Assembly: GCA_025642075.2 (NCBI GenBank) | Contig: JAODUO010000469.1 | Location: 172,001-236,000, forward strand | DNA: 64,000 nt | From: Ridgeia piscesae | Lineage: Eukaryota; Annelida; Polychaeta; Sabellida; Siboglinidae | Direction of reading: 5' to 3' | Shown: positions 1-64,000 of the stretch, piece by piece | How the letters are laid out: the number at the start of each line of letters is the position of its first letter | How positions within the stretch are numbered: the stretch's first letter is position 1 | Notes under the pieces: model-generated | Databases searched by the model: none | Seen by the model: only the letters and a program-made list of their open reading frames with translations | What the model was told of the DNA's origin: nothing | Program-made: the position numbers and the translations under genes

Positions 1-2937
1 ACAGTCCGCATCCCATACTAATTCTCACCTGAGGTAAGGGGAAGTGGCCACGCATTATTAGAAGTGAGCCATAAATCCATCATGCTTCTGCTCCTATTTC
101 ATGACAGCATGTAGGTTGTTAGACAACTGAATGTGTTGTTGTGTAAGACAGGGCCATAAAACACAGCGTTCCCACAGCAGTCAGTAAGCAGCTTCATGTG
201 ACAGCAGTAGTGGTGATAGCAGTGGCGTAACAATAATGCTATGCTATTTTGCTACGCTATGCTATGCTATGGGTGGCGTGGCTTGGGCTGGCCACTTGTT
301 ATGGTAATGTGTACGAAGTGTGTTTATTTTATCTGTCATTCCACCTCCACCTCACTTCCTTGTTCCGTTGTGGTGATTGTGTTTGCGAGGTTTTGGAAAG
401 ATGTCACATTACGATGTGCATCTTTATTATAGGCTATAAGTAATTTTAATAAAAGCCTTTCAATTTTGTGATCTAGGAAAACAGCGGACAAACCCAGGGA
501 AATAGACAGGTGTACAAAGATACAGGCTTCAGTTAATATCACGGAGAGTTCAGCATCTATCAATAAAGTCATTTGAATCTTTACACACCTCCGTCTCCGC
601 TAATCCTTCCACAGCCGTGACACTGACGGGAACTACAAACTGACAACACCCTGTCATTGTCTATCACAATAACCACAATGGAACAGGGATTGGGTTAGAA
701 TCACTTGAATTATATTAATAATTTAATGGATCAGATATTCTACTTTACAGCTACATAATTAATTCTGGGCTGTACTGGATCTAATTGTGAGGTGGCTGCA
801 TTGCCAAGGGAACTATAAAACTGGGCTCAACAGTAATACGTTTTGATAGAAAGAGCCATGAACATGTAACGTGTTGAAAAATTTTACAACTGATAAGCTA
901 GGAGCTCCTTGTCTACGTGTCATCGATCTCGTTGCAACTTTACGGGCGAGCTTGTTAAATCAGCTTGTTATGTCTGGTGTGGAGGGTTCAACGCTGAGTG
1001 CAGGAAGTCTTCATGCTACAGCAAAAGAAACCTACATAGGCTGGAGCGTCAGCTATTGCGTTGTTAGCTCAGAAAGACAGCGGCCAGACACACATATTGC
1101 AGGAGCTGCCTGCCATATGTCGCGCTTGAAGCAAGTCAATGTATTCATATTTCATATACAGCATGAAAACATGGTATCAGCCTTTAGGGGCTTAGGAGGA
1201 ACACCAAGACTGATGATCGGTTGGGTACCGCTGCTGTGAGATATCCTATCTTCATCCAGCCTCATTAACCTATTTCTGTGTCAATTATTATGGATGGACT
1301 TACATGGATGGACTTACATGGATGGACTTACATATTAGTAGCATACAGAAACTAGATTGTTGTCTCAGTAGATGTCATTACTACATAACATAGCATCTTA
1401 GACAAGAACAATTTGTCTTAGTTTAATTTTGACCTCCATTAGTTGACAATTCCTACTGCGTATGTAACATTTCTATTTAATTGGAACAAGCTTGTGTGAA
1501 GCAATACCTATAAATGTTAATTGCTGTGTGGATAAGGTATCCCATACGGAGATGGTTTGGTGTTTCAATTAACACATTTGCCCTGTGCATGAGAGTGCAG
1601 TAAGTGACTATTTCAAAGAAGGTGTATTGTTAATTAGTACACCCCAGGCTTGCCTTGGTAATGAGCTTGTGGAATTACGCCATATCAAATGGATCAACAT
1701 TGCAAACTCGTACATCGATAGTTGCAAATGCGATGTAGAGTAATTAATATGTGGCAGGATCAGGGAGTCAGTGGCACTGTGCGACTCGATCTTTGGTGAA
1801 GATCACAGGTACCAGAAGGATGGGAATACTGCTACTAGTATTTTGAGCAGGGGGCTGAAATGCCACTGAATATATGAATATATGACCATCAAAAGGATGC
1901 TAATGGAGGGGTCATCTTCAGCCCCCCATTTTTTTTTCACTATATTCTATGTAAGTTTTATATAAATTTGAAAAACGTTTTTGGATAACCATTAAATGAC
2001 ATGACACTGACGCAGGTTGACCTGTCCACTGGCATACAACTGACCGTAGATATCTGTTGAAGCAGCCGGGCCATTTAATCAATGCACCAGTTACTTCCTG
2101 CCTGATCAATAATTCCAACACTCGATAGACAAATTAGCATTGACAGCGTCGTCGAGTGAACAGACACAAATGTCACTGAAAAATGAATTGCATAGATTTC
2201 TGTCAACAGTGGGTGGGTTTTGGACCCAAAACACTACTGCAGACACGTCACGCCTCAGCTTTCTTGGACAGTTTGCAAGTGATACCATTGGCACTTATCC
2301 AAGGCCAACTATTTTTGGAGGTTTGGGTGACCTTCCACATCCAAGTGACTGGGAGCTGACGTTTTGATCTCCACTTGCGGTACCCAGTATCCACCCCAGG
2401 GGGGTAAGGCATTGGCCTTGCACATCTAATGGATACGTTTTGGCAAGTGAATAAAGTGCAAATGCTTGTAATGAAAATTTAATGTCTGAAGATGTTTATT
2501 AATCCAGCATGTCCTATCATTGAGGCATTGACAAATAAATAACACTTCATAATATATTATAGACCCCGGCAGTGTATTTTTAACCAGACTCCACTTGTAG
2601 TCAGGTCCTTGATGTGTAAACATGGCCAGTGAGCGGCTGGAAGAGAGAGAAAGAACATAAACGATGAATTGTCATTCTCAGATCTATTCACGTGACTTTT
2701 CAGTTTTGCTTATCATGTTCCACATTACAATGAGATGCCTGTTGTACCCTATCTAAATGACTACTCATTCCTTCTATTGCACTCAACTGCTGGTACAGGT
2801 TGACACAAAGTGGCCAGGTTTTAGGGGATATCTATTAACTGTAGTTGGCAGGAATATGAGAAAGGGCCCCTATAATTATAGCGAGAGACAGTTTAATCTA
2901 GAGTTGTGAAAAGAAAGGAGAGAGTATTATCAGATAT
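1..2937. other. Upstream sequence without a recognisable gene
   Basis: I see no protein family, splice-consistent exon or RNA gene here. The open frames are short and do not resemble known domains. A 14-bp unit (ATGGATGGACTTAC) is tandemly repeated about three times near 1290-1331. The sequence is AT-rich and looks intergenic or deeply intronic. Confidence 0.6.
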
Positions 2938-3259
2938 ATACAGAGTGCTGGGGCGTGGCTGGGCTGGGAGGGGAGGCTGACCTATGTTGGTGTCCCAGCT
3001 GGGCTGGACTGGCAAGGTCAAGGTTTAGAGTCTGTTCTGGTTAAATAAAGAATACTGTTGTCTATGTTTGGTGCCCCTGTTGTCGTAGCGCCAGCAAGAG
3101 GACAGCTGTGACAGTTACACAGTAGCCTACTGCACCCATGTGTGGATGAGTTCCCAGACTTGTAGTCCCTCATAAAACTGAACACTGCAGGTTCGTGCTT
3201 TGTGACTAAGTCATGGCAAGTAAGAGATCTCACGCAGAGTAACCTGCTGTCAATTCAAT
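2938..3259. other. Unique left flank of the 26-bp array, partly duplicated inside it
   Basis: This unique segment (starting CAGAGTGCTGGGGCGTGGCT) borders the 26-bp minisatellite. A collinear but gapped version of it reappears inside the array at about 4085-4366, with array-unit fragments between the matching blocks. No coding potential was recognised. Confidence 0.7.
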
Positions 3260-5895
3260 GGTCTCCATCTCGTGTCCTCCCCTGGTCTCTCCATCTCGTG
3301 TCCTCCCCTGATCTCTCCATCTCGTGTCCTCCCCTGGTCTCTCCATCTAGTGTCCTCCCCTGGTCTCTTCATCTAGTGTCCTCCCCTGGTCTCTTCATCT
3401 CGTGTCCTCCCCTGGTCTCTTCATCTCGTGTCCTCCCCGGTCTCTTTCAACTTGTGTCCCCTCCTGGTCTCTTCATCTCGTGTCCTCCCCTGGTCTCTTC
3501 ATCTCGTGTCCTCCCCTGGTCTCTTCATCTAGTGTCCTCCCCTGGTCTCTTCATCTCGTGTCCTCCCCTGGTCTCTTCATCTCGTGTCCTCCCCTGGTCT
3601 CTTCATCTCGTGTCCTCCCCTGGTGTCTTCATCTCGTGTCCTCCCCTGGTCTCTCCATCTAAGTGTCCTCCCCTGGTGTCTTCATCTCGTGTTCTCCCCT
3701 GGTCTCTTCATCTTGTGTCCTCCCCAGATCTCTCCATCTAATGTCCTCCCCTGGTGTCTTCATCTAGTGTTCTCCCCTGGTCTCTTCATCTTGTGTCCTC
3801 CCCAGATCTCTCCATCTCGTGTCCTCCCCTGGTCTCTTCATCTATTGTCCTCCCCTAGTCTCTTCATCTAGTGTCCTCCCTTTGTCTCTTCATCTCGTGT
3901 CCTCCCCTGGTCTCTTCATCTCATGTCCTCCCCTGGTCTCTCCATCTGTGTCCTCCCTTGTCTCTCCAGCTGTGTCCTCCCTTTGTCTCTCATCTAGTGT
4001 CCTCCCCTGGTCTCTCACCTATGTCCTCCAGGTCTTTCATCTAGTGTTGCTGTCTCTTCATTAAGGAGCCGGTCTTTAAATTTTCAGAGTGCTGGGGCGT
4101 GGCTCTGGGAGGGGAGGCTGACCTATGTTCTTCCCAGCTGGGCTGGACTGGCAAGGTCTTTAGATCTGTTCGGGTTAAATTCCCTGGTCTCTTTTGGTGC
4201 CCCCTTTGTCTCTTCATCAAGGTCCTGGTCTCTTACTCATGCCTCCCCTGCTCCCATGTGTGCCTGCGTTCCCAACTTGTCTCCCTCATAAACTGCATCA
4301 GTTCGTGCTTTGTGACTCATCTGGCACCTAGAGTTCTCACGCAGTGTAACCTGCTGTCAATTCGTGCCTCCTTTTTCTCTATCTATTATCTCCCCTGGTC
4401 TCTTATCTCGTGTCCTCCTGTATCTTATCTGTGTCCCCCCTGGTCTCTATTGTGTCCTCCCCGCTCTCTGTGTGCCTCCCCTGGTCTCTCATCTGTGCCT
4501 CCCCTGGTCTCTGTTTGTTCATTCTTCCCATAATGCTCTGTCCATTGTCACCTCTCGTGTCCTCCCCTGGTCTCTTCATCTCGTGTCCTCCCCTGGTCTC
4601 TCATCTAGTGTCCTCCCCTGGTCTCTTCATCTCGTGTCCTCCCCTGGTCTCTTCATCTCGTGTCCTCCCCTGGTCTCTCATCTAGTGTCCTCCCCTGGTC
4701 TCTCCATCTAGTGTCCTCCCCTGGTGTCTTCATCTAGTGTTCTCCCCTGGTCTCTTCATCTCGTGTCCTCCCCTGGTCTCTTCATCTAGTGTCCTCCCTT
4801 GGTCTCTTCATCTAGTGTCCTCCCCTGGTGTCTTCATCTCATGTCCTCCCCTGGTCTCTCCATCTAGTGTCCTCCCTCTGTCTCTCCATCTAGTGTCCTC
4901 CCTTTGTCTCTCCATCTTTGTCCTCCCCTGGTCTCTTCATCTAGTGTCCTCCCCTTGTCTCTCCATCTCGTGTCCTCCCCTGGTCTCTTCATCTCGTGTC
5001 CTCCCCTGGTCTCTCCATCTCGTGTCCTCCCCTGGTCTCTCCATCTCGTGTCCTCCCTTTGTCTCTCCATCTAGTGTCCTCCCTGGTCTCTCCATCTCGT
5101 GTCCTCCCCTGGTCTCTCCATCTAGTGTCCTCCCTTTGTCTCTTCATCTTGTGTCCTCCCCTGGTCTCTTCATCTGGTGTCCTCCCCTGGTCTCTCCATC
5201 TCGTGTCCCCCCCTTTGTCTCTTCATCTAGTGTCCTCCCCTGGTCTCTTCATCTCGTGTCCTCCCCTGGTCTCTTTATCTAGTGTCCTCCCTTTGTCTCT
5301 TCATCTCTTGTCCTCCCCTGGTCTCTTCATCTATGTCCTCCCCTGGTCTCTCCATCTAGTGTCCTCCCCTGGTCTCTCCATCTCGTGTCCTCCCCTGGTC
5401 TCTTTATCTCGTGTCCTCTCCTCAGTCTCTTCATCTAGTGTCCTCCCCTGTTCTCTTCATCTAGTGTCCTCCCCTGGTCTCTCCATCTCGTGTCCTCCCC
5501 TGGTCTCTCCATCTCGTGTCCTCCCCTGGTCTCTCCATCTCGTGTCCTCCCTGGTCTCTCCATCTCGTGTCCTCCCTTTGTCTCTTCATCTAGTGTCCTC
5601 CCCTGGTCTCTCCATCTCGTGTCCTCCCCTGTGTCTCTCCATCTAGTGTCCTCCCTTTGTCTCTCCATCTCGTGTCCTCCCTTTGTCTCTCCATCTCGTG
5701 TCCTCCCCTGGTCTCTTCATCTAGTGTCCTCCCCTGGTCTCTCCATCTCGTGTCCTCCCCTGGTCTCTCCATCTCATGTCCTCCCCTGGTCTCTTTATCT
5801 CGTGTCCTCCCCTGGTCTCTTTATCTCGTGTCCTCCCCTGGTCTCTTCATCTTGTGTCCCCCTCCTGGTCTTTCCATCTCGTGTCCTCCCCTCCC
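3260..5895. repeat. 26-bp minisatellite, about 100 copies
   Basis: A 26-bp unit of the form GTGTCCTCCCCTGGTCTCTT + CATCTC is repeated over about 2.6 kb. Recurrent variants include CTCG/CTAG, CTTCAT/CTCCAT, CCCCTGG/CCCTTTG and GGTCT/GGTGT. The array is interrupted at about 4060-4550 by degraded units mixed with a copy of the left flank. The pyrimidine-rich strand is +. Long open frames arise because the unit lacks stops and 26 is not a multiple of 3, so they are repeat translations rather than genes. Confidence 0.95.
4085..4366 (+). repeat. Interdigitated copy of the array's left flank inside the 26-bp array
   Basis: Blocks matching 2941-3260 in the same order (GCTGGGGCGTGGCT, GGGGAGGCTGACCTATGTT, CAGCTGGGCTGGACTGGCAA, TTCGTGCTTTGTGACT, CACGCAG, GTAACCTGCTGTCAATTC) are interspersed with array-like bits such as CCTGGTCTCTT. 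This could be a real duplication that was invaded by repeat units, or a consensus error made when differently aligned reads or haplotypes were merged. Confidence 0.75.
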
Positions 5896-8800
5896 CCCTA
5901 AAACTCCTGTTAAGCTGATTTGCATAGCAATTTCTGTCCTCAGTGTAAATTAAGAGAAATATTCTCATTGCTATGTCAGCAATGGCTTGTTATTTATATA
6001 TTTTGCAAACAAAATAATTACAGTGATGCAATTATATTAAAAATTTAAAAAATTCTTTTCAGTGGATCCAAGCATTATGTAGATTCTGGTAATTATTATT
6101 TTTACAAACATTTAGAGTTTTACTTATCCTTAGTATATCTCGTGTCGTTATGGTCAGATATACAGAGTGAACCATTTACACATAATGAACTGTGTTAATA
6201 GTTGGCTGCTACCAAACTGAGCCGAGTCTGCACATGAATTGAGCTCATTACCCGCTATTCCAATGAAGCTGTAATTTGCGAACAGCCTTGGCACATAAAG
6301 CATTGTAGGCTTCTTTCACTTGTCTCAAAGAGAACATGGCCTTATAGGCTTGCAGTAATTGGCTCGCATGTCTTGGGTGGAAATGTCAGCGCAGAGGTTT
6401 TCATATCGGCACATTTGCACACTGTGCAGGACACATTTTTTACATTTACATCATCTAACTAGGCACTTATAGAAATGTCACGTGGCAACACAGCTCAGAC
6501 TTGGTTTGTTTTTTGAAGCTGTTTTGACAGGTTTACAGGTGTATTTGTTCGACATACATAGCGGTGGCATTGTTCACTGGCATTAGAATTATCTCAATTG
6601 TGTAGAAACCAAAAAAAAATTCACAGTGATAACAAAGTAAAACAAACCCAGTTGGTGTAGTTTTCAACCAAAATGTTATGTTGTGGCAAAAAATTGCAAA
6701 TCAAATTTTATTATTTAACAGAATAATTAACTGATAACTGTAAAAACAATTTGTCTCGTCTATTATAGATGTTTTGCTTTACTAGCAACAGTGCCTTGCA
6801 CCGAGTATGTTTTGAATTGAAATAGTTATGGTATTAAAATACCAATTCAAACGTATCTTATCGTGTGTGTGTGTATATATTATGTGTATGATGTGTAAAA
6901 TACATGATTCACTCTTTTTGTTAAATTTTCTGTGAACTTTGGGTATTGACATGATTATTGATAATTCAAAGCTTTGGGCCTGTGTCAGTTTTAAACTAAC
7001 ATACATCATGTTATTTGGCGTCTAATGTAGTTTGACGTGTACCTCTGATTTTCTTTCACTGGAATTTTGCAGAGCATGAAAACTACATTATAAAGAAAAA
7101 TAAATTGGGTCAGTTTCCTGGAGTCCATGATGGGAAGTACATAAATGAATCAGTTTCACCCCTGCTGGTGGTTCACAGAGACGGTGGGTACACACTGGGA
7201 GGGGTGAAGGGTCATCAGAGTAGCCTCTGAGAGGCTGGGTTATTATCAGGTCAACTTAGAGTGTCTGGTAAGCAGGTCAGCAGTGGTGCTGTTGACATTG
7301 TATTCCCCCCTAACAAGAGTATTCAAACATGAACATGACAGTGCATAACAGCAGGAAGACAGGCCAGCAGTAGACAGCGAGCCATCTGTTACTGTTAGTT
7401 TGTGTGAGACGTCAGCTATAAAGACTTGTTTCATGACACGACCCTGGCTAGCTGGCATTCAGCAGGAAATTATTTGTTGTTGCATTTATTAGAGCCCGTA
7501 GATATACTTTCAAACCAGTTGTACTTAAAATTTAATATTACAATATTACATAAATTTACTGTTTCCAACAATCCTTCTTCCCAATTAAAAATCCAATTGT
7601 TTTATTTTCAAAATTAAAATATAAAATATATTCACAGTTAAATAAATATTATAATAAATAAAACATCACACTTATTGCAACATATGCCATTCTAGGCACA
7701 TGCTAAGGCTGTTGGTGTTGATCCTTCTTTTACCCACATTTTGTGGAAAGCATTAAACAAAATTGTAATGTGTAACTCCTTTAAGATAAATCTGACAGAA
7801 TCTTTACTTGCAAGTGGTGTGACATCATCGGTTTCTTGCATGACTACAATCTATGGCATCTGTAGACATTTGTAGTCTCAAATAAACCCTGAGCGATAAG
7901 TAGATCAACAACTCTTGACTGTCAGTAGTAGAGAGACATGTCATAGGGGTAGAATCAGATAATAGAGACAGTTCTGCCCCCCCCCCCCATTCAGACTACT
8001 CATTCATGATTGTTGTGTGTTTGTTCAGCCACTCAAATAGTCCTGTAACTCACGAATCCACTCTACTGACCTAGTTGCCTGCCAGACTCTGAGCTGATGG
8101 CATCTTGTACAGATAGACCCATGTATGTAATGTACACAGGACACTGTCAGTCTTGAAGTGAAACCCCAAAATATACCTATGTCCTAGTTTCATACTACCA
8201 CAGAGATTTATGATAAATTTGCTGAATTGGAATTGAAGTAAACAGTTCTGATATCAATCTTGTCATTTCTATGGTGCCTGAGTTAGTAATGCAGGCATAT
8301 AATATGCTGGCTGCACATATGTATGTATGTCAGCAGTGAGCCATGCATTGATCCTATGTGGAGATAGAGGGTTCGTTTATGTCGCCTGTGTCTGGTATGT
8401 TTCTGATTACTCTGCGGTAGTCACAAAGTAATTAGGGTCAATTACTCGGCCAACTGGGACACATTGTTTTATCCCGGCATTCACCAAAACCCATTTTGAT
8501 GGCACTAGCTTCACAATGATTAGGCCTTACAGATGTCTCTATTGTATATAATAGTATGTTAATATTGCAATTACTGAGTTCATTGCTGGTTATGGTGTAG
8601 TTTTAAAGATTTTGTTCCACTTTTAAACATATTTTATTAAAATCAACAAAACAATCCCACATTAAAAAAATATTTTGTGACGTATTAAACAAGAATTATG
8701 TCAAATTTCATCAGTATGTTAAGATGATTGCTATGTGTTATTTTCTGCATGCCATGTTTTAGAATTGTAATGCAATATTGAATATTTATGGGACTTAGAG

Positions 8801-9913
8801 AAATGCTATAAATTATTATTATATTTGCAGTAAAGATTATTACATAATTGATTAAGTATATAATCAGATAAATGTGAGGAATTAGTTAGGTAAATTTTAT
8901 CCCATTATCTACCAAAGTGGACTCATTCTTGTGAGAACTGCTGTGACAGGAAGTGAGGATTTATGAAGGGGGTTTGACCCTAGGGGACAAGAATATGTCT
9001 ACATCCTGTGACAGGAAATGCCTCTACACAGGCCAAGGAACATGACTGGAGTGTCTCATTGGGTTTGTATTTCCAACATTGGTCAATATACACGGGTGTG
9101 AAGTGTTGGCAAAGTCCTCTGCAAATAACGAATTAAGTTCACCCTCATTGTGTCCCTTAATTGGTGATGATAATCAGTCATCTTTGGTATGCATAGACTT
9201 AGAGCACTGTCAAATTGGTGGTGTTATTATAATACTGTACAAGAAAGTGCAGGTGAATCATATTGTCGTATCTGGATGGTATTATTGACAGATGTAGTTC
9301 ATGTTTAATGTGAATCATGAGACGTCATTGCCTTTTGTAGGCCACTTCCAGCCCAAATTGGGGGTGTTTTTAAAATCTGTACAAAAAAATGAGGTAAATT
9401 TCCTTTTTCCCGTTTTTTTGGGATGGTTTTATATGACTTTTGTGTTTCTTGTTCGCCTCCTTGTTTTCTCCGAAAGTCTATGGTGACATAAAAAGTACAC
9501 CCTAATTTATGTTATTTATTTATCTTAGCTTATTTATCTTTTGTTTTTTAATTCCCCTCCTTGTTTTCTGAAATTAGGTCAAAAAAGATCCCCGTTAATT
9601 TATGGTTTTTTATTTATCTTATTTAAATAAAAATCGCTTATTTATTTAACGGAATTATTTTAGATTTAGTCAACAGATCACGTTAATGTATAGCGTTTTG
9701 GTTGGCATTTAATTATGGAAGAAAGCATATTAAGAAACCCCAGTGATTGTTTTGTAAATTTCTGCTGTCTGTTACCCTGGCTTTCTAGAATGGAACAAAC
9801 AACCTGAAACCCTCAGTGACCTTGTGCTTTGGGGGTCACTTGTCCCCTTCCCTCATTCTCCTGTCAAAATTCCCAATAAACCCTTTGTCTCCTTCACACT
9901 TGTCCCGTGCTGT
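5896..9913. other. AT-rich intergenic or intronic sequence; nothing coding recognised
   Basis: No domain or credible exon was found. There is a C homopolymer near 7977-7987. Two diverged copies of a roughly 75-bp segment lie at about 9453-9530 and 9548-9624; both start with CTCCTTGTTTTCT and end with a TATTTATCTTA-type stretch. Confidence 0.55.
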
Positions 9914-11999
9914 TTGTGTCCATGTCACCCTTGTCTCCATGTCATCATTGTCTCCATGTCATCATTGTCTCCATGTCATCCTTGTCTCCATGTCATCATT
10001 GTCTCCATGTCATCCTTGTCTCCATGTCATCATTGTCTCCATGTCATCATTGTCTCCATGTCATCCTTGTCTCCATGTCATCATTGTCTCCATGTCATCC
10101 TTGTCTCCATGTCATCATTGTCTCCATGTCATCATTGTCTCCATGTCATCCTTGTCTCCATGTCATCATTGTCTCCATGTCATCCTTGTCTCCATGTCAT
10201 CATTGTCTCCATGTCATCCTTGTCTCCATGTCATCATTGTCTCCATGTCATCATTGTCTCCCTGTCATCATTGTCTCCATGTCATCATTGTCTCCATGTC
10301 ATCATTGTCTCCATGTCATCCTTGTCTCCATGTCATCATTGTCTCCATGTCATCCTTGTCTCCATGTCATCATTGTCTCCATGTCATCCTTGTCTCCATG
10401 TCATCCTTGTCTCCATGTCATCATTGTCTCCATGTCATCCTTGTCTCCATGTCATCCTTGTCTCCATGTCACCCACCATTGTCTCCATGTCACCCTTGTC
10501 CCCAGGTCATCCTTGTCTCCATGTCATCCTTGTCTCCATGTCATCCTTGCCCTCCATGTCATCCTTGTCTCCATGTCATCCTTGCCCCTTTTCCTTGCCC
10601 TCCATGTCATCCTTGCCCTCCATGTCATCCTTGTCTCCATGTCATCCTTGTCTCCATGTCATCATTGCCCTCCATGTCATCCTTGTCTCCATGTCATCCT
10701 TGCCCTCCATGTCATCCTTGTCTCCATGTCATCCTTGTCTCCATGTCATCCTTGTCCCCATGTCATCCTTGTCTCCATGTCATCATTGTCTCCATGTCAT
10801 CCTTGTCTCCATGTCATCCTTGTCTCCATGTCATCATTGTCTCCATGTCATCCTTGTCTCCATGTCATCCTTGTCTCCATGTCATCATTGTCTCCATGTC
10901 ATCCTTGTCCTCCAGGTCATCCTTGTCTCCAGGTCATCCTTGTCTCCATGTCATCCATGTCATCCTTGTCTCCATGTCATCCTTGTCTCCATGTCATCCT
11001 TGTCCCCATGTCATCCTTGTCCCAAGGTCATCCCTGTCCCCGTGTCATCCTTGTCTCCATGTCATCCTTGTCTCCATGTCATCATTGTCTCCATGTCATC
11101 CTTGTCTCCATGTCATCCTTGTCTCCATGTCATCATTGTCTCCATGTCATCCTTGTCTCCATGTCATCCTTGTCTCCATGTCATCATTGTCTCCATGTCA
11201 TCCTTGTCTCCATGTCATCCTTGTCTCCATGTCATCCTTGTCTCCATGTCATCCTTGTCTCCATGTCATCCTTGTCTCCATGTCATCATTGTCTCCATGT
11301 CATCCTTGTCTCCATGTCATCATTGTCTCCATGTCATCCTTGTCTCCATGTCATCCTTGTCTCCATGTCATCATTGTCTCCATGTCTTTCTTGCCCTCCA
11401 TGTCATCCTTGTCTCCATGTCATCCTTGTCTCCATGTCACCCTTTTTGTCTCCATGTCATCCTTGTCTCCATGTCATCCTTGTCTCCATGTCATCCTTGC
11501 CCTCCATGTCATCCTTGTCTCCATGTCATCCTTGTCTCCATGTCATCATTGTCTCCATGTCATCATTGTCTCCATGTCATCCTTGTCTCCATGTCATCAT
11601 TGTCTCCATGTCATCATTGTCTCCATGTCATCCTTGTCTCCATGTCATCCTTGTCTCCATGTCATCATTGTCTCCATGTCATCCTTGTCTCCATGTCATC
11701 CTTGTCTCCATGTCATCCTTGTCTCCATGTCATCATTGTCTCCATGTCATCCTTGTCTCCATGTCATCCTTGTCTTCATGTCATCCTTGTCTCCATGTCA
11801 TCCTTGTCTCCATGTCATCCTTGTCTCCATGTCATCCTTGTCTCCATGTCATCCTTGTCTCCATGTCATCCTTGTCTCCAAATGTCATTCTTGTCCCCAA
11901 ATGTCATCCTTGCCTCCATGTCATCCTTGTCTCCATGTCATTCTTGTCTCCATGTCATTCTTGTCTCCATGTCATTCTTGTCTCCAAGTCATCCTTGTT
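9914..11999. repeat. 17-bp minisatellite, about 120 copies
   Basis: The unit GTCTCCATGTCATCCTT, with the common variant ...ATCATT, is repeated for about 2.1 kb. Occasional length variants (CCCTCC, CCCC, extra AA) appear, mostly toward the 3' end. All three + frames stay open for more than 2 kb because the unit contains no stop in any phase. The predicted Ser/Cys/His/Val-rich products are therefore artefacts of the repeat. Confidence 0.95.
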
Positions 12000-13095
12000 T
12001 GTCCCCACCTATCTTTATCTTCCACAGTTCCACTGCCCAGACATCTCCTTTCTTTCCAAGTTACTGCTGTCCAATTTACATCACAGATACCTTGTTCCAC
12101 ATGTCCCATCCCTTTAGTCCCCCTCCTCACCAACGTCTTAACACTGTTCACACAACCTCCTCCATCAGCCCCCAGTCTTCACTTGTCTGTAACTAGTATT
12201 TTTGCTCCCACAACTAAGCATGTTTGCATGCATGCATGACATTATTTCTGTGGCAGTGGCATGGCAATGTTTGTGTTATGTTTTATGCTCCTGTAACCTT
12301 ATTCACAGACATGTAGTCACATTTTCAGTCTTAGTATAATTGTATAAAATATGATGATCACCCAATCAGTTTATTGCTGCCCCATTGGTAGAGCTGTGAG
12401 ATATTGTCAGGCTGACATTTATGTAATAGGTGTGACATTCAGACAGCCAGTCTCACTGGATTACCTTTACTCAGGCAGGTATGGAGTTAACACCTGTACA
12501 TGTGCCAAAGGTAACAGTGATTAGATCAAGGTGATTATCACCCTCTACCTCTAACTTCCCTGGGGTGTGACAAACCAGAGTGCAAGACCTAGATTATGTA
12601 AACTACCCAGTCAAAGTTACCCTATATGTACCAACTTGTATAACACCAGTTGTGTTTTATTATCAGTAAGCATTTGTGTGAAACCCTCCGGGGCATCTTC
12701 AACAAATTGTATGACCTTTGACCTGCTACAGTGGCACCATTTCATAGTACAGCTCCAATACGCCAGTAGGCACAAAAAGGTGTAAGTAAGACAAATGCTT
12801 GAACAGCATTGACAACATGCAATGTTACATGTCAACAGCACTGACATGGATTATTATGAAGGCCTGGGCAAGGAATCACAAGTGACTGCTTAGTGCTTAC
12901 CAAATACCTTCTTCTACCAGGAATTAATTGTATGCCCTCTAAGCAGATCTAAATTGAGATACAAACACTGGGGTGATCAAAAGAGTACTGAATGATATAC
13001 CGTTGACCTTGGCACTGACACAGTTGATGGCAATTCTTCCTGCCGAGTCAGTTTTATTGGCAAAAAAGCATGTCTCAATGCAAGCCAGCCTTTAT
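12000..13095. other. No gene recognised
   Basis: Unique sequence between the 17-bp array and a LINE remnant. No recognised domain, RNA gene or repeat. Confidence 0.5.
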
Positions 13096-13800
13096 GTTAT
13101 GGTTACTTTAGGGTTAACTATTAGTGCTGACATGAAGGTATCAGAGCAGTGTGGAATTGCAGCAGCTGAAGGGAAACCAAATTCTTGGATTAATTAGGCG
13201 AAATATAGTGTACAAAGAAAAAGAACTAATAATACTGCTGTATAAAACAATAGTTAGGCCTCACTTAGAATATTGTATACAAGCATGGAGGCCATATCTC
13301 AAGAAGGATATTGATATGCTAGAAAGAGTACAAAGGAGAGCAACCAAAATGATACCAAAACTCAGGAATGTTAGTTATGAAATGCGTCTAAATGAATGTG
13401 GTTTAACAACACTAGAAACCAGAAGATTGAGAGGAGATCAGATTGAGGTGTTTAAAATATTGAATGGATATGAAAATATTGACAGAAATATTTGTTTCAC
13501 AGTCAAGGAAGAGAGAAGGACTAGAGGACATGGAGTTACATTAGCAAAGAAGCAGTGTACGGGGTAGACTAGATATTAGAAAATTTTCATTTTCACAAAG
13601 AACAGTAAACGAATGGAACAGATTATCAGCTGATTGTGTAGGTGCTAGTAGTGTTAATATATTTAAAAATAAAATCGACATATACCTAAGACCGGCGGGG
13701 TATATTTAGATAGATAGGTTGGACTCTCGATAAGCCAAATGGCTTCCTTGTCCACCTGCCATCTAGAGTTGAATCTCTAGGTGGCAATCTTGTTAAATCT
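13096..13800 (+). mobile_element. Decayed 3' end of a CR1/L2-type non-LTR retrotransposon (reverse transcriptase tail)
   Basis: Conceptual translation gives the conserved C-terminal tail of CR1/L2/Jockey-like reverse transcriptases. The motifs are LGLTISADMK (about 13111), ILGLIRRN, LYKTIVRPHLEYC, LERVQRRATKMIP, LETRRLRGDQIEVFKILNG and then RTVNEWNRLS. Reading requires frame changes near 13170 and near 13555, so the element is broken and cannot encode a full protein. The downstream TCTCGATAAGCCAAATGGCT and GTTGAATCTCTAG stretches probably belong to its 3' UTR. There is no 5' part, endonuclease or catalytic RT core: this is a typical 5'-truncated insertion. Confidence 0.88.
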
Positions 13801-16800
13801 TGTTAAAAACTGGCAAAAAAACCTGACTCTGGTAATGACAATGTAACTGGTTAAACACAGGAAGGTGTATGAAATATGGATCCATAGGCAGTGATAATAA
13901 ATTTTAGTTACAAATTAACAGTAACAAATTGCTGCTATGCTGTCTGTCTAGTAGTGAGGCCTAACCTTTGTACTAAAAATATATGTCAAGTATTTCTTTA
14001 GTAAAAACAGGCATGTATTGCACAATGACGGCGTGCCTGTCCTTTCATTTGATACTGTGCAGTAATGGGTATCATTAAATGGCCATATTCGAGTTACGGT
14101 CGACTTTTCAATTGACATCACGTCTGTAATGGGCTTTGCGTTACTATTCTTGGCAGAATATTCGTTCTAATGACACACGTAACCACACTCACAAGACCAG
14201 TGGAAGATCTGTGGTGGTTGTGCCAACTTTATTGAGCTACACGGCAGTCGAATCTAGTTTCACCTGGGCTTGTGTTTAGCTTTAGCAGCGAACAGTCCGG
14301 GCTTCTGTTTCTCCCGCCGTTGATTACCAATGAAGCTGTTTCTCGCCAAAACAACAGATTAGTAGGTAGGCTTGCATGTCCATGCGAATATAAAAGACTG
14401 TTTAAACAGGATTCACATCAGTTGTCATTGTCTGATCTGTTGGCGTGCCAAAATATTCAGGAGTTGAAGTGTCCTGTGGATGTTTATGCAGCAATATTAT
14501 CTGGGTTGTTATTCATATTTTAAAATTTATGTTTGTATTTCTGTGTGCTTTGTTTGGTGTTCAGCACAGCAGACATAATAATATTAAGTACAGATATGGC
14601 GCTTTAAAAATAATAATAATGTTTTGATATTGGTTGTTTGGTTTCATTACTAAATTATGTAATTTTTAGTATATAAAGAGATGAAAGATGCTAGAATAAA
14701 TGGTTTAACAATAATTAACCATAAAAATGTGTTGCTCAAATAAAACAATTATTCTATTTTACAAAAATGGAAAACTACTTGGTGGTCATTATTCTTGACC
14801 ACAAGTATACATTTAAAATACTTGTACTCATACTCAGGGGAAGTACTGCATTCTACTTGTACTCACATACTCAGCTTTCAGCAATGTAATCATACTTGTA
14901 CTCATTAACACTATTTCTTAAATAATGACCAGCTCTTTGTGAAAATCACTGTTGGGTCCCCTTGCATGTAAACACAGTTAGTCTGGATGCTGACATAATT
15001 CTTCAGGTGGTGTCAAGACATAGCCAACATTCACTGTTTATGTTTCTCTCTACCAGTTTGTCTAGACATTGTTACATGGCTCATGAAGTATCGTCATCCC
15101 CAGGAATGCCCTCGGTATCTGTGTGTACAGTTATAGGTGCAAGTAGCAGTACTTCATTCATGGAGGTGTTGGAATGGCAGATACATCTACTGGCGTCTGC
15201 ACAGTCTACTCAAGCAAATATGTGCTGAATATATTGTAAGATATGGGCTGAATCTGAGCTCAGGTTGGGAGTTGTGTTTTCTGGTTTGACTGGAACAGTG
15301 ATTAGGAACCATAAACATGTGTAGTGACAGGGCAACACAAGACATTGTTATTGTGTTGTATATTTGTGTGTTATAACGAACAATTTACTGTTCTTGAAAT
15401 TTAAGAGTTTCGGGTGAAATCGTTTGCTATTTGGGGTTTGACTCACTTATGACAACTTAGTGGTTGAATTAAAATGTTATTTCTAACACAATTTTGCAAT
15501 ATAAATACACCAATCAACCCCAGAACATTACTTGGTAAGTACAACATGAATTTTTTATTACTCCAACTCCAGGTCTGGCTACTTTTTATTCAGCAGGTGC
15601 CATTTCAGCTGTCAATAAATTAATTTATAACCACAGCACTCATTTAAAGTCAGTGCACTTATGAACTAAAATCAGATAATAAATATGTTTTACGAAAATA
15701 CGTCAATGTGTGGCGCTAATCATGGCAACTGCTCTTCCATCGTCATGTGAAAGTCACTTGATGTAGTTTTATACACTCAAGTTATCCTTTATCTAGGTCT
15801 AAAGACAAAACAAGCATGTACATTGTAACTTGATGATATTTTACGTTATTCTAATATTTTTAATGTAGCCAATGCTACATTTAAAACAGCGAATAGATGT
15901 CAGTCAGAATTATGAAATAATATGCTGTATCCTGGATAAAAAAATTATATTGAGTGGATCATCTAAACAATAGTTGTTAAACAGCTGTTTTCAAGTAAAT
16001 AAAGTACGATTAACAAACTCAGCTGTTCACATCTCCTCATATTCATTCTGAGCCAGAAGCATTATGTTGCACATAGAAATATATCAGAAGTTTTTTGAAA
16101 CATAACCTTTTCGTTCAGCATTTTTAGACGAAGCAGGTAGTGGTTTTTATCAGTACTTCTTCTGAACTGACTAAATACCTAACTGAAGCTAAACTGTGTT
16201 CCATGTTTTAAAGAGAGCAATATTTCATTTAAATAACATTCGCCAGTGATTTCTTATGCTGGTGTAGAATTTATATTACATAGACATGTAGACATTTACA
16301 AAGCTAGGTTTATGCAAAAGTCTGGCAAATGGTGCGGTAGTGTAAACTAATTCTGTCAGCTCTTTATAAAGCCAGTCATGCAGTGACTCTGAAGAACACT
16401 GTTAACACAGATTTGTTAAAGTAAAGGTCTCCTTTGTATTCAGTGAGTCACAGACATTATACAACAGTCACAGTCAGCAAGAAAGATCAGCTGATTGCTC
16501 TTGTGTGTTTTATAATTGCCACACTTGCTGAGCATGAATAAAGCCATAAAAGGCACAAGCAGCTGAGCACAGAAGATTGTGCACGATGGCCTAGATTGAG
16601 GTTGTGTAAAAAGGTAAGATTTTGTTTAGCGCAGCCTCCAGTCCTTACAACAACTCCGAGACTTTACCCTTCACTCCCTGGCAGACTTATTCCGTCGACC
16701 ACCATCTTGAATCTTCTAGGACACTGTCGTCCATGGTGTCGTATCACTGTTGTCCATGGTGTCATATCACTGAGCTTCATCTGTGAATTTTTTTTGTTAG

Positions 16801-17165
16801 ATGAGCTATGATTTGTTTGCACTCTGTACAAACACTTGCAAGGTAAGACATATATGTTGGATACCCAAATGAACCTGGCTGCCCAGTGGGAGGGATAGTG
16901 CAGAATCCTAGGACCAGATCCTGTGCCTGTGGTATAACACACTCCGTGATAAGATAAACACTGGTGAAAGACCTATAAATAGGTCTACAGTACATTATGT
17001 AAATGTGAAGAGGTGATAGGTGTGCTACTTGTAAGGTGATAAAACATTGTAAGGGCACGGTGACTTCTAGTCAGTCTGGGAGATTGAAAGTGTAGGAACA
17101 TGATAAATGTTCATAATGTCAGATAATGAAGTTTTTTTTGAAATCGTGAAGGTCTAATCATTTAA
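13801..17165. other. No gene recognised
   Basis: AT-rich sequence without a supported exon, RNA gene or large repeat. A short run at about 14805-14910 repeats CTTGTACTCA-like words three or four times. Confidence 0.5.
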
Positions 17166-17200
17166 ATATGTGTATATATTTGTGTTTATATTTATATATA

Positions 17201-17279
<79 letters not shown>

Positions 17280-17293
17280 TAATTTTATATATA

Positions 17294-17345
<52 letters not shown>

Positions 17346-17405
17346 AATACAGTGTGTGTATGTATATATATATATATATATATATGTACAGTATTATGTA
17401 TATGT
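17166..17405. repeat. AT microsatellite
   Basis: Long TA runs broken by short AATATT and TTTATA interruptions. It is low-complexity and has no coding value. Confidence 0.95.
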
Positions 17406-18065
17406 ATTTATTTTATTCTTATTTTATTTTTAATAATTATATGTTATATCGCGTAGCACATAAATAATCTGTGGTGGAATTAACATTTAATAAATATTAA
17501 AATTTATTGTTATTACAATGTAGTTGCTAGAATGAAGATTACAATAGTAAAATAGTGTAAACATAAATGTTATGGATGTGTTCAAATAAAGTGTTAGTTC
17601 TGATAACTAGAAGTTTTCATTTTTATCCTTGACAAACTATGTGTACCCCGGGTAAATCTGGTTAAAATAGGAAATTAATTTTTTTTTATTAATGTCAAGC
17701 ATACCTGACAGCCCGCAAACTTAATATTCTCTGATGGTATATTTTGTATGGTAACATTCTGTAATTAATCAAATAGAAAATATTGACACCTGATAAGTTT
17801 TTTCTCAAAAATAATCGAATCATTCCGTTGTTTTATCTGCTTATGGAAATATAAGTACGGCAATTCGTTGACATCATGAAAATTCGCACAATCGTCATAT
17901 ACTGGTAGTGAGTGACAGCCTCATGTGATGAGATGATACTATATATTCATAGATCACGTTGCTATTTATGTTTCTACGACTGACAGTGACAGAGGAACTT
18001 TGATTTGTTTGTGCTGGAGAAAACATGCTGTTGAATGACTGTCTCGAGGTGTTCTGTCAGCGACC

Positions 18066-18146
18066 ATGACTGATAGATCCGTGTACATGGCTCTCCCTCA
18101 GCAGAAGCCAGTCCAGGTGCCTGGGGCGAGAAAGATTAGTCCTCCG
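18066..18146 (+). CDS. Speculative coding first exon (27 codons)
   Basis: An ATG at 18066 opens 27 codons rich in Pro, Gln and Val (it starts MTDRSVYMALPQQ and ends VPGARKISPP), up to a possible GT donor at 18147 (CCG|GTAAAA, a moderate match). The codons look more coding-like than the surrounding AT-rich sequence. A short upstream ORF and a TATATATTCA stretch near 17940 lie 5' of it. The exon ends in phase 0, so it cannot read into the SH3 exon's ATG frame. It is phase-compatible with the SAM exon at 46060, which would give an SH3-less isoform. It may equally belong to another gene or be chance. I do not recognise the peptide. Confidence 0.3.
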
Positions 18147-20789
18147 GTAAAAACTCCTTGCACAGCGAAAGTCAGCGATTACTGCTTGTTAGTCACCCAG
18201 CGTCACTCTGCATGTTTGCTGGGGTTTATCAGCCGCTAATACTTGTAAATGGCTTGTTTCGGTTATATTTATGAGTCACAGAAATTTGTTTATAATGAAG
18301 TTGTCTTGTCAGACGCGCTGGTTTTATTGTTCTTGTGGTTGTGAGGATATTAGCATTTGTTCATGTTCACAAACAAGATTCTGACTGGCGGCTTTTCCAT
18401 ATGCTTCAAACAGGTTTGCGTGACTAACGAGTACAGAATGTGGTTAGTCTTACCAGTGCAACATAGTTCTACATCATCGTCACCAGGGAAACCAACGTAT
18501 CTTAGGAATTGACACCGACCGCATACGTTTCATTTCTTGCGGTGTCAACTCTATAGTCTATCAGTCACCATTGAGAGATCGGACTTGTTTCTCGCCATTC
18601 ATCTGATCTGATTAGACTGACACGCAAAGTCATAGGTAGTCTTACACTTTTTTCTAGATTAGATATCTATTACTGGAAATTTATTTTTTCTACACTGTAT
18701 CTAGGTCACTTATCATGAATCAGAGGTGAGGATATGAGAAGTGGCCCAAAGTTGTCATTATATAGATACAATAGTAGTTTGTTGATGTTTTCATGAACAT
18801 AGTCCTATATATTTATTAACAGAAACTACCTGGTAATTTGGAAGGTTGGACCACGTGCTCATGACATGCCAGCAGTTGACTAATTCCAGTGTAATAGTTA
18901 ACTAATCGATGTGGGTTGGGTGTGATTAAGCGAGTTCTTGTCCTGGTTCACAAGAAGTTCAAAAAGTTCACTGGAGCACAGACTCAGCACACGGGTCAGT
19001 GCAAACACCTGTGTCGACAAATGCTGCAAACAGTGGCCGACATTTCACGGATCTATTTCTACGGATTCGGGTTAAATTTACATTTTTCTTTCAGGTGTTT
19101 GTTGATAAAGTGATGACACCTTAGAACTTCTCTTGGGCGCTGTTTCTGATGACCTGGTAGAGGTCAGACTCTAAAGGTTGCTGCCAAAGAAGTCTTATAT
19201 AAACGCGTAGTCCGTGGACACCAGAGTGACCAGACATGTCACTTTACCCTCGCTGTTATAAATGAAGACAAATGTGAGTTGCCAGTGTGGTGCCTTCAGT
19301 GTTACTCACAGACATGTGATGAGCGGGGAGAGTGTTGTTATGTCTGCTTCAAGGCCAGGTTATCCTGTCAGTCGTTGTTGAATGTGTGATGCAGAATGAA
19401 TACAAAACACTTTCCAAGTTGGCAGCACCCAAATGTGGAGGCGTTTTCGTCACAGACATCTGTTCAGGTCTCGGAAGTTCCTAATGATGATTCAGAAGCT
19501 GGGATTGGTGCCACTGGTCAAGCCTTTTTGGAAGCTGTTAGTTTAGTAAGGAAAACTAGCTTTCATTTATCCAGTAGAGTGACGTAGCAGATGTGAGGCA
19601 AAGGTTTACTACTACAGTAGTTTGTATTTTTAGAAATTATTTCCACAAGGGTGGTTCAGTACTGGGTTCCCTTAGGCAGGAGACTAGCAAACATGGCGTA
19701 TCAAAAGATATGTAAATAACAGGCTTTATAGACATTGTGTTTTCTTAGATACATTGGCATTTGGTAGATGAGGTTGCGAGGCCAATGTCGCAAGGAAGGA
19801 AGTGAACACAGAACTTGGTGCCTGCAATGAGATTACTGTACTTGTGAATATAAGTGGACCCCATTTCCTCAGTGCAAGTGTCAGTAGTGTCACTGTGTCA
19901 CTGTGTCACTGTGTCAGTTAGTGAAGACCCTGACACTGCCAATAAACCATCTTGCCCTCATTCCAGCACTCTTGTGGTCATTCATATTGCGCTTGACCAT
20001 TCAGCTGTGTAAACGACTACATGTACCTGGCTTGTGGCTATAGATAGCAGTGAAATTAATCGTATGAATGAGTAGGTTTCACATGCAGTAAATGCTATCG
20101 GGTAGATAAACTTAAAAGGTAACCAGTTAAATTGGCGTTCAGATGTACAAGTCAATAAAGGAACATGTTCCAGTGATGCCGTTTACCTTGACCTTAACCT
20201 TACAATTATGGCCGGTCCAGTGGAACCTGAATCTAGTGAGTAGAAGGCGTGTGATACTGTGAATAGACCTCACACTGGGACAGCCCCTTGGTGATCTAGT
20301 TCACTGTCTCGCATGTGTATTTATATATATGTGGAACGATCTAAGGTTCCACGAAACATGTTGTAGAGGAACTGGATACTTCGTGTTGGTTCTCTTCAGT
20401 GTGGGTGCTGTGTCCTGTGACACTCCTCTTACAAAACTCTCAATCTTTCATCCACCCACTAAATTAAAACTGTAAAAGAAAGGACGTCTTGTATTGTCCA
20501 TGTACACACCATACACAAATCTAAATCTGGTGTCAGTGAAAAACGTAAGTCTTTTCTAATGTTATTTCTGACGCAATAAGTTTACAGCATATGTGTTTGC
20601 CCGTCGTAAATCAGCCATTCCTTATTGGCTCTTTGACCGTTTCCAAGTTTGGGCAAGATCTTACCTCAAGATCTTACCTCAAGACCGGTTAGTAGTTGCC
20701 CAAAACTGAGCATTGAGACCGTCTCAAGATTAATTTTCTGTTGTTGCAGTTCTCTATTGATGTATTTTTTTCTCATATGTTTGATATCC

Positions 20790-21240
20790 GGTTTGTCAAG
20801 GCTGGTTAATTTGAAAAATCATAATTGTACAGGTCTGGGTGTCCGCTCCAATCTCTTCAGAGGCGTGACTTCAGTTCGTTTACTGTCCTGGCCTGAACTG
20901 TGTCGTCTGACAGGGAGTTCCACATTTTAACCTCTCTGGTCGAGAAGAAGTGATGTCTGTAGCCAGTGGTCTCTGGGTTTGGAGTTTTTCACTGTGCCCT
21001 CTTGTGGTACCACTGGCTTTTTTGAACATCAGCTTTGGCGGGCACTGTGAACATCTGCAGTCCTGGTTGACTGAGTCTATTCTTTTGATAATTTTGAAAG
21101 TCTGGATTATGTCCGTTCTCTGTCTTCTGTAATTCAAGGTAGGAAGCTGTAATTCTTTAAGTCTGCTGTTGTACGGTAATCCCTTTGTTTCCGGCACAAG
21201 TCGTGTTGCACCAGATTTCAGTGAGAAACTTCTGTTGTCC
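20790..21240 (-). mobile_element. Decayed non-LTR retrotransposon tail, minus strand
   Basis: On the minus strand the translation gives SGATRLVPETKGLPY, RLKELQLPTLNYRRQRTDII, QTFKIIKRID and TTRGHSEKL. After a frame change it gives MWNSLSDDTVQA and NELKSRL. This is the familiar C-terminal tail of CR1-like reverse transcriptases (RLKxLxLPTLxYRRxRGDxIxTFKI...TRGH...WNxLP). It is a second, independent, 5'-truncated and frameshifted LINE copy, in opposite orientation to the one at 13.1 kb. Confidence 0.85.
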
Positions 21241-24200
21241 CCTGTTCAAGCTTGTGATGAAGTAGCAAGTAGTCAGAGGCTACCCCTGGGTTGGTTTGTT
21301 TAGGCTGGCTCACCGCCAACTAGCCTCCTTAAAAACAATTAGGCTCGGACTTCGTTCTGGCCAAATTCTACTAAACTTCTGGTTACGGTAACTGTTTAGA
21401 TGCATTATATGTCTTTGTTTAGATAACTCTCTCATCTGGCGACTTGATTAGCGCCTTTCTCCAATACTTACCGTGCGGACTGTGTGGTTTAGGTGCCATT
21501 TTTGTGGTTTAGCATCTGCACAAACATTTACGGACAATTTTAAATGCTCACTGTGGCACGTTGGCACTGCTATTTTTACCCATTTTCACTCTGATCTATT
21601 GCGGTTTGTACTCTAATTGAAACATGACAGTAGAATTTGAATATGTTTCTTGTTTAGACACTACCAGATGCAGTGCAAAGCATCACAACTATGTTCTATA
21701 GATTTAATAAAATACTTTTTTTTTTAATATAAATAATTTATATAATTTTTTAAAAGTGATTTCATATTCAAAATAACTGGCAGTGCCATTTCTGATGTGT
21801 AAAGAATTCAAAATACTGGTTCAGATTGCCCAGCTAATGTCAGATCAGAAACCACCAAGATGAACTTGGCTTCTGAAGAAACATAAACATTGTCTCATTT
21901 GATACCACTTTTATGGAAATAGTACCATCATAATGATTTGTATTTCTGCATTTTCTGCAGCAAAATATTACTGTAAACATCCTGCCTTGTGGCACAAGTG
22001 TCTTTGTGCTAAGTACATATGAACTTGACTCAACTTATGCACAATTTAGAGTGTTTTGTTTGTTGAGGTGATAAGTACTCTTGAAGTGTCTAGTGGGAAA
22101 ACACAGCAAGTGATAGATGCCTCCATCTGGGATGTGTGTTGTCCTATTTTGTAGGTTATTATCCTATCGTGATAATAACAGATCACTGGCAGTCTCTTCA
22201 TTCACACTTTCTGATTTCACTAACATGTTAATGTTATTGTTGTTTCAGAATAGTAATCAGAGAAAACAATCAAATTAATTAGTCTCTGCAGCGCACAGCA
22301 TTAAATCCTACCAATTGACTAAGGTTGATAAATGCATCAATAAAAAAGGATTATAATATTAAAAACGAGCCCTCTAATCGCACTTTTGTGGGAATAACAA
22401 AATGCATTTAATGGGAACAACATATGGAAAATTAAGGATGAAAAAGGTAATTCCAAGTTTCTGTATCATTGCAAACTAAAAGAAAAGTCATAAATCATTT
22501 GTGTAGCATCAACATAATTTCAGGAAGTAAAGATGATTGTATTGCAGACTGAAAATGTGCTGCCATAATAAAAGGATAAGAAACATGACCTATTATTGTA
22601 TAAGCAATTAAAGAAGACTGTATAACATTTGTGTAGATGTGTTCTTTGATGCACTCTACACCTCTCATATTTACTCTGTTAATGCTGTTAGCCGTAGAAA
22701 GATTCTGCTTTGGAATTGGACCACCTTGAATAGTTGTTGAATGGCTATTCATAATGATTAATCACTTCTTTAGTGGTTACTTTTTGTACCAAATTGCAAT
22801 TTGTATGACTATTGAGTGTGTCAAAGCTGTGTTGCTGTACTGCCAATCTCGACAGTTTTCTGAATGTACATTAACCTAGTTGCAGGATCTTGATTTATTA
22901 CCAACCACTACAAGTGACATTGGTGTAGGTCAGATCTTGTGCACGTAGTGCTTCTTGTCAGTGTTAATGTGACTGTAGGTAGATGTACTTGTATTTAATC
23001 TTGAGGAACTGCTTCTGTCTCTGTTTGGTTGGAGACTACACCTGTGTCACTTCTGTAACCGTGAGTCAGTGAGAGACACTGCAGAGAATAAGGAACACTT
23101 GTGTATGTACAATTGTAGGTGAGTTATAAACCTATAGTCTTTGATGCTGCTCAGAACACTTTATTCTGGACTTCCTGACTTACGTTTACTTATACATACT
23201 CCCTGACAGAACTGTTCAATTGATCACCATCTCTGCTTCAGTGGGACGGATTAACGGAGTTAATCCACAAAGCGTATTCATTAACAGATTTCCACCACTG
23301 AGTATAACCAGGTACTCATTTGTAGAGCTGACTGCTGAATCAATGAAAACTGAAGGAACTTGCTTAAGATTCAAAACGGCAGAACAGAACAGAACAGAAC
23401 AGAACAGAACGTGGGTTCCTAGTTTGAGTGTGGTGGGTGTAAAATCAAGGCTTGATTCTGTGAACTTCCTGCTAATAATTATCACCCATTCTAGGAGGAT
23501 TCTGTGTAGTGGAACAAAGAACCTCATTTTAATGTGAGAAAATTATTGTGGAAGGTGGACAATAGCATTTACCATTTGGTCCGTGCGACACAGGCAATCA
23601 TAAGGACAGTGTCTTGCCATCTTATTATTATCTTTGTATTACATTGGGTCTATAGATATCTGTCAATGCCATGTGGCTGCTAAATTAGCACGTCTAGTAG
23701 TCGTCTACGCAAGTGAACGTTTCCGCGAAATTGGCTTACGTCGTTGGGTAATTAGAGAGCTTCCTGTCACTAACAATCGTCGTCATCTTCTCTTGTTGCC
23801 TTCCGCTTTCTCTTTTTGTTTCTGTCTGTCTGTCTCTCTGGCTGCCTCACTTTCTGTACTTTATGTACTTAGCAAATTTATAGTAGTAATCTCTTATTAA
23901 ATATTGATATTGTTACTACAAACACCAGTTTGGCCAGTGGACATTTATTGAGAGTGAAAATAAAATAACAAGGCTGGATTTTGTCTTTTAGGTTAATTAG
24001 GCGTGACTGACTTGGTAGTGAACAATGGTTGTTGCTGTATGTCACAACACCAGCCATGTACAGTGTGACGTCTCCAGCAAGTCATGGCTGAGCTTTGGAA
24101 ATGTTATTAGGTGTGGGCCAAATTTAGTTAAATTCTCTCTGGAGGGCAAAGCTTTTGATTTGCTAAAATATTAAGTACCAGATACATTATTGTAGATGCT

Positions 24201-25239
24201 GGTAAAGAGTGTTTTGTGCAGCCCAGGAACATATCTTAACAACACATCAATAGCAGTATTTAAACACCGTCCAAAAAGTTTAAGTAAAATAGCGAGGCTG
24301 TCAGTTCTTCTACAAACTGTGTATACCACTGCTTGTAGAGTGCAGAGATCGCAAGTCACAAGACCACTATTCTATGATGTCAGACATGTTTTCTGTCGTT
24401 GGGAATTACAGTATTGCTGAAATCAAGTGGCTTTAATGCTATCAAATTGTGGCAACCATTTCTGCAATGCTGAATTGAAATCATCAGGGCTGCTGAAATC
24501 AGCTCATAAAATACAAGGTTTTTTTCCATAATGAAACTTGTCACCAATACAAATGATTGCAAAGAAAGAAAGAAATGATTGAATCTTTATAGGTTGGAAG
24601 ACAACAGACACCTGATTGTCATCCTTGATACATGTGTTGTGTCGTCTTCATTGCTAGATGATCTGGTGCCCTTAAAATGTAGAAAATTGTTGTTGGTATG
24701 AGTTTTTACACTTCCATGTTACATATCAGCTTTTACTTTCTCTGTGTATTCAGCGCTTTCAGATGTCCAGAAATAAATGTCAAGGCAGAACTTGAAACTT
24801 GGTGTCCATCTCAACTACCAGCCATGGAGACAACTAACGATGGTGTCAGGCATCTCCAAAACACTCCATGGCTTGGTCACAAACATTGCATGACATATCA
24901 AGGACTATCATGAACTATTTTCTCTTGTGTTTGTGCAGTTCAGTGGAAACTGGAAACTGAACCGAAATGTTTTCTGAGCATTGGGGTTTGTGGCACATTC
25001 TGCAGTATGATCCATAGCCAAGGTCTGCACAGTGAACTGTGGTAAAACATTACATTCACTAGATGGCAGCACTTGAACTAGTGTGGGCAGAAGCTAAGGA
25101 TAAAGCAAGGACAATTTAAATATATCCAATCCATGTAAACATAATGATGTGTAATGATTTCATCAGGAATAGGTAAATCTAAACATATACAGTAAATCAT
25201 CTGAAATTGGCTACAACTTGCCAATATCCGATGTATGGT
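21241..25239. other. No gene recognised; short AGAAC repeat
   Basis: Unique AT-rich sequence. AGAAC is repeated six times at 23381-23410, and a CTGT run sits near 23821. The segment at about 24613-24690 is partly re-copied inside the 32-bp array near 26567-26630. No supported exon. Confidence 0.5.
25056..25073 (+). promoter_or_regulatory. CTCF-like motif
   Basis: TTCACTAGATGGCAGCAC closely matches the bilaterian CTCF core (CCASYAGRKGGCAS). It sits about 180 bp before the 32-bp array and 4.5 kb upstream of the SH3 exon. This is a motif match only. Confidence 0.4.
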
Positions 25240-28200
25240 GTCTGCATTATGTGTCTACTCTGTAGGAGAGCCAGTGCATTATGTGTCTACTCTGTAGGAG
25301 AGCCAGTGCATTATGTGTCTACTCAGTAGGAGAGCCAGTGCATTATGTGTCTATCTGTAGGAGAGCCAGTGCATTATGTGTCTACTCAGTAGGAGAGCCA
25401 GTGCATTATGTGTCTACTCAGTAGGAGAGCCAGTGCATTGTGTGTCTACTCAGTAGGAGAGCCAGTGCATTATGTGTCTACTCAGTAGGAGAGCCAGTGC
25501 ATTATGTGTCTACTCAGTAGGAGAGCCAGTGCATTATGTGTCTAAACAGTAGGAGAGCCAGTGCATTATGTGTCTACTCAGTAGGAGAGCCAGTGCATTG
25601 TGTGTCTACTCAGTAGGAGAGCCAGTGCATTATGTGTCAACTCAGTAGGAGAGCCAGTGCATTGTGTCTACTCAGTAGGAGAGCCAGTGCATTGTGTGTC
25701 TACTCAGTAGGAGAGCCAGTGCATTGTGTGTCTACTCGGTAGGAGAGCCAATGCATTGTGTGTCTACTCTGTATGAGAGCCAGTGCATTATGTGTCTACT
25801 CAGTAGGAGAGCCAGTACATTATGTGTCTACTCAGTAGGAGAGCCAGTGCATTACTCTGTAGGAGAGCCAGTGCATTGTGTGTCTACTCTGTAGGAGAGC
25901 CAGTGCATTGTCTACTCAGTAGGAGAGCCAGTGCATTGTGTGTCTACTCAGTAGGAGAGCCAGTGCATTGTGTGTCTACTCAGTAGGAGAGCCAGTGCAT
26001 TACTCTGTAGGAGAGCCAGTGCATTGTGTGTCTACTCTGTAGGAGAGCCAGTGCATTGTGTCTACTCAGTAGGAGAGCCAGTGCATTGTGTGTCTACTCA
26101 GTAGGAGAGCCAGTGCATTGTGTGTCTACTCAGTAGGAGAGCCAGTGCATTGTGTGTCTACTCAGTAGGAGAGCCAGTGCATTGTGTGTCTGCTCAGTAG
26201 GAGAGCCAGTGCATTGTGTCTACTCAGTAGGAGAGCCAGTGCATTGTGTGTCTACTCAGTAGCAGAGCCAGTGCATTGTGTGTCTACTCAGTAGGAGAGC
26301 CAGTGCATTGTGTCTACTCAGTAGGAGAGCCAGTGCATTGTGTGTCTACTCAGTAGCAGAGCCAGTGCATTGTGTGTCTACTCAGTAGGAGAGCCAGTGC
26401 ATTGTGTCTACTCAGTAGGAGAGCCAGTGCATTGTGTGTCTACTCAGTAGGAGAGCCAGTGCATTGTGTGTCTACTCGGTAGGAGAGCCAATGCATTGTG
26501 TGTCTACTCTGTATGAGAGCCAGTGCATTATGTGTCTACTCAGTAGGAGAGCCAAAGCATGATTGTCTCCTTGATACAGTGTTGTGTGTCTATTGTAGAG
26601 AGGCCAAATGTGAATTGTCTACTCTGTAGGAGAGCCAACGCATTGTGTGTCTACTCTGTATGAGAGCCAGTGCATTATGTGTCTACTCAGTAGGAGAGCC
26701 AATGCATTGTGTGTCTACTCTGTATGAGAGCCAGTGCATTGTGTGTCTACTCTGTAGGAGAGCCAACGCATTGTGTGTCTACTCTGTAGGAGAGCCAACG
26801 CATTGTGTGTCTACTCTGTATGAGAGCCAGTGCATTATGTGTCTACTCAGTAGGAGAGCCAATGCAGTGTGTGTCTACTCTGTAGGAGAGCCAACGCATT
26901 GTGTGTCTACTCTGTATGAGAGCCAGTGCATTATGTGTCTACTCAGTAGGAGTGCCAGTGCATTATGTGTCTACTCTGTAGAAGAGCCAGTGTATTGTGT
27001 GTCTACTCTGTAGGAGTGCCAGTGCATTGTGTGTCTACTCTGTAGGAGAGCCAGTGCATTGTGTGTCTACTCTGTAGGAGAGCCAGTGCATTATGTGTCT
27101 ACTCAGTAGGAGAGCCAGTGCATTATGTGTCTACTCAGTAGGAGAGCCAGTGCATTATGTGTCTACTCAGTAGGAGAGCCAGTGCATTGTGTGTCTACTC
27201 AATAGGAGAGCCAGTGCGTTGTGTCTACTCAGTAGGAGAGCCAGTGCATTATGTGTCTACTCAGTAGGAGAGCCAGTGCATTATGTGTCTACTCAGTAGG
27301 AGAGCCAGTGCATTATGTGTCTACTCTGTAGGAGAGCCAGTGCATTATGTGTCTACTCTGTAGAAGAGCCAGTGCATTATGTGTCTACTCTGTAGAAGAG
27401 CCAGTGCATTATGTGTCTACTCAGTAGGAGAGCCAGTGCATTGTGTGTCTACTCAGTAGGAGAGCCAGTGCATTATGTGTCTACTCTGTAGGAGAGCCAG
27501 TGCATTATGTGTCTACTCTGTAGGAGAGCCAGTGCATTATGTGTCTACTCTGTAGGAGAGCCAGTGCATTATGTGTCTACTCAGTAGGAGAGCCAGTGCA
27601 TTATGTGTCTACTCAGTAGGAGAGCCAGTGCATTATGTGTCTACTCTGTAGGAGAGCCAGTGCATTATGTGTCTACTCTGAAGGAGAGCCAGTGCATTGT
27701 GTGTCTACTCAGTAGGAGAGCCAGTGCATTGTGTGCCTACTCTGTAGGAGAGCCAGTGCATTATGTGTCTACTCAGTAGGAGAGCCAGTGCATTGTGTGT
27801 CTACTTAGTAGGAGAGCCAGTGCATTATGTGTCTATTTGCAGGAGAGCCAGTGCATTGTGTGTCTACTCAGTAGGAGAGCCAGTGCATTATGTGTCTACT
27901 CTGTAGGAGAGCCAGTGCATTGTGTGTCTACTCTGTAGGAGAGCCAGTGCATTATGTGTCTATCTGTAGGAGAGCCAGTGCATTATGTGTCTATCTGTAG
28001 GAGAGCCAGTGCATTGTGTGTCTACTCTGTAGGAGAGCCAGTGCATTGTGTGTCTACTCAGTAGGAGAGCCAGTGCATTGTGTCTACTCAGTAGGAGAGC
28101 CAGTGCATTGTGTGTCTACTCTGTAGGAGAGCCAGTGCATTGTGTGTCTACTCAGTAGGAGAGCCAGTGCATTGTGTGTCTACTCAGTAGGAGAGCCAGT

Positions 28201-28808
28201 GCATTATGTGTCTACTCAGTAGGAGAGCCAGTGCATTATGTGTCTACTCTGTAGGAGAGCCAGTACATTGTGTGTCTACTCTGTAGGAGAGCCAGTGCAT
28301 TGTGTGTCTACTCAGTAGGAGAGCCAGTGCATTTGTGTCTACTCAGTAGGAGAGCCAGTGCATTGTGTGTCTACTCAGTAGGAGAGCCAGTGCATTGTGT
28401 GTCTACTCAGTAGGAGAGCCAGTGCATTGTGTGTCTACTCAGTAGGAGAGCCAGTGCATTATGTGTCTACTCAGTAGGAGAGCCAGTGCATTGTGTGTCT
28501 ACTCTGTAGGAGAGCCAGTGCATTGTGTGTCTACTCAGTAGGAGAGCCAGTGCATTATGTGTCTACTCAGTAGGAGAGCCAGTGCATTATGTGCTCTACT
28601 CTGTAGGAGAGCCAGTGCATTATGTGTCTATCTGTAGGAGAGCCAGTGCATTATGTGTCTACTCAGTAGGAGAGCCAGTGCATTATGTGTCTACTCTGTA
28701 GGAGAGCCAGTGCATTGTGTGTCTACTCAGTAAGAGAGCCAGTGCATTATGTGTCTACTCAGTAGGAGAGCCAGTGCATTATGTGTCTATCTGTAGGAGA
28801 GCCAGTGG
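25240..28808. repeat. 32-bp minisatellite, about 110 copies
   Basis: The unit is CAGTAGGAGAGCCAGTGCAT + TGTGTGTCTACT. Its main polymorphisms are TCAGTAGG/TCTGTAGG, CATTGTG/CATTATG, GGAGAG/TGAGAG and 2- to 12-bp deletions. Variant classes cluster: AACGCATTG and TATGAGAG units dominate 26.6-26.95 kb, which indicates local block duplications. A foreign stretch resembling the left flank interrupts it near 26565-26630. Open frames within it are repeat artefacts. Confidence 0.95.
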
Positions 28809-29263
28809 TTACGCTAGGGGATGTACTAGCTACTGAGACAGGGGGAACGTGTCTGTCTGACACATGAATCTGCTGCGTTGGGGCTGTTTGGATTATAACA
28901 CAGTGCCTATGGACAGTGACATGTCAGGAGTGATGTGATGTGGTGAAACGTGATCTCCATCACCTGGCACTGTTGGCCGCGGGCTGAGACAACCGATGCC
29001 TCCAATTCACAATCACAGGTGTCTCCCAACATTTCCGCCGTGTTCTTGTTCCGTCCTAGCCACGCTGCTAGACCATTGACCAATCAGACTGACTGCCAAT
29101 CTCTGCTCTTAATTCAGTTTTATCGATTGTCACTTACTAAATGTTCCGATTTTATCTTTTTTATCGGCATGTGGCCTATAAATTATGTTATCTTTCCTCC
29201 TGATTTTGCACATAATGATAAAATATAGAACAGTTCAATTCCGTATGAATTATTCAAACTGTA

Positions 29264-29266
<3 letters not shown>

Positions 29267-29302
<36 letters not shown>
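29267..29302. repeat. TA microsatellite
   Basis: A pure TA run about 200 bp upstream of the putative 5' UTR acceptor of the PI3K regulatory-subunit gene. Confidence 0.9.
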
Positions 29303-29306
<4 letters not shown>

Positions 29307-29502
29307 CATGTATATAATATTTTATATATATTTGAATATCCTTTGTGCATTAATTACAATATGGTTGAATGCTTTACAGATAAGTTGACAAAAAGCAGGT
29401 CTGCTGGGGAGTAAAGTGTAAACAAATATATATCATGCTATAAAAAAAAAATCCTTTTACACATGCTTCCCACTTTAATGATGTGACCATACTTTGTTGC
29501 AG

Positions 29503-29620
29503 GTGGCAGCACCGAGCTTGCGGAGAACGACGACTATGTTGTGCGTTGAGCCTGCTCCGAAGTAGAAGAGTGTGAACGGACGGACAGACGGACGGACACG
29601 GCAAGTGAACCACTGCCACA
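29503..29620 (+). other. PIK3R1: Putative 5' UTR part of the SH3 exon
   Basis: A good acceptor (TTTGTTGCAG) ends at 29502, suggesting a spliced upstream non-coding exon that I could not locate. An in-frame TGA at 29606-29608 lies four codons before the ATG, so translation should start at 29621. The start context CCACAATGG is favourable. GACGGACGGACGGACA-type short repeats occur at 29577-29600. Confidence 0.6.
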
Positions 29621-29981
29621 ATGGATGAGATCATCATTTACAAGGCCCAGTACGACTACAACCCTAATGAGGATGAACTTAAGGAGGATTATCTCCCCAT
29701 CCAGGTGGATGACATTATCGAGGTCACCATGTCGCCCCAGTTCCCACAGGAGGGCACGGCCGAGAACCCCCAGGGCTGGCTGGAGGGGTTCAACCAGCGG
29801 ACCGGGAAGACGGGATACTTCCCGGGCCCATATGTCGAGTACGTCGAAAAGGTGCCGGCCGTGACTGCGCCACCTGTACCAGACCGGCCAGTGCCGAAGC
29901 CAAGGACATTGTCGAAGGGAAGCTCCTTGTCGGCGAAGACACAGATCGAGCCCGACGACTCCGGCTACGCCTCCCCCATGG
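29621..29981 (+). CDS. PIK3R1: Coding exon 1: SH3 domain and proline-rich linker
   Basis: Residues 1-120 plus one base (phase 1 donor, ATGG|GTGAGT). The SH3 carries the p85-specific features: the YKAQYDY strand, an extended insert before the [14 protein letters not shown] segment, and a [10 protein letters not shown] end equivalent to the FPGTYVEY of human p85. It is followed by a proline-rich stretch [13 protein letters not shown], a candidate SH3 ligand (as in p85's first Pro-rich motif). Local GC is much higher than in the flanks. The downstream intron is about 10 kb. Confidence 0.97.
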
Positions 29982-32900
29982 GTGAGTGGGCCTTATACTG
30001 ATGCTGTGGTCACCTCTGTAAATACAGCCACCTCAAAATTAAGGTCACCCTACGACAGTCCCAGATTACTTCTGAAACATTACAGTAAATTGTAAGAAAG
30101 TTATATTCATATGGTTATTTCACCATTACGGTGACTTTGATCCAGTCCTGGGTTGACCTTAATAGCGAGGGATCACTATATGGGTATAAAACATTCTCTG
30201 TGTTTGTCATTTTGGGGATCTGAGACACTATGGGACTGAGACAATGTCAGTGTGCTAGGATGGTTCCGGTATTTATTGTTTAAAAATAATTTCAGCAACA
30301 TTAATATTACCTGATTGCAGATTTCATTGGCAGTCAATCGTGTCCAGCAAGGTGACCACGTGGTATTTCTGGTATGATAGCCAAGCAACAAGCGCTATCA
30401 TATCATGGCTATCTTTATACAGTAATAGTATAGCTATCCGTGGGGATTGTATTGTATCTTTCAGTGATCTATATGCAGCTTTCACTACGAAATAGTCTTA
30501 GGGGTAATTGTTCAGTGTGAAATGCCAGGGTAAGTGTAACTCTGCTACCTTGTGCTAAATAAAACAAAAAGCAAAAGACATGACAATGGTGAAGGGAAAC
30601 TCATCAGTCCTTTTCAGTCATGTACAATGCAAACGCAATGAAAACATTGTCCCTAATAAGTTGCTTCCCGAATCCAATATGTCATATCACTGAAGGTTTT
30701 TAATTTGTTCTGAAAGAAACAAATAAATTGACATCATCAAAATAACTAAAACTGGTCAAGAAAATACTGAGATGTTAATACTATGAATATATACATTCGT
30801 CATGTGAAACAATAAAAGAAAGAAAACCGATCCTACTTACCCGCCATAAAATCTGACAGGATGTGTTAAATTGGAAAAAGAAAATATTATTCTGACGGTT
30901 GTCACAGAAGGCAGGGGGAGATGAGATGACCCTTGTAGTGAGGTGACCCTTGTGACAAGAGCAGAGAAGAACACATTTAATTGCTCATATGTTACACAAC
31001 TGAAACATGTGGGCCACCGGAGAGAGAAGTGGACCATAGTATAGTTTCATTATGGTTTTGTTCTACTCCTAATCTGTAACGCACTGCCCAGGGCCCCCAC
31101 GTGATATTGATTATACAGTTTGGTTTTTGCAGAGATGAACATGTGATTGAGATTGATATGGGGTAGTGGGTGGGAAAATGAAGAAAACAATGTCAGGAAT
31201 ACAGAAAGATTGAACATTAAGGAGAGACCGCACAGACAGGCATGGACATTGACAGGAAGAGTATTGAGAGTTGGACGTACCAACACTTGAATATATCATT
31301 CTCTTTCAGAGACAGTGTTTAATAAGTCTTATAGTTGTACAGTAAGGAGTAGGTTAGTGTTGTGTATGACACATCTAAGATTGATTTAAGATATGAGGTA
31401 AGAAGTTAAATGGACCGTGTACCTTTTGTCAGCAATTTATTCATAAAAGTGCAAGGACTAAGACGCTGAGATATACATTTGAGTGGTCCCATATATACTT
31501 TATTGCAATAGGTGAGTGTCATGTTTGAGGCTTTCAAGATGTATTAATTAAATAATGCCAAAGTACTTCAACAAGAGGTTCCTGTGAAGCTCAAAAGTTA
31601 TTGAATTAATCCTGTGTAGTGCCATCAATTGAAAATAATCAATATATGCACCTCGTCGTGAAAAGTCCGTAAACAAAGAACATTATGTGTGCCACCACTT
31701 CAGAAAATGTAGAATTGTTGATGCGATGGTTATTAGTTTGATGGTATTGTGGCATATTATCCTGAATTTGTCACACCTCTGCAATAGGGCAAGGAGTCTT
31801 GTTTATGACATAATGTCACTGCTGATGTCACAGATGACGTTGATCTGTACTGATTACAATTACTGACACAGCACACACTAATGGCAAGTGTCCTTCTGTC
31901 TGTTGTTTTTTCTTTCACCTTAGTGGCCCATTACACATTGCAGTGGGTGTTATGACGCAACCAAGATCAACCATCTCATCATCCGTGTTGCACACAGAGG
32001 CAATAACATAGTCTATAAATAAATATGACAAATGTGGTCATCACAATCATAAATATTATGCAACTTCTCGCACGGGACAGTTGTTATTGATATTGTGCGT
32101 ATTTTTAACATCAGTTATTTTTATCCTTTGATACAGTGTTGATTATTGCTAGACCCATTTTTTATTCCAAACATACCGGGGGTAGGGTTAAAGCAGACAC
32201 TAGGGATGCTTGGTTGTGCTGAATGTGGATATGTTTGCTCTGAGGAATCTTGGTGTAGTTATAAACTATCCACCAGGGGGCAGCACCTGCAGGCAGTGAT
32301 GCCCTCCATTTTGTTGCAGTAGGTTCATGTGACTGCACAAACAAAATGTATCAAATAATGATGTTTGTTTTCTTCTTTTTGCCAAATTTCTCATTCTCGA
32401 TTAATCAATTAACCTTCCCCTGCTGTTACTCACCTACTATATTTTGTTGTAAAAAAATTTTTTTGGAATAAATAATGAAAATGTACGATTTTCAAAATGT
32501 CCAGCAGAACACAACTTGTGTTGTGCTGTTTCTGTTTCATTTTTTTTTGTAGATTGGATAGTTTCAATTTAGGCCTTCAAAGCAAAGTATTCACTTATAG
32601 AAAATGTTTCCTCAGTATTTATATGTTACTTATAATATAAATAAGAGTGTCTTATGGCACAGACCATTTTCTGTGGAATATTTCAATATTATTTAAGCTC
32701 ATTGAAATAAAAAAATTGTGGCTCACTTTAATTAGTAATAACTGATTCTGTTGCATTTTGTCGACGTGAAGTTGTCTTCCCCATGTTGATTTAATACTAA
32801 ACTGTACACATGGGGGCAGCACTGTAGTCAGTTTACGTAATATAACGTACATTTAAATTTGGTAATACGGATCTTGATCAAGTGGAGGATTACATTTATC

Positions 32901-35900
32901 TGGGTATTTGCTTTAATTGGAATGGATCATTTGTTAAAGCTAAAAAGTTGCTGCATGACAAAGCGTCAAAGGCTATGTATTCACTCATATAAAAAGGCAG
33001 GAGACTAAGTCTACCAACTGATGTTATGCTTAAGTTATTTGACATGTGTGTAGAACCAATCTTATTGTATGGTTGTGAAGTGTGGGGATATGAAAATGTT
33101 GATATCCTGGAGAAAGTGCATACTAAATTTTGTAAATTCATCTTTGGAGTATCTTAAATTTTCCCATAATATGCCAATATATGGAAGAGCTAGGCAGATA
33201 CCCACTGTCGGTTACCATAAAGGAGAGAATGGTTTGTCATTGGACAAAACTATTAAAAAGCACCAATGAAAAACTTAATAAGGTCATGTACATAATCTTA
33301 TATAATCTTTATTGTAAAGATGTACATCTCTCACCCTGGATTAAATGTATTAGTAACATCTTTCAAACAAATGGCATTAATTATATTTGGTTAATGCAAG
33401 ATCATAACATTGATGCCAAGAGTATAAAGAAATGTGAATGTGATCAATTTAAGCAACTATGGCACAGTAGAATTACAAATGATAATAATATCGTGTATCA
33501 ACTATTTAAGATGTCGCATTGTAAAGAAATATATATCAAAATCCTTCCTGAACACTTAAAAAAGCATTATACCACTTCAGAATAGGTACACATAAATTAC
33601 CTGTTAATAACCAAACAAACTCCAACGTGCCTAGGAATTAGAGACTGCACCATTTGTGATGAAGGTGTATTAGGTGATGAAATTCATGTTTTATACAAAT
33701 GTACAAAGCTGCATGACCTGAGAACTAAATATATATCTTCATGTAATAGGAGGAGTGCATATGTACACAATTACATGCATGCTCATAACAGTAGTATAGC
33801 TGGTTAATTATTATCATGTTGTAATTATTCATATGTAGTGTTATGCATGTTCTGTATATGTAAATGTGTTTGAATGTAAAATTTTCTCATAAGGTTTCTG
33901 TAAAAAAATGTAAACTGACCGAGAAGATGAAACAATTAATGATTTGAACTATCAAGTCTGATTTGAACCATCCACCACCTGCAGGTGTTGTATGTTGTAA
34001 TATATAGGCCCTATACATTGTGTTGTAATGTAATTTTACATTTCTTAACCTATTTTTACTTTTACATGTAAGCAACCATGAGTCTGCTTCATATGTGGTG
34101 TTGAAATAAATTTGGTTGGTTGGTTGGTTGGTTGGTTGGTTGGTTGGTTGGTTGGTTGGTTGGTTGGTTGGTTGGTTGGTTGGTTGGTTGGTTGGTTGGT
34201 TGGTTGGTTGGTTGGTTGGTTGGTTGGTTGGTTGGTTGGTTGGTTGGTTGGTTGGTTGGTTGGTTGGTTGGTTGGTTGGTTGGTTGGTTGGTTGGTTGTT
34301 GTTGGTTGGTTGGTTGGTTGGTTGGTTGGTTGGTTGGTTGGTTGGTTGGTTGGTTGGTTGGTTGGTTGGTTGGTTGGTTGGTTGGTTGGTTGGTTGGTTG
34401 GTTGGTTGGTTGGTTGGTTGGTTGGTTGGTTGGTTGGTTGGTTGGTTGGTTGGTTGGTTGGTTGGTTGGTTGGTTGGTTGGTTGGTTGGTTGGTTGGTTG
34501 GTTGGTTGGTTGGTTGGTTGGTTGGTTGGTTGGTTGGTTGGTTGGTTGGTTGGTTGGTTGGTTGGTTGGTTGGTTGGTTGGTTGGTTGGTTGGTTGGTTG
34601 GTTGGTTGGTTGGTTGGTTGGTTGGTTGGTTGGTTGGTTGGTTGGTTGGTTGGTTGGTTGGTTGGTTGGTTGGTTGGTTGGTTGGTTGGTTGGTTGGTTG
34701 GTTGGTTGGTTGGTTGGTTGGTTGGTTGGTTGGTTGGTTGGTTGGTTGGTTGGTTGGTTGGTTGGTTGGTTGGTTGACCTGTTCACGTACAAGATACAAA
34801 GTATTTTATATAAATTTTCTCAAAAGAGAACCGTTGATATATAAAAATACAAAAGTCATAAAATATATACACAAATTTATCACATATTATTTGTCAGCAT
34901 AAACAAAAATATTTTTTATGATTCATGGTTATACACACATAATATAAAAAGTGCACAGGTTAATAAATAATTTATAAAATAATATTTACTTAATCTCACA
35001 TATCACATGCACACAATGAGCACATATTTTTGAAGTGGTTTGATTCTGCAGAAACCCACTTTCTATGCTATTAATATTACAAAATGTTTATGTAACACGA
35101 TTAGTGGGTTACATAAGATGATCTATAACTGCCTTATCGATCTGTGTGTGAGTTGCAACTGATCCAGCATCCAAGCACTGTCACTGTAGATCCAGGCATC
35201 GTCCAGGCATTGGTCGTAGACCCATAAAATAGAGTAGAATGTCACGAGTCAAACTGATAGACGGAATAACTGGATTACAGGCAGAATATCATGAATAGCT
35301 GCGACAGTCTGGCACAGCTCACTGAGTTATTGAAGGTGGGCAAGACCTTGCCGCAGTCATAAATCTCTTCTTAGTACTAAAATAACAATGGAAAGTGAAA
35401 ATATGCCTCATTAAGTTATTTTATGGTACAGCTGTATATAGATTATGGAAATATTATTTATGTTGGGTCATTAGCCTAAAACGTATTCTCCATGATTGCA
35501 AATGGTTATTTTTGTATACTCTCAGATGCACAGCATAGGCCAAATTAATGTCTTGTTTCTCTTTAATATGCTAACTTTGGTACATAAAAAGTGCATCATC
35601 TACCCGGGGTCCACTTTTGATGTTCATTCGCTCCATTGGAGCATCGGTCTAGACTTGACGTATCAGTTGATGTTGTAGCAAAAAACACAAAGAAATTATT
35701 TTGATTTGTTTCGAATTATTTAGTTTTTCGGCGGTCAAATCAAGCGATGTCATTCTACAGAATTGCCTGCTGAAATTACTAGGAAATTGTCAGCTTTGAT
35801 AGCTACAAATTGCAATGTTATGATTAGCAAGAGCAGATATTCAGTGGCATGTAAGCCTATGGAACTTTCCTGTAATTAAGAACTGAATCTGAAATAAACT

Positions 35901-37324
35901 TAGCTCTTAAACATGTGAATACCATGGTTACCACTGTTAATAAAATGAATTGTTTGTTCTCAAAGCCAACTGTTAAACATCACCGAAGTGCTGAAAGCAT
36001 TGCACACTTGTAGAAAGGTTTAGTCAAGATTTCTAAGCCCTTTTATAACTGATGTGAACTTGCTACTTTTATTACGGTGACCTGATATTCAGGACAGTAA
36101 TGTATCAACTGTTGTGTTTGTTCATGTGTTTACCTGTACTCGCAAGATGAGTTTGTAAGATATTGATGTTTCCCACTAAAATTTTCGTTGATACCATTGA
36201 ACAGCGAACAAATCTATCTGCTGATAAATCGGGTGTCCTTCAAATCGGTACGCTTGCTTGCACCAGTTTCCTTCTTCGGCTTACATAAGGTGGCTGGCTT
36301 CGATAACATTATGGTAAAAACTGTAAAAATGTAATATACTGAATTAAAAGTATGTGTTTTATTAAGTTTGACATTTGGAGTAGGGAGTTTGCTTTTGATG
36401 TGACCCACAAACCTGGTTCTTGACCAGGTCAGTGGTGATCAAGGCGGTGGTCAGTTCGCCTCATGTGACCCCAGATACCTTCCTGCATGTTTAACTTTGC
36501 TCTACTTCTTCTGCCCCACTGGGTCAGTCGGCTGACTGTCCAGCAATCAGTGGTCAGTCACGTGGTCAGTCATGTCCTGGCCATGTGGTTGCTGCCAGAT
36601 CAAACTGGACACTCGCTCCCATAATGCCCTTAGGTCAGCAGGTCACGGTCCACTGGAACCACCAGCTGACCACTGATAGATGAACTGACCAGTGATGGAC
36701 AAGCACTGGACTTGGCAGTGATCCTGTGGTCAGTTCCACTGAGCTTTGCCGGGGGTGTTCCTGTAAACTGACCAGGCCTATTGCTTCATGGAATAGACCA
36801 ACCACATCAGTAATGAACACGTCTTTGTGTGCACATAGGTATGTGCGTTTGTGCGTGCTACAATAGAACGCACGTGTACCAGGGACATGCGTACCTGTGC
36901 AGACATGTTAAATACCTGTAACGTGATCAGGAGTGTCATTTCTTTATAAAACGGCGCTCCTTGCTGAATGTAAATCAGCAATTCCAATTTTAATTGGCCA
37001 CAAATGTCCAGCAGTGCTGGTGGTCTTTTGTACTCGATGAATTCTGGTTCCAACAAGAGGCATTAGAGTGTCCCTGTCTATCTCATTTGAGTATGTTTAA
37101 TATTTTCCTTACCACAGTTAAATACTGATAATGTTGGTTTCACAATGAATATGGAAAAAATGTGGCAATGCCTTAGCATTTAGTGTGTAACCTGATAGTC
37201 CTATGACAAAAGGTGTGTAATTATGCTGTGTACATTCCTGTGTTTATTAGCAGGTAAAACAATGGTAGTTAAGTGGTACAGTCTTTCAACTGTTACTGGT
37301 TTGTTAATTCACAGACATCCTCTG

Positions 37325-37404
<80 letters not shown>

Positions 37405-40281
37405 TTTAAATTGATGTGGAAGACTTGAAGATGAAAACACATTTCATAGATGTGTTGACACCAGATCAGTCCAATCCAGTTCTAAGGCAATGTTTCAAAA
37501 AAATTAAGCCAATTGAAAATATTATTATCTAGATTTACATGTCATCACATAGCATATCAGGCTATATCAACTGATTTCATAGGAGACAGCAGTAGCTGTT
37601 TTGTGTTATACATTTATGCGTTTTTGCAAGAAAGTATTTATTTTCCATTTCGCAGATTTACAGACTTCAACTTGCAATACAAGCAGGTACCTGGTTTGTG
37701 TTATGACAACTGTAACTCCAACTCAAGAGTTTAATTTTTAAACTTTCAAGACAACAATGGGCGCATGTTATGTCAAACATACTGATACAGCACCTAAATT
37801 GGCAGCACAGACATTGGTGACTTGGTCATGGCAGATTGACCCACGACATCACAGCCAAGGATCTTGAAGTTTCAATAATGTAAATGTGAACTTCCAGAAT
37901 TAAAAGCACTCAATGCTGTCACTATCACAAGATATTCAAGATAAAAGCTTCAGATAGTAAACTGCAGTATGTGGATGCCTATACTTACATAAGGCCATAG
38001 GCTGTATCGGCTGGGACACATGGAGCAGGGTATCTGCATCTAGACTAAGTGGAAATCAATTGGTGCAGGGCACCTTGATGGATGAGCTGGTCCTGGCCAC
38101 TGCGGGACATTCAATTCTTTTGTCCCCAATCAATAGTATTGATCCAGCTGTGCTGACATAGTTATGGTGTCTACTGGTTGCAGGACATCAATCACTCTAA
38201 ATATAACTTGTCCCTGCTGCACGGTGCAACACCTTTCCTCACCAGTGTAACACCTTTGCTGACCATTGTAACAACTCTACTGCCCAGTGTAACACCTAAC
38301 AATAACCATGTAACACCTAGTGACCAATGTAACACTTGCAGCCAGTGTAGCATTTGCTGACTAGTGTAACTCTTCTACTGACTAATGTATACTTTTGATT
38401 ATCAATGTAACAGCGTTACAATGTAACAGTGTTACAATGTGACCAGCGTAACATATCTACTGACCAGTGTAACACCTCCCGTTACCAATGTATTACCTAG
38501 AATTATCTGTGAAACACATCGATTGACCACGATCTATTAACTAGTAACACAGCATTGGGCCAATGTAACACTTCCATGGAACAACATAACACTTCAAGGC
38601 TTCATTTAACCAATGCAAAACCTCTTCTCACCAACGCAACACCTCTAAATACCACTGTTACACTTCTAATGACAGTTATTATGTATCACCCCTCCCACTT
38701 ACTTCCCTAGAGTCAGTCTGTGATTGCTGGAGTGAAGATTACATAAGCCAGTGTCTAGGCACCATCTTAGAAGGAGCATTAACACATTTACTGCAGCAAT
38801 ATCTATGTAAACTCTGGCATGCCCTGGTAATACATACCGCGCACAGGACAGCATTACCATGAGTACTCCACATAATGTACAAGTTAAACCAACACCTCCT
38901 GTTTAGTGCTTTATGTATCTCAGCATTCAGCTGAGGTGTCAACTTACTGTGCAACCTGCATGTGGACTTGATAGTGTCACAGCTATCCTCCACAAACATT
39001 GACTTTATTTATGTATAGGCAACATTTGTATGTCATTCAATTTGGCAGAGTTAGGGCCATGGTTCACTTTTATGATTTGGTGATATCATCCAAGTAAGAG
39101 AAGTACACAGATTCGTGTGTCAGCAGAACTTACATTCCTGAAGCTTTTTGACTGTCGGACATGAAACAGAAACAGCGTCTTAAAATGAATGAACCCCAGT
39201 TGAGTGCAACATTTTGGGCATGAAGAGGATCAAGTAAGCAGATCAAATTGAACTGTGTAAAAGTCATTAAGAAAACATACAAGTATCTTGTTCAAACTTC
39301 CACATATCTTAGATATTTGACACATTACTCTTTAAAGGGACAGTGTGAATGTTCCTGTGAAGTTACTAGATCATACTACCTGCAAACTATGACTGTATGT
39401 AAAAATAGAACTGATGATTATCTGATCAGGGTGGGTAAATGCAACACCCTGATGACCTGATAACCCACTGTCCCTTTATAGCCATCTGCTGCACCTGGTC
39501 TGAGAATCTTTGTCAATTTTGAGCACAGTTTGGTTGGCCTGGCAGTGGCTGTGGCTTAGAACCAAGCGTAGTGAACGGACACCCACAGAATCTCAACACA
39601 CCCTACCAGACTCATGTTACACCATGATGATACAACTACTTATTAATAATCTATACAGACGTGCAAGTTGTAAGTAGATTCTGTGACAGTCACACACACC
39701 AAAGACAGTTGGATATCAGCAAGAATCTTGGCGTAAGTTTGAGCTGTTGTGACTCAGTTGATTGGCGAGTGTCAAATGGCGACAGCTCAATGGATTCAAC
39801 ACAGAAGGTTTTCTTGGGATTTTAGACAGAGGTTGAGTGTTGTTGGTGAGTGTTGTAGGTGAGTGTTGTAGGTGAGTGTTGTTGGTGAGTGTTGTTGGTG
39901 AGTGTTGTAGGTGAGCATTGTTGGTGAGTGTTGTTTCAAGTACTTTGTGGTTGTGTTCCAGCGTTCCAGAGACGTCATGCACTGACTGCCGTCTATGTCG
40001 TCTCACCAGTGCTGTGTGCCCACTGTAAGTAGAACACAGTCAAACCACTCTAATATAACAGTGTCACAGTAACCCTAGAATAGTGTCGCATTGTTTATAT
40101 AACTAAAGTATTGAAAACTAGTCACTAATAGGGTCACCTCAACATTCAGGTCACTTTTGCTCAGTCCCAAAGGTGACTGTAATAGTGGGGTTCCATTCTG
40201 TAATATCCCTTAGTAAGATGACGTCATATGTGCCACTGCCATGTGGTTGAAATCCATATTTTTGTGCCATGAAATTATGTG

Positions 40282-40352
<71 letters not shown>

Positions 40353-40391
40353 TATATATAGTATATATATATATATATTATATATATATAG

Positions 40392-40464
<73 letters not shown>

Positions 40465-43400
40465 GTATAGTAAAATTAGTTCTTAATATCAATCCATATT
40501 ATGTTTTTAATTTGTTAATCAGCCATAAATTCCTCTTCAGGTCATGTTTCACCATCTATAGGACCACTAAGTATTATGCCATCAAACAAGCTGCTGAATT
40601 TTTTTTAATCTGCTCTGTCTAAAATTGGTCTTTAATTTGTCATTCAGGCTTTGAAATGTGCAATGATCGTGTCAAAATGTAATACAGGTTTTTCTCTTGA
40701 GTCTTGAATAAAAAATGCACATTGTGTGGGGAAATTGATGTGTTGTCGCAGACCTGGAACATAGTGAGGATGAACCAGGCAGGGTTTGGTTCGGACTGAG
40801 GAGAATGCATCTGATATAGACGTGTGTTATGAACAGTAAATTTATGTCAGTGTTTAGACCCTTGTTTGTTTTGGCCAGGTTTCTGTCGATTGGTAGTTTT
40901 TATTGTTAACTTTGTGTCTGGTTATGTACAGAAGACGGTCACTGTACTAGTGCTTAAGGGTAGATTTACACAGTAGACAGTCATTGTATAAGTAATTATA
41001 TCACTTTTAATGTGATTTTTGATAGCTGTTATTGTGGCAGTGAATATAGTTTGTTGATTACAGACTAGAAATATAATTAGGACAAATGAGACATTGTGAA
41101 GGCTGTTATCCTGCATGTTAAAGTTAAAGAATCATGTGCATATCAATGGTCCAAATAGACCAGTTGGCATGATCACTTGGTGCAGGTAAATATGTCGAGA
41201 ACCTCTTATTTATCTAGACATCTTGCTTCAGACAAAACGGCAAAAAAGTTAACTTTGCAGTAGGCCACATAGTGTTGAGACAGGATCACAAGTACATCTT
41301 AGAACACTGCTGACATAACAGTGACCATTCGACCCCTCTCAGCGCCCCTAAGTTGTTCTAAGAAAATAGGAATACATGGATGCAATACACAATTAAATGA
41401 CACCAGTTTTCATTTGATTTTTAGTGTTTCTTATTTTATACCTATTCCAATTAACATCTACCCGGGTATTTCATAGCATAACAAAGGAGTATGTTTTGTG
41501 TGTATTTAGATATAATAAATTATGTTAACCTAAATTAGGGTTTTGCACAATAAAACATAATTGCTATATGACAACCATTGCTCAATAGGCAAACGTTTGG
41601 TTTCCGGTTTCGTTTTTAAACACATTCTATCATTTGCCAGCTGCTAATAACTAAACAATCTTCAGGTCATGTGTCAGATCAGAAATACCTTGGCCTAACT
41701 TTTCCATAAAGCTTAGTGATGACACAGCCACCCACAGGTAGTGTTACACAACCCTCCACCCACCCGCGCAATGGTACGACCCATGTCAATTAATTGGCCA
41801 ATGAGAAGGCGAGTTACCTCACAGCAATAAAGCCATCTGATTACCACATTGATTACTGAGTGTTTGCTGGCCCATCTAGCCAGTATCCATTGCCTGACCC
41901 AGTGACCGTGGCCCGGCCTGGTTATCCACTATACAGGACATCATTCATAGCAATTGACCACATTGCCATCCCACTTGAGTGACTGGACATAGTCCACTCT
42001 CTGGCAGTAGACTGACCGCCATCGGTTGCATGGTCGTGGGGTGTAGCTTCACTGGACACATGTGGATTTTACCAAGGATCGACATACTTGATTGAGGATA
42101 CTACAATACAGGCATCATTGCCTGCAATGAACATGATTGTTGCTGCTTGCTAATGTCATATCGTCTTCCTTTGCACAGGCAACGACTATATTTGGGGCAC
42201 GGGAAAAGTCGCCATGAGATGTGAGGGTAAGTGTTCACGCTTGCTGCACGATACTTTCATTTCGCACATGTAAAAAACACAGCGTATCATATCCAGGGTT
42301 TAGTGGTAGAAGTCGATAATCACTATGTTGTGTATTTTAGATAACTGGAATAAAACATCAGCGTGTTACTTGTGCCTGGAACGGCATGGGTCACTGCCAA
42401 CATTTCTTCAGTTTGCGTTATTTGCCGTCCTGCCATATCCTGCTGTAGCATAACTGGGCCATGTAATATAACTGGAGATTAATCATATTTTAGCATAATG
42501 CCTTTAGTTAAATGTTGAGATATTTATGTAATGTACCAAGTTGTTCAACCTGACATTAATTGTTTTCTTAGTTAATGTTATATTTTATTATGCAGACAAT
42601 TGGAGAATTATTAAAGTAAAATCAAATGTTAATCCTAATTTGTCTTTTCTCAAACTTGTTTACCATTTTATTTTTTTATTATGGTTTTGTTGGTTAATAA
42701 CTTACAAGGGTACTGTGAAACATACTCCTTGTGTCAGTATAACAGTTTTACTATTATTTTTTGAAATTTATATTCCTGCTATGGTTAATCTGTGTTGTAA
42801 TTACAACCACTGTGATTGTGATTACCAGTATATAAATTTATTTATTTATGTTTGTATGTAATTAGTTTGAGTAGGTTTGGGTCTCTACATAAAGCTATGG
42901 TAGTGGTACTCTTAAATAATCCTGCATGAACATATAGTAAGTGTATTATGAAGACTACAATTTCCCTGTTTAATGTGCAAAATAGTAATTATGTTATAAC
43001 TTATAATAATTTAATGGCTCCACGTGATTGTTGTGATTATACAGAAAAGAAGTAATAACAATATGAACTACAAAAAATTGTATTACTGTTGTAATAATAA
43101 TGCTAACTCACGACATTTGTCTGCATCATAAATCTGAAAATTGTAGCCTTCCAGGGGCGCATTACCGCAATAATAAATTTTTAAACATTAAAATATAAAA
43201 AACATCTGTATATTGCAAAAATAATCAAAAATAAATAAGTAGTATTAATGATAATAAAACTTAAATAATCATTCTTACTAGTATAATATGCTACATGTTA
43301 AACATATTAAAACAATTGGATACTGAAATGTCTTTACTATTGTCATTGTAAGTATTTGATTTGACACTCCCATGTCTGTCATGACAGACATGACGTCTGT

Positions 43401-46400
43401 TCTGTTGTCACATCTGTCATGATTACAGAAATACAGATTCTTACCCAGACAGACATAAATACTGGGTTGTGAAAGGTTATATTCTCCACTCAGACGGTGT
43501 TGTTTCATCTGCAGCATGAAACGTGACCATCTGTGACGTATTATGTGTTCTCTATGTCATTGTCATGCTATGTTTAGAAACACAGTTGATAGACATTTGT
43601 CACATCCCACATAAATGACAAAGTATAGACTCTTATGGTAAAGGTGTCCTAGTCCGTGTGTCATTAAGAGAGAGAGCATTGCATTTGGGGGACTATTAAT
43701 GGTTAAAGGTTATTGTTTTCAGTCGCGATACTGATACTTCTTTTAAAAAACATGACATCTTAATTCCTAAATCTGTGTGCACCTGTTTGGTTTTTAAATT
43801 GGCTGTGTGAAATACTTTTAATGCGGAATTCCCAGGTCATGGGCCGGTGTGTGATATACTAATGTTGTTAAATAGTCGCAACAGTTCGTGTCTGACATAT
43901 GATTCAATATTTTGTCCTAAAAATATTATTGATGATCAAATTTAAATACATTAATGTTTGTATAAATCAGTGTTAGACAATGAATTTTGAGTAATGATTA
44001 GTTAACTTGATTTAAGTTGTACAGTTGATCCAATTTTGAAATAATATATATAATTCTACGTAGAATAAAACTGTGCTCCAAATACACATGAAGTATTATT
44101 GTTTTAGTTACATTAATATAAAAAGTGTTATAGTTTTACCCTTACCATTTAAAGCCACACTTTCAAATAAAGCATGAAGTGGCCTACAATATATGCAGCA
44201 ACATAATAGTCTAAACTGAGCAGTTATGATTTGCAAAACCAATTCATACACATGCAAATGGCAAATTCATGCCAGATATGAGTCTAACTTAAAAATCCTT
44301 TCAGAAGGTCATTGTGTCTATAATCTGAAAGTGAACTGAGGGCAGTTGACGGTCTGTACTGAGATGGTCTCTCACAGCAGAACTGGCACAGTGTGAGAGA
44401 GGAATGAGGTGGTTCTTGGAAGCCACCTTGCCTTGCGTGTCATCCTGTTGGTCTCTTTCTCTACCCCAGATCTGACCATGATTTCATGGATTTAATCAAC
44501 TTCCACATACAACAGATGTTTAATTTGTCAGACGTTTCATTCATGAACATTGTCAGCGTCAGTGTGAGGTTAATTGCAATCACAGGTGTAGCACGCTGGG
44601 TGGTGCCAGCTATGTAGGTGTAAGTACTATAACACAATGTGTACAGGAATTGATCTGTGATTTACGATTTACTACATTTCATGTTTGGTGCCTGTGATTA
44701 ATTTACGTCAAATCATTACCCTGCTTATGTATCAGAAAACTACGAAATTTAATGTCAGTACACAATCGTAAGGAGTTAATGTAAAATGATTAAATTATTA
44801 CTTAAATAAGCTAGAATGTTTACACAAAGTGAACAATTAAGCTAATGTTTAACAAGATTATAAATTACAATATTCAGTGGCTTCAGTGGACATATGTGTA
44901 AGTCCAAACGTATTCCTTTACTGTACAACCTCAACATTTCTGCTGTGTACTGTTTTATAACTTACAAATATAATCATAAGGAACAGTGGCACCAGTTTGA
45001 CTAAATCTCGATGAGTTCTTTAACGCGAGCATGCATTGTAAGTTCAATAATTTTAATTACTGGTTAATGCAATTTGTTTTATTAATTACTAAAATGAATT
45101 CCACTACGGCGTATGTGATTTTGGCCAGTGCACAGCCAGCAGTAGAACGTCTTGTGTGTCTCCTGAGGGTACCTTGTGTGTCCTCACTCCGTGTCTCGCT
45201 GTAGGTTGCAGCCAGTGCTACCACATGGACGGTTGCCAGACACTGGTGATGTCAACGAACCAGGTGTGCAGTAGGTCGGAGAAAATCTCATCACCCGTCA
45301 CTTATGACGGAGAGATGGTAAGTGTGAATCACGACCTGTGTGTGCAATGTCATGTCACTAATCACGCCTGATCCAGGTAATTGACAGACCACATTAACCC
45401 TCTGTGGTTCCCGTAGTGTCTGTGTCGATAAAGTATTGCTGGGCACGCTAATGTGCAAGCCAGTTTTTCAGGGGATGTTTTTTACCAGCAACTGACAGTT
45501 ATTAGTTCTATTTTAGTCGCTGTGTAGGCTATGAAAAAGAAATTCCATGCAACGGACGGATGCTAGGCTGCTAGGCATTGAGAATGCTGACGTCAATTGC
45601 TTGGAAAGGTTTAGACTGGCAGGATTTGTGTTGTGTGGTTGTTGAGGTCAATATTTGTTTTGTAATTGTGATATGTTTTCTTTTAAACTTTCTCTGCAAA
45701 TAATTCGGTCCACAATGTCTGTTGATGTAAATTCCGTAATGTTTTATTAAAATAACTCATCTTGATCATCAGATTGAGTACCTTTTTAAGTGACTAACAT
45801 GACTGGACAGTGGACAGTGGACAGTGTTTCCATTTGTTGCCATATTTGACTTGGTCTTGTCAAAACTGACATACCTCCTGGGGGGTAGTAGTTAGTCTGA
45901 TATTTATTTCAAAATGAAATCAAATATGTCCACAAATGTAGCAGCGATCATGGTGTATATTGTTTAGGATTGATTTATTACAAAATGAGCCAAAACATGA
46001 CGAACAAATATGAATTGCAAAGGCATCATTAAATATTGCGTGCATTTCCTTATCTGCAGCCTGTTCAACAGTGGACAGTCACAAATGTACTGGAGTGGAT
46101 GGCATCAACCAACCTCTACAGATATGTAGAGCTTTTCAAACTACACAATATCACGGGTGAAGATCTGGTGTCCCTCAGTGATGATAAACTCAAGGTTGGT
46201 CAAACTTCATTATTATTTATATTTAAAAATCTATTTGCAGGCATTGTTATGATATAGCTCTGGTCTTGGTAATGACAGTTGTACTGTATCAGAAATGCTG
46301 TTATGCTTGATGAAAAATGAATTATTAATTTAATAAATGGTTGTAGCTTTGCAGCATTTTCATGATGGCGGAATAAGAACGCGACTTTGTATGCAAAATT

Positions 46401-49400
46401 ATATATGCTGTATTTTATTATATGGATAGATTGAACTTCATTCACCATGCTACTGTCTATGTGTGAACTTTGTTGTGCAGTTATGATCTAGATAACAATT
46501 TTGTACAAGCAGATAAAATATATTAAACCATCTGCACTTAGAACATGGTAGAGAATTGTGGATGAAGAATGCAGAATATTCAACAAAATTAAGAAACTGA
46601 AAGCAAATACTACATGTAGCATATAATAATAGTATACATACAGATATATGTATATATACATTTATATGTATATATATATATATATGTATATATAATATAA
46701 TGTTATATATATATATATATATATATAATCAACTATTTAAATGTGGTAGCCAAAACTAGTTATGTATGCTATGTCAAGTTATATTATAAATAAAGTCCCA
46801 AACTTTTATAGAGAAAGAACTATGACTTTCCTTTCTGATCTCTTTATCGTTGCAAACAGAGTAGATCATTCATGTCATTTGTAAACGTATCCAAATCCAA
46901 CCCAGAAACCTCTTGTTATAAGGATTTCTGATGTCAGTAATATCCACTTAAACAGGAATTATTCTGAAATTCCCATTTAGTCCAGCACTGTGCAATGAAC
47001 ATGCAGTACTGAGTATTTAAGGATAAATGTGACAATGAATGTCTCGACATGTTCCTGTAAGCCATTAATCTCAGGGACAATAATTTTATGGCTGTCAGCA
47101 CTGAATGAAGCTTACCATGCTGACATGGGCCGGAGTCTTTTTAAACTGCACAGTGCCGGTGGAAGAGTCGCGGCTACTTTTGATATGTTCCCCCACAGAA
47201 CTATGCCCACTTGATATGCAGCGAACTGTGATGAAATCAATGCTGATTTAATATACGTTGGCCTGGGCTTGAAAAGGTTCCGTGTACCCCCATAGTACCG
47301 AATATCCATTTACGGAAACCAGGAGTTAGTAAGATGATAATTATTATGTTTTGGTATGTTGATTAATGTAAATATTTAAATAAAATACACATCTGAGTCT
47401 CTTTCAGGTAGTGTACCTAAATAAATATTTTGAGAATTATTATTGAATTATTATGTATACTTAGTGAATAGATAAATGCACTAAAATGCTAAATATGATT
47501 GACTTTTAATCAGATAATGTTGTATACCTAGTTTGAAGTAACCATGTGTTCGTATGACCTGACAAGATCAGCAGTGTACTAAATCTGCCAGAGCTTACTT
47601 GCATAAACCTGAGCTGGTATGAAAGGCGAATTGATCCCATAGTGTGACAAATAGGTGGTCGACTCCATGTAATAATCAATTATGCGATGCTCCCTAGAGC
47701 TGTCCTCACGCATTGCTTAAGCCGGACTCAGGTCAATAAGTTGTTCGGTGCAGTAATAAGAACGAACAGATATTACAACTTAGACGTTTGACGCGGAGTA
47801 TTGCAGATGTTGGCACTACTAACTCATCTGAAACTTACACATTTAGTCAATATTTCTCAATTCTTTTGTGGTATTTCTTACACAACAGCTTGTGGACACT
47901 TGCCAAGATTTCATGCTGGTAATAATTATGTAAAATAGAGTCCAATGACAGTTAATGAAGAAGATTTGCTTATGGTATGGGAGAGGATGCCATGGGAGAT
48001 ATTTACATTGACATTTTATACAGTTGTAAGGATTCAGCAGTTCTACAAAATTATCATACACAATGTCATCTTTTTATTTTTAAACTTGGAGATCAATATT
48101 ATAAAATAAGGAAACGTTGCTGATTTGAAGTTTCTTTGAACTAATATTCTTACACTGAATTGCTGGCATATATCAGGTTCACAAATGTAAACATCATTAA
48201 AGTAGAAACTGCAATCGACACTTAGAAGTCCAAAATGACCTATTTACTGTAGCACAATTTATGTTCATCCTCAAATTATAAACCACTTCACTATTTTGTA
48301 TATGTTTATAACAGGTTGTGTAGATACAGGTAGGTTACACATTTTGGTCTCCTTTTAACGTGGTAAATAGGATTTCAAGAGGTAAATGAAACTGAATTGG
48401 TTGCAATTGCAATGAGACTCAGACAATGTCAGTTGCTGTAGTTTAGTCCTTGTGTGTCCTGGTTACTCACTGAGTGTCCTGGTTACTCACTGAGGGTCCT
48501 GTTTACTCACTGAGTGTCCTGGTTACTCAGTGAGGGTCCTGGTTACTCACTGAGTGTCCTGGTTACTCACTGAGTGTCTTGGTTACTCACTGAGTGTCCT
48601 GTTACTCACTGAGTGTCCTGGTTACTCACTTAGTGTCCTGGTTACTCACTGAGTGTCCTGGTTACTCACTGAGTGACCTGGTTAGTCACTGAGTGTCCTG
48701 GTTACTCACTGAGTGTCCTGGTTACTCACTGAGTGTCCTGGTTACTCACTGAGTGACCTGGTTACTCACTGAGTGTCCTGGTTACTCACTGAGTGTCCTG
48801 GTTACTCAATGAATGGATCTTTCATGGATGTATTTCTTTATTATAGGAAATGAAAATCAGTGACACGTTCCATAGACTGGCCATTCTTGTGTGTATTGAC
48901 GTCTTGTGTGCGCGGCAAAGTGACCTGGTGAGTTATACATCCATCAAAGTAACTTTACACAGAGTGCTAACAGGCATATCTTATTTATGTTTGCGTATTT
49001 AGTGTTATAAGTACAAAATACAGAGCTACTAAAATACAATTACAATAAGGTAACTTTTTGTAATTAAATCCATGGAAATCATGACCAGAGGTGTATCAAA
49101 GTATAAGTTGCTGCTCCAATGTAATTTATGCTTGGCAGTCCCCAACGTCTTTCTTCATGCCTAGATTTATCTGTTGGGTGAAATTGCATTAGTTCTAGGT
49201 GGATTATCCTGTCATGAAAGAGGGATCATAGTTAATCCAGCCATTGCCCAGGAGGTCGACCCAGTGACCTATCCATCTGTAGTATGTGTGTCAGAAATGA
49301 CAGATGTAGGTCACTTCTGACATAACTGTCAGCCTCCAGGAAGCTGGCAATGCCAGGCTGTGTGGCTACAGTCCACACAAACTCCTGTTGCTTGTATCTG

Positions 49401-52400
49401 TTACAGTTGACTGGCTGCTCTGGTGGTTGTATAGTCTTTTCCATTTGTTCACTGATTGAATGTGAATGGCAAACGTAGCGCATGGGCTACACAGTACATC
49501 CGTGTCATATTCTGTCGTAAAAAGTAATATTAAATTAAGTGATCAATAAATCAACTTTTCAGGTAATTTTATTTTCAACACATTTGGTCAGAGTCACATC
49601 ATGGAGCAACATCTATATAAGTTCAGAGTAGATAGTGATGTCTCTGTGGTGTGTACTGTATGTACTGTCATGTGAGTGTGATGTCTATGTACTGTGTGTA
49701 CTGCAGCCAGTCATGTGAGTGTGATGTCTATGTACTATGTGTACTGCAGTCAGTCATGTGTGATGTGTGTGTACTGTGTGTACTGTAGCCAGTCATGTGA
49801 GTGTGATGTCTGTGTACTGTGTGTGCTGCAGCCAGTCATGTGAGTGATGTTTTTTGCAGCAGCCACACAGTAGTCTGCTGCCCCCCTCAGAGACGCCACT
49901 TGACAACCAGAGTGAGTCAGCTCTCTTTGTATATACTCTCAACATTTTCCATAATCTGTTCCATACTTTACCGTTGTTAATTCATTCCTGCCATGTCTCC
50001 TTCATCCTATGTAAAATTGAACCAATCATTTACATAATTCACTGTAATGTGTGTCATCCTATACTGTATTGTCATACTGTAGGTACAGGAAGGAGCATTT
50101 GAAGGTTTTGGGAGCAAAACATACTTTTAACCATTTTGTTCGTTTTGAAATAAAGTCACTTGTTATTCATCCTTCAAGTCTAGATACTGCTGCTTTTGTC
50201 ACCGTGTGTCTGCAATGCTTGTTCTGTCATCCCAGACTGCGTCAAGACGGAACATGCACTGGTCGAGTACAACTTTCCCAGCATGCAGCGGTGCCAGCTG
50301 TGTGACAGGTTCCTGTGTGGCCTGGTGCGGCAGGGGCTGCAGTGTACAGGTGAGTGGCAAGGGTCAGCGTTGTGGTGCTGTTTTGTGCAATTATTTAGTT
50401 TAAGATGTGTTCATGTATTTTAGCTACTCTGATGTGTATGAATATGTGTGTGGGTGTTTTATAAGTGTGAATTGATTTCCATGTGCACTTGCTTGACTAG
50501 TTGTATGTAATAATAGTTTGCTGAATTACCTTTGGTGGTCTTCAGACACTATCATGCATTTTACATGTAAACGTTGTTAAATTTGTTAAAGAAATAAAAA
50601 CACATTTTCCTTGTAGTGTAGTACCTTTAAAATGCATTGTGTGATTTTGTCTAAATATTTTATTATCTGACCTTTTAAGTTTCACTGTCAGTGTGTTTGT
50701 GGCATGGATAGTTTCGTCTCAACTACCATCAACCAGTGAATATAGAACAAACAAATGAACAAACAAATCAACCATAGAAATGTTGATATCACAGCGGTGT
50801 TGTATAAATGTCAACCACTGACGAATGTTGCAGAGTGTCATCTGTGTTGTATAAATGTCAGCCACTGGTGGGTATTGCTGTGTGGTCTGTGTTGCAGAAT
50901 GTGGTCTGTGTTGTATAAACGTCAACCACTGGCGAGTGTTGCAGAGTGTGGTCTGTGTTGCAGCGTGTGATCTATGTTGCAGCGTGTGATCTATGATGCA
51001 GCGTGTGATCTATGATGCAGCGTGTGATCTATGATGCAGCGTGTGGTCTGTGTTGTAAATGTCAACCACTGGTCTGTGTTGCAGCGTGTGATCTATGTTG
51101 CAGCGTATGGTCTATGTTGCAGCATGTGGACTGTGTTGCAGCGTATGGTCTATGTTGCAGCATGTGGACTGTGTTGCAGCATGTGGACTGTGTTGCAGCG
51201 TGTGATCTGTGTTGCAGCGTGTGGACTGTGTTGCAGCGTATGGTCTATGTTGCAGCATGTGGACTGTGTTGCAGCATGTGGATTGTGTTGCAGCGTGTGA
51301 TCTGTGTTGCAGCGTGTGGACTGTGTTGTAAATGTCAACCACTGGTGGGTGTTGCAGCGTGTGATCTGTGTTGCAGCGTGTGGTCTGTGTTGCAGCGTAT
51401 GGTCTATGTTGCAGCATGTGGACTGTGTTGCAGCATGTGGACTGTGTTGCAGCGTGTGATCTGTGTTGCAGCGTGTGGACTGTGTTGCAGCGTATGGTCT
51501 ATGTTGCAGCATGTGGACTGTGTTGCAGCGTGTGATCTGTGTTGCAGCGTGTGGACTATGTTGCAGCGTGTGGTCTATGTTGCAGCGTGTGGACTGTGCT
51601 GCCATCGCAAGTGTTCAGCCAATGGCCTTCCACGATGTAACACGAACAGTACAGTGAACAGGAAAAGAGCCAGCTTCCTCGTCAGTAAGTATCTCATTTC
51701 TCGCAACTTCTTCAAAAACGTGCACCACGGTATCCTTGTCAGTTAAGCACCACTTGACAAATATTTATATTCTTTCTCAAAGAAATTTCATTTTGTAACA
51801 GATCACATTCGAACAATCGCTGCTGTAGAAAAACAGAAACTTTATCAAGGTCTAAGAGTAGTTGTGCTGTGCTGTGCTGCAGGTTCAGTATTTGGTGGCA
51901 AGTTGTCGGTAGAAGACATCAGCTCCAGTCAGCAGGCACCACTTGTTGTAGAGATGTGTGTCCAGGCCATTGAGGCACGCGCCAAACAGACAGGTGAGTG
52001 ACACGATCATTTGAATCACATCAACTTCTTTGATTATGTACATCAAGGTTTTAATTTCCTGTACAAGCGTGAAGAGGAGTAGTGTGTTCCCAGTAAATTG
52101 TGTTGTGATTAAGTTGACTTAACAAGTTGTGTTGTTATTAAATTAACTAGACACTAAGGAAAAATAATAGCGTTGGGATAGTTATTATGTTATGATTGTC
52201 AGGTAGCAGTGCTCTTAAGTAATAATTTTAATATTTTGAAAAATAAATTACCATATCACTAAAGATACAAAACAGAGAAATATCAACATTGATACATACA
52301 TGTGTGCATACACGTGTTTAGCATTTAGCAATTAAACTGTGTTGCTCAACTCCTTAGCTGTAACTTTACAGAGCAGGTTATGAAACACCAAACATTCCAG

Positions 52401-55400
52401 CTGTCTTCATACTGGACATTGTTTACTGTTGTTCGTAGGTTCTGATTTATTTGAGACATACAGAATAAGTGTTTCATCTGACGAGGTGAGCCAACTGAAG
52501 GTGGCCATCAATTCAAGTAAGTCTTCAATTTGTCTTTCTCCCTAATAACAACAAAATTGTCTATCCTATGTTAATTGTTCCTCATTGTACACAATCTATA
52601 GTACTAAATACTTCTTTTGGTTGACGTGGTAAGCGTATTTGAAATAACACCAAATGTTCCTGTGCACAGTGAGAGAGTCTACTTCCATACATGTTGGCTG
52701 TATTCTCTACAAAACAATTTATATTTTTATGATTTTTGCACTGTCTTACGCAAATCTAATGGCTAACCAGTTATCATGTTTGCAATTACTGTATTTCATC
52801 AATTGATTTATTGTAATGTTGTGCTTTAATTTTGTGTTCAAATATTAGAAAAACTTGATAATTATTTCACATCCAATGCCACCCATTCATGGGAATCTAT
52901 CTGCCTGTGCCGTCACGAAAACGTAAAACACAATCTGCTGCAGAAATGTAGTCAGCTAGATGATGTCATTTGTCCCTAACTGCAGTCGGTGGCTTGGTAT
53001 GCAATGCAACTGTCCAATGGTTTGTTTGTAGGCTATCCAGACGAGGTGAACATGGATGACTATGAGTTACCAGTGATAACAGGAACACTGAAAAAATATC
53101 TGCATGAACTTGTCGACCCCGTGATTCCAGAGAACATGTATCATCAGTTCATTGACACAGCCAGTGAGTGTCTCTTATAAGTATCAGTTGTATGAATATA
53201 GTATAAGAAAGAGAGGATGGATTATGTTTGGGGGTTTTATTAAATCATATTTCACACACAGTGAAATAGAGAAGGCCGTGCAGTTTCAAAATGCTTTCTC
53301 CATTTTTAATTATTATTTTGCCAAAGATTTCTCAGCCTAAAGTATCATTTGATACCCAGATAACTAGTATTGCATGCTGTTTGGTTATCCTGCTGGGTAT
53401 ATGCAGCAAGTACATTAAATAACAACTAAAGACACCGTTGGTACATCTGTATGTACAAATAGTTTTATTACACATTGCATGAAAACATATATAACATTTA
53501 GCCTTGGCAGAAGAAATGCAAACAATCTATGAACAGATTTGTGGCTCAATTAAAACACTAACAAAAATACATTATGCAATTTTGTAGGGTGCTTTCCTTT
53601 GCAGCATAGTCGGCCGACTTTCTAATGGCTTTGTACTATCTTTATGTTTTGTAGACTATCAACAACTTGCACAGCATCAGATTGGTTAATAAGATAGAAC
53701 AATTACAATTTCTATAGCAAAATGTTGAGGTAATTGCAGTGCACGTAGAGCTGAGATATGGGTAATATTCACGTAGTGTTTTCTGTACAAAATGTTGAGG
53801 TAATTGCAGTGCATGTGGGTAATATTCACGTAGTGTTTTCTGTACAAAAGCTGTACACCTGCTGCCCCTCCGCAGTAGTTCACCCAGTGCCTGTGGTTGC
53901 AGAAGTGTCGGACAATGACCAGTGCAAGGCGGGGCTGAAGCTGCTCCTGGAGAAGTTACCCGCGCCCCACAGCAGCACCCTCGCCTACCTGATGGCGCAC
54001 TTCTGTCGCGTCTGTCAGCACCAGGACGTCATCGGCATCAACGACCCTCCCATCAGACTCCTGCAAGTCTTCTCCTTCATCCTCATGCGACCGCCATGGG
54101 AGCACATCATGTGAGTTTATGTCACTCAGGGAGCACATCACGTGAGTTTATGTCACTCAGGGAGTACATCATGTGAGTTTATGTCACTCGGGGAACACGT
54201 CATGTGAGTTTATGTCACTCGGGGAACAGGTCATGTGAGTTTATGTCACTCAGGGAACACGTCATGTGAGTTTATGTCACTCAGGGAGCACATCATGTGA
54301 GTTTATGTCACTCAGGGAACACATCATGTGAGTTTATGTCACTCGGAACACGTCTTCTGAGTTTATGTCACTCAGGAATACGTCGTGTAAGTTTACGTCA
54401 CTCAGGGAACACATCATGTGAGTTTATGTCACTCAGGGAACACGTGTGAGTTTATGTCACTCAGGGAACACATCATGTGAGTTTATGTCACTCAGGGAGT
54501 ACATCGTGTGAATTAATGTCACTCAGGGAACACGTCATGTGAGTTTATGTCACTCAGGGAACACATCATGTGAGTTTATGTCACTCAGGGAACACGTGTG
54601 AGTTTATGTCACTCAGGGAACACATCATGTGAGTTTATGTCACTCAGGGAACACAACGTGTGAGTTTATGTCACTCAGGGAACACGTGTGAGTTTATGTC
54701 ACTCAGGGAACACATCATGTGAGTTTATGTCAATCAGGGAACACATCATGTGAGTTTATGTCATTCGGAACACGTCTTGTGAGTTTATGTCACTCAGGAA
54801 CACATCATGTGAGTTTATGTCACTCAGGGAACACATCATGTGAGTTTATGTCACTCAGGGAACACATCGTGTGAGTTTATGTCACTCGGGGAATACAATG
54901 TGTGAGTTTATGTCACTCAGGGAACATGTCATGTGAGTTTATGTCACTCAGGGAACACGTCGTGAGTTTATGTCACTCAGGGAACACATCGTGTGAGTTT
55001 AGGTCACTCAGGGAACACATCATGTGAGTTTAGGTCACTCATGTGAACTGAGCTATATTTACTCTGGGAATACGCCATGCCTAACGTTTATGTCATTCTG
55101 GCTTGAGCTAGGCTAGAAACTGGTTGAATCTGTCTGACAACTCAGCAGTGTTTTGGTTACATTATTGATTGAGGCTCTGTGGAGATTGTATCCAGTCGGC
55201 CCATTCACACCATTACACAGAGCAACTAAAATAATAATACAAGCACCTTTATATATGAGTTAGTACCTGGTTATTCATTATTATTTATGACCACAGTTCA
55301 CTGCACACAGACAGCACAATGCACATAATGTCACAGTAGAGATACTGCCAGCGTCCCATGTGACAACGCACGTAACAGGACAATCCTCGCCTTCTGGCTA

Positions 55401-56509
55401 AATATGTCAAGAGAAGAAAATTATTTTGCTATTTCTGGCTTACACTGGTGTATTTATAGTTGACACTTAAGAAATGGATATCCTATTTGAGGCAGTTTTA
55501 GACGACTTACGAGAAAGACCCAGTCCTGATTATGTCCGCTTGACCTTTGTCATTTGGGAGTAATGGTCGCTACGTGAAGGTTGTGAAGGCTGGTAAAAAA
55601 TCCCTGCTATTATTAGTCCTGATACATTGGCAGGTGACTTAAAGGTCTTTTCAGGTGTGGCAGTTATGGTTTTTATTACATGATTGGATTATGTTGCAAT
55701 GTTGCGGGGTTAGATTTATTGATATTATTGTGAGTGTGATTTTTGCAGTGTCAATGCCTGGTTTCCGGGCTCCTGCTTTATTGGTATTGCTTGTATACAA
55801 ACTGGTGGTTGGTAGTTAGCAGCGTCATAAAGCAGCACAGTGTGAAGGACACAATCCTTCGAGGAGGACAATCAGAACCTTTGTGTAATATCGGGACACT
55901 GTCATAGGAAACAAACGGTGGTTTTGCTGTTTAAAAAAATTATGTAATGACGGTTTATGTTTAATGACAGATTTTTGTAAGTGCTGATCATTGTAGTGTT
56001 ACAGTGTTCTGGTCTTAGTGTGTCACCTACCTAGTCGTCAGTGAAAGATGGTACAGTACATAAAGCTACATTAATCTTTGCTCTTTTTTATATCACAGGC
56101 CTGTCTTTTGACATTTTATCTGAACAGCTAGTGTGTGTTAATAAATCACCAGCGCGAGGTACACCTTGAGGCTAAATGCGGCTCAACAAAACCATACAAT
56201 CCATCGCGGTGGTAGATCTTGATCAGCGTGTTGCTGCCTCCCTTCCTGGAAATGACAAATGCACACGTTTAAGTGGTAAAAAATCCATGTCGCAGGGTCA
56301 CTGCAATTGTGTAAAAGGCACAGTGGTGGCGCCACACAGTGGACAAAAAACATATGAATACACTGTATTATAACTTGCAGTAGTAATAGTGTTATCTAAC
56401 TGCAAATCATTGACAAACATTGACCACTAACAATGTTAAAAGGTCTCTCTTGAGTGCACTATTGTAGAGGAGATGTTTCACATGCTTTATATATATTATA
56501 TATAATAAT

Positions 56510-56572
<63 letters not shown>

Positions 56573-59500
56573 TTGTTTATCCGTCATTTCCCTGTCTGCC
56601 GTGTGTGTACCACGTGGACTGTGAGTGATGTTGATGACCGTGTGGTTTCAGTGACATCGTCCACAACACAGAGTACCACATCCGCACCCTCGAGGTCCTA
56701 CTCAGGTCATGTGACTGGGGCGAGAAACTGCCAAAGTACATGGAGGCCCCTGGTAGGTTAAGGTGTTCCTTTACTCTAAAGAAACCTTTACTTTTAATTT
56801 GGTTTTATTACATCTTTGAAATTGTTCACATCCATTACATATTCCAGTCCATAAAATTCCATAATTTTACTGTAACAACACTAGCTTTACGGATTATTCC
56901 AAGAGAAGTCTAGATGACGTTCAGGTGAACAGGTCTGCAAGTGAGTAAAGTGTAAAGTGCTTTGAGTAATCGTGAAGATAGGCTACTGCACTTAATTTAC
57001 CCTTATGTCACACATATAATGCAAAAAATTGCAATTTTTAACCCCACAAAATGCAATTTTTTATTATTGACACCACAACAGGACTAAACTATTGCACATA
57101 TTCTGAAGATGTTCAAAAGTTGAGCTGTTGTCTCCGGTCACGTTGCAGTGATCCCGCCTCGTGTCACCCGGAGGGGACAACAAGGTCGCGCCTCAATTGA
57201 CGTACAAACCCCTGTGATCAGTACAAGTACTGAGCCACCCTCGTTCACAAACAGCGAGAGTTCACAGAACCTACAGGACGCAGAGTGGTACTGGGGCGAC
57301 ATCTCCAGGTATGTTCACAAACCCTAATTTGGAATAATGCATACAGTTATTTATGGGGTTGCATTTAGTGGATTTGGCAAGTGTTGAATATTATTTCTGC
57401 ACTGGTCACAACATTGTAGATGTTGAACGACATGTATGAAATGCCACCAGTAAAATCATAGTATGCGTTTTCTTTTTCTGGTACTGTAAGTCTTGTTGTA
57501 TGCACAGTTTGCATTGAGAATAAATGTTGTAAAAACTGTCTGGTTTTAATTCCCCAGATATTGAGCTACAAAATATACCTTGTGTATTGAAATTTCTTCA
57601 ATAGTGTATGATTTGTTTAAAAAAATTATCAGTAATACGCAAAATTTGGAGAAATGAGATAATTTAGACTCATATTGTCTATAGTTTTGTTAGTATATGG
57701 GTTCATAAATGCATATATTTTATTAATTTGGGTTTGTTCCTCAAGGAAATTAACCTGGAAATTGAAAGATTACGTTAGAAGGTACCAGTGGTAGGCAGTT
57801 TAGCTAGGATCATAAAATTGGTGGATGACAATCAAACTAGTTATCTTTGGATTCTATCTATGCGAGTTTATATCAAGTTTGCTGTGGCAAGTCATATGTT
57901 AGTACACACATTAATATGGAACATTCTACAACATCTTTGTTTCCAGTGTCTAAATCAAAGTCCTTAATCTGAGTCTTGTGAGCCAGATTTACCAATACCC
58001 CATTCACACTAGCAAATTTAAACCGGTTTCGCACCCATTGAGCATTCACACTTCAAAATCTAAACCGGTTCAGTGAGTTGAACGGGATTAAACTAATCTG
58101 CCTCCTCGAGGTGATTTTGAACCGGTTTAGTTTTGAACCGGTTCAGATTGTTAGTGTGAACGCAAAGGGGATTAGCGCCAAGTTGCACTAACTTTGACCT
58201 AATTAATGCCACATGTTGAGGCCGGTGATGGTTGGCCAGTCTGGGCTCTTAGCATCACTTGACCTAATTAATGCCCCGCCCAGTTGCACCTCTAAGTCAT
58301 TAATCAAAAGAAACCGATTAGTGGATGGAAACTACCCCCACTCTGGCTTCTGTAGTGTGAACGGGTCGAGTATTTGAACCGGCTCAGTTAATGCGCATTA
58401 ACTAAGCCGGTTCGAAGCGTGTTTGTAGTGTGAACGGCGTATTTGTGATTAAACGTGTGGGGTTGTGTCATTAGGGAGGAGGTGAACGAGAAGTTACGAG
58501 ACGCGCTGGACGGAACATTCCTGGTACGGGACGCATCGACGAAGGCCCAGGGTGACTACACACTCACACTGCGGTCAGTGCTGCCACCTGTTGTCTTGCA
58601 TCCATAAGAGCTTATAATGCTGTGTATAACGTTAAAGATAGTATAGAGTAGTAAAGGATAGCAATGTAGTTAATGGTAGCAGTTTAGGAAGTAGTATAGC
58701 ATAGCAAAAACAAATTATAAAGGAGGAATGATATTGACTGCATTTAACTTTTTTGAGAATGGACAGAATTGTTTTTAGATATTTTGTTTTGAACAGTATT
58801 ACATTTGTTGTTGGAGGGAGATATTTTTGTGCCAAAAAATCAAATTTTTCGTTTTGGATAATGGTGCATAGTTTATATTCGGCTCGAATGTACATCTTGA
58901 TCTCTTCTCATGTGTCTTGTGTGACTGTGTTAGTAGACGTGTGCGTTTGTCATTTCCAGGAAGGGAGGTAGCAATAAGCTGATCAAGATCTACCACCGCG
59001 ACGGATTGTACGGTTTTGTTGAGCCGCTTCGCTTCAAGACAGTAGTGGACCTCATTAACCACTACAAGCGACACTCCCTCGCACATTACAACAAGACCCT
59101 CGATACAACGCTCAAGTACCCTATCTCACGCTTCATCAAGGTCAGTTATTGGCTCAACTCCATGTCATGCTCAGTCTGCACTTGGTGTAATTTTGGAAGG
59201 TCCACACAGAAGTTGAACAAAATGTGTAGTAGTCAACAGTGATTTTCTAATGAAATAATCATGTCATGTTGCAAGATCATCATTTTGTGAACGTATTCAT
59301 TTAATATGGAATATTACCTAAAAAATGCAATAATGTTTTATTCAGACACTGTAACTAGATCTTTTGACCTTAGCTGTTTTTTTTCGATTTTTTTATAAAG
59401 GCTGCTTTCCCATAAATTTAACAAGATCTATCAAAACGTTAAGTCTGTACATTGAAGAATTGTATCATATGGTGAGGTTGTCAAATGTGTTGAGGCAAAT

Positions 59501-60384
59501 AAATTGGAGTCACGTTCCACCAACTTACAGACTATTAAGATGCGACACCATTCAATCAGTATTGTATCACTGGCTGCCTCCAGGATGAGCCACCGATCGA
59601 TGACGTCGAGGAAATGAAACAGAAGCTGCAGGAGTCGCATCTCGACTACATCCACAAGACGAAGCAGTTCGATGAGTTGTACGACGAACATTCTCGAAAT
59701 CTGCAGGTGGGCCTTGTTGTAGTTAGGGTTGTAACTATATATGGCTGGCTGTGTTCGGAACTCACCAAAGTAGACTGCCCTTTCTGCATTTGTCTTGGCA
59801 TTAGTTTACCCTATATGACAGCTATAAGTACTTAAACTATTTTAATTTTGGTAAGTAAACAAATTGAAGTGGGACATTGAAACTCATGTATGACAGCACA
59901 CATCGTATCTGGTAGTGTCATAGCCCTGATTGCAACTGTCTGTCTTGTGGAATGATGGTGAGTCAAAGGGCATGTAATCCGTGATGATAATGTTATGTAT
60001 TGTTGGTAAAAAGACGCAATTTGATTTTAAGAATTGTTTATATGTGGTCTGGTAACATGTACGATTTGTCTTAGTTTTATTAAAGAGAGAGAGGAAAAAA
60101 TATTCCAGATAAACTTGATATGAAAGGATCATGAAATAAATGTGATCAGCTGTAGATCGTAAAATATATTCCAAATTGGAGTTTGTTATGAGACCTGGCA
60201 ACAAATAGCTCCAAGGAACAAGAAAGTCCGTAAATTAAGGTTATTCACAGTGTTGTTAATATTCATCACCAACATTGTTTACTTTCTTCTAAATAATAGT
60301 AATATTTAAGTAAACATTTCATGATCAATGATATTTTAAAAGATTGTTTACACATATAGATGCATGCGCACGCACGCACGCGCG

Positions 60385-60438
<54 letters not shown>

Positions 60439-63386
60439 GCTCATGTACAACCTGGTCTCTGACACATTTGTCAGCCGTGTTGACAGCTGACCCTGCTGTG
60501 TTTCAGGAGTTACAACTGAAGCAGCAGGCTCTGAGCGCCTTCTCGGCAACTGTCGCTGTCTTTGAGGAACAGATCAAACTACATGAGACCTACCAGAAGC
60601 AGGCTGCTCCCCATGAACAGCACAAGTAAGTACCCATTATTTCATGGAGTGAACATTGTGCAAGTGCTGATTTATTTAGCTTACTAGACCGTTTATATAA
60701 CTGATGATTTGGCCTAGAAATTGTTGCATAATTTATTTATTTATTGTTTAAATATCCAAAACCAACTGTTTGTGTGGCTTCCTTTTGAATTGTGATAAAA
60801 GCAAACTTTACCTTTTTCTGGTTATTCTCCTTTGACATTCAGTGAAGTCATTCATCAGTTGACACCTGGATTCTTAATAGCCATTGGTTTTTAAGCCATA
60901 TCTAGCTCATTTTTGCTGGTGTTGTGTGTGGTGCAATAGAAGTTCTTATAAAATCTAGCTTCAGCTATGCAAGGTGCTTTACTTGTAAAAATAATTAGTT
61001 GAAACCTACAAAATAAATGTTACCTCAAAATATGTTGTGCCGTAAAAACACATTCAGCAAAAAGAGGAGTTTCTGCGAGTTAAACAGTTGATTGAAATGT
61101 AGACAATCTATGAGATAGACTATTGATTAAAGTATTATGATAAAATATATCTTTTCCAAAGTCCCCGCATACATAATGTCCTATGTGTTGCATGTGTAGA
61201 CTGCAAGACAACTATAAGTTACTCCAGCTACGACTCGACAAGATCCGTGAGTCGGAGCAGATCTTAAGGGAGGACGTCACGCAGCAGGCCGAACGCAACC
61301 GGATCTACGCCGCCGACATGAATGGACTCAAGCCAGAGATCAAACGACTGTACAAACGGCGAGAACAATACAAGAAGTGAGTCCTTGGGTGTCAGCTTGT
61401 GTTGTGTATGGTTTGGTTCTTTCTGTAAGAAGTGAGTTGTCATCTTTTCTCATATCTACCCATACAGCTCGCTTGTTTCTTTCTATAAGAAGTGAGTTGT
61501 CATGTCCTCTCATATCTACCCATACAGCTCACTTGTTTCTTTCTATAAGAAGTGAGTTGTCATCTCCTCTCATATCTACCCATACAGCTCGCTTGTTTCT
61601 TTCTATAAGAAGTGAGTTGTTATCTCCAGTCATAGCTACTCGCACTGCATGTTTGGTTCTTTCTACAAGAAATTAGTTGTCATCTCTTGTCAACTCTTCA
61701 TGCCTGCACTCTGCAGTTTGATTATTTCTACATCTACTCTCTTACTGTCCAAACTTGTTAAATCATATCAAAAAATCATACAAAAATAATAAATAATTAA
61801 AAACATTCCAAATATACATCTATGAAAAATTATATAATATAAACAAAACATATAGTGACAACGAACGAACCCATCACCAAGGCACATCCAGTCGACTGTA
61901 GTACCTTCCATATCCTTGACGTTTGTGAATGTGTGCGCGTCTATGTCAGTGGTCGATGGTGATGCTGTGTTCTGCCATCAGGTGGCTGCTGGACCAGCGT
62001 GAGCCGCAGCAGATGATTGAGAAGATGCTGGAGCACCTGGAGAAGACCGGGGGGTCGTCGATGTACGTGGAGACAATGCCAACCATCACAGAGGCGTACA
62101 CAGCCCACGAGGACGAGAGCACGTGGTTCGTGCAGTGCGACCGCGGCACTGCCATCAAGATGCTCCAACACAAGGTGGAGGGGACGTTTCTCATCCGCCC
62201 CAGCAGCAGCAAGGGGCAGTACGCACTCTCCATCGTGTAAGTGTCGGTTTGTAAAGAGGCAGCGGTTCGAATAGTGAGATGTCTGTGTGGATATGCAAAA
62301 CTAAATCTGCAGTTTACGAAAATATCGTCCTTGCGCCAAGGGATCACTGAACGATCCTGGAAGGTTTATGGTTTGTTATGCAAATGTGGAGACACGTTGA
62401 AACACTGCATAGAATTTTGTTCTGCCTGCATGTAAGTCCACCAATGCCCAATGTAAGCCTCTCCACTGAAGCAGCAAACACCAATGTTTCTGATAGTCCA
62501 GTGTCTCTCTCAGTGACCACATATATTGCTGTTTCCCTGAATAACAGAATAATCTCACCATTGTAGTATTTTGACCCAAAAAAATTTAATCTGGGGATTA
62601 ACTCGGTAACAGTGGATCTTAAAATGTGCAATGGTGGCGCCATCTTGCGAATGTACCACCATACAGTTTGCCCACTGAAAACGTTATTCAAAGAAAAGGT
62701 GTTAGTGTCAATTGAAAGTATGTATGTATGCTAATGCTGATACTGTCAGTCCTTTTATTTTATCACTAGTCATATTTATATCAAACAATGACAACAAACT
62801 ACATTATTTACAGTGTAAATTGATATAACAGTTCAACATTTATTGAACAGTTTCTCCAATATTTGTATAGTATTTTATATATACTTATTGTATATGTACT
62901 CAAATGATGAGATAACCATTTATTACTGATTAAAATCAATGCTATGAAGTGTTATTATTTGTCTTTGATTAAACATCTAATCACACTAAATTAATCAAAA
63001 TAATTCCTACAACATTTGACTAAAATTTGACTTTTAATACCACCAAATCATGAATTGTACACCTAGCAGACATTCTTAAAGAACATGATAACAAACAAAT
63101 TGCAAGTGGCCAGTTTTGTTTATAACAATTAAAGGAATGCAAGTGAAGGTGACTTTCACGTGTGATTTCTCTTCCCAACAGGGCAAAGAACATGATTGGT
63201 CACTGTATGATCGAGTGTCGGGAAACGGGCTACGGCTTCGCGGAGCCGTTCTACATCCACGATTCCCTCAAGCAACTGGTCCTGCACTATCGGGAGACGT
63301 CCCTTGCGGAACACAATGACCAGCTGGACATCACCCTTGCATACCCCGTCAATGCCCCCCAGCCAGGCAACAGCTACAAGCTATGA
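29621..63386 (+). CDS. PIK3R1: Class IA PI3K regulatory subunit (p85-type), 22 coding exons, with extra C1-SAM-C1 block
   Basis: Invertebrate ortholog of p85 (likely the counterpart of PIK3R1/2/3 together). The protein binds and stabilises the p110 catalytic subunit through iSH2 and recruits it to phosphotyrosine (pYxxM) receptors and adaptors through two SH2 domains, coupling growth-factor or insulin signals to PIP3 production at the membrane. My exon chain gives 1013 residues: SH3 about 3-80, Pro-rich 82-95, C1a 126-179, SAM 196-267, C1b 291-340, RhoGAP-like about 356-565, nSH2 about 619-712 (FLVR Arg646), iSH2 about 722-870, cSH2 about 908-1005 (FLIR Arg933). All 21 intron phases agree and the total is divisible by 3. 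Human p85alpha is 724 aa and lacks the C1-SAM-C1 block. The span given includes introns. Confidence 0.96.
32270..32287 (+). promoter_or_regulatory. CTCF-like motif, near-consensus
   Basis: CCACCAGGGGGCAGCACC is an excellent match to the CTCF core motif. A weaker relative (ACATGGGGGCAGCACTG) occurs about 535 bp downstream near 32808-32824. Motif match only; occupancy unknown. Confidence 0.45.
32868..34111 (+). mobile_element. Decayed 3' portion of a non-LTR retrotransposon with 3' UTR
   Basis: The translation gives a reverse-transcriptase C-terminal region: [53 protein letters not shown], an open stretch of about 134 aa from 33181, and the terminal knuckle [19 protein letters not shown] at about 33649. 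Several frame changes and in-frame stops break it. After its end (about 33806) come 300 bp of non-coding sequence and a terminal ATAAATTTGG that runs straight into a TTGG array, as expected for a LINE 3' end with a short-repeat tail. It is a different lineage from the 13.1-kb copy. Confidence 0.85.
34112..34776. repeat. TTGG tetranucleotide microsatellite, about 165 copies
   Basis: Almost perfect (TTGG)n over 665 bp with a single irregularity (GTTGTTGTTGG) near 34296. It directly follows the LINE 3' end, so it probably grew from the retrotransposon's tail. It keeps five or more frames open (poly WLVG on +, poly PTNQ on -); these are not genes. The G-rich + strand has runs of only two Gs, so it could at most form two-tier quadruplexes. 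Confidence 0.97.
36417..36780. promoter_or_regulatory. Cluster of GGTCA/TGACC half sites including a perfect DR2
   Basis: About fifteen GGTCA or TGACC pentamers fall within 360 bp. At 36632-36645 there are two perfect AGGTCA half sites spaced by GC, the DR2 layout bound by RXR heterodimers. Sequence evidence is motif density only, and degenerate tandem duplication of GGTCAGT-like words could also produce it. Confidence 0.35.
37323..37405. repeat. TGCG tetranucleotide microsatellite
   Basis: About 20 perfect copies of TGCG. The alternating purine-pyrimidine run is a Z-DNA-prone sequence. Confidence 0.95.
38231..38660. repeat. Degenerate minisatellite with GTGTAACACCT-type unit
   Basis: Words such as CCAGTGTAACACCT, CCATTGTAACAACT, CCATGTAACACCT and CCAATGTAACACTT recur every 20-30 bp over about 430 bp, heavily diverged. 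It is an old array compared with the others in the window. Confidence 0.75.
39836..39932 (+). repeat. Short tandem repeat of GTGTTGTAGGTGA just before the C1a acceptor
   Basis: About seven units of a 13-bp motif alternate GTTGTAGGTGAGT with GTTGTTGGTGAGT, ending about 30 bp before the acceptor of the next exon. Each TAG|GTGAGT unit carries an acceptor-like AG directly joined to a donor-like GTGAGT. Confidence 0.85.
39962..40024 (+). CDS. PIK3R1: Coding exon 2: first half of C1a
   Basis: 63 nt, phase 1 in and phase 1 out, acceptor GTGTTCCAG and donor CACT|GTAAGT. It encodes residues 121-141 and supplies the start of a zinc-binding C1 domain: His126, twelve residues, Cys139, two residues, then Cys142 whose codon is split across the intron. 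The exon is easy to miss because it is short. Its identity is supported by the exact H-x12-C-x2-C spacing and by a frame that joins the SH3 exon to the next exon without a break. Confidence 0.85.
40025..42178 (+). other. PIK3R1: Intron 2 with AT microsatellite
   Basis: Apart from the TA microsatellite at 40281-40462, no exon or mobile element was recognised. Confidence 0.7.
40281..40462. repeat. AT microsatellite
   Basis: Long TA runs with AGTATAT and TTATAT interruptions inside intron 2. Confidence 0.95.
42179..42226 (+). CDS. PIK3R1: Coding exon 3: middle of C1a
   Basis: 48 nt, phase 1/1, acceptor TTTGCACAG and donor GAGG|GTAAGT. It encodes [14 protein letters not shown], giving the WG hydrophobic loop and, thirteen residues after Cys142, the next zinc ligand Cys156. 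The C1 spacing C-x13-C is exact. Confidence 0.85.
42227..45204 (+). other. PIK3R1: Intron 3
   Basis: AT-rich. It contains a 22-bp perfect palindrome at 43371-43392. Nothing coding or mobile was recognised. Confidence 0.65.
43371..43392. repeat. 22-bp perfect palindrome
   Basis: CATGTCTGTC followed by its exact reverse complement with no spacer, extended nearby by more ACGTCTGT and CATCTGTCATGA words. It could be a dimeric transcription-factor site or chance. Confidence 0.6.
45205..45317 (+). CDS. PIK3R1: Coding exon 4: end of C1a and linker
   Basis: 113 nt, phase 1 in and phase 0 out, acceptor CGCTGTAG and donor GAGATG|GTAAGT. It completes C1a with CEGCSQCYH (C-x2-C-x4-H), then MDGC and a final Cys179. 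The His to Cys step is x3 instead of the usual x2, and the last C-x7-C step is x10, so the C1 end is atypical. A linker [16 protein letters not shown] leads into the SAM exon. Confidence 0.8.
46060..46194 (+). CDS. PIK3R1: Coding exon 5: first part of SAM domain
   Basis: 135 nt, phase 0/0, acceptor TTATCTGCAG and a weak donor AAG|GTTGGT. It encodes the first helices of a SAM domain: [12 protein letters not shown], then [18 protein letters not shown] and VSLSDDKLK, matching the SAM pattern W-x-V-x2-WL...L-x2-Y-x3-F-x3-I-x-G-x2-LL-x-L. SAM domains usually mediate protein-protein oligomerisation. Confidence 0.88.
46634..46727. repeat. AT microsatellite
   Basis: TA and ATGTATA runs within intron 5. 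Confidence 0.85.
48453..48812. repeat. 20-bp minisatellite, about 18 copies
   Basis: The unit TGTCCTGGTTACTCACTGAG is highly homogeneous, which suggests recent expansion. It ends about 35 bp upstream of the acceptor of coding exon 6. Confidence 0.95.
48847..48927 (+). CDS. PIK3R1: Coding exon 6: second part of SAM domain
   Basis: 81 nt, phase 0/0, acceptor TTTATTATAG and donor [29 protein letters not shown] fits the last SAM helix (the usual GI-x3-GHR-x2-IL-x2-I-x2-L). The SAM cassette formed by exons 5 and 6 is phase-symmetric (0-0). Confidence 0.88.
49650..49850 (+). repeat. About 43-bp tandem repeat with acceptor- and donor-like words
   Basis: About four and a half copies of a unit containing CTGCAGCCAGTCATGTGAGT plus GATGTCTATGTACTGTG. 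CTGCAG|CCAGTCAT|GTGAGT resembles an acceptor, an 8-nt micro-exon and a donor. The array ends directly before the real acceptor TTTTTTGCAG of the next exon. Confidence 0.85.
49860..49911 (+). CDS. PIK3R1: Coding exon 7: linker between SAM and C1b
   Basis: 52 nt, phase 0 in and phase 1 out, acceptor TTTTTTGCAG and donor CAGA|GTGAGT. It encodes [17 protein letters not shown], a probably disordered linker with a PP motif. It has no domain of its own; it is placed by splice sites and by bridging the 0-phase SAM exon to the 1-phase C1b exon. Confidence 0.75.
50236..50349 (+). CDS. PIK3R1: Coding exon 8: first part of C1b
   Basis: 114 nt, phase 1/1, acceptor TCATCCCAG and donor ACAG|GTGAGT. It gives His291, twelve residues, Cys304-x2-Cys307, thirteen residues, Cys321. 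YNFPSM and LVRQGLQC match typical C1 loops (Pro in loop A, QG in loop B). The WG position of diacylglycerol-binding C1 domains is CG here, so ligand affinity is uncertain. Confidence 0.93.
50350..51585 (+). other. PIK3R1: Intron 8
   Basis: Its distal two thirds is the acceptor-derived array described separately. The proximal part has no recognised feature. Confidence 0.7.
50800..51605 (+). repeat. 19-bp minisatellite made of the downstream exon's splice acceptor
   Basis: The unit TGTTGCAGCGTGTGGACTG (variants TCTATG, CATGTGG, CGTATGG) recurs about 30 times and runs into the true acceptor TGTTGCAG|CGTGTGGACTGTGC at 51585/51586. Every unit thus carries the intron end plus the first 11 or so exon bases. 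A longer sub-unit with AAATGTCAACCACTGG is interspersed at 50810-51075 and 51330. The exon frame is open upstream through the array to about 51012. Confidence 0.93.
51586..51684 (+). CDS. PIK3R1: Coding exon 9: second part of C1b
   Basis: 99 nt, phase 1/1, donor GTCA|GTAAGT. It supplies Cys324, four residues, His329, two residues, Cys332, seven residues, Cys340. Joined to exon 8, every C1 ligand spacing (H-x12-C-x2-C-x13-C-x2-C-x4-H-x2-C-x7-C) is exact. Which acceptor copy is used cannot be decided with certainty, because identical TTGCAG|CGTGTGG copies lie every 19 bp upstream; the 51585 copy gives the canonical C1. Confidence 0.88.
51883..51993 (+). CDS. PIK3R1: Coding exon 10: start of RhoGAP-like (BH) domain
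   Basis: 111 nt, phase 1/1, acceptor GTGCTGCAG and donor ACAG|GTGAGT. SVFGGKL followed by [14 protein letters not shown] matches the first helices of RhoGAP folds (VFG-x-L...P-x-V-x2-C-x2-I). In p85 this BH domain binds Rac/Cdc42/Rab-type GTPases and PTEN and has at most weak GAP activity. Confidence 0.9.
51994..52438 (+). other. PIK3R1: Intron 10
   Basis: AT-rich; nothing recognised. Confidence 0.6.
52439..52516 (+). CDS. PIK3R1: Coding exon 11: RhoGAP-like domain, Arg-loop region
   Basis: 78 nt, phase 1/1, acceptor GTTCGTAG and donor [32 protein letters not shown] corresponds to the RhoGAP arginine-finger loop and following helix; a loop Arg is present, as in p85 (TLYR). Confidence 0.88.
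52517..53031 (+). other. PIK3R1: Intron 11
   Basis: No repeat or exon recognised. Confidence 0.6.
53032..53163 (+). CDS. PIK3R1: Coding exon 12: RhoGAP-like core
   Basis: 132 nt, phase 1/1, acceptor TTTGTTTGTAG and donor [32 protein letters not shown] is the most diagnostic RhoGAP block (LKxYLxxLxxPVIP), close to LKRYLLDLPNPVIP in human p85alpha. Confidence 0.95.
53164..53875 (+). other. PIK3R1: Intron 12
   Basis: Only the 57-bp duplication near its 3' end stands out. Confidence 0.6.
53716..53849 (+). repeat. Tandem duplication (about 57-75 bp unit) ending next to an acceptor
   Basis: TGTACAAAATGTTGAGG, TAATTGCAGTGCA and GGGTAATATTCACGTAGTGT recur in the same order about 2.3 times. The copies differ by a 15-bp indel. 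The repeat stops about 25 bp before the acceptor at 53875. Confidence 0.9.
53876..54110 (+). CDS. PIK3R1: Coding exon 13: RhoGAP-like domain, C-terminal helices
   Basis: 235 nt, phase 1 in and phase 2 out, acceptor CCTCCGCAG and donor [36 protein letters not shown] aligns with [22 protein letters not shown] of human p85alpha; [16 protein letters not shown] matches the VLSEIFSPMLFRF helix. Continuing past the donor meets an in-frame TGA at once. Confidence 0.95.
54098..55040 (+). repeat. 31-bp minisatellite made of the upstream exon's splice donor
   Basis: The unit GGGAACACATCATGTGAGTT + TATGTCACTCA is repeated about 30 times. The first copy overlaps the exon 13 end (GGGAGCACATCAT|GTGAGTTTATG), so each unit carries the last 13 or so exon bases plus the donor. 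Variants include CGTCATG, CATCGTG, an 8-bp deletion and GGTCACTC. Confidence 0.95.
56178..56268 (-). repeat. Inverted copy of the nSH2 exon-16 acceptor and exon start
   Basis: The reverse complement of 56178-56268 matches 58939-59029 at 85 of 91 positions by eye. It includes the polypyrimidine tract, TTTCCAG acceptor and about 70 bp of coding sequence (GCTGATCAAGATCTACCACC). Weaker similarity may extend to about 56165. Of the five differences in the coding part, four are synonymous. It is not an exon here: it lies antisense in intron 13. Confidence 0.92.
56488..56570. repeat. AT microsatellite
   Basis: TA runs about 80 bp upstream of the polypyrimidine region of coding exon 14. Confidence 0.92.
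56652..56752 (+). CDS. PIK3R1: Coding exon 14: end of BH domain
   Basis: 101 nt, phase 2 in and phase 1 out, acceptor GGTTTCAG and donor [29 protein letters not shown] aligns with LIKVIEILISTEWNERQP of human p85alpha, the last BH helix. Confidence 0.92.
56753..57148 (+). other. PIK3R1: Intron 14
   Basis: Nothing beyond AT-rich sequence. Confidence 0.6.
57149..57308 (+). CDS. PIK3R1: Coding exon 15: linker and start of nSH2
   Basis: 160 nt, phase 1 in and phase 2 out, acceptor CACGTTGCAG and donor CCAG|GTATGT. A Ser/Thr-rich linker with [10 protein letters not shown] replaces the second proline-rich motif of human p85alpha. It is followed by [12 protein letters not shown], nearly identical to the human nSH2 start (about residue 618). 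Confidence 0.96.
57309..58474 (+). other. PIK3R1: Intron 15 with a terminal foldback element
   Basis: The distal 480 bp is a putative MITE. The rest shows no recognised feature. Confidence 0.65.
57994..58444. mobile_element. Putative MITE (foldback non-autonomous DNA transposon)
   Basis: Imperfect terminal inverted repeats: AATACCCCATTCACACTAG at the left and, reverse-complemented, AATACGCCGTTCACACTAC at the right. The 451-bp interior has repeated AACCGGTT words in both orientations and no coding capacity. A target-site duplication is not clear. It ends 30 bp before the acceptor of coding exon 16. Confidence 0.72.
58475..58573 (+). CDS. PIK3R1: Coding exon 16: nSH2 core
   Basis: 99 nt, phase 2/2, acceptor GTGTCATTAG and donor [32 protein letters not shown] includes the FLVR motif with the phosphotyrosine-binding arginine (Arg646), then QGDYTLTLR. 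Confidence 0.97.
58574..58959 (+). other. PIK3R1: Intron 16
   Basis: AT-rich, no recognised element. A CTCF-like word (CAGGTGGCAGCACTG, minus strand) sits at its 5' end. Confidence 0.55.
58960..59140 (+). CDS. PIK3R1: Coding exon 17: nSH2 C-terminal half
   Basis: 181 nt, phase 2 in and phase 0 out, acceptor GTCATTTCCAG and donor [46 protein letters not shown] and TTLKYPIS closely match human nSH2 (GGNNKLIKIFHRDGKYGF, LINHYRNESLAQYNPKLD). The first 70 bp exists a second time, inverted, in intron 13. Confidence 0.97.
59141..59583 (+). other. PIK3R1: Intron 17
   Basis: No recognised element. Confidence 0.6.
59584..59706 (+). CDS. PIK3R1: Coding exon 18: iSH2 coiled coil, start
   Basis: 123 nt, phase 0/0, acceptor CTGCCTCCAG and donor CTGCAG|GTGGGC. 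Charged heptad-like sequence [20 protein letters not shown] then [11 protein letters not shown]; the last part matches RLYEEYTRTSQ of human p85alpha. iSH2 is the p110 adaptor-binding-domain contact. Confidence 0.95.
59707..60506 (+). other. PIK3R1: Intron 18 with CA microsatellite
   Basis: Only the CA microsatellite at 60361-60435 is notable. Confidence 0.65.
60361..60435. repeat. CA microsatellite with CGCACG start
   Basis: A short GCACGCACGCACGCG run is followed by about 24 CA repeats, ending about 70 bp before the acceptor of coding exon 19. Confidence 0.95.
60507..60625 (+). CDS. PIK3R1: Coding exon 19: iSH2 coiled coil, middle
   Basis: 119 nt, phase 0 in and phase 2 out, acceptor GTGTTTCAG and donor [30 protein letters not shown] then [10 protein letters not shown] parallels human [20 protein letters not shown] and QCQTQERYSK. 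Confidence 0.95.
60626..61199 (+). other. PIK3R1: Intron 19
   Basis: Nothing recognised. Confidence 0.6.
61200..61376 (+). CDS. PIK3R1: Coding exon 20: iSH2 coiled coil, end
   Basis: 177 nt, phase 2/2, acceptor CATGTGTAG and donor [44 protein letters not shown], then [18 protein letters not shown], which aligns with MNSIKPDLIQLRKTRDQY of human p85alpha. The Asn equivalent to human N564 (contact to the p110 C2 domain) is conserved; the D560 position appears to be Ala. Confidence 0.95.
61371..61685 (+). repeat. About 60-bp tandem repeat including the exon-20 splice donor, five copies
   Basis: Each unit ends in TATAAGAAGTGAGTTGTCAT, matching the exon 20 end ACAAGAA|GTGAGT, and contains CATATCTACCCATACAGCTC and CTTGTTTCTTTC. 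The first unit is the authentic junction and the last is degraded (AAGAAATTAGTT). Reading past any donor meets TGA in the exon frame. Confidence 0.9.
61686..61981 (+). other. PIK3R1: Rest of intron 20
   Basis: AT-rich sequence without features, ending in the acceptor TCTGCCATCAG. Confidence 0.6.
61982..62236 (+). CDS. PIK3R1: Coding exon 21: inter-domain linker and first half of cSH2
   Basis: 255 nt, phase 2/2, acceptor CTGCCATCAG and donor [27 protein letters not shown] ends the coiled coil. The cSH2 follows: [20 protein letters not shown] and [19 protein letters not shown], with phosphotyrosine-binding Arg933 in FLIR. Human p85alpha has FLVRESS here. Confidence 0.97.
62237..63181 (+). other. 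PIK3R1: Intron 21
   Basis: No recognised element. TTTATATAA-type AT-rich sequence predominates. Confidence 0.6.
63182..63386 (+). CDS. PIK3R1: Coding exon 22: second half of cSH2 and stop
   Basis: 205 nt, phase 2 in, acceptor TTCCCAACAG, TGA at 63384-63386. [40 protein letters not shown] and YPVNAP match the human cSH2 end ([46 protein letters not shown]). The protein ends ten residues later (PQPGNSYKL). Confidence 0.98.
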
Positions 63387-64000
63387 GCCGAGGGGGTTGT
63401 ACAGTTATGTTATTGAGACAATTGCAGCGAGATGTGAACACACCATTTGCCATATTTTTCCAGAGAGCCAGGCATGGCTATATGCTGGATTGACTAAGTC
63501 CAGTGTGTGTATATATACATATGTGTAACATTGCGTTTCCGTCAGAACTTGTGGGAAGATAGAAGAAGAAACGAAGAAGACGAAGAAGAAACAAAGCACC
63601 AAGAGATCTCGCTGTCAGAATTGTTGCCTGACACGAGATGGTATTTGACAAGGGCAATCCATCATTGCCTCGGATGCTGCATTCGACATACGGCATCACA
63701 TTGTGGCACTGGCAAAGACTGAAGGAATCCAATAATGACTGTACAGAGAATTCACCGTTGTTTCCGTTTGCACCGTTATAGCACAGCAAACGCTGGTGGT
63801 GGCGTTTCTGACGTCACAAAACTTGTATATTGGACAGCATTTACGGTTGGTGGGACTGCACATAATGATTGATTCGCCAGAACTGTGGCTAAAAAGAGGC
63901 TACAAAAACAGTGTGTACACACCAACACACGTTAATCACTGTATGCGTTATCCGAACCTGTTACACACTAGTGCACATTAGTCGCAGTATGCGTTATCAC
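63387..64000 (+). other. PIK3R1: 3' UTR, running past the window
   Basis: I see no AATAAA or ATTAAA between the stop and 64000, so the polyadenylation site probably lies outside the window. It contains a purine-rich GAAGAA run (63556-63598), a TGACGTCA word at 63810-63817, and a short direct repeat (GTATGCGTTATC) at about 63942 and 63988. Confidence 0.6.

Follow-up and report, generated by a model that had tools for sequence, protein, structure and literature searches.

A predicted p85-type PI3K regulatory subunit of Ridgeia piscesae with a C1-SAM-C1 block between SH3 and BH, and its possible role in protein docking

A 64,000-nucleotide stretch of Ridgeia piscesae DNA (contig JAODUO010000469.1, positions 172,001 to 236,000; here called the window) contains 22 predicted exons that encode a complete p85, the regulatory subunit of class IA PI3K, with an SH3-C1-SAM-C1-BH front half. 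We lean, by a modest degree, towards the reading that this protein docks p110 onto protein partners via SAM and BH and does not sense diacylglycerol (DAG). In the proposed mechanism, the back half (nSH2-iSH2-cSH2) would hold p110 and read phosphotyrosine, the SAM and BH domains in the front half would dock the kinase to protein partners, and SAM would act as the chief additional docking or self-association surface. The two non-canonical C1 fingers (C1a and C1b) may serve as structural, protein-binding or general acidic-lipid contacts. The protein would represent an old form of p85, with a block inherited from at least the protostome ancestor and probably lost in vertebrates.

The gene is located on the plus strand at 29621-63386, and its 22 exons (Table 1) form a single open frame of 1004 amino acids, with GT-AG sites at 21 of 21 introns. 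The domain order of the product is SH3, C1a, SAM, C1b, BH (RhoGAP), nSH2, iSH2 and cSH2. The eight small in-frame exons that an earlier note had placed at 39962-51684 are present with compatible phases, and the junctions it had named (29981-39962, 45317-46060, 48927-49860 and 51684-51883) all fall on GT-AG sites and keep the frame. The exon 2/3 junction splits the codon of a zinc-ligand Cys of C1a. In the spliced protein the strict C1 zinc motif is found a single time, at residues 291-340, and the window's six unspliced frames contain no instance of it; the motif thus requires the exon 8-exon 9 join as proposed. As a separate matter, the seeding of minisatellites by splice junctions was rejected as a general rule: 2 of 42 junction 24-mers are closely repeated elsewhere in their own intron, compared with 45 of 377 random intron 24-mers, which amounts to no enrichment.

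Table 1. Predicted exons of the R. piscesae p85 gene and the domains they encode (positions within the window).
Feature	Position	Strand	Evidence
Exon 1: SH3 and proline-rich stretch of p85 (residues 1-121)	29621..29981	+	SH3_2 22.7 bits; p85alpha residues 6-103 aligned; 101/121 identical to P0001
Exon 2: first part of C1a	39962..40024	+	GT-AG, phase 1-1; 18/22 identical to P0001
Exon 3: middle of C1a	42179..42226	+	16/17 identical to P0001
Exon 4: end of C1a and linker	45205..45317	+	33/38 identical to P0001
Exon 5: SAM, first part	46060..46194	+	Phase 0-0; SAM_2 57.3 bits for exons 5+6; 40/45 identical to P0001
Exon 6: SAM, last part	48847..48927	+	Phase 0-0; 26/27 identical to P0001
Exon 7: linker	49860..49911	+	Phase 0-1; 18/18 identical to P0001
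Exon 8: C1b, first part	50236..50349	+	C1_1 41.9 bits for exons 7-9; 38/39 identical to P0001
Exon 9: C1b, last zinc ligands	51586..51684	+	33/34 identical to P0001
Exons 10-13: BH/RhoGAP	51883-51993, 52439-52516, 53032-53163, 53903-54110	+	RhoGAP 91.3 bits, residues 375-505; chimaerin and p85 BH matched in PDB
Exons 14-15: BH end, proline-rich linker, nSH2 start	56652-56752, 57149-57308	+	Gene model; P0001 match
Exons 16-17: nSH2	58475-58573, 58960-59140	+	SH2 match, residues 612-687
Exons 18-20: iSH2, p110-binding coiled coil	59584-59706, 60507-60625, 61200-61376	+	PI3K_P85_iSH2 125.7 bits, residues 718-869
Exons 21-22: cSH2 and stop codon	61982-62236, 63182-63386	+	Second SH2 stretch; aligned with p85alpha C terminus

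The joined protein was scored with Pfam against curated cut-offs (C1_1 26.5, SAM_2 20.5, SH3_2 21.8 and PF16454 31.5 bits). The earlier claim that the gene encodes a p85-type regulatory subunit of PI3K in which SH3 and BH are separated by C1-SAM-C1 is supported: C1a (31.7 bits, the match beginning at profile position 9), SAM_2 (57.3) and C1b (41.9) all exceed their cut-offs, and RhoGAP, the two SH2 stretches and iSH2 lie in the same frame. RhoGAP (PF00620) is located before nSH2, and the SH2 stretches flank the p110-binding coiled coil, iSH2 (PF16454). The N-terminal SH3 was recognized by SH3_2, with SH3_9 and SH3_1 below their own cut-offs. The best solved relative of the whole protein is p85alpha (446.6 bits), residues 128-721 of which align with R. 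piscesae residues 375-997. Based on these matches, the predicted product is a regulatory subunit of class IA PI3K that is complete and carries C1-SAM-C1 in its front half, and nSH2-iSH2-cSH2 would be the standard part that holds p110 and reads phosphotyrosine. Human p85alpha has the same order of SH3, BH, nSH2, iSH2 and cSH2, whereas it contains neither C1 nor SAM, and its aligned SH3 and BH stretches are 24 residues apart, compared with 270 in R. piscesae.

A homologue search seeded with the C1-SAM-C1 block found 18 proteins (P0001-P0018); since the block was the search region, p85 proteins or isoforms that lack it could not be found. C1_1, SAM, RhoGAP and iSH2 were all matched in 18 of 18, several of them from annotated genomes, and the set includes spiralians and insects (among them Lingula anatina, Haliotis rufescens, Octopus sinensis, Nilaparvata lugens and Gryllus). 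An SH3 model was matched at E <= 0.001 in just 3 of the 18, and the start of C1a is missing from P0003, P0016 and P0018. P0001 (1005 aa) is encoded on a 3,682-base contig that is likely the spliced transcript of a close relative; it matches 22 of 22 exons, with 916 of 1001 aligned residues identical and gaps that total 4 and 3 residues.

The intron between the SH3 exon and the C1a exons is about 10 kb long, which could suit a separate C1/SAM gene lying inside the p85 locus, or a join to p85 that is a prediction artefact. Such a reading is rejected as extremely improbable, since the P0001 contig runs through all exons, C1 and SAM are joined to RhoGAP and iSH2 in all 18 homologues, and the splice phases are compatible on both sides. 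It might also be proposed that the block is an optional cassette, with a main product that leaves out exons 2-9 and resembles vertebrate p85. The block comprises 705 nt and is flanked by phase-1 introns on both sides; its skipping would keep the frame, and a vertebrate-like SH3-BH isoform could arise in this way. The SAM (0-0) and C1b (1-1) exon pairs are phase-symmetric as well. The block is, however, included in P0001, and no skipped form appeared in the search, which by its design could find only proteins with the block; we regard a skipping main product as very unlikely.

The earlier note knew of no description of this architecture, and a reading of it as undescribed is not supported: C1 and SAM domains in p85 were published in 2015 (PMC4617754) and 2025 (PMC12817958), and the 18 homologues carry them. 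The kind of architecture is already known, and the R. piscesae gene adds one more case. Class IA regulatory subunits were reported with C1 in Mollusca, Cnidaria and Ichthyosporea and with SAM in Mollusca, Arthropoda and Choanoflagellida, none being given for Cnidaria in the section concerned; the choanoflagellate and ichthyosporean proteins were described as having no p110-binding domain, and the cnidarian and ichthyosporean ones as having an additional SH2, as in chimaerins (Philippon et al., 2015). These subunits share with the R. piscesae protein a RhoGAP-SH2-iSH2-SH2 back part with C1 or SAM ahead of it, but domain order, the number of C1 per protein and a residue analysis are not given in that section. 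In Penaeus vannamei, PI3Kp85alpha was described as containing a pair of C1 domains and a single SAM that human p85 does not have (PMC12817958), the same set as in R. piscesae, although in that account the authors speculated about a shrimp-virus-specific role. The presence of this set in Lingula, molluscs, insects and R. piscesae argues for a feature of invertebrates in general.

It is also doubtful that the block was 'inserted', as the earlier note put it. Spiralians and insects share it, so it is likely at least as old as the protostome ancestor, and published tallies make loss in vertebrates the likelier history; the claim of vertebrate loss is weakened by the 2015 account of non-bilaterian proteins (PMC4617754), and the block may instead have been gained in protostomes. 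Textbooks describe p85 in its vertebrate form. Should the fuller form prove to be the older one, PI3K models based on vertebrates would be missing docking modules still in use in other animals, as would, so far as is known, those based on Drosophila; a virus-specific role, as proposed for the domains in shrimp, would then be less likely.

The C1b finger has all eight zinc ligands at canonical spacing (H-C-C-C-C-H-C-C), a QG motif and hydrophobic loop residues, and its nearest solved relatives are the C1 domains of PKC, which bind DAG. The best solved relative of C1a is PKC C1A; its zinc spacing is non-canonical, since His and Cys are one residue further apart and the last interval is longer. 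With both fingers above the Pfam cut-off, the C1 pair could be supposed to bind DAG and, together with clustering by SAM, to bring PI3K to membranes rich in DAG without the need for phosphotyrosine, as the earlier note had suggested. The residues of the DAG site speak against this supposition. Katti et al. (2022) list Pro241, Gly253, Gln257 and Gly258 (numbering of PKCdelta C1B) as strictly conserved among the C1 domains that respond to DAG, and at these positions R. piscesae has P-G-V-A in C1a and M-G-Q-G in C1b. Across 19 aligned sequences, C1a has Pro in 16 of 16 readable rows and Gln in 0/19, C1b has both Gly and Gln in 19/19 and Pro in 0/19, and the full set of four is present in neither finger of any row. 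The site of the membrane-inserting Trp is occupied in C1b by Tyr, Arg, Cys, His or Phe in all 19 rows, and the extra C1a residue between two zinc ligands is found in both R. piscesae and P0001. Because each finger lacks a different residue that is universal in DAG-sensitive C1 domains, both are predicted to make structural, protein-binding or general acidic-lipid contacts and not to sense DAG; C1b, with three of the four residues, could bind weakly. DAG recruitment is rejected as the main mechanism, and we consider it quite unlikely. The complementary loss of residues in the two fingers provides a testable prediction on lost DAG sensing.

Docking through SAM, as in the favoured reading, is consistent with the conservation of this domain. 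Conservation was measured by comparing 3 insect rows with 7 spiralian rows (21 pairs per domain), and the mean identities were 0.69 for nSH2, 0.62 for SAM, 0.51 for cSH2, 0.44 for C1b, 0.43 for C1a, 0.40 for BH and 0.37 for iSH2; SAM is about as conserved as the SH2 domains. With values of 0.16 and 0.19 (21 pairs each) for the two linkers within the block, it is the domains that have been preserved. In the structure model of P0001, residues 201-260 form five SAM helices (pLDDT block means 84-91); the C1a, SAM and RhoGAP folds are confident and the domain arrangement is unreliable (pTM 0.46). Of the added domains, SAM is predicted to provide the main surface for docking or self-association. It may cluster p85; its identity values do not distinguish polymer, heterodimer and monomer.

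For the BH domain of R. piscesae, the match to alpha-chimaerin scores 78.9 bits and that to beta2-chimaerin 77.0, compared with 63.8 for ARHGAP15 and 48.8 for the p85alpha BH, and residues 279-551 align as a single stretch with the C1-RhoGAP part of beta2-chimaerin (124.8 bits). Among the 50 structure matches listed for the P0001 model, the only non-p85 entries are chimaerins (ranks 43 and 49), and the Arg and Lys columns (R31 and K69 in alignment A1) are invariant in R. piscesae, two chimaerins and p85alpha. All of this would suit a front half that is mainly a chimaerin-like Rac/Cdc42 GAP module (C1b-RhoGAP) joined to a p110 adaptor, which would turn Rac off while activating PI3K. Active RhoGAPs have a catalytic Arg, Lys and Asn, however, and the Asn of the chimaerin 'AENL' stretch, presumably the catalytic one, is replaced in R. 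piscesae as in p85alpha, with two extra residues after it; the human p85 BH is not known to have GAP activity. Moreover, C1b by itself is closer to PKC C1 domains than to the chimaerin C1, and its assignment as specifically a chimaerin C1 was rejected. A GAP module of this kind seems quite unlikely.

Chimaerins share the C1-RhoGAP tandem but are ordered SH2-C1-RhoGAP, whereas in R. piscesae SH3-C1-SAM stands ahead of it, and chimaerins are not known to have SH3, SAM, iSH2 or a C-terminal SH2 pair. A literature query combining chimaerin and p85 evolution found no paper linking the two under that combination of terms. Tentatively, and as a minority view, the BH of every animal p85 may derive from a chimaerin-like C1-RhoGAP ancestor, with the ancestral SH3-C1-SAM-C1-BH retained in invertebrate p85. 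The C1 fingers would then be a conserved complementary pair, in which the DAG site is divided, its Pro half being kept by one finger and its Gln half by the other. Neither would then sense DAG alone, and together they might form a composite or repurposed docking surface beside a SAM whose conservation is close to that of the SH2 domains.

The p85-type gene is complete in the window according to an exon-by-exon rebuild, with 22 exons, GT-AG at 21 of 21 introns and a coding length of 3,015 bases including the stop, giving 1004 amino acids. Exons 2-9, bounded by phase 1 introns on either side, comprise 705 nt and encode the first C1 zinc finger (C1a), a SAM domain, a linker and the second C1 zinc finger (C1b); the protein has 270 residues where p85alpha has 24 (between p85alpha residues 103 and 128). 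Pfam searches of the joined protein gave matches above curated cut-offs for two C1 domains, SAM, RhoGAP, two SH2 domains and iSH2, the domain that binds p110, and the SH3 passed with one of three SH3 models. The spliced protein contains a single complete C1 zinc motif, which is absent from all six unspliced frames, and the exon 2/exon 3 junction cuts through a codon for a zinc ligand in C1a. The top homologue, P0001 (1005 aa), covers all 22 window exons with 916 identities in 1001 aligned residues. Since its contig has 3,682 bases, compared with 33.8 kb in the window for the same protein, this contig is likely a spliced transcript of a close relative. The rebuilt exons, the Pfam domains and this likely transcript bear out the earlier note: a C1-SAM-C1 block does lie between the SH3 and BH (RhoGAP) domains.

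A search at E <= 0.001 with residues 118-400 retrieved 18 homologues from 562 candidates; as the query spanned the block and the beginning of BH, the search could retrieve block carriers, not block-less p85, and is uninformative on how many p85 lack the block. C1_1, SAM_1/SAM_2, RhoGAP and iSH2 were matched in all 18, SH2 in 17 and an SH3 model (E <= 0.001) in just three. They include Lingula anatina, eight molluscs (Gigantopelta, Haliotis, Lymnaea, Batillaria, Bradybaena, Biomphalaria, Solemya, Octopus) and four insect rows (Nilaparvata, two Gryllus, Onthophagus), and automated annotations of related invertebrates are among them, as had been suspected. In the midpoint-rooted tree, the window protein groups with P0001 and two further homologues, P0004 and P0007 (support 99/98), separate from molluscs, Lingula and insects, which makes a spiralian other than a mollusc the likely source of the window.

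For regulatory subunits of class IA, Philippon et al. (2015; PMC4617754) report that C1 occurs in Mollusca, Cnidaria and Ichthyosporea, whilst SAM occurs in Mollusca, Arthropoda and Choanoflagellida. According to a 2025 shrimp paper (PMC12817958), Penaeus vannamei p85 has two C1 and one SAM that human p85 lacks, and its authors speculate on a virus-specific role of the extra domains. Given both papers and the automated annotations, p85 with C1 and SAM is a known kind, although the earlier note knew of no description. The present analysis adds the exact exon structure, a complementary non-canonical C1 pair, a constraint on SAM and a resemblance to chimaerins. Because the block is found in both spiralians and insects, it would date back at least to the ancestor that these groups share. 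Loss in vertebrates would be the simpler history if the non-bilaterian proteins tallied in 2015 are homologous; against this, the same text describes choanoflagellate and ichthyosporean proteins without the p110-binding domain, and cnidarian and ichthyosporean ones with one SH2 more, a feature that would suit chimaerins as well.

Pro241, Gly253, Gln257 and Gly258 are, according to Katti et al. (2022; PMC9110374), the four non-zinc residues strictly conserved in diacylglycerol (DAG)-sensitive C1 domains. At these places C1a reads P-G-V-A and C1b M-G-Q-G. Among the 19 rows (window protein and homologues, which include close kin such as two Gryllus and three pulmonates and are not 19 independent cases), Gln is found in C1a in none and Pro in C1b in none; C1a keeps Pro in 16/16 readable rows and Gly253 in 18/19, and C1b keeps both Gly and Gln in 19/19. 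P0003, P0016 and P0018, in which the C1a start is missing, were retained in these counts, and the C1a letters of P0016, a region that reads oddly, carry little meaning. The complementary loss is likely old, being common to insects and spiralians. As each C1 lacks a strictly conserved residue, the DAG recruitment proposed earlier is unlikely; C1b, or the two fingers acting jointly, may still bind DAG weakly.

Mean pairwise identity over usable pairs (29 to 171) was 0.74 for nSH2, 0.63 for C1b, 0.61 for SAM, 0.57 for cSH2, 0.50 for BH, 0.47 for iSH2, 0.46 for C1a, 0.35 for SH3 and 0.25-0.36 for the four linkers. Between insects and spiralians (3/4 and 7/15 rows; 21 pairs), it was 0.69 for nSH2, 0.62 for SAM, 0.51 for cSH2, 0.44 for C1b, 0.43 for C1a, 0.40 for BH and 0.37 for iSH2, with 0.24 for SH3 (12 pairs) and 0.16, 0.19, 0.19 (one pair) and 0.30 (14 pairs) for linkers. 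By these figures, SAM and the SH2 domains are conserved to about the same degree. Among solved structures, the SAM domains of liprin-beta, CNK2, neurabin and aveugle, which are docking SAMs, are nearest to the SAM of the window protein; this kinship and the conservation suggest that docking through SAM would be the main function added by the block.

AlphaFold2, run on P0001 with the 18-row alignment, gave a mean pLDDT of 76.8 and a pTM of 0.46 (pLDDT block means: C1a 80-88, SAM 84-91, C1b 67-83; RhoGAP, SH2 and iSH2 mostly > 75); the predicted positions of the domains relative to each other are unreliable. Chimaerins were the sole non-p85 entries among 50 structures listed for this model (ranks 43 and 49, rmsd > 11). 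The window BH scored higher with alpha-chimaerin (78.9 bits) and beta2-chimaerin (77.0 bits) than with ARHGAP15 (63.8 bits) or p85alpha BH (48.8 bits), and C1b and BH aligned with the beta2-chimaerin C1-RhoGAP in a single stretch (124.8 bits), which makes a common origin of p85 C1-BH and chimaerins plausible. However, p85alpha BH is about equally near to myosin-IXb (58.6 bits), ARHGAP15 (57.2 bits) and chimaerin (56.7 bits), and C1b by itself is nearer to PKC C1 domains.

Elsewhere in the genome searched (628 Mb, 4875 contigs; 150 of 184 candidates scored), at least 14 C1 matches were found at E <= 0.001, and none of those listed lies inside the window, where the division of each C1 domain among several exons is the likely reason. 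The intron 8 minisatellite replicates the exon-9 acceptor and first codons and is a possible source of aberrant splicing; of 30 TTGCAG acceptors listed, 11 are in phase, and all but one of the 11 are open, the genuine acceptor at 51586 being among these 10. Another array, from the exon-13 end, repeats exon end and donor. Junction-seeded minisatellites as a general rule were ruled out, such arrays showing no enrichment (2/42 junctions vs 45/377 random intron sites). The start of nSH2 exon 17 with its acceptor has an inverted copy (93% over 94 bases) 2.7 kb upstream in a different intron, and tandem arrays occupy much of the region upstream of and within the first intron.

Coordinates of features in the window
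Feature	Position	Strand	Remark
p85-type gene	29621-63386	+	
Exons 2-9	39962-51684		
Minisatellite, intron 8	50936-51602		19-base unit, 34 copies
TTGCAG acceptors	50898-51586		
Minisatellite from exon-13 end	54098-55041		31-base unit, 25 close copies
Inverted copy of exon 17 start	56178-56271		
Exon 17 acceptor and start	58934-59027		
Tandem array	3262-5892		26-base unit
Tandem array	9914-11998		17-base unit
Tandem array	25243-28807		32-base unit
Tandem array	34112-34776		4-base unit
LINE-type reverse transcriptase-like C-terminal piece	13136-13567	+	open frame, by eye
LINE-type reverse transcriptase-like C-terminal piece	20880-21245	-	open frame, by eye
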